From: Mimachlamys varia
Lineage: Eukaryota > Mollusca > Bivalvia > Pectinida > Pectinidae
Direction: 5' to 3'
NCBI GenBank assembly: GCA_947623455.1
Contig: OX392527.1
Location: forward strand, 27,582,201 to 27,646,200
DNA length: 64,000 bases
Position numbers and translations under genes: made by a program. The notes below the pieces were generated by a model. It worked only from the letters and a program-made list of their open reading frames with translations, was not told the origin of the DNA and did no database searches. Position 1 is the stretch's first letter. Every line of letters starts with the position of its first letter. Shown in pieces: positions 1 to 64,000 of this stretch.

Positions 1-219
1 TATGTATGTAGATACATGTATTAGCTCTGTCGTTCTACAAGGTGACATATTGATATCATATCCAAAGTTAAAAACATATCCATTGTATAACTTTCTGTAT
101 TTTAATTTGCTTGGTCACATCGCAACCAAAAACAACTGTATTACAACTAAGGAGACAATAATGCACATGAGGTTCTTGTTACATGACAAACGTTTCCAGC
201 ATATATTCTGTTTTTACAG

Positions 220-352
220 GTTGGATGGCAAACATGTTGTGTTTGGATCTGTCACAGAAGGTTTGAATATAGTAAAGAAGATTGAAAGTTATGGTTCCCC
301 AAGAGGAGCAACTAGTCAAAAAATTATAATAGAGGACTGTGGGGAGTGTTAA
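220..352 (+). CDS. Cyclophilin-type peptidyl-prolyl isomerase, terminal exon (gene 1, partial)
   Basis: Last coding exon of a cyclophilin A-like enzyme, which catalyses cis-trans isomerisation of X-Pro bonds and assists folding, usually in the cytosol. A pyrimidine-rich acceptor ends in CAG at 217-219. The exon begins with G, the third base of a split Trp codon (TG|G), and continues LDGKHVVFG, then an [18 protein letters not shown] helix, then IIIEDCGEC and TAA at 350-352. The Trp-Leu and His of WLDGKH correspond to W121, L122 and H126 of human CypA, which line the proline and cyclosporin pocket. The length of about 44 residues fits the usual last exon of cyclophilin A genes. Earlier exons must lie upstream of the window. 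The exon matches in phase the unfinished cyclophilin at 25274-36864, so the two are probably tandem copies. The reading frame extending further upstream is intronic. Confidence 0.9.
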
Positions 353-812
353 GAACAATTATCTCTGAATGAGAGCTGTGCATATATTAATTATGTGCAT
401 ATTCATTTCTATAGGTCTCATTGAGAATACTGTGATATTTTTCAAATACGAAGCATGCGGAATGATTCAATCTAGATCGCATCTTGTGTCATTTGTACTA
501 TGAATAACATTTGATAGAGCTGACATGAGTACCAATGATAGGTTATATACAAGACTATTAATTTCTGCATTAAACATCACTTGATATGGGAAAATGATAC
601 ATTTACAACAATGTCAAAACCTCTGTACTCGTAGTTTTAATTTGTGCTTCTTTATATTTTGGTTCATTTATGTCATACAAAATGTAATGTTGTCTTATTT
701 GTTAAGAGATCATGACAGGTATTAAATTATATTCTTTCCCACCAAACATTCAATGTGCATAATTAAAGCTTGTTTATTCTTTTTCATTCTTGAAACATTT
801 GTGTGCTGCCTG

Positions 813-818
813 AATAAA
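813..818 (+). promoter_or_regulatory. Candidate polyadenylation signal of cyclophilin gene 1
   Basis: AATAAA lies 461 bases after the cyclophilin stop codon, in AT-rich sequence compatible with a 3' UTR. No cleavage site can be fixed from sequence alone. Confidence 0.45.
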
Positions 819-839
819 ATGTGCTATAAACATGTCCAT

Positions 840-2040
840 TTCTTTTCATTCCCCACCTCTCATTGTGTACTTATATTCTCTGCAAACTTGAGGAAACAGA
901 ACAGGTGGGTAGTGAATTTTTATTAAACCCAGAATTCAAACTTGAAAGACTTAAATGACGCCCCTTTATCTGTACTAAGCGAGCTATGCTTCCTCAGTAA
1001 CATCTCTCGTGGAGGTCAACTCCAAGTAATGTCGTGTGACAATTAGGCATACAAGGGAGAATCAACCACCAAATCACTACATAAATGGCTCCGGATTCCA
1101 AACTAAATCACTTCTATCAATAGTTGGATTTCTTTCCTATTACTATTGTGTATACTATATTAAATAAATTCTATGGTTGGTACGTATACCCCTTAACAAA
1201 ACCTGGAGTCCTGGGGTGGGATACCAGGGTAGATGTGTTATTGGAATAGCCCTGAGAATATTTCCTAATTTTTAAAGTTTTTATATTGATTCCCCCCCCC
1301 CCCCACCCGTTAATCTTCATCAACTTGTATATGAAGTATTTGAAATCTCTTGATGTTGTATGGATGTATGACAGCAGTCGATGATCATGGAACTACAAAG
1401 TACATACATTCGTAATAAAGATATATCTACAGAGCCTTTACATAATGCCAGGGAAAAGGAGTTTTGACTGCAGTTTCTTGACTGAAGTTCCACAATCTAT
1501 TAAGTCTGAAGAGCTGCCGTTGAAGGAGTGAAAGCGCTAATCATGTGTCTGTGCCTTTTTTGATAATTTCCATATATTTTCTTTCACAAGGAAACTTCTA
1601 TTTTATTACCGGTATATACACTGTATATATTAAGTAATCCCTAGGAGAAATTTCTGAAAACAGGTTTTGACGTCCAGGGGTTTCTACGAGGTCAAAGTCA
1701 TGTATACATGATTCATACAATAGAGTGGGAAAATTTGTTTGCATTGTTCTCTTTGTGGTTTAAGTTCCTCGCAATGTTTAAGTTCACATATATGCAAATA
1801 TATACATGTACTTAAAAAAACATGCATACGAGATATTGAAGAGTGATTCGTTTCAATTTGTGAATTAAGGGGATGGGGGTATTGAAGATTAATTGTTTAA
1901 CTGATTCAAACTTTTTTCTAAGATAATTCAAATATGGTTATGTTACAGACCCAGAAACATCAGCCTGTGGTTTTTTTGGCTCGGTATAGGTGTATGAGTT
2001 TATTTAAGCATTGAGGTATCTTCATACTGTCTGTATGTTC
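840..2040. other. Intergenic, no gene seen
   Basis: AT-rich sequence with no coding pattern or splice-consistent exon recognised. It contains a run of 13 C at 1292-1304. Nothing else stands out. Confidence 0.5.
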
Positions 2041-2099
2041 GATAAAAATAACAGAGCTTTGCAGGCAAATTTCATATTGCACACTAGCCATCGTGGTTT

Positions 2100-2530
2100 G
2101 TCCGTCGTTTGCCGTCCTTTAACTTTTTCTTCAAATGACTTCTTAATAACCGAAAGGCCTAGTGTGCTGATATTATGCATGTAGCATGCTGTGATGAAGG
2201 GCTACAAACTCTCTTGGAATGAATGATTTTGTCCTACTTTCAAGTTCATAGGGGTCAAATGTCCTGAAATCTATCTTCAAGCAATTTCTTTCAATAACTA
2301 AAAGGTCAAGTGTACTGATATATAGCCAGTACGTAGCATACTTGAAAGAAGGGCTACCAAGTTTGTTAAAATGAATGACTTTGACTCACTTTCAATGTAA
2401 GTGTCAAATGTGTTTAACATATTCAAGACTCCTCTCAATAACCGAAAGGCCCCGAGTACTGATATTTGGCCAGTATGATGCCTGAAAAAAAAGGTTACCA
2501 AGTTTGCATCCTCGATATCCAGGAGCTTAT
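2100..2530 (+). repeat. Degenerate ~148 bp tandem repeat (family F)
   Basis: Three diverged units recur at about 148 bp spacing. They are marked by 'ataaccgaaaggcc' or a variant, followed by 'gtactgatat' (about 2150, 2298 and 2446), then 'gaagggctac' and 'tgaatga'. The same family recurs at 35455-36620. The short open frames on both strands here are by-products of the repeat. Confidence 0.65.
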
Positions 2531-2751
2531 TATGACTACCTTCGCTCCTCCACCCTTTGAATATGTCATGGCAAAACCTGAAGGCTCTGTGTTTGCCACA
2601 TTGTTGATTAGGCTAGGAGTCTGGTTTGCACCTTCAAAAGAATCTGTCGCACAACAGTAAAAATTGACAGGCTTTGAAATAGGTTGAGGTAACTTTGTAA
2701 TCTTCAGGGAAAAGACATGCACCCTAGCAATTGATGAGGCCCCGGTGTCTT

Positions 2752-2866
2752 CCTTAACTTAAAAATCTACATAGGAAAGCATTACAGCATTTAAGGAAAG
2801 TTCCTTAACTAAGGATTTCCCCCTTAAATTCTGCAATGCTTTCCTATGGAGATGTTAAAGTTAAGG
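2752..2866. repeat. Hairpin MITE-like inverted repeat
   Basis: The left arm starts CCTTAACTTAAAAATCTAC and contains 'taggaaagcatt'. The right arm contains 'aatgctttccta' and ends TTAAAGTTAAGG. Arms are about 36 bases with a few mismatches around a 'taaggaaagttcctta' centre that is itself palindromic. No coding content. Confidence 0.6.
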
Positions 2867-2912
2867 AGTTTCCTTAAGTTAAGGAACGTTGATGAAACCA
2901 AGGCCAGATTTA

Positions 2913-4460
2913 TTGGCTCACCTGGTCCAAAGGACCGAGGTGGAGTTATGCGTGTCGTCCGTCCGCCAACAATTTCTTCTCCATAACCGTGGATAGAAAA
3001 TCAACCTTATTTCGCAAGAAGCATCCCTAGATGCTAAGGATTCAAAATTATACTAACGGTGGGACTAACCCCCCAGGGGGCTTTGGTGCAAAGACGATTA
3101 TTTTAGCTATATTGGTTTAAGTGACTTTTTCTCCATAACCACTGATTGGAAAGTAACCGAATTTCGCAGGAAGCATCCCTAGATGCTCAGGATTCAAAAT
3201 TATACTAATGGTGGGACTAACCCCACAGCGGGCCACAAAGGATAATTTAGCTATAATGGTTTAAGCGACTTCTTCACTGAAACCAAAGAATGGATACCAA
3301 ACATATCACTGGTAGCAACCCTAGGTAGTATGGATTCAAACATGTACTCGTGGCTTGGCAGGGTCAAAAGGGGATTAATTTGACCATATTCGTGTTATTA
3401 ACAACTTTCTTTGGAATTATGTACTGGCTATCAATCATAATTGGCTTGAAACACTCATGGGATGTAGGGAATCAAAATTTTAAAGATTGAGGGGATGACA
3501 CACACCCGAGGTGCTGAAAGTGGGGCCAAAATACTTTTAACTTAAGGTTTGGTTGGATCCCTATCCTATAACAATATATACCATTGTTGGACATAAAGAA
3601 ACAAGCACATACAAACAGGATATTATGATTGATCCTGAGGTGTGCCTCGCCCTTGTGGTATAAACACCTCATACGTAACTTTTTAAACGAATGAGATCAC
3701 CACCCCAAAACTATATATATATATATAATTACTGGGCAGGAAGAGCCGATCACAATCATGCTTTTAGCTTTGATCCCAGGGTCTGCTCTTGTATAATTGA
3801 CTTTTGATTCATAACTTTTAAACGATTGAGATTCCCATCCCAAAACTATCTTATTAATTTGTGGGCATGAAGAGACAATCACAATCATGATTTTAGATTT
3901 GATCCCAAGGTCTGCCACGCCCTTGTAGACTTGGCTTTTTTGAGATTGCAGATTTTACTTTTCAGTCATTACTTTGCAACATTTGAGATGCCCACCCCAA
4001 AATATGTATATATAATTGCTGGGCATTAAAGAGACGATCACAGTCATTATACTAGAACTGATCCCAGGGTCTGCCACGCTTATGCAAACTTAAACCCTGT
4101 GTCATGACTATGTAATGATTGAGATCCCTACACCATAACTATATACACAACATTTTACCACAATTACCTAGATTCTTCTGGGCGTCTTGTTTACCTGCGT
4201 GTTTCTTAAGTTTTGCCTTGACATATTCCAAGGGTGGAGAGAGCGTATGTGATCATAATAACCCCTAGATATCAAGGATGCCAGGTTTGCTGAAATGAAT
4301 TATCTTGTTGACCCATGATTGGGGTCACATGGATCAAATGTGTTAAAAATATTGAAGAAACTTCTCAATAACCGAAAGGCCCTGAGTACTGGATGATATG
4401 GGGTTTTTTTGGAGGGGGGGGGGGGGGGGGGGGTCAGTTACCGATAAAAATGTCCCGTCA
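2913..4460 (+). repeat. Decayed hairpin-ended tandem-repeat element (family B)
   Basis: It begins with 'ggctcacctggtcc..ggaccgaggtggag', a diverged form of the hairpin end found in other copies (for example 23485-23517). Units with 'cttctccataacc', 'gcatccctagatgct', 'ggattcaaaat' and 'gtgggactaacccc' follow at 3000-3250, then increasingly degraded copies with 'cccaggtctgcc' to about 4150. The 3' end is not clear. A run of about 20 G lies at 4414-4433. Confidence 0.55.
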
Positions 4461-5379
4461 ATGGCATTAACGCGAGATATTTTTATCAGAAATTGATGAT
4501 GAAACCACCCCCATCCACCAAGTGTAAAAATTATTAAGAAAAATATTTGCTTACCAATTTCTGATTTCGTCATGGAGGACAGAACCTATATATGCTAAAG
4601 ATGAAGTCATTGATGTTGGAGAAAGCAGTCCGTACTTCCGACAGACATATTTTTTATTTTTTTTTTTTATTATTATTTTTTTATTGTTTAATTTCATAAG
4701 CATAGGAAAAACAATTGATCTTAATTAACACTATTTTAGTTAAAATTTTATTTTTTTTCTTGATAAACTACATGGTCACTCCAGCGTAACGAGTATGTAA
4801 AAGTTATAATTTTATTTCACACATTTAACAGTGATGCTAATCTTGCATGTATCAATACGACCCCGAGATGCTTCTCACATCTGACATTCATATTAATTAA
4901 TCATACAACAGAAATAACAAACAAATGGTAACCAAACAGATACATAGATAAACACTACAATTCATAAGGATAGCATAAAACAAATGGTCTATAGATTGAT
5001 ATGGAATGGAGAGTAAAAATTCATTTGTTATCGAAATAATCGTCAAACATGTGTACTTTTAACGATGATTTAAAACAAGCAACAGTTGTGAGGAATATTC
5101 CATGTGCAGTTAGCATAAACAGTATTTTATTTTCAAAAAAAATTCTCATAAATGATCAAAAAAATAAAGTATATTGGGGATTGGAAAACAAGCTGAAAGC
5201 TTATATCAATTCCTCTCCAGTTATTATCCTACAGTTCTAAAAAGTACTTGACAATCAGTATACCGTAACTAATATTAACTTTCATGATCACCATGTACAT
5301 TATTGCTTTACCTTAACTAAAATGTTCACCCAACAACACATATATACAATTATATTAAATCCATTTCATTGATTTCAGG
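4461..5379. other. AT-rich stretch, no gene seen
   Basis: Very AT-rich, with T runs around 4650-4690. It precedes the transposase remnant. 'tgatttcag' just before the ATG at 5380 could be an intron acceptor, so a 5' non-coding exon of that gene could lie here. No terminal inverted repeat for that element could be identified. Confidence 0.4.
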
Positions 5380-7847
5380 ATGCCTTCCTCGAAAGACTTT
5401 CCGTGTTGTTTATGTTCCAAAAGAACCAAACCAAGAAATAGAAGATCTCTTCATGGTGTAGCGAACAAAGATTTGGGTAAATTCCTGTCAAAACAGATTT
5501 TCGTTGAAATCAAAGAAGACAGTGTTATTTGTAATAAATGTAGACAGTTGTATTACACATCAATATATAAAAACAAACAGCAAACAAGGTTAGCTATACT
5601 AGTGAACATCAAAAGAAAGAAACACCAGCAACTTTGAATTCACCACCGAGCATTACACTTCCAATACCATCAGCTGGAGGGAGCCATTCACAATGTTTTG
5701 TTTGTAAACAAAGAGGTGGAAAACTTGTTGTAATCCCATCTAAAGCTCGGTATGATCTTTTTCTTGAAAAAGAAATCATATGTCCAACAGGGGCACGATG
5801 TTGTAGAGGTCACCTTAACCAAGACTCACTGACGAAAACGGCTCAAGATCTGATCGAAAGCTGTCGCACAACTTCTTCATTCAATCATGCTGGAATGATG
5901 GACTTACTTAAACAATTGCGTCAAATTGCTTTGCACAGCGCAAGTAAACGAATTGACTTTGACCAGTTAAGTTCCCTAGAAAATAGCGATATGGTAAACC
6001 TTACCGGGTTGACAAGAGCACAATTCCAGGATTTATGTGGCCACATAAACGGTCTTCGGGACTCAAAACACAGAAGTACAACCATGTGTGTAGGTATACT
6101 TTTAACTAAACTCAGAACAGGAATGTCCAATAGACTTCTTTCCACCGTTTTCAACATCGGAAAAGATTCCATAGGACGCGCAATCAAGTCTGCAAGGTCT
6201 GCTTTGATGGAATCATTTGTACCAATGCATGTTGGATTTGGTCACATTACAAGAGAGGAGGTAATCCAGCAGCATACCCGTCCCCTGGCACAGACACTCT
6301 TTGGAGGAATGCTGCAGCCTGTTATTTTGGTTATCGACGGGACATACATCTATATTCAGAAGAGCGGCCAATTTAAGTTCCAAAGAAGATGTTACAGCTT
6401 ACATTAACATAGACCACTGGTGAAACCGATGATGATCGTGACTACAACTGGATATATCGTCAGCGCTATTGGTCCATATTTCTCCGACCACAGTAATAAT
6501 GATGCAAACATCCTCAATCATATTCTGAAAAACAACATTGAAGAAATTCGTGACTGGCTGGAAAAAGAAGACCTTGTAATTGTTGACAGAGGTTTTAGAG
6601 ACTCACTTAATCTACTTGGCGAGTTTGGAATCCGGTCTGAAATGCCCTCCTTTCTCCGCAAAGGCCAGTCCCAGCATACAACAGAGGAAAGCAAAACGTC
6701 ACGTTTGGTTACCAAAATCAGATGGGTTGTCGAGTCAGCAAATGGTAGAATAAAGCATTGGCGGTTCCTCGACCATACATTACCAACAAATCAGGTCCCT
6801 TTCATCGGAGACTATGTCAGGATCGTTTGTGCTATATGTAACAAATACCTTCCACCCCTTAGCACTGGAAACAAAGACAAAGATCAGATACTAGGCGCAA
6901 AGATGTTGCATTTGTCAAAACAAGGGAATGTTCTCCAAGAAAAAGTTGTGAGGGAAAAACTTGACAAAAGAACAGTTATTTGGAAACCAATCGATGCATC
7001 AGACGCAGTTGTAGACTTTCCCAAACTGGACGAGGAACAGCTTCGTAACCTGACATTAGGTAATTAGTTAAATTGCATAGAAATATATATAAAAAAATAA
7101 GGGAATATCAGTATTATTATAAAAGTTTTAATAATCATAATCCTCTCATAAGCTACAGAATAAGTGAAATGTATCCATTTTAATCATATATATATATATA
7201 TATATGAATATGACTAAAACGAACACTTCAATAGTGAGACTAATAAGTCTATGTTCAGGTTGTTATGTTATTGGTTTCTCTCCATTATCTGCAGAGCCAT
7301 GTCTTGTTACAAAAATATCTAACTATTGATTTCAGCTTAAACATCTCATTCACATTCTTTTATTAAAAGTATTCTTTTATTATGATCGTGTATCAAAATG
7401 AAATTGTTATTTCATGAAATGGTTATACATGTTTATTGAAATCATATTTCTTTATAAACAGGAGTGTACCAGTTAAAGTTGGCCAAACTGTATAGCAGAG
7501 AGCACATTGACGAAGAAGGGCAGTACCATATACTAGTACACAAAACACAGGATGGCTTAATCAGTGCAAAGATCCAAAGCAGGCATACATCATCTAAGTC
7601 CTACCAATTGTGGATTGAATACAGTGAAGGATGCATTACGTGTTGGTATTGCAAGTGTAAATCTGGTTCAAGGGTAGTTGGTGCATGTGCGCACATTTCT
7701 TCCGTGCTCTGGTACCTCGGATTCGCCAGATATCTACACCTACCGTATGAACCCGGAAAGGACTGGAGCATGTACCTTATGGACGCAAAGAACGCACCAC
7801 AACCACAACCAATAGACGAGAGTGATGACGATTCCATTGAAGAATAA
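5380..7847 (+). pseudogene. DDE_Tnp_4 (Harbinger/ISL2EU-like) transposase with C-terminal SWIM zinc finger, two disabling lesions
   Basis: Remnant of a cut-and-paste transposase. 5380-5590 encodes a Cys-rich N-terminus (CCLC ... CNKC). A frame change near 5565-5590 moves the reading to the frame running 5583-7059. That frame has a second Cys/His cluster (CFVC ... CPTGARCCRGH, 5695-5815), a helix-turn-helix-like stretch (LRTGMSNRLLSTVF) and the catalytic D of VIDGTY (6336), D of IVDRGF (6585) and E of WVVESANGR (6732). A TAA at 6405-6407 interrupts the frame inside YSLH*HRPLVKP, and the same frame resumes at once, so this is probably a Lys AAA to TAA change. GT at 7060 and AG at 7460-7461 define a ~400 bp intron in matching phase. 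The second exon (7462-7847) carries a SWIM finger, CKC ... CAH (about 7650-7695), and an acidic C-terminus. The catalytic triad is intact. Family assignment is from memory of motifs, and the ends of the element were not found. Confidence 0.82.
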
Positions 7848-8795
7848 CTTTTGATTTCTTAAGATAGAATAAGTGAAAATTGACGTGAACATTGACATGT
7901 GAAATCGTACGTATATTTATACATTATGTTATGTTTCCGAGAGCTTGAAATTGCGCTGATTTATATCGCGTTGTTTTGATATCCTTTCTAATTACCGTTT
8001 TACAATTTCAAACATTGTAATTGTTGATACAGAAATGATGATTTTGTTATGAGCTTTGAAATGCAAATATTTTCAGAAATAAGCTAGACATATATAAATC
8101 AGGAAATATAAAAAAGAGAGTACATATGTTTTGGTAGATGCCACATTTGTGTGGTTATAACAGAGTGGATCAACATATATTCGTTTAGATCTCATGTAAA
8201 ATGTAAAAAAATCTTGTTGATTAAATTGATTTATAAGCAATGTATTAGTATGATAAATATTCAATCCGAAGTGTTATTAAATATTTATTTTTACCTTTCA
8301 TTTTTGTAGTTGCTTTGGCGTAACATGTGTTTCTAAGGAAAACTGATTGATATGGAAAATTTTATGTTTAAACTTTAAATGTAACGCGTCTGTTTATTCA
8401 ATTATACAGTAAACAGTCTATCCAACAACTTTAAACTTTGTTTTTGATGTCATTATAATACTGTTGCTATGGAGAGAAATCGGTTGCTATGGAAAATCAA
8501 TAAGTTGTCTCGCAATATACTTATTATATAAAAGCAAACTATGTTCATCTATATATTGGTAATAAATACTTTTGAATCTATAGTCATAAACTAGTTCAAA
8601 TTCCGTTAAATTGATAAAAGCTGTACATATGACAGATTGGTTGCTAGGGGTGTTGCTAGGCAATCTATGAGTAAAAAATTTTAAAACCATGTTTTTTATA
8701 AATGTCATATGCTGTGGTAAATATGGTATGAAAATTAAGAAATTCGGGCTTGGGGCCAAAAATGGCCCTTAATGCACCCAGCCCTTTGTAACCCT
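7848..8795. other. AT-rich stretch after transposase, no gene seen
   Basis: No coding pattern. It probably holds the 3' UTR and distal end of the transposon, but no inverted partner of the upstream flank was recognised. Confidence 0.4.
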
Positions 8796-10226
8796 TACTC
8801 ACAGCTACCAAACCATCCAACGAAGACCGCGAAGATGACGATATGATGAACATTGAGGTACTCAGTAAAAACAATCAACACATAGAACAGAAACCAGTTA
8901 AAGCCCAAGAGGTTCAGAATACCGCCAACAGCAAAGCAGCAGATACTATGGGACTAACCAGTGAGAATCTGAAGCTGGTCCAGGACATCTTCGCCCCTTG
9001 TTTAGCAACATGAACGTGTTCAGTTACACCAAAAGGATACCAGAAAACCTAAAAGAAGGCATTTCGTTTCCAGTTTTCAAGAAAGATGACCCACATAGCC
9101 CGTCCAACTACAAAAGAATAACAGTTACAAGTTGTATTATTATTTAAAGTCTTGGAACACATCATCAATGTCAGACACAACCCAGCGCTAGAACAGACCC
9201 AGCCAAAGCTACAGCCATGGGTTACTTTGGGATCCTCTTCTATTAACTCTGCACACATTGTCACAGAATGAATCGACGGGTAAACATCTCACGCTAGAGC
9301 CGTTCGATGTAGTTGACCATAATTTACTTCTAAATCAGCTGTTGCACCATTGCGTACAAGTAAGGAACTGACTTGTGCATCGCATCCTCCAACATCTTTA
9401 CAAAAGTGTGTCCCCAAAAGCGAAGTGACAATGAGGTACATATGGGACATTCAAAATACAACAAGGAGTTCAACAAGGAAGTGTCCTTTCCACTTCCCAC
9501 TATACAAGCGTTTCAACAACTCACTTCTCCCGAGTTAAAAAATTACCTTTCGCATGAAGAAACAACAAATAATAGATATAGTACAGCTCTACTCCAACTC
9601 AGAGTATGTCACCAACCGGTCTTTCCATATATAGGCCTGTTCCCACGAGTGAATAAACGGTCCTTCAGACAAGTTTTTTTTTCTCATTGGTGTTAACATA
9701 ATTATTTGTGTTCCTGGCTATTATGATCATTACGGTGAAAGCCTGTTTCTGCGATTGTATAGGATAGCGTTGCATTTTTGCGGGTGTAAACCAGTGTATG
9801 AAGGCAACCCTCTGTTCTTCCTTCATTTCCCCAAGATTTACATGCGGACTAGATGTACTAAACATGACAAAGATACAGATAGCTGCTCTGGAAGTTTACC
9901 AAAATCTGCCGGATCGAACGCCAGGTAGTGCAGTACTTGTATCACTAATCCTCGATCTTAATACACAGGAACAAGCTGGATCTATTCTGCAGCAACAAAG
10001 ACACTTAATTACTGTCGAATATGAAATTGTCACCAGACAGCTGGCAGTAAAGGCCATTACTGAGAGAAGCTGGTTCTCCGACAACTACAACAGTGAATAT
10101 ACCACTTTACTAGTATTACATTTAGTCGTTAACGTTAACGCTTGCCAACGAAATTTAGCTTGCGGAGGTTCAAATGAGGTATCAATTATTTATCGGAGAG
10201 GCCATATAATATATGTAAATAGCTAA
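8796..10226 (+). pseudogene. Non-LTR (LINE, Jockey/CR1-like) reverse transcriptase remnant
   Basis: Conceptual reading in shifting frames gives RT landmarks. IPENLKEGISFPVFKKDD followed by SPSNYKRITVTS (about 9040-9135) matches the conserved finger region of non-LTR RT. FDVVDHNLLLNQLLHH (about 9303-9352) matches the AFDxVxH motif of the palm. Downstream, 9798-10100 reads PRFTCGLDVLNMTK and ALEVYQNLP, resembling the C-terminal region seen in mollusc LINE proteins. Several stops and frame changes occur (for example about 9145 and 9235), and the middle (9560-9790) is unreadable, so it is dead. No endonuclease domain and no poly-A tail were identified. The exact clade is uncertain. Confidence 0.75.
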
Positions 10227-10441
10227 ATATCCCCAACAAAAATGTTTTCCTCGTATCAACTACATATCAAATCAATAATAATACAACCATAAACATACTC
10301 TTTACCAGCTATATGTACCCGTAACTATTACAAATAATAACTTCGCGTATTTATCGAAGTCAGCTAGAAAGTGTACGTTTTGCTATATGAAAGTTTTAAG
10401 CAAGCCTAGGGTTTTTGTCATGCTGCATGGTCCCTATCATA

Positions 10442-10491
10442 GCGACCTGAGAATTTGTTAAAGCTAATTTTGGACCTAAACTAAGGTGTTT
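10442..10491 (+). repeat. Fragment of CACAGGGACCTGAG-type MITE end
   Basis: 'gacctgagaatttgtta' followed by 'ttttggacctaaa' and 'aggtgttt' matches the terminal inverted repeat of the element at 46220-46427 with a few differences. No opposite end is nearby. Confidence 0.55.
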
Positions 10492-10499
10492 CGCATGTC

Positions 10500-11739
10500 C
10501 CTGCAATCCCTTTGATATGCACACATCGTACCTTACATGTAAATTGATGCAATACACAAATATCTAATTCTAACATAGGTCAAACCTTTTGAAAACCACA
10601 CCTATGACATGCACATAGCGTTAACCTGATATATGTAGGCCTATTATCGTGCTACAACTTGACAACACTCGTATTTAGAGACTGTTTATTACATGACGGT
10701 GTGTTTATAGTGGATTATATACTCCTTGTTATGCAAATATTGTGCAACCACAAAATACTATTTAGGCTAGCGTGTACATATTGTTTTTTAGAAAATGGAT
10801 TAACTCACTCGTCTGATATGGACTTTTGCTTCTTCACTGAAACAAATGATTCCTGATCGTGATCTTACGGTATCTTCTTTGCTATATTAGCATGCATGTA
10901 AAGGAGGGGTGCTTATTTGTGCCTTTCTGCGGCCTATCAGTGATAAGGCTAATATTTTGCAGGAAAATAATTTAAGGTCAATTACATATTGTAATATGTT
11001 TAAAACATCTGATTTTGTGTGAGCTCATAGAAAATTTGGGGGTCAAAGTGGGGGAGTGTAAAATGAAAATTTTGTTTTTGAAGTTCTCACGGACTGAAAA
11101 ATATAGAAAAGCTTCTAAATTGTGTTGTTTCAGTTAAATAAGTAGCAGACTTAGAGATTTAAGTTGAACAAAAATAAGTCAATAAATCATAAAGTTGGTC
11201 AAGGTCACATGATTGCTTACTGGTCTGTTTTTGATATCAAATACTTCGGGAAATTACCGAAAAACATCCATTAACAAACTCCAAAGCAGCTTGACAACAA
11301 TCATCACCCCAAAATATTATAATATATATTTGGCAAGTTACCGACCCCGCAGGGTTATATGGGGCCTAGTAATGTGGCCCAAAGAGGGGTGATATCGTGC
11401 ATTGTTTTATTGATACTCTTCCAAATGGACATGTCTAATTTTGATCACAAGCAAGAAACAACGTTCGCAAGCAAGTGGGGAGAAAGTACTGCACCTGCTG
11501 ACGTCACCATGCATATATATGTGTTTGTGTGGGAGCGGGGGGGGGGGGGGGGGAGGGGGGTTGAAGAGGGGGCAAAAGAGTAACATACCATTTTGAGGTC
11601 CAATTGGTATCTTAAAAGAAAGTATAATGTTGTTGCTTTTGTCATTTATAATGAATTTACTATTTTGAGACAAAAAATGCACTGTGTGACTAATGATCTA
11701 CTTTTAAAGACCAGCATCATCAAATACCATGTCATCAGA
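10500..11739. other. Intergenic, no gene seen
   Basis: No recognisable gene. A 17-base G run with one interruption lies at about 11538-11562. The open frames across it on both strands are low-complexity artefacts. Confidence 0.4.
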
Positions 11740-12160
11740 TGATAAAATAATAATAATATACAATATTGGATATAGCGCCCTATCTAGCTAACATTAGCCA
11801 CTCTAAAGCGCTTTACAGTACATAGATATACAATTCTTATACAATCAATACAATTAACACATACAGTTCTATCATATACAATTCTGAGGAGTTCGCAGGA
11901 GCTGCCGTATCGGGTGCTAACTACTTGTCCTATACCACCTGGCTAATATCTACATATGTGTGTGTGTGTGGGGGGGTGGGTGGGTGGGTGTGTGTGTGTG
12001 TAGTGCCACCATGCTACATCACAGATACTGCAACATCCACCCCAGACCAGTGTATACTCCACCTGGGTTGTTGGAGTTGCGTATGACGATTACGGGGATC
12101 GAACCCCGGCCGCATGCATGGAAGGCCTGAGTGTTAACCACTCGACCAATCTTTGCTAAC
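11740..12160 (-). mobile_element. tRNA-derived SINE, reverse orientation
   Basis: On the minus strand it starts with a tRNA-like head: an A-box-like 'tggtcgagtggttaac' (about 12150) and a B-box-like 'ggggttcgatcccc' (about 12098). A body follows, then 'gtaaagcgcttta', 'gggcgctatat' and a short (ATT)n tail at about 11740-11765. That order (Pol III head, body, short repeated tail) is the SINE layout. A (TG)n/(GGGT)n microsatellite at 11956-12001 interrupts the body. Confidence 0.65.
11956..12001. repeat. TG / GGGT microsatellite
   Basis: A (tg)n run, then 'ggggggg tgggtgggtggg', then (tg)n again. The four G-runs could form a G-quadruplex on the plus strand. Confidence 0.8.
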
Positions 12161-12841
12161 ATCTTAATTGTTACGATAATTATACCAACAGTGCAAGCAT
12201 TGGTAAAATCAATGCCAAAAATTCATTATGCGACCTCATTGGCGGCCTCTGCACCCCCAGAAAGTGAGCAATATGCTAAATATAGATTCCGATTACACCT
12301 ACATGGTATAATTGCGATCAATTTTGGTTAGAATTGGGCAAACGGTTTAATAAAAAGTTTATTGGAGCTAAATATGTTTTAAATCATCGTATAGCAACAA
12401 CTGTGGGATATGCAGTTGTTTAATATTAATAAATACTTTTATCTTATATATATTTCTGGTAATTTTTGATATGCAAATATACGCTGCTGTGTTATACATG
12501 TATCTTACAATATTTACAGTCTACACTGATATTCACTCGATAACCATTGTACTGCAAACTAGAGTTATTTTCCAATATACTTGAGAACGTGCAAAATTTC
12601 TATGACGTCGCAACAATACATGTGGGCGGAACTATGCAAATTATCCCGTTCGAATCACAATTGTATGACGTCATCAACAAATGACATGGGCGGGGCTAGC
12701 TACGGCTTATGCAAAATTCATGCTGTTACATTTATTGAACTGTTTTCACGTTTGTAAGTTTTAAAATGAAATATATGTCTGCAGATGGGGCTTAATTGAA
12801 CAAAAAAGTCATGAACCATTTACAGGAAAATACTGTAAATA

Positions 12842-13003
12842 TAAGGATTAACCTTTGATTTTGTTTAGTTTATTTTATTAGATCATAAATCCAATGGAGC
12901 ACGAGGTAAATTTAACGTAAACGCTTCGCGTTTACGCAATTTACCTCGTGCTCCATTGGATTTATGATCTAATAAACTAAACAAAATCAAAGGTTAATCC
13001 TTA
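12842..13003. repeat. Long near-perfect palindrome (~160 bp)
   Basis: The left arm begins 'taaggattaacctttgat' and runs to 'ctccattgg'-containing sequence at about 12910. The right arm is its reverse complement, ending 'aggttaatcctta' at 13003. The right arm lacks a 5-base piece of 'tttattttatta'. The centre 'cgtaaacgcttcgcgtttacg' is a second hairpin with a 3-base loop. It could be a MITE or the scar of a fold-back event. Confidence 0.85.
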
Positions 13004-13677
13004 AATATCTTACTTACATGTTATAATTTCATAGTTATCTGTGATAATGTACAGTTTTGCATGTTTTAGTTTTCTGTCTATTCATTATGTTAATTACCTT
13101 GTTTTTTGTTTGTTTTTTACAATGTTTGCCGCAGAAATAGCGCTAAAGCGCTAATGTTTTCTTTTGTTTACCTATATGCGACTATAGATAAAGTTTCTTA
13201 TATCTTGTTTCTTGTATCTTGTATCTTGGTATCGGTCCGTATCAACTCTATACGTGACTGTGCAAAGTAACGGTTACATTCATTTTAATTTACGCACAGC
13301 ACATCTACATCTGCATTGAGTTCATCACTAAAATGATGATTATTCAACAGCATGGACAGGCTAATAAATCTAAACCATCAAAAAAAACAATATGATAAGA
13401 AATGTTTAAACGGTTGAACAGTTAGGTACAAGCGTGGTGCTTGGGGTGCCGTTTTTTCTTTTTATTTCATTTAAATGATAACACTAAAACGATAAGGTAA
13501 TATCACAACCTCATTATAGTGATATCTCCTAGTTTGATTCGGTAATATCACTTAATCATTGTGTAATATCACCAATTCGAGATAGTGATATCACTAAATG
13601 AATAAGTGATATCAACACAACGTGTAGGTGATATCACCATAACAAACTCGTTTTCAACAGTTTATCAAACTGTCCGA

Positions 13678-13989
13678 CGACTCGCACTGAAAGCTCCCCC
13701 AGGTAAACTTCTCAGACGACTCGCACTGAAAGCTCCCCCAGGTAAACTTCTCATACGACTCGCACTGAAAGCTCCCCCAGGTAAACTTCTCAGACGACTC
13801 GCACTGAAAGCTCCCCAAGGTAAGCTTCTCAGACGACTCGCACTGAAAGCTCCCCCAGGTAAACTTCTCAGACGACTCGCACTGAAAGCTCCCCCAGGTA
13901 AACTTCTCAGACGACTCGCACTGAAAGCTCCCCCAGGTAAACTTCTCAGACGACTCGCACTGAAAGCTCCCCCAGGTAAACTTCTCAGA
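13678..13989. repeat. 39 bp minisatellite, eight units
   Basis: Exactly 312 bases, eight copies of a 39-base unit starting 'cgactcgcactgaaagctcc' and ending 'cttctcaga'. Units differ by single bases (for example 'ccccaaggtaagc' in unit 4 and 'catacga' at a unit join). Because 39 is a multiple of 3, reading frames stay open through it on both strands. No evidence that it is translated. Confidence 0.95.
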
Positions 13990-14649
13990 CCAACATAACA
14001 GCACCAAGATTGCATATTATGTTTCCCCACTAAACGTTTGGGTAGTGCTCAGCCTGTTTAATTTGCAAGGAGGTCATTTTCCGTGGCGATTATGACGATA
14101 TCACTATTTCTTTTATAATAATGAATTGTTAATTGATATCGCCAAATGATTAAGGTCCTTGTGATGTCACAAAATCGTTTTAGTGAGAGTCACCATTTTT
14201 CTGATATCAGAAATTCATTTTTTGATACCAGAAAATATTTTTTTTATATAAAAAATCGATTTCTGATATATATGAAAAATAACCTCTATCTTCTTAACTA
14301 ATATCAAGAATTCAATGGGTTTCTTTAAATCAGAAATTGTATTATTTGATATCAGAAAAATAGATATATGATTTTCTACACACATTTTGTGATATCAAAA
14401 AAATATATATTCATTTTTTGATATACATATTTCGAATTGATGAACATCATTAAATAATTGTTTGATATCTTAATTTTTTTGGATATCCTCGAGTTATGGA
14501 TATCGAGAAATACAGGGAGTTAGTGATATCCACTTGACGAATTTTGGATATCCTAAATTCAAAGCATTTAAAGATATCCACAATTCGAAAAATGGATATC
14601 CAAAAATGATTTATTGATATCCATAATTCGAGTTTGGGATATATATATA

Positions 14650-14833
14650 CAGTTTTGTATATGTAAAACGGCGCCCCATTATTTTTGGTGTGTGATAGGT
14701 CTACAACATTAAAATGTTATGCCGTCTTTGTGGAACAGATACATATGTAATTTTGTTAAAGTAACGAATCGAGCATCGCTATAAACAGGGACATACATAT
14801 ATGGGACGGCGTTTTACTATTTATCAACAAAAC
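14650..14833. repeat. Small inverted-repeat element inside the GATATC tract
   Basis: Starts 'cagttttgta..gtaaaacggcgcccc' and ends 'gacggcgttttactattt' plus 'aacaaaactg', an inverted pair. About 184 bp, non-coding. Related ends occur at 15061-15123 and from 15867. Confidence 0.6.
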
Positions 14834-15060
14834 TGGATATCCATAATTCGAATTTATTATATCATTAAACAATATTGGATATCTTAAATTAATTTTGGAC
14901 ATCCTTAATTAATTTTGGATAGCCAAAATTCGAATTATGGATATCTATAAATGATTTTTGGATATCCAAAAATCGAATTATGGATATCCAAAAATACATG
15001 GAATTTTTTATATCCTTAATTCGAATTTTGGATATCTATAATTCGAATTGTGGACATCTA

Positions 15061-15123
15061 GTTTTGTTAATAAATAGTAAAACGGTGCCACATATGCACC
15101 GTTTTACTATTTATTAACAAAAC
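15061..15123. repeat. Perfect palindrome, 28 bp arms
   Basis: 'gttttgttaataaatagtaa' then 'aacggtgc', a 7-base spacer 'cacatat', and the exact reverse complement. This is a fused pair of the ends of the element at 14650-14833. Confidence 0.9.
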
Positions 15124-15192
15124 TGAATATCCAAAATTCGAATTATGGATATCCATAATTCGATTTTTGGATATCCATAATTCGAATTTTAC

Positions 15193-15475
15193 ATATCAGG
15201 CCTTGTATCAACCCAAGATCCCAATATCGGCCCGAGGGCCGAAGGTCCAAGGTTCGATATTTGGTCGAGGGTTGATACAAGGTCTGATATGGAAATTATA
15301 TTATTTGCTTGTTTATCCATTTACGATTGGTGTAACGTCATGAACGTCATATGACGTCACGGCAATTTCGGAAGCGGGCTGATAAAGTGTATTCGGCCCG
15401 CTCAGCAAGCGGGCTGATACAATGTATTCGGCCCGCTTAGCGAAGAATTGCCCATATTGACCCGGTGAGCTGATA
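15193..15475. repeat. Inverted-repeat element with nested direct repeat
   Basis: Outer ends 'acatatcag' and 'ctgatatgt' are inverted. An inner foldback at 15193-15290 pairs 'atatcaggccttgtatca' with 'tgatacaaggtctgatat'. A ~35 bp unit 'agcgggctgata' to 'tattcggcccgct' is directly repeated at about 15373-15440. A TGACGTCA-like palindrome lies at about 15353. Confidence 0.55.
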
Positions 15476-15866
15476 TGTACTAAAAACATGCGTATTTATC
15501 AGGTATACAATTTTCCTGTATTTTATAGGAAGAATATAACAATTTTTTGATATCCTTAATTATTTTTGGATATCCAAAATTCGAATTATGGATATCCATA
15601 AATGATTTTTGGATATCCAAAAATTGAATTATGGATATCCAAAAATATATGGAAATTGTGATATCCATTATTCGAATTAAGGGTATCCATATTTTATTTC
15701 TGGATATCCATAATTCAATTTTTGGATATCAATAAATGATTTATTGATATCCAAAAATCGATTTTATGATATCCATTAATTCCAAGCATTTAAAGATATC
15801 CAAAATTCGAATTTTGGATATCCAAAAATGATTTATGGATATCCATAATTCGAATTTTGGATATCC

Positions 15867-15950
15867 AGTTTTGTTAATAAATAGTAAAACGGCACCCCAT
15901 ATACATACGTCCCTGCTATAAACAAGTGTATCGACATAAGCAAACAAATG
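15867..15950. repeat. Solo left end of the AAAACGG element
   Basis: 'ccagttttgttaataaat' followed by 'agtaaaacggcacccc' and 'acgtccctgctataaaca' repeats the end seen at 14650-14833 in inverted form. No partner end is nearby. Confidence 0.55.
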
Positions 15951-16054
15951 ACGGGCCTGCATTGCAATCGACCTCTTTTTTCAATCGGGAACCGTCGGTA
16001 CTTTCCGTAAACATTCCGACGAAATTTTGTTAAACAAAATGCTTATATCATCTC

Positions 16055-16125
16055 CACGAATCTGACAAAAACGGCAGCTGTGAAAAAGATGTGGACAACA
16101 CGCCGCAGTTTCGTATCTTACTTTT
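16055..16125 (-). repeat. Inverted copy of the cyclophilin gene 2 promoter-proximal repeat
   Basis: The reverse complement reads 'ctgcggcgtgttgtccac', then 'tttttcacagctgccgttt' and 'gtcagattcg'. It matches 25055-25110, about 170-220 bases before the ATG of cyclophilin gene 2, with few mismatches. Confidence 0.75.
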
Positions 16126-16352
16126 GCAAGCATTAATACTACCTATATAAAGCATTATCAATAGTTAAGGTGACATATTAAAGTAATTATAATTATATTA
16201 ACGCATAATTTTTAAATGTTTTGCATGATAAAGCACATATTACCTTATACTAAAAACGACTGGAATAATCCCGAGTTAAAAACATTTCCGAAAGACACTC
16301 GAGTGTTCCGAAAATCCATTTGGACTTAGATTATTTCCGTGAAGTTGCTGGC

Positions 16353-18157
16353 TTAAAGGGGTATCCCGCGAAAGCCTAAATGCCTGTTCTTGAATATACA
16401 TGGCGTCTGCACTACTAATTATACTTTCCTGTTATTCCAAACTTCAAAATGTCTATAATGACCACTTGCAAAATTGCATTCCTCGGGAAAGCCCAGATAA
16501 AAATAGCGGGGATGACGCAACGTGACAGGTGTGCCGCAAGTTTCCTGCTCAGTTTGACGGAAGGGGCCATACGGGAGGGGACGCGTAATGTATACGGCTG
16601 ATGAAACAGAGACAAAGTCCGTGTATAAACTTATTGAATCACAATCACATTGAAATTAGACATCAATTGCACACATACCGATTTTCAAATGAAGAATAAT
16701 TGTCTGCATATCGGCACCATATATCGATCGACACCAGGAATTATCTATATTATATTTACCTGACCGAGGCCGGTACACATGGGTACGGAATACGGCCATG
16801 GTACAAACCTTAATTTATGTAAAAGGTAATATTCACGAACCAACTTTTCAGATGATTTCATAAAATGTATGTAGCATGCATTGAAAAGTTCGAAAATAAA
16901 ATGACATGAAATGTTTGCGTTTTTTTTTTACAACTCAATGTCTTGAGGATTTTTTTCAGACTATATATATATACAAAGTACATTCATATTCATTTAAAAT
17001 CTATCCAACTTTCAGCGTCTTCACACGTTAACACGTATCACGGAATGCGAATATTTCAGTCCACACACTCATATAACGACACACTATAAGCATGACTACA
17101 TGTATATCAGATTTGGAACTGTTGAAACACTTATAACTACCCGTTTTGAATATGTTATGATAATTCCGCTTTCTTTTAACATCTTTTTTGTCGTCTTGTA
17201 AAGGGACGGTGACTTTAAAAAAAAAAAATGCAGGAATGGAATATACATATAAGTATATGTTGTATAACTTTGTTTTTTTTTTTTTAATTTTTTTCCAGTT
17301 ATGTATATATTTTCGTATCAAATTCAATATCGGGGTCGCAACCCAATGATATTTTTACCTTCACTAATTAATAGATTAAGTATGAATATCACTTTTTTTT
17401 ACGCGTGAAAACAAATTTTTGTATTCCTTTTGTCCAAATTGAAGCCGTATGTACCTCGGTCGCACGTCCCGTTTTACAACGTAATCAAACGACTTTTTCT
17501 GTTATGGTATATAAAGTACTTGAAAATGTCTTTCTATCCAGCAATATAATTAAATCATACTGTTTTACTGGAACATAAGATTTTATAAAGAGAATATTAT
17601 AAAACAAACTTTTAAGTTTAATATTACACACGCATTTTATGCAACAGAAGACTGAAACAGTTTCCCCTTGGGTAGCGTCAAAACCAAATCAAAGCTTTAT
17701 TTGTGCATGTTACCGTTATACAGAAGAAATATGTAACATACACACAATAGAGCAGGTAGTTTCTCCTTAAAATACTTCCCATCTTTCAATATGATTTCGT
17801 AACGCAGTCTTGCGTCATATTTTGACCATTCGGCAACTTTTCGCTTAGTAGTTAGGCCACGGAGTTAGATCTAAGTCCGTGGTTAGGCCTTATCGTAGTG
17901 TAACGGTAATAACAGATAGAGTGTTTACAATGGAAACGGCGCTCGCTGCGCATGCGTTGGTAGGTGGAAATCCCAATTCAGAACGTCTGGCTAGACGTTT
18001 TGGTATTCCACTAGTTATTTTGAAATTATTTATTTTATGAATACATGTCAGCGAAATCCGATCGTCGTAGTCCATAAGAATACCAACTCGATATGTGTAT
18101 GTAATATTTTGAAAAAAAATATGAAAAAAAGCTTACTTTCGCGGGATGCCCCTTTAA
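16353..18157. mobile_element. 1.8 kb non-coding element with TTAAAGGGG ends
   Basis: The left end 'ttaaaggggtatcccgcgaa' and the right end 'ttcgcgggatgcccctttaa' are inverted over about 20 bases with one mismatch. TTAA at both tips could be the target site. No transposase inside. The interior has a short hairpin, 'ggccacggagttagatct' pairing with '..ccgtggttaggcc' at about 17855-17888, and poly-T/A runs. Confidence 0.6.
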
Positions 18158-18513
18158 ATTATTCCAACGACAGCTGGTTTCGTTGGTTTAAAATATATCA
18201 TTCTTATTTGTGAAGATCACTATCGTTTATATGTTTGTTGCACGTATGTTTTCAGTCAGAATGAGACAAATGAAATGTAGAATTAAATCGTTTGATTAAG
18301 TTGTTTACATGTGTGGATCCAGAGGTCATTTCATTTGTCTCATTCTGACTGAAAACATACGTGCAACAAACATATAAACGATAGTGATCTTCACAAATAA
18401 GAATGATATATTTTAAACCAACGCATGCGTTGGTAGGTGGAAATCCCAATTCAGAATTCAGATTTAGAATTAAATCGTTTGATTAAGTTGTTTACATGTG
18501 TGGATCCAGAGGT
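17949..18513. repeat. Foldback rearrangement with exact 97 bp arms and duplicated loop
   Basis: 18181-18277 and 18327-18423 are exact reverse complements by eye. The 49-base loop between them (18278-18326) is repeated directly at 18465-18513. A second piece, 'cgcatgcgttggtaggtgg' onward (17949-17983), is repeated directly at 18422-18456. The junction 'accaacgcatgcgttggt' is an 18 bp palindrome at 18417-18434. The pattern fits template switching at a palindromic microhomology. Confidence 0.85.
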
Positions 18514-19480
18514 AATGTTAGTTTAAATATCAGATTGAATATTTCACAGCAGTTTTGCTGTACAATTTACAGATACTTGATGTCATAATCAATAATATTA
18601 TCTTGTTGGATGTAAGCAAATGTTTTTCTAACTGTTATGCCTATCAACTGTTTAAAGCAGTCTACCAGATATAACCTTAGCAAATTAAATAATAAAAATC
18701 GTTAAAAAAAACAAAAAATTGAAAATGAGGTACATGTACAATATCTTAAACTCATCTCATTATCCTTATTTATGATAAATGACAAACCCCAGGCCACTAT
18801 AGATAACAAACTTAAACTATAATACATTTTAAATTGGAAGTCAGGAAGATTATCTGATTTTAAGTCCATTTTAATATTGAATTTGATCACATAGGGGTAT
18901 ATATATATTTTTTTATTATGGTTATTGTAGATGTTTCCCTCAGCATTTGAAATACTCCAAGAGAAATGTTCAGTTGACCAGGATATTTTGATCATATTTA
19001 AGTCTGAAGAAGATAATGGCATAAATCTACCTTTCCATCTGTTGGCTTCACTAGGTACTCCGGTCCTTGGGTGCAAATGATGCAACGTTCAACCAAATTT
19101 TAAATTCTTTTCTACTGAAATAGCTAAATCAATCATCAAGTTATACCCAAATGTCCCCCCCCCCCCCCCCCCAAATGTAAAAGGATGACAAATGAATGAT
19201 AAACACTTATACATCAGGTATACCTTACATACATCATGTGTTCAAATGAATACTATCTGTACACCTCAGGCTTGTTTCCTATAGATGTATACACCTATAG
19301 TTGTAATATTCATCAGGTATACACCTCCTATATATCAGGTACACTGACCTTTCTATCCAATTTATGTCTATTGTAAAATGTATACAGTAACTAGTAAATC
19401 TTAAGTCATGTACAGCTTGTTTAAGATATGACAAGATAATACCTTGTATTTATCCTGTCTATCATTTTCTATATACCATG
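18514..19480. other. Intergenic, no gene seen
   Basis: AT-rich. The minus-strand frame at 18702-19085 has no recognisable domain or codon pattern and is not called. A run of 18 C lies at 19155-19172. Confidence 0.4.
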
Positions 19481-20130
19481 TACATGTATACAAACCTAAA
19501 CATATATTCTGTAAATAATGCTCTTTATACCATGCATACCAAACTATATACCCTGTATGACCATCCTCTATATACCCCTCTATGTCACCATCTATATACC
19601 ATGTATACCACTGTATACAATGTATACTCTACATAAACAGTATACCACCTTCCATATACCATTATATACCACCTATATAATTATACCCTGTATACCACCC
19701 CCTGTATACACTGAATAACAACTCTATATACACCATATCACTGTAATTATGCTATGTATATGCCACTATATATACCCTGTACACCACTATCATATACCAT
19801 GTATACCACCCGCTATCTATCCTGTATACCATTTGCTATATACACTGTGTATCACTCACTATATATTCAGTGTATACCACTTTTAATATCTCCTCTATAC
19901 CAATAGTAGTGCCCTCTACCACTCTATAAAGCATGTATAATGCTTTATATTCTGTTTATCTCTCTTTGTATACCAGTACATGTACTACATTTACAAGCTA
20001 TATTGTATATTACTATCTATATTCTACATACCACTTGTTCTCTCTAAATCTTAGGTATACCACTTTATATATACTCTCTACCTCTCAGTATTATATGTTT
20101 ATCATTCTCTTTATATTACTCCTTAAATAC
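19480..20130 (+). repeat. Degenerate TATACC low-complexity tract
   Basis: Imperfect repeats of 'tataccacc', 'ctatataccatgtatacc' and variants, with no fixed period. Frames rich in Tyr, Ile, Pro and Thr arise from it and are not coding. Confidence 0.75.
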
Positions 20131-20474
20131 TCAGGTAAATCCTGACATCTCAATAATATCAAAATAAATATGGTTTATTCAGTATTGTGGTCAGATGTTA
20201 AACATATATTTACTATCGGTGTATCACATACAGGTATTACATAAATAACATCTGTAATATTGCTGCCACAGACTTGTATAAGACATGACATATGAATCAT
20301 ATATACCATCAAAGACAGGTGACAATTGCAGACCATATTACAGCAGAAAAAGAAAACACATCCTATTGCATACAGGAAATACACAATTGTATATTATGAC
20401 AAGTATGTATACATTAACATTCTGTAATAGCTATTACACATGTAAGGGCCATGTATTTTACATATATACATACA

Positions 20475-20695
20475 ATTACAGACATGTATAACACATGTGC
20501 ATACTATAATAGACATGTATTACACATGTGCATACTATTACAGACATTTAGTATAAATGTGCATACTATAACAGACATGCATTACATATGCACATACTAT
20601 AACAAACATGTATTACACATGTACATACTATAACAGACAGGTACTACACATGTACATACTATAACAGACAGGTACTACACATGAATACTTATATA
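20475..20695 (+). repeat. 31 bp tandem repeat, about seven units
   Basis: Consensus 'acagacatgtattacacatg' followed by 'tgcatactata'. Later units change 'tgcat' to 'tacat' and 'gacatgtatt' to 'gacaggtact', so the array shows a gradient of variants. Confidence 0.85.
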
Positions 20696-20889
20696 TTACA
20701 AACAGGTAGAAGACAAGTATACACATACACTCCTACACATGACATGGAAGTATAATTGTGTCACCATTTTTTTTACAGCAGCCATTGTTATAAAGCTATT
20801 TGAATCTTCATAATTTCCAAGTTTAAGGTTTAGGCGCCACCCCTTCACAGGTATGAGAGAACTGCCTATTAGATAAATGTTAGTGTGTC

Positions 20890-23517
20890 TTAAAAACAAG
20901 AGGCCCAATGGGCCTGCATCGCTCACCTGGAATTAATCTCTGACTTGTAACCCTTAAAGTGCCAAAATAGCCCCTTAGGGGTCAGAGTCACCATTTAGGC
21001 AAAATCTGTTCCCCTTCCCCCAAGGATGTTTCTGACCAAATTTAGGCAAATCCATTCATAACTTTTGGACAAGAAGAGATTTAAAGGAATTACCTCTATT
21101 TTCCCTATTGGGCCATGCCCCTCTAGCCCCTTTGGGGTCAGAGTCCCCATTTATGCAAAATATGTTCCTCTTCCCCAAAGGATGTTTCTGACCAAATTTG
21201 GACAAAATCTATTCATAACTTTATGACAAGAAGGGATTTAAAAGAATTACCTCTATTTCCCCTAATTGGCCCCGTGCCTCTGGGCCCTTAGGAGTCAGAG
21301 TCACCATTTATGCAAAATCTGTTCCCCTTCCCCAAACGATGTTTCTGACCAAATTTGGACAAAATCTATTCATAACTTTATGACAAGAAGAGATTAAAAG
21401 GAATTACCTCTATTTCCCCTATGCGGCACCGCATCTCTGGCCCCTTAGGGGTCAGTGTCACCATTTATGCAAAATTTGTTCCCCTTCCCCCAACGATGTT
21501 TCTGACCAAATTTGGACAAAATCTATTCATAACTTTATGACAAGAAGAGATTTAAAGGAATTACCTCTATTTCCCCTATTGGGCCCCACCCCTCTGCCCC
21601 CTAGGTGTCAGAGTCACCATTTATGCAAAATCTATTCCTCTTCCCCCAACAATGTTTCTGACAAAATTTTGTCAAAATCCAATTATAACTTTTGGACAAG
21701 AAGAGATTTAAAGGAATTACCTCTATTTTCCCTATTGGGCCCCGCCCCTCTGGCCCCTTTGGGGTCCGAGTCACTATTTATGCAAAATCTGTTCCTCTTC
21801 ACCAAAGGATGTTTCTGACCATATTTGGTCAAAATCCAATCAGGACTTTTTGACAAGAAGAGATTTAAAGGAATAACCTCAATTTTCACTATTTGGCCCC
21901 ACCCCTCTGGCCCCATGGGTGTCAGTGTCACCATTTATGCAAAATCTGTTCCCCTTCCCCAAAGGATGTTTCTGACCAAATCTGGAAAAAATCTATTCAT
22001 AACTTTATGACAAGAAGAGATTTAAAGGAATTACCTCTATTTCCCTTATTGGGCCACCTCCCTCTGGCCCCTTAGGCGTCAGAGTCACCATTTATGCAAA
22101 ATCTGTTCCCCTTCCCCAAAGGATGTTTCTGACCAAATCTGGAAAAAATCTATTCATAACTTTATGACAAGAAGAGATTTAAAGGAATTACCTCTATTTC
22201 CCTTATTGGGCCACGCCCCTCTGGCCCCTTAGGGGTCAGAGTCACCATTTATGCAAAAGCTGTTCCCCTTCCCCAAAGGATGTTTCAGACCAAATCGGAA
22301 AAAATCTATTCATAACTTTATGACAAGAAGAGATTTAAAGGAATTACCTCTATTTCCCTTATTGGGCCCCGCCCCTCTGGCCCCTTAGGGGTCAGAGTCA
22401 CCATTTATGCAAAAGCTGTTCCCCTTCCCCAAAGGATGTTTCTGACCAAATTTGGCCAAAATCCAATCAGGACTTTTTGACAAGAAGAGATTTAAAGGAA
22501 TTACCTCTATTTCCCCTATTGGGCCCCGCCCCTCTGGGCCCTTAGGGGTCAGAGTCACCATTTATGCAAAATCTGTTCCCCTTCCCCCAACAATGTTTCT
22601 GACTAAATTTGGCCAAAATACAATCAGGACTTTTTGACAAGAAGAGATTTAAAGGAATTACCTCTATTTTCCCTATTGGGCCCCGCCCCTCTGGCCCTTT
22701 GGGGGTCAGAGTCACCATTTATGCAAAATCTGTTCCCCTTCCCTCAACGATGTTTCTGACTAAATTTGGACAAAATACAATCAGGACTTTTTGACAAGAA
22801 GAGATTTAAAGGAATTACCTCTATTTCCCCTATTGGGCCCCGCCCCTCTGGGCCCTTAGGGGTCCGAGTCACCATTTATGCAAAATCTGTTCCCCTTCCC
22901 CCAACAATGTTTCTGACCAAATTTGGCCAAAATCCAATCAGGACTTTTTGACAAGAAGAGATTTAAAGGAATTACCTCTATTTTCCCTATTGGGCCCCGC
23001 CCCTCTGGCCCCTTTGGGGTCAGAGTCACCATTTATGTAAAATCTGTTCCCCTTCCCCAAAAGATGTTTCTGACTATATTTGATCAAAATCCAATCAAAA
23101 CTTTTTGACAAGAAGAGATTTAAAGAATTACCTCTATTTTCCCTATTGGGCCCTGCCCCTCTGGCCCCTTTCGGGCCAGAGTCACCATTTATGCAAAATC
23201 TGTTCCCCTTCCTCAAAGGATGTTTCTGACTGAATTTGATCAAAATCCAATCAGGACTTTTTGACAAGAAGAGATTTAAAGAATTACCTCTATTTTCCCT
23301 ATTGGGCCCCGCCCCTCTGGCCCTTTGGGGGTCAGAGTCACCATTTATGCACAATCTGTTCCCCTTTGCCCAAGGATGTTTCTGACCAAATTTGGTTAAA
23401 ATCCAATAAGGACTTTTTGACTAGTAGCGATTTGAAGAAAATGTTGACAGACGACGGACGGACGACGGACGCTGCGCCATGGCATAAGCTCACCGGACCT
23501 TCGGTCCAGGTGAGCTA
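20890..23517 (+). repeat. Hairpin-ended element with ~16 tandem 157 bp units (family A)
   Basis: The left end 'aacaagaggcccaatgggcc' contains the hairpin aggccca/tgggcct. The right end 'gctcaccggaccttcggtcc' plus 'aggtgagc' is a perfect hairpin. Between them about 16 units of 157 bp (spacing 157 at 22452, 22609, 22766 and 22923) carry 'ggggtcagagtcaccattta', 'gatgtttctgaccaaa', 'gacaagaagagattta' and 'ctattgggccccgcccct'. Short open frames of 61 residues recur once per unit and are by-products. Non-autonomous: no protein domain. Confidence 0.9.
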
Positions 23518-25030
23518 AAAAACTATTTTTATGTTGGTGAAAAAAAAAAATGTCCAGAGATACCATATATTACACACATGTATCACTTTTGATTGACAGC
23601 TAGTGCTTAAGGCAAGTAATTCTATATGATTGGGTATCACTAAATATTAATTATCCATACTACATTATCAACAGAAAATGTTACAATATAAGTCTTATTT
23701 CAATAAGATCACGCCCAGTGAATTTATTTCTCAGGCAATGAACTTTTCCTAATAGTGTTTTAGCCCGAATTACTGTTAACTAATAATCAATGTTAATTGC
23801 AAAAGTAACATGGATTATGTTAAGCAAACAGGTATAATTCATAGTATTACAGACTTTATAATATTACCAAAAGTGTGTTTCAAACAAGTAATATGCTTGG
23901 GATGCTGGTTCATGATGTGAAAAAACCTGAAGAGTTCCAGTTACATGTAGCCTCAATGTTATTTTCAATCACTATTGTTTTTGTTACAACCTGAAATGTA
24001 CATGTAGGTACATGTATATAGACTTCTATGTAGAATAATGTGTCATTTATCTGATCAGAAAAATATATGATTTACCATGATTCATATATTTAAAAAAAAA
24101 ACTTTTAATACATGATGCGTCAATTATATCTTGCATAAATAATTGTGTCTACAACTCTACTAAGTTGTATAAATCAGTTGATCAGTAAGTTCAAGATATG
24201 AAAGAATATGATATAGAAAAATATATATATAGCATCTCTGTACAATAAATGTGATCCATAGCTTTATGGCTGATGTAACATTAAATATAAGTTGTATGTG
24301 ATAGTTAATATGCAGTGATAGCTGATAATAAAACTACGGGTAGTATGAAATAAAGCAAAAAATGTGTATAACCTGTCTGTGACAGGAATTTTAAGTTAAT
24401 AACCAGTCTGATTCAATTGATAAATAATCCTTGCATGGCTGTAAGTTTGATAGTAATAAAAGTAATAAAAGTTTGTACTAGTAACAATTTTAAGTAAATT
24501 GGTTGTAATTTGTTTGTTGTCTAAAGCTACAATTTAAAAAACATAATAACCTATCTTTTATAATAAATACAGATGTATGACAAGAACATTGCAATGTTCA
24601 TTTCTGAAACTTGTGCATTACAAATTGAATACAAATATATCTCTGCAACATCTATGTTACATTAACTGTTATATTGAATTTTTGCGAATTACTCACCTGC
24701 AGTAATAAACATCTAAACGACCTAAATGTGCAGTTACAGGTAATTTTACAAGCCCTGGTGTAGACCTGTGTTGTGTTCTGGCAACCCACTATCATTTTTG
24801 TATGTGAAATAATGGAAGGAAATCGCGGAAAACAAACTATAGACAGCAAAGATACGAACATTTTGATAAATGAATGAAGAGTATGTTGTACATACATTAA
24901 TCAGTTGCCTTCCATTGTGAAGTATATAAGAATAACCCTTTTCTCCGCCACTTACACTCGTTATAAAAATCCAGCCAGTCGTACATTTGGTAGCATTGAA
25001 CTTTCACTTTCAGTTTCATTTAGACTACTT
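23518..25030. other. Upstream region of cyclophilin gene 2, no gene seen
   Basis: AT-rich, no exon recognised. 'gtatataag' at about 24921 resembles a TATA box, but it is about 350 bases from the ATG, so its role would need a long 5' UTR. Confidence 0.4.
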
Positions 25031-25045
25031 ATCCGGTAAAAAAAA

Positions 25046-25110
25046 AATACGAATCTGCGGCGTGCTGTCCACAACTTTTTCACAGCTGCCGTTTGTCAGA
25101 TTCATTCGTC
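25046..25110 (+). repeat. Promoter-proximal dispersed repeat
   Basis: 'ctgcggcgtgctgtccac', 'tttttcacagctgccgttt' and 'gtcagattc' match the inverted copy at 16055-16125. 'gtcagattc' is itself doubled here. It could be part of the 5' UTR or promoter of the cyclophilin gene, or a mobile fragment. Confidence 0.7.
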
Positions 25111-25273
25111 AGATTCACTAATAAGGGTCTGGTTGATCCGGATGAGCCCATGCATGCGGTAAAACTATCTGCACTCCCGCTTCCGTTCTTTTCACCGTAC
25201 GCGTAGTACTGGCTTCCCGCGTGATTTCTTGGTCACTTATTCTTCATACCGGTTCATTCGTTTGTACTGAACA

Positions 25274-25342
25274 ATGACTTGTCAATACGTTTATTTCGAT
25301 GTGACAGCCGACGAAGAGGCTGTAGGGAGAATTGTAATGGAG
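25274..25342 (+). CDS. Cyclophilin A-like peptidyl-prolyl isomerase, exon 1 (gene 2)
   Basis: First exon of a second cyclophilin on the same strand as gene 1. ATG sits in 'gaacaATGa' and the exon codes MTCQYVYFDVTADEEAVGRI then VME, matching the first beta strand of cyclophilins (VFFDI..G...GRI..EL). The donor is GAG|gtaggc. Joined with 29121-29151, 33886-34071 and 36789-36864 it gives about 121 residues of a ~164 residue cyclophilin fold, all in phase and with no signal peptide, so a cytosolic form is expected. The missing part is the terminal exon beginning with the third base of the split Trp codon. No such exon was found up to 64000. This may be a very long last intron or a truncated tandem copy. 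Confidence 0.88.
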
Positions 25343-25750
25343 GTAGGCCTAGGCTAATGATATTGTCCTTTTTTTTTACCACAGCCCAGTCTTCGGTTTT
25401 CAGATCCGCCATCATGATCAGCAAGTTGATGTTTATGGATCAGTGAACATGAATGTTTTTTTTTTCATTAAAAGTAGGAAGAATCGGACGAATACATAAT
25501 TCAATAACAATAGGATGCTCAATATTTTTAAGTGCATTATAATTACCATGGAGATATTTTGATTATGCAAATATTTTCAGACGTACATGTAAGAGTTATC
25601 TTTCTTGGACATATTTTGCATAAATATTTGTACAGATCTACACCTAAAGGAGAGTCGACTCGCACAACTAAATAATTTACTTTAGTGGTGCAGTATGTTA
25701 TATTATACTTTCGAGTTGATAACTTTTTAAAATATATGAAGCTCAACGCT

Positions 25751-25816
25751 AGTGACAACTGTCTAGATTCTTTATGCATACATGGCAAAGATCTGTGAAT
25801 CTAGACAGTTGTCACT
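25751..25816. repeat. Hairpin in cyclophilin intron 1
   Basis: Perfect 20 bp arms, 'agtgacaactgtctagattc' and its reverse complement, around a 26-base loop. Confidence 0.85.
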
Positions 25817-25828
25817 TATATAGATCTA

Positions 25829-26442
25829 AGGTGATAGTACCCAAATCGGATCAGTACCCAAATCGGATCACTTTTTTCAAAAATACTTCTAAATCAACAA
25901 CAGTGTCAACAGATTGATTATAACAATAATATAATCTTAGAATAGATAGTCACACACCATTTTATGTCCACATATCATTAATTTTTTAGTTTAGATATGC
26001 CTTAAAACATTATTGAATCTCAAAACTTTGTGTTTTGTTACGTTCTTGAAGAAAATGGAGCGTGCAACGAATATGCGTTCTGTTTTGAACTATAAAAATA
26101 AATCCACATGATAGAAATACTTGTTTTCATATAAATTCTAAAGGACATCATTAAATGTTGATATGCTACAACAAAAATGTTAGTTTGAAGTGTAAAATAC
26201 TGCAAAATTCATGTCTTGATCCGATTTGGGTCCTCAAGTTTGCAAAATCTTGAACCGCTGATTGGTGACGTCGGAGCGTTCTATAAATATCCAACGTGAA
26301 CCTCAAGTGCTAATTTTTTTTGTAAGAACACCCATCGATGTTCTTCTTTTGATGCAACTATTAATGGATATAATTCATCTTCAGATTTTTTAATGAATGA
26401 ATAAAATGATGGTTTGGTGATCCGATTTGGGTACTGTCACCT
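25829..26442. mobile_element. TA-flanked MITE with AGGTGATAGTACCC ends
   Basis: The left end is 'aggtgatagtacccaaatcg' and the right end 'gatttgggtactgtcacct', inverted with a short difference and flanked by TA on both sides, as in Tc1/mariner-type elements. The subterminal 'gtacccaaatcggatca' is doubled at the left, and another inverted copy lies at about 26218. No coding content. It lies in cyclophilin intron 1. Confidence 0.7.
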
Positions 26443-26447
26443 TATAT

Positions 26448-26627
26448 ATAACAGCGATCAATTTAAAATTTATTTCCAGGCATGGGTCCTTTTTGTAAAT
26501 ATTGCCATAAACTAATATGGGTCCCACAATGTTAAAATGAAGTATATCCAGAATTTCTATGAGTCCCATCATAATTTTATGGGTACTGGGCTCGGGACTT
26601 AATTGCACGTAGATTGATCACTGCACT
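26448..26627. repeat. MITE-like repeat, copy 1
   Basis: Starts 'cagcgatcaattta' and ends 'cgtagattgatcactg', weakly inverted. It shares 'catgggtcctttt', 'atgggtcccacaatgtta' and 'cagaatttc' with 27536-27700 in the same orientation. Confidence 0.65.
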
Positions 26628-27056
26628 AGTGTTGAACTTCAAATATTTTTTTTAAAGTTAAAGCATTTAACATAGCATTTTAGGCCATACCAAATAAAGA
26701 TGAATCCGAATATATTTCGTTAAAAATGTAGTGTAGTAGGAGAGGTCAGTAGATGAGAGTTTGTAATCACATTTGACTTCCTGTGGTGTAATTTTAAATG
26801 CTGTGCAACATGTACCAGACCTGTGACATAAAACTATTGGCCAACAGTCAACTCCTAAACCCACCTTCCACTTATTTTCCCTTAGATAAGTGTTAGTAAG
26901 TTACTAACAGGAAAGACCCACAACAACACTAGTACACTGTACTACAGTAAAAGTTCTACAAGTTTATTATACATCATATTATGTAATTATAAATTCATGA
27001 TCAGAAGAGTTTGGTTTCATTTGCTTAAATGACATCACAAAACAATCAAATTCCTG

Positions 27057-27451
27057 TTAAAGGCCCAATATACATAACTCAGGGAAGTTTTCGTGATTCT
27101 AAAAAATTCTGAAAAAAAATCCAGTTGATAACCATGCATAAATAAGCCTACAACGATGTAAACCTAAGCGGTAACTAACAAGAAACTCTTGACAAAGAAA
27201 TCCAAAGAATTGAAAATAATTCAGGTGGGGCCCACTTCAACAACAAACCGAAGGTAGAAAACGGTTCGAATGGACGCGAGTTTACAAATAGCGTATTTCA
27301 ACTGCTGCTGTGCCAATAACCGCGAAAGAATTCATCTTGAATAATATTGCTGATAGCAGTTAACCTTAACTTAATCTATAAATATAGTAAGTTTATTAGA
27401 CTTGATTTTCGCTTCAAGTTTTGCCGAAAGTTACGTATATTGGGCCTTTAA
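27057..27451 (-). mobile_element. 395 bp MITE with TTAAAGGCCCAATATAC ends (copy inverted to 32608-33000)
   Basis: The ends 'ttaaaggcccaatatac' and 'gtatattgggcctttaa' are inverted, with TTAA at both tips. The whole sequence is the reverse complement of 32608-33000 at high similarity: shared blocks include 'attcaggtggggcccactt' and 'aaccgaaggtagaa'. It lies in intron 1 of cyclophilin gene 2. Confidence 0.85.
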
Positions 27452-27530
27452 ATGAGATGTAAAGCCTAAGGCTGAAGTAATATACATGTATATAGAATGT
27501 AACATTAAGTATAGAATTGGTAACAAAATG

Positions 27531-27700
27531 TACAGTGATCAATCTACAATTATTTTCCATGGGTCCTTTTCATGTGCATTGCGAAAAACAATGGGTCCCA
27601 CAATGTTAAATTTAACCACTTCCAGAAATTCAATTGGTCCTTTCAAAATTATGCGAGTACAGGATGCAGGATGCGCACGTAGATTTATCACTGAATGTAT
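27531..27700. repeat. MITE-like repeat, copy 2
   Basis: 'cagtgatcaatctaca' at the left and 'cgtagatttatcactg' at the right are inverted ends. The interior matches 26448-26627 in direct orientation. A short open frame through it is not coding. Confidence 0.65.
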
Positions 27701-27807
27701 ACCAAGAAAACAGACTTATCAAAATAATAAGTTATCAAGATCATGAAAAGCTACAAAAGTATATACAAACAGTCGATACACATCTCAATGCTTCGTAAAT
27801 ATAACCT

Positions 27808-28047
27808 GTTCTGTTTTCACAACATGTTTCTAAGCTAAGCAGTTCTGTTTTCAGAACATATTCCTATAAACTGTTCTGTTTTCAGAACATATACATGTAC
27901 ACATGCATTAGGCACTTTGTTTTCAAAGTGTCAGTTATCTAATAGACCTAAGCATGCATTTCAAGCCGCTCTGTTTTCAGAGTGTCAGTTATTAGATAAA
28001 ACTATAATGTAGCAGTATCACTTAGCTAAGTCACTTTGTTATCAAAG
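27808..28047 (+). repeat. Array of six short hairpins with constant TTTT loop and covarying stems
   Basis: Stem-loops at 27808-27823 (imperfect), 27842-27857, 27873-27888, 27913-27930, 27969-27982 and 28034-28047. The stem sequence changes (gttctg/cagaac, cactttg/caaagtg, ctctg/cagag, ctttg/caaag) while pairing and the loop are kept (TTTT, once TTAT). 'gtgtcagttat' follows two of them. It lies in cyclophilin intron 1. Function unknown. Confidence 0.7.
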
Positions 28048-28454
28048 CATAAATAGCCCTGACCTTGACTCTTAGTGTAAATACAAGGAATAACACCCGT
28101 AATCTAAGAGACTCTGACTGGCTCTACCATCACTACAGACTCGACCAATGACGGAGCATTACATAAACTGTCCCTGGCTCACCTGGCAAGATGGCCGTCA
28201 TAAAAAATAAACTACCCAGACAGACATTCGTCAAACCAGACAGTATATCCCCTGTTAACCTAAGGCTATACCATCCCAGAGTACTACTATCTCGTGACTA
28301 AGGGTACGTAGTACTACGTACACCTCACTTGGAACGTGCCAGACCCAATACAGAGTCAAATAACACTACAAATTTTGTACGGAATCAAACGTGACTGTCC
28401 AAACTAGTAGTCCAAACCGCAGATGACAAAAATCCACCTATATCACATTAGAAA

Positions 28455-28745
28455 GCCCCATTCCAGATCATTTGAATGTTTGAAATGAAGGTAAAAATGG
28501 TATTTCAAGCGTTTTTTCGGCAGCAACATCCAACATTTAAACACAAGGGAAATGTTACGCCAGGAGGTTTTTCAGTTTTGAAGAAAACGAATGTGTCAAA
28601 ATGGTTATTTTGATAGTGTTGCTTCCTACAAAATCTGGTGGCCATAGTGTACTGCAAAATACCACAATAGATAATTTATCGTTAAAGACCTCTTGCCAAG
28701 TAGGTCATATAAACAAAATACGGAACCCAAGCAACGGGGCCAAAA
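28455..28745 (+). repeat. Dispersed repeat, copy 1 (partner 30871-31143)
   Basis: Shares 'atcatttgaatgttt', 'aaaaatggtatttcaa', 'tgcaaaatacc' and 'aaacaaaatacgga' in the same order with 30871-31143. No domain is recognisable in the frame at 30963-31232 of the partner. Confidence 0.7.
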
Positions 28746-28749
28746 GGGG

Positions 28750-28920
28750 TTGGACTCACTAGGTACTTGTATGCCACCTGTAGCCATTCATGAATGAAGG
28801 TGTAATAAATCTGTTTGAGTGAAAGACTTTGACCCACTCTCATGGTCTGAAAGATGAAATCTGTTAAAAATTTTCGAACAACGTATTTCTCAATAACAAA
28901 AAGGTCCAGGATACTTAGAA
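28750..28920 (+). repeat. Family F repeat fragment
   Basis: 'gactttgacccactct', 'ttctcaataacaaaaaggtc' and 'caggatactta' match units of the family at 2100-2530 and 35455-36620. Confidence 0.5.
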
Positions 28921-29120
28921 AAATGAGAAATATTATTGTGCGAAAATAAATGAGATAGAATGTTTTCCATTTTTACAATTGATAAATAAAGGAGGCCAAT
29001 TCACAAGCAGGCTGCCACCTATAGTAAAATGAAGATACAAAAGAACTCCAAAGTTATTGATGCTTTTGCATGTCATACATGTGTAGAAAAATTTATATAT
29101 TTTTGTCTTGTTCTTTCCAG

Positions 29121-29151
29121 TTGCGGAGTGATGTTGTGCCTAAAACAGCAG
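29121..29151 (+). CDS. Cyclophilin gene 2, exon 2 (31 nt micro-exon)
   Basis: Acceptor 'ttctttccag' precedes TTG. The exon codes LRSDVVPKTA plus one base (G) that completes a Glu codon with exon 3. The donor is gcaG|gtaaga. It supplies the first helix (VPKTAENF) of the cyclophilin fold. Inverted MITE copies lie on both sides (27057-27451 and 32608-33000), which could affect its splicing. Confidence 0.88.
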
Positions 29152-29429
29152 GTAAGATATAACTAATCAGTTCAAGAAATTGGGAGTCCATGATCTGAAA
29201 ATCAAAATTGTCATGTTTATTGTAGAGCTTAAAGTATTAAGCTGCCCATGTTGGTCTTAGTTAACTTTAAGTAAATATTGAGTTCGCAGCTGCTGAAGAA
29301 AGGTATACTGGATTGATTTCATGACTATAGAGCTAGGTCAGCAAATATCTTGTGTAAGTTTTAATAAATAAAGAAGATGGAGCATCATAATCTGGATTCC
29401 GTAGTTTTACCGCCGCTTAATAATTGTGT

Positions 29430-29935
29430 AAGTTTTGTTATCACTATAGTATTTCTTGAAGAACTGGATGCATGTTTCATAAATTTAATATGTTAGTTCC
29501 CTATGGTCTGTAGTTGTGCACTATAATTGGTTTTGAGACTGATCAGAACCTTGTATTTTGAAAATGAAAGTTTGTTATTGCTCTTGACAAGTACCAGATG
29601 GGATGTTTATCACATTTCTTATACATGTAATTATGTTACCTTTGGTCCCTAGTTTACTAATTATATATAATGCCTTTTTGACTTTGGGACTGACCAGAAA
29701 AAAACAAAATTGCTGACAAGCAATAATCTTTGTTTTATAGTTAATGACTATAATTGCTATTTCTTAATATAAATTCTCAAAATTTATATACATTTAACTT
29801 AAGAGCAAGTAATTATAAGAGAAAAGAAGAGTAAAGAAGGGAAAAGTTCCAAATATTAAAGAACAAATAAAGATCAAACAGTTGTTGGCACTAAGACCCC
29901 TCTGTGATCTCTTGTTTGTTGTGCCTTTTATTGGT
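29430..29935 (+). repeat. Family C repeat remnant
   Basis: 'tatttcttgaagaactggat', 'ccctatggtctgtagttgtg' and 'gggactgaccagaaaaaaac' match units of the element at 34485-35450. It ends 'aagacccctctgtgatctct' plus 'tgtttg', the family's 3' hairpin-like end. Confidence 0.5.
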
Positions 29936-30870
29936 CGGTAAGATTAATTCCAAGTCTAACAAAAACACAGAAATTTCAGGGCTTTTTCTATCTAGGTAAA
30001 TTGGGAAAAGCCCCTGAGTAAAGTACTACTTGTGAAAAATCATTGCTTAATCGACAAATTAGTTCCTTGAATAAAAATAATCTATTACATTTATGATGTT
30101 AAACTGAAAAAAAACATTGTTTTTGTCTTCATTGTTTGCAGTGCACAAGTTTTGACATAACTTTCAGAAATTTTTAGGAAATTACAGCATGAAATTGCCT
30201 AGCTAACTGAAATTGAAGCCAAAATCTCTTTTGTCCGACCAAGCTTTACACCAACAATCAAACTTAAGTAACTCGAGTTCTCGGTTAACTCAGTTTTCCC
30301 ATGGTCCTGTTGACTTTGAGATAACAAAGTTTGACAACATTGGTTTGCACATGTCAGTCAGTAAGTAGACAGAAGAATCTTTTACTCAATTCATCTGGGG
30401 TAAACATTGGTCATTAGTAGTAAATGACTTCTATTCTTTTTCTTGTCAAAAGGTCAAAGGTGTTAATTGGGGTGAAATGTAGTAGCTTGATACAATTGAA
30501 TTCGTCCTAATAAAGCTGTTCGCCAATTGCAAGATGATACCAATGGTCCCTCACTGTGTCTAGTCACATATAATACTACATTTTTATGGATCTAACTGGC
30601 CCTGGTTTTACCAATGTTCTTTAACTGCCAACATTGCAAGATGATGTATTGTTTCAACCTTATTAAATGTTTCTGATGATTAAATGAATATATATTGCTT
30701 GATGATGTGAATTACTTTCATTAGGCCATACCAATTTGATTTATTGTTTGTCGGATTTACCGCTCCTGTTTTGGAAAAATTAAATAAAAGTAAAAGTAAA
30801 ATATTACTGCTCCAATTTTAGCGTCAATGAAAAATGACGAATCCAAATATCTTTTACAATGGTTCAAAAG

Positions 30871-31143
30871 TTAGGAAGTGAAATTCTGAATCATTTGAAT
30901 GTTTAAAACGAAGATAAAAATGGTATTTCAAACGTTTTTTTTTTTGCAACAACACGAGGGAAATGCACGCTGAGGCTTTTTCACTTTTTAAGAAAACTGA
31001 GAGGAATGTGTTCAAATGGCTTTCTTATCGTGTTGATCACTACATAAACCGGTCACCATATTTATTGTATTGCAAAATACCGCATAGATGGTTTATCGTT
31101 CCAAGATCTCTTGATCAAATAAACAAAATACAGAACTCAAGCG
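30871..31143 (+). repeat. Dispersed repeat, copy 2
   Basis: Second copy of the repeat at 28455-28745. The two lie in direct orientation on either side of exon 2. Confidence 0.7.
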
Positions 31144-31335
31144 GTCTCACTAAAAAGCGACTTCAAGCGTCAACAGAAAATATCTTTAAAAATCATGAAT
31201 TATGTGAGCAACATCAAAAGATATGTCGTTAATACAAATGGACGACTATAATAACACCTCTGTATTATATTTCAAATCGATATTCTTCTCAAGCAATTGA
31301 CCCAATTTGGCAGACATCATTGTTATTTCATTGTC

Positions 31336-32268
31336 GCCTCCGACGGATGTCGGAAAGGCGACACATATGGGTTACTTTTCCGACGGCGACGGCGGCGTCA
31401 ACAATGTTAAAGTTTTGCGTTTAGCTCTGTTTCTGACAAAGTGTTATCAACCAAACCTGAATCATAGATGAAGCATGGGTAGAAGAGCCTACTGGGCTAA
31501 AAGAATTCACGGATTTCTGCTTTTTTTGGGTAAAAATTTCAAATTTCTGGAATAACAACGTTAAAGTTTTGTGTTTAGCTCTTGCATATTAGGCTGTTTC
31601 TGACTAAGTATAAAAGCTACAGCAACCAAACTTGGTATGTAGGTGTATTATGACTCAACAAACACTATCGCACCTTCCGTTTCATGATTCAACAAAATGG
31701 CCGCCATTTCCTTGCCACTGATTGGTCGAAATTTAGATATTGTCCTATTTCACTCAAAATTGGTATGTAGCTATAGGTGTACTATGACTCTGCGAACACT
31801 ATCGGAACTTTCGTTTCATGATTCAAGACAACGGCCGCCATTTCCTTGCCACTGATTGGTCGAAATTTAGATATTGTCCGATTTCACTCAAAATTGGTGT
31901 GTAGGTGTGTTAGGAGTCTACAAACACTATTGCAACTTCTGTTTCATGATCCAGCAAATTGGCCGTCATTTCCTGGCCTCTGATTGGTCGAGAAATTTAT
32001 CACAATTTCCATTTCATGATTCAACAAAATGGACGTCATTTCATTGCCACTGACTGGTCAAAATTTAAATATTGTCCGATTACAATCAAATTTGGTATAT
32101 GGGTGAATTATGACTCTACGAACACTATCGCAATTTTTGTTTCATGATGCAACAAAATTGCGACTATTTATTGTCCTCTGATTGGTCAAAATTCAGATAT
32201 TGTCCGATTTCACTCAAATTTGGTATATTGTGTCACCTCCGACAAAGAGGGAAAGGCGACACATATAA
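31336..32268 (+). repeat. Hairpin-ended element with ~130 bp tandem units (family E)
   Basis: The left end 'tgtcgcctccgacggatgtc' plus 'ggaaaggcgaca' and the right end 'tgtcacctccgacaaagag' plus 'ggaaaggcgaca' are the same hairpin in the same orientation. Four to five units of about 130 bp between them carry 'atggccgccatttccttgcc', 'actgattggtcgaaattt' and 'tcactcaaaattggt'. Non-coding. Confidence 0.8.
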
Positions 32269-32366
32269 TTACGCGTAATTCTTGTATTTTAATAGAATAG
32301 GCCTACTGTTGATAGTTAAAAAACGTGTTTGTAATTATCATTTTGAAATATTTATGTAGGTACAAT

Positions 32367-32522
32367 CACAGTTGCTTGAGTTTCTGTCAGTAAATAATAA
32401 ATGTATATGTGTGAAATGAGCCTCCCATTACAGTAATTCTGTAATGGGCCACGGCTCCATATATATATATATATATATATATAAACGTTTTTTGTATACT
32501 GACAAAAACTCAAGCAACTGTG
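32367..32522. mobile_element. hAT-like MITE with CACAGTTGCTTGAG ends
   Basis: The ends 'cacagttgcttgagtttct' and 'aactcaagcaactgtg' are inverted. GTACAAT is repeated on both flanks (32360-32366 and 32523-32529), which becomes 8 bp if the last G is counted. The interior has a small hairpin 'cccattacagtaattctgta' plus 'atggg' and an (AT)n run. The same family lies at 54851-54981. Confidence 0.85.
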
Positions 32523-32607
32523 GTACAATGTAATACCATTCAAACTCTCTTCGAGATGCCGTAGTTACCTTGTCACCAGTAGTCAAAACATTTAAATCCC
32601 GAATGGA

Positions 32608-33000
32608 TTAAAGGTCCAATATACGTAACTTTCGACAAAACTTGAAGCGAAAATCAAGCCTAATAACTTTTTATATTTATAGATTTAGATAAGATTAACT
32701 GATATCAACAATATCCAAGATAAATTCCTTTGTGGTTACCGGTACAGCAGCAGTTGAAACACGCTATTTGTAAACACTCGTCCATTTCGAACCGTCTTCT
32801 ACCTTCGGTTTGTTGTTGAAGTGGGCCCCACCTGAATTATTTTCAATTCTTTGGATTTTTTTGTCAAGAGTTTCTTGTAAGTTACCGCTCAGGTTTACTT
32901 CGTTTTAGGCTTATTTTTGCATGGTTATGAATTGGATTTTTTTTCAGAATTTTTCAGAATCACGAAAATTTCCCTGAAGTTACGTATATTGGGCCTTTAA
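32608..33000 (+). mobile_element. 393 bp MITE, inverted partner of 27057-27451
   Basis: 'ttaaaggtccaatatacg' and 'cgtatattgggcctttaa' at the ends. The interior matches the reverse complement of 27057-27451 across its length. It lies in intron 2 of cyclophilin gene 2. Confidence 0.85.
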
Positions 33001-33885
33001 CACTGGGTTCATGATGCTTATTCACCACGAGATAAACAATAATGGACTTATTCATATATGGGATGTCGGTTTATAAACTGATATTAACCTTTATGATTTG
33101 GATATTTAGTACACAAATAATGCTTGTGTCCATTACTTTTACTATTAATATTATTGTAACTCACAAATTATGTCGGCAAAACACCTAGTGCCATACAACT
33201 AGCCTTCATGGTTTGTTTTATAGTGGTAGATCATGCATATATTTTGTCATCATTAATTTATATCACTTCAATAAAATATGCTTTTTGCATGAACAGATGC
33301 ATCTTAATACCTACAAGATAAAAATGTTGTTGCTAAAAGGTGTTTCCTTCGGCTTTGGTTCAATCAGTGAATCACTAAACTTGAATGAATGACCTTAAGC
33401 TTAGGCCTTCTATTAGAAGCTAATTTAAGAAAGTTTTTCTCTCAAATGCTGTTTTGCACAGCTTCATGCAAGTAGTTTGTATCATGGAAATGATTAAAGA
33501 AAACGCTTCAACAGTTTAAATACGTGTTCTATTTGGTGATACATTATATTAATAGTCAAACAAGTATTCTGACATTAAGTCTTTTGAAAACTACCGCTCG
33601 CTCGAAATTTTAAGGAATTCAAAATTTTTGTAAAATCAAAACAATTTCGTCCGCTCGCTCCAATTTTGAAATCTCATTTTCCGACGAACAATAAATCAAA
33701 TTGGTATGGCCTTATATGAAGTTGCACGAAATTGTTGCATGCATGATAGTTAATTAGTACTCTATGCATAGTTACTTCAAGCAGACTACAATATAACTTG
33801 CCTTGCACCATGGTCATTGTACTGCATCATCACAATTGTGAATTAGTACTCATGTTTAATAAATGTAAAATTTTCATATCAACAG

Positions 33886-34071
33886 AAAATTTTAGGGCCT
33901 TGTGCACAGGTGAAAAAGGATTCGGATTTAAAGGATCTTCTTTCCATCGAGTCATACGACAGTTTATGTGTCAGGGAGGAGATTTCACGAACCACAATGG
34001 AACTGGTGGAAAGAGCATCTATGGGGAAAAGTTTGCAGATGAAAACTTCCAACTAAAGCATACTGGACCAG
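33886..34071 (+). CDS. Cyclophilin gene 2, exon 3 (core active-site exon)
   Basis: Acceptor 'catatcaacag', donor CCAG|gtacag. The exon codes (E)[19 protein letters not shown] then [14 protein letters not shown] and, after [20 protein letters not shown] to HTGP. The Arg of FHRVI and the Phe, Met and Gln of QFMCQGG correspond to R55, F60, M61 and Q63 of human CypA, so the catalytic pocket is intact. 186 nt, no lesions. The frame extending upstream of 33886 is intron read-through. Confidence 0.93.
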
Positions 34072-34484
34072 GTACAGTTTTTGTAACTCATTATGAATCA
34101 TTTGTTACCAGAAATATCTTTTCCAAATATTAAAAAATATCATCTGGGAGTGTGTTAATTTGTAAATTTCTTTACGTCCAGGCCATACATTTTCATTTAG
34201 TATAATTTTGTCCATTTTCAGTTGGAAATTATGCCTCATCAGTAGAATAATTATATTTGAGCAAGATTGTATCAAGTTGTAAAAATTGGAATTTCTATAC
34301 CCAATCCAGAGGTCAAGACAGGGCCCAAAGGGAAAATTGACCAATATTTGTAATGTTACATTACAACAATCGAGATTCTGAGGTACTACAGTAGATTTCT
34401 ATACATGGATGAATATATCATTAGGGACTTTGTTAATTCTAGTACCCCTGGGCCATGGATGCCCTATGAGTAGGGTGGAGTAAA

Positions 34485-35450
34485 GTGAAATTATAGTTTA
34501 TTAGGTCATCTGATCGAAAGGGTCAGGATGACTTACATTGTATAACTGTTGTCCACCGTGCATACATTTTAAGCCCACCATCATCAGATGCTGGGCTTTT
34601 CCAATCGCCCTGCATTTGTGGTCCGCCGTCAATTTTTGTTATCGCTTTTTTGAGAAGTAACTGAATGCATCTTTCTCAATTAAATTGCATATATAGGTTC
34701 CCCTTGGTCCCTAGTTGTGCCGTTTTGATTTTGGGTATGATTGAAAAAAACAAAATGGCTGAAAGGTGGTCATCTTGCATTTTGCCATTGAAAGATTGTT
34801 ATCGCTATTTCTAGAGAAGAACCAAATGAATCTTTCTTAGATATATAGGTTCCCCTTGGGGCCTTGTATGTTGTGCCCTTTACATTTTAGGATTGATCGG
34901 AAAAACAAAATAGCTGAAGGTGGCCATCTTGGTTTTTGACATTAAAAATTTGTTATCGCTATTTCTTGAGAAGTACCAAATGGATCTTACTCAAATTTCA
35001 TTATTACTTTCCCCTTGGTCCCTTGTTCTGCCCTTTTGATTTTGGGAATGATAGAGAAAACAAAATGGCTGAAAGGTGGCCATCTTGGATTTTGTCATTG
35101 GAAGCTTGTTATCGCTATTTCTTTAGAAGTACTGAATGGATCTTACTCAAATTTCATATGAAGGTTCCCCTTGGTGCCTAGTTATGCTGTGTCAAATTTG
35201 GGTCTGATCTGAAAATTAAAATGGCTGAAAGGCAGCCATCTTGCATTTTGAAATAAAAGTTTGTTATCGCTATTTCTTGAAAAGTACTTGATGAATCAAC
35301 TATTTAATTTCAAAAGAAATTCATGGAACGAAGATTAAATGCATAAATGGAAGTTAAAATAAGAAGGGAAACAATCCATTTTTCTAAGAATAAAGGAAAA
35401 ATCATCAATGGTGGGCACCAAGATCCCTCTGGGATCTTTTGTCCCTTTAA
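34485..35450 (+). repeat. Tandem-repeat element with ~155 bp units (family C)
   Basis: The left part has 'aggtcatctgatcgaaagg' and an 'agcccaccatcatcagatgc' plus 'tgggc' module (34570). The units are marked by 'gttatcgctatttctt' at 34798, 34952, 35108 and 35263 (154-156 bp apart), with 'ttccccttggtccct' and 'aaaatggctgaaaggtggcc'. The right end 'agatccctctgggatctttt' plus 'gt' is a hairpin. It lies in cyclophilin intron 3. Confidence 0.8.
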
Positions 35451-35454
35451 AGGC

Positions 35455-36620
35455 CCAGGCTACTAATATTTGGCCTGTAGCATGACTCGCTTTCAAGGTC
35501 ACCAGGGTCGAATGTGTTAAAAATCTTTCAAGCAACTTCTTCTAAGTAACCAAAAAGTCTAGGGTGCTGATATTATGCATGTAGTATGCTGGGATGAAGG
35601 ACTACAAAGGTTGTTGTAAAATGAATGACCTTGACCTACTTTCAAGATCACAGTGGTCAAATGTACTGTATTTCAAACTTTCAGCAACTTATTTTCAATA
35701 ACCAAAGGGCCTAAGGTACTGATATTTGGTCTAAAGCATGCTTGGATGAAGGACTACAAAGTTTGTTGTCAAATGAATGACCTTGACCTACTTTCAAGGT
35801 CACAAGGGTTCAAATATTATTGATAAAATCTGAAAGTGACTTCTTCACAACAACCAAATTGGCCAGGGTTCTGATATATATTTCAGACCATGCGAAATAT
35901 GAATTTTTTTACAGGACATTCGGTCTGGTGAACACTGAATGTTTTTACCTGACCAGATCAACTTTTATAGAACATTATAATCTGGTGAATTAAAAAGTTA
36001 TATCGGACATCAATGTGCAAAATATGTTATTGTTTTTTTCCTTTCATCAAATTAATATAATTTTATAGATTTATATGTTAATTACTCCAGTTGTAAAGCC
36101 TTTTAATTTTTAGCATGCCTGTAACCACAAAGAAAATGTGTAGTAAATATTTGTCCCCCTCATTTAGAAATTTTAATTGTAATTCTAAATCATAACAGTG
36201 ACTTAATATTTCTATTGTATGAATTTCAACTACATTTAATAAAAATGCATGTAGGCCAGGGCACACTTCGGTAAAATATTTTTCAACAACTTAGAATTAA
36301 TTTCCCGCCAGTGTAGAGCCTTTATACGTACACGTATATTGTTGTTCAACCACAAAAAATCTTGTATTTTTATGACTTTGACTTTATTTCAAGGTAACAT
36401 GGGTCAAATATGTTAAAATCTTTCAGCAACTTCTCAATAACCAAAAGGCCTAGGGTACCGATATTTGGTCTATATATTGCTGGGATGAAGGGCTACCAAG
36501 TTTGTTTGAATGACTGATCCTGCCCCACTTTTAAGGTCACAGGGGTCAAATATGTTAATACTGTATCATAACCAGCAAAAATTATACACAGTCAAATGAC
36601 CGCTAAGGCCCGTTTGACCT
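35455..36620 (+). repeat. Family F tandem repeat (~150 bp units)
   Basis: Units with 'atgaatgaccttgaccta' at 35621 and 35773 (152 bp), 'caataaccaaagggcc' and 'ggatgaaggactacaaag'. It is interrupted at about 35900-36360 by AT-rich sequence, and two more units follow. The end 'aaggcccgtttgacctcttg' plus 'ta' resembles the 3' end of families A and B. Confidence 0.65.
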
Positions 36621-36788
36621 CTTGTACTTTGTTATATGTTGATTTCTTCATGACATTTCAATGAAATTAAGCTATTAGTATACCTGTAACATTACTCATC
36701 CGCTACTTTTAAGCTTTCAGGACTTTGATCCATTTTTAAACGGTTGCTTAAGAAATGCAATAATACAATTTTCTGTTGTTTTTTTCAG

Positions 36789-36864
36789 GAATTTTATCGA
36801 TGGCCAATGCTGGGCCCAACACAAATGGATCACAATTTTTCCTTTGCACAGTCAAGACTGAATG
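36789..36864 (+). CDS. Cyclophilin gene 2, exon 4
   Basis: Acceptor 'tgtttttttcag', donor GAATG|gtatga. It codes (G)[19 protein letters not shown] then TVKTE and the first two bases of Trp. Ala of MANAGP and Phe of SQFF correspond to A101 and F113 of human CypA. The phase matches the acceptor of the terminal exon at 220, which lies upstream and so cannot belong to this copy in the order given. No matching terminal exon was seen from 36865 to 64000. Confidence 0.92.
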
Positions 36865-37079
36865 GTATGAATAATATTTTATAAAATCCACTTTTAATGA
36901 TTTTTGCCAGAAAAAAAAAACTGATATAATATACGGACACACAAAAAAAAAAAAAAAATGGGCCCTTTACTTGTTGTGTACTGTTGTTCTCTACAGACAA
37001 CAAGATAATGTGATTCCTGGTCTCTGTTCTTGTGTACACACAACAATAAACTTAATGTCATGTGTGTCCTAATAAGCCC

Positions 37080-37330
37080 ACCATCATCAGATCATCATTC
37101 TTCCTCATCTTCCTGTTATCACTATTTCTTGAGAATTACTGAATGGATCATTCTCAAATTTCACATGTGAGTTTCCCTTCATGCGTAGTTGTGCATAGTC
37201 TATACAGACAGATTAAATATGGCCGACAGGTGGCCATCTTTGATTTGGATTGGCAAGTGAGATTATGCCATAGAGCAGCGTCCATCATCCATCCATTAAC
37301 TTTCTTATTAATCCCTTCTTGTCCTTATCC
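37080..37330 (+). repeat. Family C fragment
   Basis: 'taagcccaccatcatcagat' as at 34570, then 'gttatcactatttcttgaga' and 'ggccgacaggtggccatc'. Only about one and a half units remain. Confidence 0.6.
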
Positions 37331-37339
37331 ACATAGTAA

Positions 37340-38665
37340 CATTTGACCAGATTTGGTTGTAAACATCTTTCAGTAAAGAGGTGTCAATTTTGTATAAATC
37401 TGATCTGACTTCCCTAGGGTCTGAGGGTCGGGCCCCCGGGCCCAATAGGGAAAATATTGTAAATTCTTTGAAATCCTTTCTTTTCCTTAGGAATGACACG
37501 ATATTGGCCAAATGTGGTTAGAAGCATCCTTGGATGAAGGGATTCAATTTGTATGAATGGATCAATCTGTTTCTTGCCAGAGGGGCGGGGCCCCATAGTG
37601 AAAATACAGTAAATTATTAAAATCCTTCTTCTTTAGAAATGACAGGATATTCCTCAAATTTGGTCTGAAGTATCCTTGGAAGCAGTGGATTCAATTTTGC
37701 TTATAAACGTTCAGACTGAACCCCAGGGGCTTGAGGGGTGGGACTTGATAGGGAAAATATCGTAAACTCCTATCATCCATCTTCTTCTTGAGGAATAACA
37801 GGATATTGTCCAAATTTTGTGATAAGCATTCTTGGGTGAAGACAATTCAGATTTCATAATGGCTGGGCCCAATAGGGGAAATAGGGGTTATTCCTTTGCT
37901 ACTAGTCATGATCGAAGTTATCAATGGATATTGACCAAATTTGGTCAGAAACATCCTTGGGGGAAGGGGGAACATATTTTGCATAAATGATGACTCTTGA
38001 CGCTGGGCTAGAAGGTCGAGCCGAATAGGGGAAATAGAAGTTATTCCTTTAAATCGCTACTAGTCATCAAGTTATCAATGGATTTTGACCAAATATGGTC
38101 AGAAACATCCTTGGGGGAATGCATGGGAACAGATTTTGTATAAATGATGACTCTGACCCTCAATGGGCCAGAGGAGTGGGGCCCAATAGGTGAAATAGAG
38201 GTAATTCCTACTAAATCACTACCAGTCATAAAGTTATCAATGGATTTTGACCATATTTAATCAGAAAAATCCTTGGGGGAAGGGGAACCGATATTGCATA
38301 ATTGTTGACTCTGACCCCAGAGGGGCCGGAGATGCGGGGTCCAATAGGGGAAATACAGGTAATTCCTTTAAATCGCTACTTGTCATAAAGTTATGATTGG
38401 ATTTTAACCAGATTTGGTCAGAAACATCCTTGGATAAGGGGAACAGATTTTGAATAAAAGGTGATGCTGACCCCTAAGGGGCCAGAGGGGCGGGGCCCAA
38501 AAGGGGAAATAGAGGTAAAGCCTTTTAAACTACTTAATATGCTAAAGTTAAAATGGATTTTGACCAAAGTACTGAATGGATCTTTTTGGAAAATATTTAA
38601 CCATGATTACCTAAATACCAATGTATTCAGGTGAGTGATACAGGCCCTTTGAACCTCTTGTTTTT
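37340..38665 (-). repeat. Family A element, inverted relative to 20890-23517
   Basis: About eight diverged units with 'aaatttggtcagaaacatcc', 'ttggggaaggggaacag'-like and 'gggcccaatagggg', the reverse complement of the 20.9-23.5 kb array. It ends 'caggtgagtgatacaggccc' then 'tttgaacctcttgt', the standard family end. Confidence 0.8.
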
Positions 38666-38799
38666 GTTTGCCTGAAAATGTTGCATTATTATATATAAAG
38701 GGATCATTTCGTCATCAGTCATTGTACATGTTCAGTTGGTTGTGTTGTCTGAACAAGGTTTCTGTGTGATAACTTGAGTTCTCTTCCTCTTTAATAGAG

Positions 38800-40035
38800 G
38801 AAAAGTACTCATGGTAGGACTGACCCCCAGGGAGCTGAGGGGCGGGGCCAAAAAGAATTATTTACAAAATGTAGCTATATTGATATTAGCGACTTCTTCT
38901 CCATAACCACTGATTGGAAATCAGCCTTATTTGGCAGAAAGTATCCCTAGGTGCTCAGGATTCAAAATTGTACTCATGGTAGGACTGATCCCCTAGGGGG
39001 CTGAGGGGTGGGGGCCATAAAAAAGTATTTACCTATATTGATATTAGCGACTTCTTCTTCATAACCACTGATTGGTAATCAACCTTATTTGGCAGGAAGC
39101 ATGCTTAGGTGCCCAGGATTCAAAATTGTACTAATGGTGGGACTGATCCCCTAGGTGGCTAAGGGGCGGGGCCAAAAAGGGTTATTTAGCTATATTGGTT
39201 TAGTGGACTTCTTCTCATTAACCATTGATTGGAAATGAGCCTTATTTGGCAGGAAGCATCTCTAGGTGCTCAGGATTCAAAATTGTACTCGTGGTGGGAC
39301 TGACCCTCTAGGGGACTTAGGGGCAGGGCCAAAAACAGTTATTTGGCTATATTGGTTTAAGCGACTTTTTCTCCATAACCACTGATTGGAAATCAACCTT
39401 ATTTGGTAGGAACCATCCCAAGGTTCTCAGGATTCAAAATTGTACTCATGGTGTGACTTACCCCCTAGGGTGCTTAGGGGCGGGGCCAAAAACGGTTATT
39501 TCGCTATATTGGTTTAAGCAACTTTTTCTCCATAACCACTGATTGGAAATCAACCTTATTTGGTAGGAACCATCCCTAGGTGCTCAGGATTCAAAATGGT
39601 ACTCATGGTGGGACTGACCCCCTAGGGAGCTGAGGGGCGGGGTCAAATACGGTTATTTAGCTATATTGGTTTAAGCGACTTCTTCTCCATAACCACTGAT
39701 TGGAAATCAGCCTTATTTGGTAGGAACCATCCCTAGGTGCTCAGGATTCAAAATTGTACTCATGGTTGGACTGACCCCCTAGGAAGCTGAGGGGCGGGGT
39801 CAAAAAGGGTTATTTAGCTATATTGGTTTAATCAACTTCTCCATAACCATTGATTGGAAATGAGCCTTATTTGGCAGGAGCATCCCTAGCTGCTCAACAT
39901 TCAAAATTGTACTAATGGTGGGACTGACCCCCTAGGGGGCTGAGGGGCGAGCCAAAAAGAAAATATTTTATCATGATTACTTAGATACCAATGTATCCAG
40001 GTGAGCGATACAGGCCCTCTGGGCCTCTTGTATTA
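38800..40035 (+). repeat. Family B tandem array, ~157 bp units
   Basis: Units marked by 'ggattcaaaattgtact' start at 38958, 39116, 39273, 39430, 39587 and 39743 (spacing 156-158). They carry 'gggactgaccccctagggg', 'cttctccataaccactgatt' and 'aggaagcatccctaggtgc'. The end 'caggtgagcgatacaggccc' then 'tctgggcctcttgta' is shared with family A. Confidence 0.88.
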
Positions 40036-40051
40036 AAGGGTTTTGGCCATG

Positions 40052-40474
40052 ATTATACCCCCCCGCAACGAAGTTAGGGGGGGTATACTGGAATCAGCTT
40101 GTCTGTCCGTCTGTCTGTCCGTAGAAAAATGTTGTCCGGACAACTCCTCCTAAACTACTGGATCGATTTCAATAAAACTTGGCAGTATTGTTGGGGACCA
40201 TGTGTAGATGTGCATGCAGGGTTTCGTTTGTCAAAATTTTGGTTGCCATGGTAACCAGGTCACTATACACAGGTTTCCATAATAAAATGTTGTCCGGACA
40301 ACTCCTCCTAAACTACTGGATCGATTTCAATAAAACTTGGCAGTATTGTTGGGGACCATGTGTAGATGTGCATGCAGAGTTTCGTTTGTCAAAATTTTGG
40401 TTGCCATGGTAACCAGGTCACTATACACAGGTTTCCATAATAAAATGTTGTCCGGACAACTCCTCCTAAACTAC
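40052..40474 (+). repeat. Family D element (158 bp units), left part
   Basis: It starts with a hairpin, 'ataccccccc..gcaacgaag' pairing with 'ttagggggggtat', then 'tgtctgtccgtctgtctgtc'. Units of 158 bp contain 'atgttgtccggacaactcct', 'actggatcgatttcaataaa' and 'ggttgccatggtaaccaggt'. It breaks off after 'cctcctaaactac' at 40474 and continues at 58695. Confidence 0.88.
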
Positions 40475-41640
40475 ACAGGGTTTCGAGTGGTGACTATCGA
40501 ACCACACTCTCCACGGAGGGGGGCGCTAGAGTGGGGAGGGCTATAAAATTTGTTCACTCCACTATCCACGGTGGGGTGTGTCCCCCTATTCCCCACCGTG
40601 ACTACACCCGCTAGCTGTGAACGTGGAGCTCGTTGTAGGAGTGACTAATTTTCTTTACTGGCTATACTTTCTCCACACTCTATCGGCACGTTTTCATATC
40701 CACCGTCACACTACTTTACTAGCCCACCGGCACTCAACCGTGGACTGTGACTTCGATCTACCGTATACCCCAACTCCGATTCGTTTATATGTCTTGCACT
40801 ACCGAAAAGGAAAGAACGCTTTAAAACAAGTTACTTTGTGGCATACCATCTTGTAGTTAATATGAAAAAATTAACGGGTTTCCACTCCTCAAATAAAATT
40901 TCCTCATTGATGCTTAAAACAAAGCAACATTGCCTTGTATCGCGATAAATACACAGCCTTTGCCGAACGTTAGGGAAACGTTATCGTCAGAAATTCGCGA
41001 AACTCTACTCTTGTCGTTTGCAGAACCTTGGGGGTTTCCGACGATAGGGCAATATTTACGATGCACATTTAATTGTTCATGAGTTTGATTAGATTATGCG
41101 AATATTCAGATCTTTAAAGATAGCATTTTCATTTCAATGCAAGTTTATCAGTTTATACATACGTATCACCTAATCCTTACTACATCACCGATTGTAGGGA
41201 CTTAACTAAAATCATTTGCTTCAATTTCTGTGCAATTATTGCTATAAACGATTATATATTTTATAAAGTCATATATATACGCATATAGTTTGAAAGTTAA
41301 CCGCATTGTGTTTCTAATAGTGTTGTGAGGTTCCAATATGAATCTGTCTAATATACCCGTATTCCTTTACGGATAGTAGACGATTTGCCACTATGATCAT
41401 GTCAAAATACCGGACCGTCTATCACTGCGACTTCAAAACATCCTTTTTGGGATGTCGAGTTGGCGCAGTGGTAACGGCCGCAGGTATTTCAGGCTAGGCG
41501 ATTTGGTGCCGGAGATCCTGAGTTCGAGGCCCGGATAGGGCAAGAGTAAAAAAATTGTCTTCCTTCGTCATTTGTGTTTCCGTGTTATCCATATATATAT
41601 TACATTATATAGTAGAATCATGTCATCCATTTGTATGCAT
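40475..41640 (+). repeat. Left terminal inverted repeat of the giant element
   Basis: Compared with the right end it has an extra ~150 bp (about 40515-40680) holding 'ccactatccacggtgggg' and 'tccccaccgtgac', themselves an inverted pair, and an extra tRNA-like start at 41458. Confidence 0.7.
41458..41545 (+). other. tRNA-like (Pol III A/B box) sequence within the left terminal repeat
   Basis: 'gttggcgcagtggtaacgg' resembles an A box and 'gagttcgaggcccgg' a B box, about 45 bases apart. No complete cloverleaf with matched acceptor stem is visible, so this is not called a tRNA gene. The right terminal repeat has the B-box side but lacks the A-box side. Confidence 0.45.
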
Positions 41641-42846
41641 TGGTATAGTTTTAAAATTATCCTTAGTATCCGCCGTATCTGCATCATCGAATTCTACATC
41701 TATAAGTTGATCTCGCATTACCGACACTCTATATCATAATCGTAATTTGCCTTATTGTAAACTTCATCTCCATTAAATTACTAAATACAAATGGAATGAG
41801 GACAGAACTTTCGAAAACTTCAAAACACATTTGATAACCAGCATCAAAATTCTAAATCTGGTGTTTAAGTATTTCATTTTGGTAATTTTAATACGAAAGC
41901 AACACAAAGCCCTGTCCGTAAATTATTATAGCGTACGTTTTCTCATAGAACCTAAAGGTACAGCTACTTGGAATTTGCCGCTTCACTTACTACATGTAAA
42001 TTAATATAGTAAATACAAAACCGAACTTAAGTGCCAACAGATGTATTCGTTTTGTGAGTTGAGTTAAGTCATACTAACAGTTATGGTAGTTTAGGATGTG
42101 CAAGGTTTCGCCTAACCTGTTCGATATAAGCAAGCAAACATTTTCACTCTAAATGTAGTTCGGCGGATGTACATTTACTAAAAACACATAAAGCTGTATA
42201 TCTGCAAGCTATATAAGTAGTTTCAAATATACTTAATAGCTTATTATAAAAGGCTAAGAGTATACGCAACATGTGACGGCACAGGTTCAACGTAGTATTA
42301 ACAGTCGAATATCGGGAATCTTCGATCGTAGCTAGTGTACGTGTATGAAAATACGTCGTCACTTTCTTGTGTAGGTAACGTACCACCACTCAAACAAATA
42401 TTTAGATACCGCTTATATAAATGCGCGACAGTGCCCCCATGGGTACATGCTATCGGAAGTGGTGTCAAAAATATTGTGTTTTGTGTATTTAGGGATTGCA
42501 TATAATGTGACTTTTTATCATGCTAACAATTTTTATTTCGTTTTCTTGAAATTGATCCTTGTTCATCCCACATTATCTAGCGCGAGGAATTTGTTGTTCT
42601 GTAGAAAAATAGGACAACACATCATCCTCACCTACCTGCAAAACACCATCCCGTACCAAGTTTAAGCAGGTGGGCTACAGCAGGTAAGTTTGCCCAAGGG
42701 TTTGAGCAGGGCACAGGTTATGTTGATATCACGCGTGCACTCACAGCAAACATGGTACGAAATGCAATTGTAACATGATTCTTGAATTTTTCAATCATTC
42801 TAACTATTCTTCAATTTCCAATGTTCCCTTTGCTTTTTGTGGGCTT
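41641..42846. other. Interior of giant element, no gene seen
   Basis: AT-rich. Overlapping short frames at 42144-42665 have no recognisable domain. Confidence 0.4.
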
Positions 42847-42974
42847 AGCCAGAAAGTGTGCTACATCTGTAAAATATTTAGTATTAGTACAGCTGTTCAA
42901 CATTCTGATCGCCATAGCAACATCCAAGCTGTACTACAATTGAAAATTTTGCAGTTGTAGTACACTTTCTGGCT
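42847..42974. repeat. Foldback MITE, ~30 bp arms
   Basis: 'agccagaaagtgtgctaca' and 'tgtagtacactttctggct' pair with one mismatch, continuing 'tctgtaaaat' / 'attttgcagt'. 128 bp, non-coding. Confidence 0.75.
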
Positions 42975-43783
42975 CCACAACACAACACTAGAACTGTAAG
43001 CCAATGGCTAACTAATACACCCCGCTTTACACCATAAGTAGACGGAGAAGTACTGATTTAATAGTTTTATTTAACGTAAATATCTTCCACTTAGTGTTAT
43101 AATAGATTCTCAAAAAGCTATTTTTTTCCTGCAATAATGCTCATAAAGTATAAAATAAGAAATAAGAATAAGATTCCAAATCTTCCTTGAATATTTTGCC
43201 ATTTTTCCTTCGAGAGTTTTTCAATAGAAATTATTTCAAGGAAAATGCAAGAAAATTAAACTGTTTGCACATTCCATGGATTATGACAAAGTCTAAAACA
43301 CTACAACACCTAAATCAAATTTAAGGTAATTGCAACATCTCATATTTGCATAATCAAAATATCTAGATTAAAATCACCACATCTTTTGTTATAGATAACC
43401 AGAAATCACCTATATCATACTTCAAAGAAGAAATTATTATGATACCCAAGTTTTAGATGTTTGTCCGTGGGGAAAAAAACGTTTACGGACATTCATAAAA
43501 TAGCACATTACTTCAACTGGAGCCGACAGGGATACGTTATGTGCACTACTAGATAGTTTAAATAAAATTGATCAAATTGATCAAAGGATTGGCGAGTTAC
43601 GACCATTACACAAAAATTGATTTGTATATAGCGACCTGGCAAACATGGTAACCAAACTTTCTGCTAAAATATATCTGCATGTGCATCTTCACTTGGTCCT
43701 TAAGATTGAAACATTCCCTGTAGTTTCATTGAAATTTGTTCAGTATGGAGATTTCCGGACAAAATTTTACAAAAAAAAACATA

Positions 43784-44266
43784 CAGTGAAACCTCGCTTA
43801 AAGACCACCTCACTATTAAGACCACTTCATTTCAGTCCAAAAAAAATCTTCTATATATCTTTGTATTTTAAGCTTCAATATTGAGACCACCTCACTATTA
43901 AGACCACCTTGCTATTAAGACCAGTTTTGAAAAGTTCCAAATACCACCTTTGCACTAAGTTTCACCTCACTACTCAGACCACTGGCCAAACACAAAGTCG
44001 TCTGGCGTGTATTCCACTGTGTACACCTGTCAAGTACGTGTAAGATCAGTAAGCTGTATTTTGGTGTCAAATTGGCTAATTAGTTATAACTACTGTGTGT
44101 TAAACGATATTACGCTGATATATTAGTTAATTGTTCATGAAAACATGTCAAAATGTGGATTAAAGAGAAATCTGTCTGCATGGTCACCCTCGGTATTAAG
44201 ACCACCCAACTATTAAGACCACTTTGGTGTGGTCCCTAAGGTGGTCTTAAAAGAGAGGTTTCACTG
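43784..44266. mobile_element. pogo/Tigger-like MITE with CAGTGAAACCTC ends
   Basis: 'cagtgaaacctcgctta' and 'agagaggtttcactg' form inverted ends flanked by TA on both sides, as in Tc1-mariner/pogo elements. 'ctattaagaccac' is repeated several times inside. 483 bp, no transposase. Confidence 0.8.
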
Positions 44267-44904
44267 TATTTGTTTAGTGACCGGATAACCATGGCGACCG
44301 AAATTTCTGGTAAGAAAAGCCTGCATGAACATCTACACCTGGTGCCTACCATTCCTGTGTAATATTATTGAAATAGGTTCACAAGTTTAGGAGATCTTCA
44401 CACAAGTAACTATGGACGACATCTAGCAGACCCCTAAAAGGTCCTTTATTGGCCCAGATTTGCTGCAGTATCACTGCCCAGTACAAAGACAACATGATAA
44501 AGGTGTATGAATCTCTAAGATGAAACAATAACACGGACAGGTCAGCAAGGGCCCCGTCTTGTGACGAATTATCTCCCGTAATCATCAAGACTTGAGCTTT
44601 GGACCCATGCAGTGATCAAACCCAGCGATGTCGATCTATGGTCAATTAACATCTTGTGGAATTCTTACCAACTTTGCTTCATGGTGTCATAAGGAAATAT
44701 TCATTACTGAAAATTAAGTCTTAATGATTACAATGTGAACATGATGTTTTGTCGTTTGAATTATTAAATTCTGACAAAGTTGGCTTCATAATGTCATAAG
44801 GCATAAAAGAATTGTGTTTCCGATTTTTCGACCGATCCTAGTTTTTTAAAACGAAATATTTCGTTTTATCCGCCCCCACCCCCCTTCAAGGCACGTTTCA
44901 GTTT

Positions 44905-44970
44905 TTATTCGTCTTTTAATGACCCTGGCTTTTAATAGAACGTAAAAAACAATCAACCAACCAACTAGTT
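44905..44970 (+). mobile_element. SINE 3' tail fragment
   Basis: 'taatgaccctggcttttaat' then 'agaacgtaaa' and 'caaccaaccaac' match the 3' part of the SINE at 54394-54540. Head missing. Confidence 0.6.
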
Positions 44971-45145
44971 GTCTCACTGGGCATTATCATCCATTTAAAC
45001 AGCATGGAGATCATCGTCAGGTAATCGAAATGAAGCTGAACTTGCTGCTGAAAGGTCAATAATGGCGGTGGTTTCGAACGACACATTGATCGAAGATTTA
45101 TTCCGTCTTTATCACGATGATACGACGAAGACAACCATACGTGTG

Positions 45146-45278
45146 CACAGGGGCTAGGCACGGACCTATATCACTATGAAAATGCTTGTCAGATATTTTG
45201 TTTTTACCTTTTTCGAATTTAGCCCCTCACACTACTATTATATATATCTTTGACAGATATATAGCAGCGTGAGGGGCG
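45146..45278 (+). repeat. Fragment of CACAGGGGCTAGGC hAT-like MITE plus hairpin
   Basis: 'cacaggggctaggcacgg' and 'acctatatcactat' repeat the left end of the element at 52578. A foldback 'gcccctcacactactat' with '..agcagcgtgaggggc' follows at 45222-45278. No right terminus. Confidence 0.65.
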
Positions 45279-46219
45279 TTATTCGTAATTCCATTTCACG
45301 TGCGCAGACAGATGGACAGAGTAATTACTAAAGGGCACATGTATCTACGTACGAGACCCTAATAAGTGACGAAATCGAAAATGCCACTCAACTTGAACCG
45401 TAGAAAATGGCCCCACACATCCTCAAAATGTCCACCACAGGTTCCAATTCCCACTTATAACATGGGTAGCATTAATATACAATAGAAAGATGAAATGAAA
45501 TAATAATGAACTGAGAGCAGAAATCAGCAACAAAATAGAAACTTCCATCAAAACTTGCACCTGTGACGCCGCCGATCTCCGAAGGAGAGCCGAGCTTAAA
45601 ATGAATTCATCACACGAATGGAAACTTTTTTAAAGGGTTTATTTTCAAAATAAATGGGCATGTGTATTTCTGCTACATCCATTCCAGGTCATTGCTGCAT
45701 CAGATGGATCTATAGATCTATGCGGACTTCACGGATGAACAGCTCTCCTTAAACAAAACAAAAAACAATACTTATCCGGAAGCATGATACATTATTCGTA
45801 CATAGTGAGTCTATCATAATTGGCAATAACAGTTTCCAGAGCAAATACCGGTACATTTCCAGCTCCTGACATCGCCGTTTACTATGCCTATAATGGAACA
45901 GATGAGTGAATTCACGATGAACGGCCAGGTAAGGTATCGTATTGGAACTTTTTTGTGTCTTTACAAAATGTCCACCTGTCAACACAACATCGACTGCTAT
46001 CGAAATAGCAAATTATCAAAATTAAAGGTTTCTTGTCTAGTTCAGAGGTGTATTAAATGGGGTCACTGGTGAGATAGGGTCAGAAAAGGGTTCTAGTTGT
46101 GATGCATCGTGCTTCATACACGAAACAGTCTATGCAGACTCCCTTTATTTTACGTCGAGAGGGTGAAAAAATACAAAGAAAACATAAAAAAAATCGCAGA
46201 AAAGTAACATTGTCTCGGA

Positions 46220-46427
46220 CACAGGGACCTGAGAATTTGTTACAGCTAGTTTTGGACCTAAAATAGGGTGTTTAGAGTAATTTTACACATTTGGGGTCAT
46301 AAAAGCTACGACCATTGAGGGGGCACTTTTATCGAAAATTGATCTTAACCCCCCAAATGTGTAAAATTACTCTAAACACCCTATTTTAGGTCCAAAACTA
46401 GCTGTAACAAATTCTCAGGTCCCTGTG
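46220..46427. mobile_element. hAT-like MITE with exact 8 bp target duplication (CACAGGGACCTGAG ends)
   Basis: Nearly perfect ~77 bp inverted arms starting 'cacagggacctgagaattt'. The flanks GTCTCGGA at 46212-46219 and 46428-46435 are identical. An 8 bp duplication is the hallmark of hAT transposition. 208 bp, non-coding. Confidence 0.92.
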
Positions 46428-47584
46428 GTCTCGGACTGATCAAAAAATGTTCTACCTTAACAATATTACAAATGTATCCAAATTTACCACAACATTCTAT
46501 GCATTCGGATGGAATTCCCTTTGTTAATTAAATGTCACCATTATATTATAACGTACAACATCAAACTTTCATAAAATAATAATTTGTGCCGTAGCACCGG
46601 ATCATAAATTAGACAATACCCAGAGCTTAACAGATTCTACAAAACACGATATGTTCCTACCGGATAAAAGTATGAGAAATTGCACGCCATCATTCATGTT
46701 CACAATAACGCATCTAATAGCTAAATTGAAGTTTTACAAATGTCATTTGACCCTTTATTAAGCGTATTCGTTGAGTCAAACAAACCAGCAGACGACACAT
46801 GATTGTCGTATGGCGAAAACTAGGCTAGGCCTACATGGGTCAAGCCTATACGATTTACCAAACTAACAAAATGAAAATATATGAATTAACAAGAAAACAA
46901 GCATCATATATATATTATGCAATAAACCACACAGTAATTATCAATACTTACTCTTTAGGGAGGCCCGTATAGACGAAAACAATAGTAGTCCGCTTCCACA
47001 TGGTAGACATAAGGAACTTGCAACTAATATACTAATATGCGGATAGAGACGGGCTCAAATATCCGGACAACATATTCCGAACTCAGTGGACCGCGCGGCC
47101 GTAACAGCACGGACTAAGTAATACGTAAATTAATTAGGTCCCATAAAATGATATCTGTCTGACAATGTGTGCGTACATTAGATGCGTTTGGGATATCTTA
47201 ACGACTTTCTCTTATGTTTGATAAGCAGTCATAACATATATATGTACAAAAGCACTAAATAGAAAGTATTTGCCGATTTACGTTTAATTTGTTCTTACTT
47301 GGGAAGAAATTTGTATTTCTGCTGACTTATTTCCTAACTGATTATTAAATGGCTGGAAATCAATTATAATCATTAAAACTGGTAAAGGAACGATGTTCTG
47401 AATTTGAAATAAACCTTTTATTTTGACTTCAATAGGTGAATTTCTCGTTATGGCTCTCTGGCAGCAAGTTTTGGCACATGTATATGGAAGGCCTGGTATT
47501 TGATTGCACATCTTGTACAAAACTATCATTCTTTGCAATTACTAATTTCCGGGTAAGGATACGTTTGATACATTTAACTAGTTT

Positions 47585-48575
47585 CACAGGGGCCTGATAA
47601 TTTGTTACAGGTAATTGCATACCTTAACTGAGCTTAAATGGCCAGTGAAGGGGACATTTTTTCGAAAATTAAAATCGATCTAACCGCATATACGTCCCTG
47701 ATCTAACAAAGGACATATACGTCCCTGATCTAGCTAAGGACATATACGTCCCTGATCTAACCAAGGACATATACGTCCCTGATCTAGCCAAGGACATATA
47801 CGTCCCTGGTCTAACCAAGGACATATACGTCCCTGATCTGACCAACGACATATACGTCCCTGATCAAATCAATGACATATACGTCCCTGATGTAGCTAAG
47901 GACATATACGTCCCTGATCTAACCAAGGACATATACGTTCCTGATCTAACCAAAGACATATACGTCCCTGATCTGTCCAAGGATATATACGTCCCTGATC
48001 TAGCCAAGGACATATACGTCCCTGATCAAATCAATGACATATACGTCGCTGATCTAACCAAGGACATATACGTCGCTGATCTAGCCAAGTACATATACGT
48101 CCCTTGTCTAACCAAGGACATATACGTCCCTGATCTAACCAAGGACATATACGTCCCTGATCTAACCAACGACATATATGTCCCTGATCTAATCAAGGAC
48201 ATATACGTCCCTGATCTAACCAAGGACATATACGTCCCTGATCTAGCCAAGGACATATACGTCCCTGATCTAACAAAGGACATATATACGTCCCTGATCT
48301 AACCAACGACATATACGTCCCTTATCTAGCCAAGGACATATACGTCGCTGATCTGACCAAGGACATATACGTCCCTGATCTAGCCAAGGACATATTCGTC
48401 ACTGATCTAACCAAGGACATATACGTCCCTGATCTGTCCAAGGATATATACGTCCCTGATCTAGCCAGGGACATATACGTCCCTGATCTAACCAAGGACA
48501 TATACGTCCCTGATTCAATATATCTCAGTTCATATCCAAAACTAGCTTAACAAATTATCAGGCCCTGTCCCTGTG
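47585..48575. mobile_element. hAT-like MITE of the same family carrying an internal minisatellite
   Basis: The left end 'cacaggggcctgataattt' and the right end 'aaattatcaggccctg..tccctgtg' (with 'ccaaaactagct' inside) are the terminal repeats of the 46220 family. No 8 bp duplication is visible at the flanks. The interior is almost entirely the 27 bp array at 47687-48515. Confidence 0.8.
47687..48515. repeat. 27 bp minisatellite, about 30 units
   Basis: Unit 'acatatacgtccctgatcta' plus 'accaagg' with scattered single-base variants (gatcta/gatctg, accaagg/gccaagg/atcaatg). Because 27 is 9 codons, frames stay open on the minus strand, but nothing suggests translation. Confidence 0.95.
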
Positions 48576-49980
48576 TTCAGGCGCCATAAAGTATCTGAAT
48601 ATGTGTGTATTTTCGCATAGCATACTACAGGTACCGATACAGGCACTACATGTTTGCCGTGTTTGCAGTGAGTCCGCGTAATGATGAAAATCTGAAAGTA
48701 TGACTTTGACCACAGCATTACACTGTAAAGATCGCAAGTTTTATCGATGCTTTGACATTCATGTTATTTTATAGCTATACATGTATTATGCATTCAGAAT
48801 AATATCAGATACACTTATATATCTGTAACGTAATTTTATTTATCTCCAAGTACAATGTGTACCATCACAAACTTAGATAGCAGCTCTAATGTAATTCTGT
48901 GGTACCATAGATATCTGTACCTTTAATTCTCTCATGATTTAGTGATTTTATACTCCCGTGTTCCATATCTTTCTGCCATTATTTTGTTTCTGTAACATAA
49001 TTAAGTCCTCCATGGATAGAGATATTGAACCATTACTTTGGTAATATATGTAGTTGTATGAAGACGCAAATCAGGATCTGGCTATTAGTCTACTTAAAAC
49101 TAAAATTACATCGCTGACATTGGAGAGCCTTTTCTCAGACCAGTGTATATTGTATTTGCTGGTATGCCTATGTGAGCACCAATAGTTTTTTTACCGTCAA
49201 ACTGACTTATTTGAACTCAGCACTATCATAGTGTCACACATTACATCACATGTTACAAATACAAGTATGAGTAAAAATGTACAATTGTAATCAAGACCAC
49301 TTTTAAATTGATGAAAAGCCTTAATTGTCATATTAGGATCAAACTTATGTGCCAATATCTGTCAGCAGCCTTACCTGCAATTATAAGTAAAGATCATACA
49401 TGTATACGGTGTGATGACCTGTTCCCAACTAACAATCAGGGGCCGCGGGGTTATTATCAGGCCTCTGACCTGATACAGGTTGACCAGGAGGGGTTGAGGC
49501 CTGGGGGGAGGGGGTCATTATCTAATTAGACGGCCAAGTGTAAGCCTGTCTAAATCTTCACATCTGATCTGACCTGATACAGACACAACATTGAATAGGG
49601 AGGGGACGGACAACACCCAATTATCAAAACTCGTTCATTGTTTATTGTGTTTTGAGCTTGTTGTAGTTTGAAAACTTTCAAATGTGAAGCAGTAATTCTT
49701 CTTCACGTTATACTTGAATGAATAATATTTTAATTAAAATATAACAGTCTTATAACATTATATATCCATTCTGATCAGCTTTACTTTTATTACACATATT
49801 ATACAAGATTAAACAGCAGGCATAGTCTATATTTCTAGTTAAACAACTAAGTAATGACACTTTATATAAACATATACAGTAACAAAAATATTGATTGATT
49901 GATTTAAAAAGATACATATACATATATATGTTATACTATCTACAATTTAAAATGTAATATGAGTGTGGCCCTATATGTAG
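48576..49980. other. Interior of giant element, no gene seen
   Basis: No recognised gene or repeat. The frame at 49308-49529 has no known domain. Confidence 0.4.
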
Positions 49981-49984
49981 AGTA

Positions 49985-50140
49985 TTAATGCCTGATAGGA
50001 CTTCAGGTAGAATTGGAGTGGACCAGGAGTGCACTCTAAGTTCACCTGGAGTCCAAACGGAATGCACTCCAAGTTTACCTGGAGTCCAAAGGAGTGCACT
50101 CCAAGTCCAAACAGAGTGCACTCGGAGTGCACTTTGTGTA
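49985..50140. repeat. Short GGAGTGCACTCC-type degenerate repeat
   Basis: 'ggagtgcactcc' or variants recur five times with 'aagttcacctggagtccaaa' between the first ones. The palindromic core gives open frames on both strands. Confidence 0.65.
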
Positions 50141-52569
50141 ACCTTTAGTCTACACTCAAATGTAGTTCGTCAACATGTATGAAAACAAGCGATAGAGAGC
50201 AATATTACATCCAGATCGTCAATTAAAGATATCCGGATTATCGAGGGTCCATTTTACATATTTTGGACGTATTGTCAAAAATAAGAAGAGTAAATTTGTT
50301 CTTTAATTGTACAATGCAGATGTTTGATTTCTTTGTATCTTTCTTTTCTGAGATTATCAGCATCACTGGAATGTGTCGTCAGGTACGTACCAATAAACAG
50401 GAAACTATGTAATGGATGCTTTGATTAAAGCCTATTGAACAATGTGTCGAGAAAAGAATTTATTTTATAAACAATGTTTCTTGTTAAACGTATAAATAAC
50501 TAAAAATGTCACTCACATTAAAAAGTTAAAATATTGACAAACAGTTACATCTTCTGTATCATTAAACAAGCATATAAATGGTAAATAAATGTTGGGTTTT
50601 TTTTTACGTGAATACCATGAATCTTACTTTATTAAAGTCATCTTGTATGATTAAAAAATGTGATTATATTACGTCAGTTTTAAAGTTAATTGTCCGTTCA
50701 CCGGGTACACCTGATTACAGGTAAAGCCCTACAAGTAAGATGCGTTGGTTGTCCCGTGGTCAGGGAAATAACAGCCCCGAGCACAATTCTATACACCCCC
50801 GTCATCAGGAGGTGTCAAAAATCAGTCAAGCGTTTCTGGTCGAGTGTGTCATTGAGCACGTAATCTCCCAGTCCCCGATACGGTCGTTAGTGTTAATTGG
50901 TCAGCTGTGAACTGGACTTACGGATGCCAGAGACACTCAATTTGTAAAAGCCAGTAGGTAATGACTTCATGTCATATTCCAATAAAGGGAAGCTACTCTT
51001 CATTCTATCTTATGAAGAATGTTATAGATCAAATAAATAAAAATTAAAACATAAGTAAATGTAGTACCAGAGCCCTTGCATAAATCCTAAGCAGACAAAG
51101 AAACTTGATTAATCATTAACAAATAATCATAACTGTTAAATTATTTCAGCATATTTTGTGATTTAAAAAACCCAATGTGTATTTGAACTTTTAACAATCT
51201 ATTGCGAGTTTTATAAATATATATATATATGTATCTGTATGTGCATCAGAGGGTTTACATATTATTGCATGTGTCGGTGTACATTTAAAATTTCATATAT
51301 GAAGTTGTAGCAAATAACATCAACTTGTATTGAGCACAAAGGAACAACATGTTTCGTAGTTTTGCTACTCAATCTAATTTTGTGGTGTTGTCTTTAAAAC
51401 CTCAGCCGTGCAATATCTTGACTAACTCGGGTGTTACGTTTGACCAGAGACTATTCGTTTGAGCAGGGACGTATCTTACCAGAGACGTACACATTGTCAC
51501 TATAGATATACATTATGTATGACTGTGGTCTTGACTTTTATTATGGAATAAAGCATATAGTTGTATACAAAATAAAACATTTAACATTCACATGTAATGT
51601 TCAAGACGGCGGGGACGATTCTATACAAATACATATAGACGTGTCTGTTCAGACGTGTGTTCAGTAGTACTTACAACGTGACCAGCATAGTGTGGTATGT
51701 TTTTGTACCTATGTAATCTGACATTGGCCCGGGCATTAGACACCTGTATCTTCGGTACTGTATACTCAGCAGTACATACCCCTCGGGGCATGCTATAACG
51801 TTTCTTTAGTACCAGGGAACCGACAGATAAGATTTACCTGTAGTTGGAGGGTCAGTTTATCCATATATATGATCGATAAAGAAATTGCATATAAAGAATT
51901 GAAAATTACTTTAGTAAGTATACACAGGTATTATCTTTTTGATTGAAAATAGTTACCGACATGCACTAGTTTGTCTTTCAAATTGAAAAGGGGAACACGG
52001 TCATTATGCTAAATGATACATGTATAACTTTCCTGTCGCTATAGACTTAAACAAGAACAACAAATAATTTATATAGATAGAATGTAAAAACAAAACTGTT
52101 TTCTCAAAAAGAAATTTCGTACTACATCCGTAGCACAGATTTTCTTCCAGCCGGCCTTTTGATTAAAAGACCAGTAGCCACTATAGGCTTCGATTTGGTA
52201 AGCAGGTAGAAATGCTTCTAACCGTAATATTTTATTACCTGTGTGTCGTCGCTTTAATCTGTTAGCATACCCATGACTGGTGTTTTTTTTATGATAGATA
52301 CGTTTAGTTAGTTACGTGTTTAACGCCACTACGTACACAGATATATATCCGTGTTACGACCGGCTTTGTCTTTATGATTCACGAGACATATTATTTATTT
52401 TCATACACTCATACATTCTTCCTCTGTACATGTGTCGTGGATATATTCATTCCTTATGCTTCCGCTTTTTATATAACCGTCATCCGTAGCATTTGCCTAG
52501 GATTTCCTCAGCACTTCCATACCGTTTGCGTCTGAGTTGGAACAACGAAACGTGTATGCCTCTGTACTT
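50141..52569. other. Interior of giant element, no gene seen
   Basis: AT-rich with no coding pattern. 'gagcagggacgtatcttacc' at about 51460 slightly resembles the 27 bp unit but is single. Confidence 0.4.
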
Positions 52570-52577
52570 GTCTAGCC

Positions 52578-53053
52578 CACAGGGGCTAGGCACGGACCTA
52601 TGTCACTATATGAAATAATTGTCAGATAATTTGTTTACCTTTCTCAAATATAGCCCCTCCCACTACTATATATCTGTGACAAGGAAAAGAACTAGCCTGA
52701 ACAAGAAAATCGACCTTTTTCAGGCAAGTGCCCACCTACGGTTTTTAATGCAAAACCTCGGATTCTAGACAGCCTAGTAACCTATTACATACGTGAAGCG
52801 GGATATAGTTGGTATCGGCTGAAAGATTGAAGTTTCACCTTTAAAATGAGGCATGCATGTAAAAAATTTGATTTCATTCAGTGACGAAAACAAGCTTAGA
52901 GTGAAAATAGGTCGATTTTCTCGTTCAGGCTAGTTCTTTCCCTTGTCACAGATATATACAATGTAGTAGTGTGATGGGGCTATATTCGAGAAAGGTAAAT
53001 AATCATCTTACAATTATTTCGTAAGTTACATAGGTCCGTGCCTAGCCCCTGTG
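52578..53053. mobile_element. hAT-like MITE with exact 8 bp target duplication (CACAGGGGCTAGGC ends)
   Basis: Inverted arms of about 130 bp start 'cacaggggctaggcacgga'. A second inner inverted pair is 'aactagcctgaacaagaaaa' with its complement at about 52915-52940. Flanks GTCTAGCC at 52570-52577 and 53054-53061 are identical. 476 bp, non-coding. Confidence 0.92.
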
Positions 53054-53488
53054 GTCTAGCCACTTATATAGAATATATAGCCATAGGGCATAACGATACC
53101 TACATGTACCTGTGAATTAACAGGTAAAGTATTTACCAATATGTGTTACCCCTTACCTGAATATGTCATAGCCAAAGTGCATATATAACAGGTACTCCAG
53201 TTAACAAATGTAGTATGAATAATTAGATATTTAAAATGTTTTTTTTCCAGAGTCGCATAACCTTACATCAGAGACGTATAAAGGCTTAATACGTATCTTC
53301 CTTTTAGTTTGGGGTAACGGGACAATATTTCAGATTTGAGGAGCTACGTCTCGCATTAATAATGATAGGAGCTAAACAGGAAATCGATTGATCAAATAGT
53401 ACGATGAGGAATCGAAACGGTACCGTTGCTGCCTATACCAGAAGTAGTGTTTCCTATATGCGGGTACTGACAAAACACACGTGTACTG

Positions 53489-53514
53489 CACAGGGACCTG
53501 CGAATTTGTTACAG
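53489..53514 (+). repeat. Solo end of the CACAGGGACCTGAG MITE
   Basis: 'cacagggacctgcgaattt' then 'gttacag', one mismatch from the 46220 end. No partner. Confidence 0.6.
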
Positions 53515-53969
53515 CACGGAGCTATATTATTGCTGACGACCATTAAGACACATAAACAATATTTTACAGGCCGTAAAGATGAACTATTACATGTAATTAT
53601 AAATAATAATAATATTGATTGTGTTTCATATAGATACGCCCCTCTCATTTTACTACACTATTCATTGTACAAAACGTATTATACATCAATGTACTTAGGA
53701 GTTAGATTAGGTTATCATTGCTATCCCCATGCCCTAACTGTAAGCCATTCACATTTTAAATATAAAGTACAATACAGATAATTTGTCTCAGATTCAATTC
53801 ATTTCAATTTATTTTCGTAAGTGTTACAACTTCTAGGATAAACATTTTTACATATATGGAACAAACAACAACATCATCTTCATCACTGACTAATCATTCA
53901 CGTCATGATTGTGTCCGATACAATCAATCAATAATGTTTAATCTAAGTATCGCAAGAATATCACTCCTT

Positions 53970-54075
53970 GGATTGGAGATTTCTCTGTCACATCCTCCTC
54001 ATCATCAATATCAGCAGCAGCAGCAACAACAGCATGAGCAGCAACAGCAGCAACATCATCATCATTCTGATATAT
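53970..54075 (+). repeat. CAG/CAT trinucleotide-rich tract
   Basis: 'catcatcaat', then 'cagcagcagcagcaacaaca', then 'catcatcatcattc'. The frame around it (53856-54188) would give a Gln/His-rich peptide ending in hydrophobic sequence, but there is no supporting domain, splice or start context. Confidence 0.8.
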
Positions 54076-54393
54076 ATGGGTTTCAAAGGAGAGGCTATAT
54101 GCCATCTTCAGATGTATACATATTCAGTTCAGGTTCTGTTTCTATATATATATTTCTCTCATATATTTACATCAATGCTCACATGTAATTTCATCTCGTA
54201 TAACGTTATAATTTTATACTTATTGCTATAGTGTATGTTCTTACATTTACATTCCGACAGAGGCGGAATGTAACAATTGTCTCCATCTCATACAGCCGTC
54301 GGTTTAAAATAAACCGAACATATCTGCCAAAAACCTTGATGGTTTTAACTGTAAGCAACATGTGTTTGACACTATGTACTTTCTAACGGGCCG

Positions 54394-54540
54394 CGCGCGG
54401 TGGCTGAGTGGTTAAGGTGTTCTGACTGTAGGTCGGTGGTTTTTCTCCGGGTACTCCGGTTTTCCTTCACCTCAAAAAACCTGACACGTCCTTAAATGAC
54501 TTTGGCTGTCAATAGGACAAAAAACTAAATAAACCAAACT
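54394..54540 (+). mobile_element. tRNA-derived SINE with internal deletion
   Basis: The head 'gcggtggctgagtggttaag' is an A-box region. It jumps to 'gactgtaggtcggtggttt', 'ctccgggtactccggtttt', 'tgacacgtccttaaatgact' and 'aaataaaccaaac'. The B-box segment normally found between head and body is missing, so this copy could not be transcribed by Pol III in the usual way. Confidence 0.75.
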
Positions 54541-54850
54541 TTCTCATACAAAGATCAAGCCATAGCATGCCGAAAGTGTTCCGATGTACTAGTAGCCACC
54601 TGAAATTGAAAATATTGAGTTGCCGGAGTAGTAGGTCTGACTATCTGCCTTAGTCTGACAAACTCCAACATATTAAGAAACGACATCTTACATTATTAAG
54701 CTTGTATATCAGTGCACAACGAACGATTATAATCTGATTACTGTCTTGAATACATCGTCATCTGTCACCACTTGAATAGACGCTATCGTTTTTGTTGTTC
54801 GATGTTGTCGCTTTGCTACTCCGGATATAGACAGGATCGGTAGCTTAGCT

Positions 54851-54981
54851 CACAGTTGCTTGAGTTTCTGTCAGATAGGCATAGGCCTATATATAAGAAC
54901 CCCCCCATTATAGTAATGGGCGACTCCTTATATATATATATATATAAATGTTATTTACTGACAGAAACTCAAGTAACTGTG
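54851..54981. mobile_element. hAT-like MITE, CACAGTTGCTTGAG family, copy 2
   Basis: 'cacagttgcttgagtttct' and 'agaaactcaagtaactgtg' ends. CTTAGCT repeats on both flanks (GCTTAGCT, 8 bp, if the last G is shared). Interior 'cccattatagtaatggg' and (AT)n as in 32367-32522. Confidence 0.85.
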
Positions 54982-55566
54982 CTTAGCTACATACCGGTAT
55001 ATCATGTCGATTACCCAATGTGAAGAGCGGCAATACCGGCATATTGGTATACTCATTTATGATTGGTAACTGAACAGTTTGTTGAATGAATATGTGTAAA
55101 GCTTATAATTTTATATGGAATGTGTAGGATTACGTAAGTTACGTCTCGGCATATATGTGTAAGATAGCGGACAGTGTTCTCCGTGTAAGAGTTCGTGTTT
55201 AGATTGTTTTGTGTAGGAAGGTGAAGTGAAATAGTACATGTATATGTATATGAAGCACGTTTTGTACCATACCTGGTACATCATATTCTTCTTATGAATT
55301 AAAACTGGTTCAGCGTTAATGTCTTAGCTGTAGCACTAGGAGACCGACTCTCTGTAGCTTTGTCATTATATGTATGAATACACTGTACTATTATCAGAAC
55401 GATATCATGACTTTTCAGTGACGAGCTATACAGCTAAACTATACAGTCGCTTTGTGGTCGGACTCCAACCGAGGCACGGCTAATTACATGTACACTGTTA
55501 CGTGGAGACACGACCTTGCATAGCAATATCAGGAAATTACGAACCATGCGAACCAGTCGGAACCTG

Positions 55567-55640
55567 TTGGTCTGATGGTAACGGCCTGGTTTTATAACAT
55601 AGAGATCCCGGGTTCGCGCCCCGCTCGTCACATATGATTC
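55567..55640 (+). other. tRNA-like sequence
   Basis: 'gttggtctgatggtaacgg' (A-box-like) and 'cccgggttcgcgccccg' (B-box-like). It shares 'ggtaacggcc' with 41458-41545. No clean acceptor stem is visible, so it is probably a tRNA pseudogene or SINE head. Confidence 0.45.
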
Positions 55641-57540
55641 ATTTCTCCTCTTTCTTGCAAAATATTGGTTATTACCCAGGTCGGGATGTGTTTTTTAATT
55701 ACAATATGTACTAATTATAACAAATGATATTTTCTTAAGTATCATTTCAGCTCCTGGTAATAGATCCAATGTTACGTCGTGACGGATCTGTTTGATTTAA
55801 ATGCCTTCGTTAGGTTCTTTACAGTTGACTTCACGTTTCGTAACAATACTAAAACTCGGGGCCAACTCGTTATCCACCCGAACATTGTGACCGCCGTTCA
55901 ATGGAGTTTAAAACAATCAAGTCATAATATCAGTTCTCACGACTCTCGGTTAAACGGAACATGGAGATTATAGTAGTCAACTTTTATTATAATAGAATAT
56001 ACTTTTCTTATCAACATATTGGTTTTTTATTTCGTCACGAGTACAAATACAGTAGTATCTCAAACTTCCAATGGAATTGAATTATTCTGTACGTAGATAT
56101 GATACTCCGTACATTGTCGATCAACTGACGACATCAAACACTTTTTATTTTCCAAATTTGTAATGTGCAGATTTTTCTTCTACATAGTCAGATCTGTAAT
56201 TATAAACCATGTATTCCTCCCATTTGATAACCGGCGACTTAACATCTACGCACGTCAGTAATAAGTTAAACAATAGTTTTATTCAATATTCATTGAAGTA
56301 TATTTTGTACATACTTTAAGGACATAATTTAGGACTACAAAACAAGCTTAAAGATTACAGGAGACAGACTCACATTAAGTATCTATATATATTTCTTTTT
56401 GAATCTTTATGGTTGACATGAAATGTGATTAATGTTTAAACTATACTAACTATTTGTACAAAATGTTTTACGTGTAAAATCAGGTTAATTCCTTGACTAT
56501 ATCGGCGTATGATCGACCTTATCTTCCATATATGTATAGTGTCTCGTAAGCCGATATCGGCTGGATATCACTTTCAAAAATTGATGGTATTTTAATGTAA
56601 AATTCAACTGATATGTGATATGTGAAACATTATCATGGAAGGCCAGGTTGTATGAAACAAAGCAATAGCATTAATTATAACGTAATACAACACGTAACAC
56701 CACGGAATTAGATCAACGTGAGTGAAATAGCAAATTAAAAATTGATGTATATTACAATAAATAATCAAGTGCAAAGGGCGGGACGTAGATGTATGTCCAC
56801 AGCAATATATTAAAACTGTGCTGTAATACCAGATGAAATTATGCATGATAATTGATGTATGTTCATGTTGTACTTACGTCATGATATAGGTAGTGTCCCG
56901 TGTTATATAATTATAAATATACGTCATTATAGAAATTTTACGTTCCTTATTACATATGCTTTACGATAGATTTTTTTATGTTTATAATACATTATATTGG
57001 TCATATCATAGCAATATGTCAGTTATTGTACGAGAGGGGCGGTGCTACTTCTTAACCTCGTAGCGCGATAGAATTAGCTCCGCCCCTTACGATAACTGAC
57101 ATGTAACCGACTTGTCACACAAAGTGTCACATGGTAATTTCATGCAGTAATATGTCGAACTAAGTCTGAAAGTCTTGGTCAAGCTTGGACCATTTTGACC
57201 GACGATCTGGAAAATATTCATTGTTCCAATTGCTGACGTGACTTGAAAGTGACCAAGACCTTATAGGACTGCCAATTTCGGAATGTTGACAAACTTTTAC
57301 TTATCGGCGATCATAGACCAGTCTGAGGAGCAGGAAATACCCGTTTACGCCGCTTATCGTATACCATTTGAAGCTACGTCCAAATATTTAAGTAAAAAAC
57401 AGACTATATTCTTGCTAAAAATTCGGTTGCAAAACGATACTAGCTACTTTCCACGGTTTTGATATCCTGTCAATTCACTTTGGCCACATTTAACGTTCAT
57501 TTCGTTTTATAATAAAGGCAGACAATTCGATAGCCATTGT
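55641..57540. other. Interior of giant element, no gene seen
   Basis: AT-rich with no recognised domain. It contains the hairpin at 57015-57102. Confidence 0.4.
57015..57102. repeat. Hairpin with ~27 bp arms
   Basis: 'atgtcagttattgtacgag' plus 'aggggcgg' pairs with 'ccgccccttacgataactga' plus 'cat' with small differences. Confidence 0.75.
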
Positions 57541-57544
57541 TACA

Positions 57545-58694
57545 ATTTTGATGCATCGAATATATGTATATTACAGAAACACAAATGGTGAAGGAAGACA
57601 ACTTTTGACTCGTGCTTTGTCCGACCTCGACCTCAAAATCTACGACATCAAATCGCATATACAGAAATACCTAATAAAAGATGTTTCAATGTTACAGTAA
57701 TAGACGGTCCGGTATTTGGACATTATCATAGTGTCTAATCGTCTTTTGTAGATGATGTGAATACCTGAATCGCAATGTATATAATGGATACGAATTGTAC
57801 TATTATATATATTAATCACGATACAATTATGACATGTATATGATACATTGTGTTTAATTTATTTATGAATAACACAGAAACACAAATGACGAAGAAAGAC
57901 GATTTTTGACTCGTACCTGTCCGGCCTCATGATCAGAGAGAACCAGTCTAGTTAGTAATATCGACGATATTGACCATTATATATACCGGATCCGAACATA
58001 GATATAATTATGATCGTTGAAGTAATAACAATAGTACCGAAAATACTCATTTTTAAGCCTATCCACCCCTTCATCAAGACACAAAAACACATTTCATCGC
58101 ATGCAAGGAATACTTCGCTTAATGTTATATGTACATTTGTGTATGTGATGTCATGTGTTTTTTGTGTCTTGATAAAGGAGACGATAGCCTTGAACATTTG
58201 ACAATGTCTTTGTCCGTACTGTCGTAATTACTTCAACAATCATATCACTGTTTCCATATACCCAAAATAAACTGTATACACTACTCATTTTTCTTTAATT
58301 TGTGGTTTCAAAATTGATACGTTTTCACCGTGCTCAAATATTTCATTAAATTCTTATTTGTATAAGGACTTAGCTTATGTAACCAACATGGTCCACGGTG
58401 TAGAGTGGTAAACCTTCATTGTAGCGTGCTACTGACGGATACATTACACGTAAAGGAGAAGACTGCTACACGGTGGTGTAGACAAGGGAAACGTGTGAGT
58501 TTTAGGATCGCGACACACACACTACGTGTACACCACGTTCCACGGTGGTGGCAAAAAGTTGAGTTGCGGTGTACCGTGGGGTCACGGTCCTCCGTTGAGT
58601 GCCGGTGGGCTAGTGAACGAGGAGTCGCGGTGGATTAAACGGCAACGTGCCGGTGTTTCGTGGAGAGCGATAGTTCCCACTCGAAAGCGTCTGT
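57545..58694 (-). repeat. Right terminal inverted repeat of the giant element
   Basis: Besides the matches to the left end, this arm duplicates one segment: 'cagaaacacaaatg' then 'gaagga(a)gac' and 'ttgactcgt' occurs at about 57573 and 57877. A hairpin, 'catcaagacacaaaaacaca' with its complement (58072-58173), lies within it. Confidence 0.7.
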
Positions 58695-59385
58695 ACTGGA
58701 TCGATTTCAATAAAACTTGGCAGTATTGTTGGGGACCATGTGTAAATGTGCATGCAGAGTTTCGTTTGTCAAAATTTTGGTTGCCATGGTAACCAGGTCA
58801 CTATACACAGGTTTCCGTAATAACGTGTTGTCCGGACAACTTCCTATAAACCACTGGATCGAGTTTAATGAAACTTGGCAGTATTGTTGGGGACCATGTG
58901 TAGATGTGCATGCAGAGTTTTGTTTGTCAAAATTTTGGTTGCCATGGTAACCAGGTCACTATACACAGGTTTCCATTATAATGTGTTGTCCGGACAACTC
59001 CTCCTAAACTACTGGATCAATTTCAGTGAAACTTGGCAGTATTGTTGGGGACCATGTATAGATTTGCATACAGGGTTTCGTTTGTCAAAATTTTGGTTGC
59101 CATGGTAATGAGGTGACTATACACAGGTTTCCGTAATAACATGATGTCTGGACAACTTCTTCTAAACTACTGGGTCATTTTCAATGAAACTTCGCAGTAA
59201 GTAATGTTGAGGATTACTATACACAGGTTAAAATTTGTCCGTTCGGCTTTTAAAATTCTGCTGACTGTTGACATTATATAATGCATGTTATATACAACTT
59301 GTACTACATCATGTTTTTTTCAAAAACATGTCAGACACCTCTAATAAGAGGTAGCGGGGGGGTATTAGTCAGCCATCGGCTTACA
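58695..59385 (+). repeat. Family D element, right part
   Basis: It continues the unit broken at 40474, with about three more 158 bp units (ATG-like positions 58717 and 58875 differ by 158). It ends 'gaggtagcgggggggtatt', complementary to the left-end hairpin. Confidence 0.85.
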
Positions 59386-62100
59386 GTTCTAGTTTTTCAT
59401 AATTTCATATTTTCATCTCATTTGATGCAACAATACGTGTAGTGACCGATACCCCGTCTCCCTCGGTGTTGGGAAAATAGACAAGCTAGGTGACGTCCCA
59501 TTTCTATGAGCCTCGTGAATATGCATATTTTGACCGGGATTCTAGGTCACGTGATGTGTGACGTCATTGAGGCATAACGTATCCGATACCTGTACACGCC
59601 CATTACATATTTATGTATTATCTGTGAGTGTTAAGATTGACTTTTATCTAATTTTCTGGTGCAAGTAATGACAGCAACCAATACATGTTATGTAGTTAAA
59701 ATTATCAATCGTCATTAATGATCTAGTCAGAAAAATAAAACTTATCTAATCCCGATTTTTACATAAACTGCATTCAATTAGAATCTAGTCCGTGACGTCT
59801 CAGCACTCCAGCTTAGAGACAGTGATACAATTAACACAATCTGATTTTACAGTTATGTAAATTACCTGTAGCCTTACCTGTCATACATATACTAGACAAA
59901 AGGCATTTGTTGTACCTACCTGTGAGTTGTGGCAGGTGTACTAATTACCCTGTAATTACCAAAAGGTGTGAATGTTATGACCAGTGAATTCGAAGGGCAT
60001 TCATGCTAATATAATTACCGATCCTCTAAATAGCAATATACACCGGCACAATTATTTTTATCCCTAGCCGTCCCCGGTGTTGGAAGAAAAACTTAGGATT
60101 AAAGGAGTTTTCAACAGAATCTAACAATATTTTATCAGTATTTAACATAAGGCTAGTAATCTTGGCAAAATTTGACACTGTTAATCAGGTTAAACTATAT
60201 TTGTATCACATATATACGATGTTCTGAAATTTCTAAATTTTTAAAGTTTCATTATTTTTGTAAAAATGGTGATGCTGATACTATGACGTTTTTTTTCTTC
60301 AAAGTTATTGCATATTTTAAAATATCAACATAAACATTTGGTTATTGGATTTATCAGGAAGGTATATGTGTCCCCATCTTCGCTAGGATGATGTGTCCCT
60401 GGATTTATGATATATATTCAGGGCGGATCCAAGAATTTAGATGCATTAATGTGACACACTTTTACTTTCAGATATAAACCCAAATTTATCAAGATCTTGT
60501 TTATGAAAACTGTATGAAAAACAAGATTTAAACTCGTCTAATGATTTGAGTCCTAGTTGAAATGAATATCACCAAATAGAGTGAGCCTTACAAAATTCAT
60601 TTATGTATCGCGTTTGAATTTCACGTATATCTAGAATCCTGTGTCTGTTCTAGTACAATTCAAAGAAAATGGCACAGTATTTTTCTGCGCTAGGATTTAG
60701 AGTAATTATTTCAAACTGCAACCACTAAAAGATGTTGTAAAAACGTATGCAGTAATCGTAGGAGAACAATTTTTCAAAAAATGTTTCAATAATCATTAGC
60801 GTATGTTATTTGTTTTAATCATGACCACAGACTTGATCCTTGGAAAATATTTATAATTATTCACACAAATAGACTGGTGTGTTACTGAATTAAGTGAAAT
60901 AAAAAAAGTCGGGAAGAGCTTTTTATTTTTGCAAACCGATTTCAGTCCAAATTTTAAATAATATTTCAATTTAACAGAAATAATTCAGACTGTCATGTTT
61001 TCACACCTATTTGTGACAGTTTCTGCATTATTGAAATCAGGCAGAAATTGTTTACGTGCACAGTTCAAAAATTTAAATGATTTGTTTTTGGCATTCCATA
61101 TGTGCGTGCTGTACTACTACTACCATATACGTATATGTTATAGAGTGGTGGGGGTTTGCCGGACACTAAAACATAAACTTGCCGGTGCTTTATTTACTCC
61201 ATCTCCACAAATCATACTGTACTGTTGAAGTCATAAAAGATAATACTTCTGAGGTATTAACGAAAACATTTGATTGCACAGCGTAAACAGTTTGTATTAG
61301 CAAATCACATGATTTTAAAATCACCAAGATCTAACACAGAGTATATTACCGGACACTATATAATATGCAATCAAGGAAGATTTGATGTTTGCGAATTTTG
61401 CATGTTGTGGGTATAACTTGGAACACGTATTCATGATTCAGCACTGTATGCTGTTTTAATTTAATTCTAGCTTAATACAGTCTATACAATCAAACGTTTG
61501 AAAAAATCCCTGCTATTTCAAGAAAATGATATACTCACAACCACTCTATGCGTGTATGTTGCTACTGTTTTCATATACTATCTATATAAAACCAATTTGT
61601 AACGTGTCTGTAAAAATCATAAAGTCCTTTCAAAGGCTTTACTAATTCCGTGGTCCTTTGTAGAAGCATAATTATTGTTAGGATGTTGTGGATGTATAAT
61701 ACACACTCACAACACGATGTTTTTAAATGGCATTTCCTATTTACTTTCTTAAGTTTACAATTACATATCTATATTTTTTCAAGGTATTTTATTGGTTAAT
61801 CAATAGAATTAAACAACAATCATGATCGACTTACATGTCGAAATCAATAGGCGTTTTTCTACTAAACTTTCTTCGTCAATGTACCACTGATCAGTTTACC
61901 TGAGTTGATCAGTTGTGCTTCAATGACGTCACAGGTACCACGTGACCGGTCAGCTCATTAAAATTCTCGCCAGTCGGGAGCGGTCAACTTTGACTGTCAA
62001 TATCTAGATCCCGGGACACAATATTAATCGAATGCTCGTTGATGGGCTAATCAGTATTTATTGAAATGTAGTACAAGTTTCATAACTTTTTACAAGATTT
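59386..62100. other. Intergenic or intronic stretch, nothing recognised
   Basis: No exon, RNA gene or repeat family recognised on either strand. It was checked for the missing cyclophilin terminal exon ([14 protein letters not shown] coding) without success. Confidence 0.45.
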
Positions 62101-62119
62101 TCAAAATCGTGGCCAAAAC

Positions 62120-62910
62120 CCTTTAAGAACTGCATTGATTTTAACCAAAAGTGGCAAAACTGGTCAGAAACAATCTTTGAGGAAGTTGAACAGATTTTGT
62201 ATAAATGGTGACTATCGCTCTTCTGGGGCTGGAGAGGCGTGGCCCAATAGGGGAAATAGAGAAAAAGCCATTTAAAACACTACTAGTAATAATAAATAAA
62301 CTACTGAATAAATTTGAACCAAATTTTGTCAGAAACATCCTTTGGAAAAGGGGAATAGATTTTGTGTACATGGTGACTGGCCCCTCTCCAGGGGTCAGAG
62401 GGTTTAGGCCCAATAGGGGAAATAGAGGAAAAGCCTTTAGAATCCCTACTAATAATTCAAGTACTGATTGGATTTAACTTGACTTTGGTCGAAAACATCC
62501 TTTGGAGGAGGGAAGCAGATTTTGTATAAATGATATCTCTGGCCCCAGATGGATGGGACCAAATAGGGGGAATAGAGGAAAAGTATTTTAAATTACTTCT
62601 AGTCATAAAGTACTGCATTGATTTGAACTAAATTTGGTAAATATTTAGAAACATCCTTCGGAGGAAAGGAACAGATTTTGTATAAATGGCGACTCTTTAA
62701 GCTATTGGGCCGGAGGAGTAGGGCCCAATAGAGGAAATAGAGAAAAAGCCATTTAAATCTCTACTACAATCTGTAGTGATAAAGTACTGAATGGATTTGA
62801 ATTAAATTTGGTCAGAATCATCCTTTGGAGGAGGGATACAGATTTTGTATAAATTGTGACTCTAATCCCCTGGAACCGAAGGGGCGGGGTCCAATAGGGG
62901 AAAGGTCTGT
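62120..62910 (-). repeat. Family A tandem units, inverted orientation
   Basis: About five diverged units with 'cagaaacatcctttgga', 'cagattttgtataaatgg' and 'gggcccaataggggaaatag'. Broken at about 62910 by 'ctacatgtacatgtacatgt' and unique sequence. Confidence 0.75.
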
Positions 62911-63109
62911 TCAATCAGAGTCAGCTTTGCTTTGTTTAGATGAAATGAATATAAGCTACATGTACATGTACATGTACGTCGAATGGTCAAACGATTGCTG
63001 TGATTGGTCATGCTCAGTAGCAAAAAAAACAACTCTGACCAATCAAGTTAATTGGTTTCATAACATGCAACACACGAAACGAGTATGCAAAATACCCAAC
63101 ACTATTTTT

Positions 63110-63825
63110 AGCTCACCTGGACCGAAGGTCCGATGAGCTTATGCTATGGCGCAGCATCTGTCGTCTGTCAACATTTGCTTCAAATCACTACTAGTCCAAA
63201 AGCTCTGATTGGATTTAAACCACATTTGGTCAGAAACATCATTGGCCGAAGGGGAGCAGATTTTGCATAAATGGTGACTATGACCCCTGAAGGGCCTGAG
63301 GTGCGGGGCCCAATAGGGAAAATAGAGGTAATTTCTTTAAATCTTTCTTGTCAAAAAGTCCTGATCGGATTTTGACCAAATTTGGTCAGAAACATCCTTT
63401 GGGGAAGGGGAACAGATTTTGCATAAAAGGTGACTCTGACCCCAAAGGGTCCAATAGGGAAAATAGAGGTTATTCCTTTAAATCTCTTCTTGTCAAAAAG
63501 TCCTGGTTGGATTTTGACCAAATTCAGTCAGAAACATCCTTGGGGAAAGGGGAACAGATTTTGCATAAATGGTGACTTTGACCCCTAAGGGCCCAGAGGC
63601 ACGGGGTCTAGGCAAAGCCCTTAGGACCTAGTTTTTCAGTTGAACTTGAAAACATTTGAGATACCCACCCATTAACCATAACTTCAGTTTATACAGATAT
63701 ATTTTAATGATTTGTCATTGGGTCTCTCACTGTCCTGGAATCTTTTTGGAAAATATTTTACCATGATTACCTAGATACCAATGTGTCCAGGTGAGCAATA
63801 CAGGCCCTCTGGGTCTCTTGTATTA
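63110..63825 (-). repeat. Complete short family A element
   Basis: It opens with the hairpin 'agctcacctggaccgaaggt' plus 'ccgatgagct', has about three 157 bp-type units, then 'accatgattacctagatacc' and the end 'caggtgagcaatacaggccc' plus 'tctgggtctcttgta'. Both family ends are present, so this is the best boundary reference in the window. Confidence 0.85.
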
Positions 63826-64000
63826 TCCCAAGTATGACACAATACATGTACAATGTATGTATAATATATGATGTTGTGTTGGTCACTTTATTTCGATGTC
63901 AATTCCACAGTAAAAAAAAAGGTTTTGTATATTAGCTTGATAATATCATATTGCTTTATCAAACCAAAAACAATAGTATTACATTGTACAGATGTTCATG
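63826..64000. other. Window end, nothing recognised
   Basis: AT-rich sequence, no feature seen. Confidence 0.4.

Follow-up and report, generated by a model that had tools for sequence, protein, structure and literature searches.

The segment between positions 40475 and 58694 of the window, the whole 64-kb stretch of apparently bivalve DNA analysed here, is best explained as a giant non-autonomous cut-and-paste DNA transposon of the DDE type, a reading to which we assign a probability of roughly 70% and for which CACTA/CMC-like machinery fits best, with the superfamily assignment tentative. The segment was cleanly inserted, its tips are inverted, it carries subterminal sites and it has no detectable coding sequence, all of which supports a large non-autonomous DNA transposon, as an earlier note on this DNA had supposed.

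Insertion into a tandem array

The element lies within an array of 158-bp tandem repeats (family D). Read directly at the junctions, one repeat unit is interrupted after 40474 and continues from 58694, and TRF likewise ends the left part of the array at 40474 (40126–40474, + strand, 99% matches) and begins the right part at 58694 (58694–59199, + strand). The flanking halves rejoined with a single TAC make exactly one 158-bp unit, which is identical to its left neighbour (u2) at 156 of 158 positions without a gap and has 3 mismatches to the next test unit on that side (u1), with 14 and 13 to the two right-hand units tested; the earlier claim that a unit is cut and resumes 18,220 bp further on is thereby borne out. 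The divergence of the split host repeat from its left neighbours is about 1–2%, a low value that homogenisation of the array could also have produced.

Because TAC is present at both junctions (the left copy of the target overlap at 40472–40474, the right at 58694–58696), the duplication is possibly TA, AC or TAC and at most 3 bp, a longer one being ruled out by the sequence. The earlier note had named AC and TAC, to which TA can be added. The length of the duplication, and its existence, are judged from one insertion, and the overlap could have arisen by chance. The limits of the element shift with the reading: 40475–58694 for AC, which gives 18,220 bp, 40474–58693 for TA and 40475–58693 for TAC. 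Its size falls just under the 20-kb limit for "giant" adopted in a passage of one review.

Inverted arms and subterminal sites

The left tip (40475–40515, +) is the inverted counterpart of the right tip (58659–58694, −), which was located by arm alignment and pattern search; their core comprises 26 matches, 2 mismatches and 7 gap positions. A pattern derived from both, TTTCGAGTGGNNACTATCG, occurs twice in the 64 kb with up to three mismatches, inverted and once at each end, where 0.07 occurrences are expected and none of 100 shuffles reached two. The inverted alignment of the arms has a local score of 254.7 (maximum 91.1 in 100 shuffles) and extends over nearly equal lengths, to offsets 1182 and 1190. 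The similarity consists of collinear blocks within about 1.19 kb of each end. When 200 real stretches from positions 1–40000 served as the control, none scored as high as offsets 0–60, 0–250 against 0–330, 60–400 or 850–1200. Similarity was not significant at offsets 400–880, where the arms are unalignable (score reached by 115 of the 200), or at offsets 1190–2200 (87 of 200). Since the blocks at these other offsets surpass real stretches, the description of inverted blocks persisting for about 1.1 kb was correct.

The second block of the left arm (40684–40751, +) is an inverted match of 58581–58652, with 57 matches, 10 mismatches and 6 gaps (E 8.7e-8). The inner block of the left arm (41378–41636, +) has inverted matches at 57560–57744 and 57821–57928. 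It includes a tRNA-like stretch at about 41455–41540, in which box motifs are visible by eye; ARAGORN detected no tRNA gene. Its counterpart in the right arm (57560–57928, −) is partly duplicated, as direct copies at 57560–57628 and 57861–57928. At aligned positions the larger blocks differ by 15–18%. Because this far exceeds the divergence of the split host repeat (2–3 differences in 158 from its left neighbours), the arms were probably unequal before the jump, and the suggestion that the element is decayed is unsupported as far as the arms are concerned.

Clustered subterminal repeats are a feature of CACTA/EnSpm (CMC) elements, and here the outer 2 × 400 bp contain seven CCAC(C/G)GTGG-like sites with at most one mismatch, four on the left (40475–40874, +) and three on the right (58295–58694, −), a motif that was chosen after the ends had been inspected and that stands out less in general k-mer statistics. 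There are no such sites in the remaining 17.4 kb of the element and two in the 45.8 kb outside it, and when the ends were shuffled 200 times, the number averaged 0.245 and never exceeded 2. Shifted by one base the motif is less exclusive, with three sites at each end, two in the rest of the element and four outside. The count of the commonest k-mer in the ends was reached by 0, 1 and 3 of 1,000 shuffles for 6-, 7- and 8-mers, and by 334, 431 and 502 per 1,000 real pairs of 400-bp stretches; when the main tandem arrays were excluded and GC-rich k-mers alone counted, the corresponding real pairs numbered 83, 93 and 159 per 1,000. Repetition of k-mers is in itself not rare in this DNA.

In the mechanism that we favor, a transposase encoded elsewhere would bind the tips and the subterminal sites and bring both ends together across 15.8 kb, whereupon the whole element would be excised and then inserted at TA (or TAC or AC). 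Both the inequality of its arms and the older mobile-element debris in its body probably predate the move. If mobility were confirmed, the giant would be an animal transposon that carries about 16 kb of gene-less cargo through clearly unequal ends, and the clustered subterminal sites at those ends would offer a testable idea of how nature moves such cargo.

The body and alternative origins

The body (41657–57504) shows no arm similarity past offset 1190 and is made up in part of nested mobile-element copies and fragments. A six-frame Pfam scan of the whole element (E up to 0.1) detected no domain, and so no transposase, and a reading frame at the right end yielded no homologous protein (two candidates, none at E ≤1). 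A diverged, reversed remnant of a family-D type element (42984–44393, −), with inverted matches to 59357–59396 (90%), 58891–58967 (75%) and 58879–58965 (76%), is itself interrupted. A small TIR element with a TA duplication lies at 43784–44266. Two hAT-like MITEs retain exact 8-bp duplications, GTCTCGGA at 46220–46427, where the 77-bp arms are identical, and GTCTAGCC at 52578–53053. A further element with a similar tip (47585–48575, its right end read by eye) encloses a 27-bp minisatellite (47687–48514), and no matching flanking duplication was seen by eye. The earlier note had reported insertions with 8-bp duplications and regarded the giant as a stable host for later elements. Those insertions exist, but since the body also holds single-ended pieces, at 45146–45255 (+, an 83% match to the element at 52578–53053, without a partner tip of its own) and at 53489, we infer that a large share of the body, with its passengers, is likelier to predate this jump.

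These features bear on another origin, a macrotransposon, in which the arms derive from two diverged copies of a smaller element whose transposase mobilised the intervening host DNA as a unit. The arms are unequal although the insertion looks young, the distance from tip to second block is about 165 bp longer on the left, the inner block is partly duplicated on the right, and the body contains single-ended element fragments and no element genes. However, the inner tips of the parental copies are absent, the tip pattern being confined to the outer ends, and the near-equal lengths of the arm alignment also fit one old long-armed element. We consider this origin unlikely, if deserving of serious attention.

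Academ elements make a duplication of about 3–4 bp and encode an Academ transposase. A gene-less copy of such an element, or of a Harbinger/ISL2EU-type element with a TA duplication, is a rather doubtful alternative. In its favor, Academ is amplified in bivalves according to a passage in PMC10294476, and its short duplication would agree with the TAC reading; Harbinger-type elements with TA duplications (PHISTA) are described from fungi in part of PMC12730594; and the same window contains, at 5571–7067, a disrupted DDE_Tnp_4 transposase frame. Against it, the six frames contain no remnant of an Academ or other domain, the 21 end pairs found around 5571–7067 are mostly TA repeats and none resembles the ends of the giant, and curated Academ elements are far shorter, with a mean of 5,565 bp in the same passage of PMC10294476.

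It is improbable that the element represents an undescribed group of DNA transposons, a recently mobile giant with unequal 1.2-kb multi-site ends through which an outside transposase moves some 16 kb of host DNA, non-coding and including nested elements, in a single jump. A literature search, with supplementary files and subscription journals outside its scope, found no description of this element.

It is very improbable that no transposon is involved and that break repair inserted 18 kb of filler or rearranged DNA into the array at 2–3 bp of microhomology: the overlap is just that short and the tip pattern reveals no further copy in the 64-kb window, but one would not then expect inverted tips at the two junctions, arm blocks in collinear order or subterminal sites at each end.

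Searches of wider collections, in which the window's own genome is possibly not covered, gave no matches in IMG/VR for the tip and second-block patterns and one contig for the inner-block pattern, and four bacterial contigs in genome_contigs for the tip pattern. Five loci were fetched and rejected as relatives, since arm matches of merely 18–23 bp (E ≥0.058) are attributable to chance. Across the whole window, Rfam returned 18 matches at E ≤1 (17 microRNA models and one SmY), none at the gathering score. The CpG ratio is 0.88 in the body, 1.29 in the inner arms and 0.91 (left) and 1.28 (right) in the outer 400 bp, against 0.61 for positions 1–40000; we dropped the resulting argument for foreign origin because positions 12001–18000 are also high (0.95–1.43). 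A virus remnant was rejected, no domains having been detected.

Comparison with known systems

hAT elements make an 8-bp duplication, which occurs here in the two nested MITEs, and are rejected for the giant, whose duplication is at most 3 bp. Tc1/mariner elements duplicate TA, one of the three readings of the overlap, and Pfam found no transposase domain. For Polinton/Maverick elements, which the earlier note had also set aside, a 6-bp duplication is expected in place of the 3 bp or less found here, and DNA polymerase B, integrase, ATPase and protease were all absent from the six-frame scan. The giant resembles them in its inverted ends and its size, typically 15–25 kb for Polintons according to a passage in PMC6431247. 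With composite elements or macrotransposons such as Teratorn, as partial accounts describe them, it shares large cargo between transposon ends; unlike them, it has neither a virus-like domain nor inner copies of its ends.

If the TA reading is correct, the duplication also matches those of ESTA (EnSpm-like) and PHISTA, which the part of PMC12730594 that treats them places in fungi; the giant offers no transposase for comparison. The same source gives the CACTA/EnSpm-Mirage-Chapaev-Transib (CMCT) group 2–5 bp duplications and mostly CA..TG tips. The overlap of TA, AC or TAC, which in this single insertion may be due to chance, is of that length, and in the TA reading only the tips are CA..TG (CACAGGG...GTCTG), albeit unequal (CACAGGG against CAGACGC). 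It was thus too strong to say that the element fits no common family. It differs from CACTA in that its tips lack CACTA itself, the terminus of the classical family, its arms are unequal and about 1.19 kb long (145–158 bp in pvCACTA1 and 10–54 bp in other CACTA elements, in a passage of PMC4938662), and no CMC transposase is linked to it. The same passage, which is silent on which of them are non-autonomous, gives lengths of more than 20 kb for some CACTA elements and describes some as carrying host sequence. The giant resembles large non-autonomous CACTA/EnSpm elements most broadly: its duplication would be 2–3 bp long, its tips are CA..TG if TA is read, its subterminal sites are clustered and its cargo lacks a transposase.

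The inserted element and its site

The giant element, an 18.2-kb insertion with mirrored ends at 40475-58694, is most plausibly a non-autonomous cut-and-paste transposon: each junction carries a tip, the end regions contain subterminal sites, and genes were not detected. These features uphold the part of the earlier note that took it for a large non-autonomous transposon; its further claim, that no common family fits, is weakened by the comparison with CACTA elements below. Direct reading of the sequence places the left junction at 40474/40475 and its right-hand counterpart at 58693-58696, and Tandem Repeats Finder, independently of this reading, has the 158-bp host array stop at 40474 and restart at 58694. 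When the halves of the interrupted unit were joined by script with the common TAC counted once, the unit was exactly 158 bp long and differed at 2 of 158 positions from its left neighbour u2, at 3 from the other left unit u1, and at 14 and 13 from the two right-hand units tested; by comparison, a single difference separates u1 from u2, and 20 separate the array units u4 and u5. The length of the joined unit and its near-identity to the left units thus show that the element inserted cleanly, the overlap being no longer than 3 bp (TA, AC or TAC). Both the proposed insertion within a 158-bp unit and the 2-3 bp overlap, originally read as AC or TAC, are borne out, with TA a further possible reading. 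By eye, inverted borders, C-rich and G-rich, flank the array that hosts the element (ATACCCCCCCGC near 40055 and GCGGGGGGGTAT near 59354). This host, array and borders together (40055-59365), may itself be a mobile element.

Inverted ends and subterminal sites

The inverted end regions, or arms, give an alignment that spans offsets 0-1182 of the left and 0-1190 of the right, counted from the tips, with a local score of 254.7, compared with a top score of 91.1 in 100 dinucleotide shuffles. When the arms were compared piece by piece with 200 real stretches taken from positions 1-40000, none of the 200 reached the scores at offsets 0-60, 60-400, 850-1200 and 0-250 versus 0-330; those at offsets 400-880, where the middle is unalignable, and 1190-2200 were equalled in 115 and 87, respectively. 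The inverted similarity is therefore real, lies in blocks and stops near 1.19 kb, in agreement with the roughly 1.1 kb first noticed. Local alignment gave 26 matches, 2 mismatches and 7 gap positions in the tip block; 57, 10 and 6 in block 2 (40684-40751 and 58581-58652); 152, 33 and 34 in the inner block (41378-41636, with right-arm matches within 57560-57928); and 87, 19 and 7 in a second match of the inner block. The two arms do not simply mirror each other: block 2 is found at offset 209 in the left arm and at 42 in the right, and part of the inner block is single in the left arm and present twice in the right. A hairpin at 58055-58191 in the right arm, which lacks a left-arm counterpart, weakly matches a microRNA model (E 0.15). 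tRNA-like (SINE-type) heads were seen by eye at 41455-41540, within the inner block common to both ends, and at 54390-54530 and 55548-55640.

The motif CCAC(C/G)GTGG, picked post hoc after the ends had been inspected, occurs with at most 1 mismatch four times in the outer 400 bp on the left and three times on the right, with none across the 17.4 kb of the element that lie between, two in the 45.8 kb of the window outside it and a maximum of 2 in 200 shuffles of the ends. This particular motif is clustered at the ends. Shifting the word by one base, to TCCACGGTG, gives three occurrences at each end, two in the rest of the element and four outside. With no choice of motif, the counts of the commonest 6-, 7- and 8-mers of the ends were matched by 0, 1 and 3 of 1000 shuffles and, for any k-mer, by 334, 431 and 502 of 1000 real 400-bp pairs (83, 93 and 159 when the main tandem arrays are excluded and only GC-rich k-mers are counted). 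Repetition in itself is ordinary for sequence of this window.

Contents, age and surroundings

Six-frame hmmscan of the body, run on overlapping halves with stops as X, a procedure that weak remnants can escape, detected no Pfam domain at E up to 0.1 in any of 12 translations, and three single frames had none at E up to 1. The longest open frame (209 codons) is a 27-bp minisatellite at 47687-48514 with IYVPDLTKD repeats, within an element with a hAT-like tip; the second (140 codons) has a low-complexity stretch. Relatives sought in IMG/VR and prokaryote genome contigs amounted to nothing or chance matches, as expected for animal DNA. Two inner insertions do have the intact 8-bp duplications reported earlier (46220-46427 and 52578-53053), and a third nested element, at 43784-44266, has an intact TA duplication. 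Partnerless tips of the same kinds lie at 45146 and 53489, and the scan found no second tip close to that at 47585. The body also holds a diverged, reverse-oriented copy of the host-repeat type (about 42984-44393) and, by eye, a small inverted-repeat element (54850-54981).

Only 2-3 of 158 positions distinguish the split repeat from the units to its left, whereas the larger arm blocks diverge by 15-18% at aligned positions and the middle is unalignable. We infer from this that the arms were already unequal before the present insertion, unless array homogenisation masks its age. The single-ended pieces of mobile elements within the body agree with this, and the 18 kb probably arrived here as one piece. 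A macrotransposon, in which two diverged end copies mobilise the host DNA between them, is a less probable alternative; against it, the 19-base tip pattern (up to 3 mismatches) is confined to the two ends, with no inner tips found in the window.

Elsewhere in the window, a transposase frame at 5571-7067, which we take to be Harbinger/ISL2EU-like, matches DDE_Tnp_4 (E 3e-16) and is interrupted by an in-frame stop at 6405-6407. Its first part matched 126 proteins at E up to 1e-3; organism names are absent from most rows among the 120 of 126 matches listed, and those given are bivalves (Saccostrea, Mytilus, Pecten, Mercenaria, Dreissena, Crassostrea, Ostrea and Pinctada), apart from a rotifer, a butterfly and one 'invertebrate metagenome'. 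On this evidence the DNA of the window very probably comes from a bivalve. A long hairpin at 12844-13001, which matches an Rfam plant-type microRNA model below gathering score, is probably a MITE. GGATATCC palindromes are densely arrayed in direct and inverted copies at 14411-15915. Repeats of roughly 157 bp that are related to one another, with 66-87% similarity over as much as 1.4 kb, occupy 20970-23493 and, in the opposite orientation, 37257-38568 and 62155-63606, and a 400-bp inverted pair (27055-27451 and 32608-33002; 90% identity) is spaced by about 5 kb. The CpG ratio is 0.95-1.43 in 1-kb stretches of 12001-18000, 41001-42000 and 55001-58000, and 0.12-1.04 elsewhere.

Comparison with known transposons

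One source gives the CACTA/EnSpm-Mirage-Chapaev-Transib group mostly CA..TG termini and duplications of 2 to 5 bp, and reports that in fungi some Harbinger-type and EnSpm-like groups duplicate TA (PMC12730594). Another records autonomous and non-autonomous CACTA elements, some above 20 kb, and some that carry host sequence (PMC4938662). In the TA reading only, the giant element runs CACAGGG...GTCTG, with CA..TG tips and a 2-bp duplication. On these grounds we class it by its likely mode of action with CACTA-type elements, as a giant passenger. Its tips do not read CACTA and no transposase is linked to it, and membership is therefore unproven.
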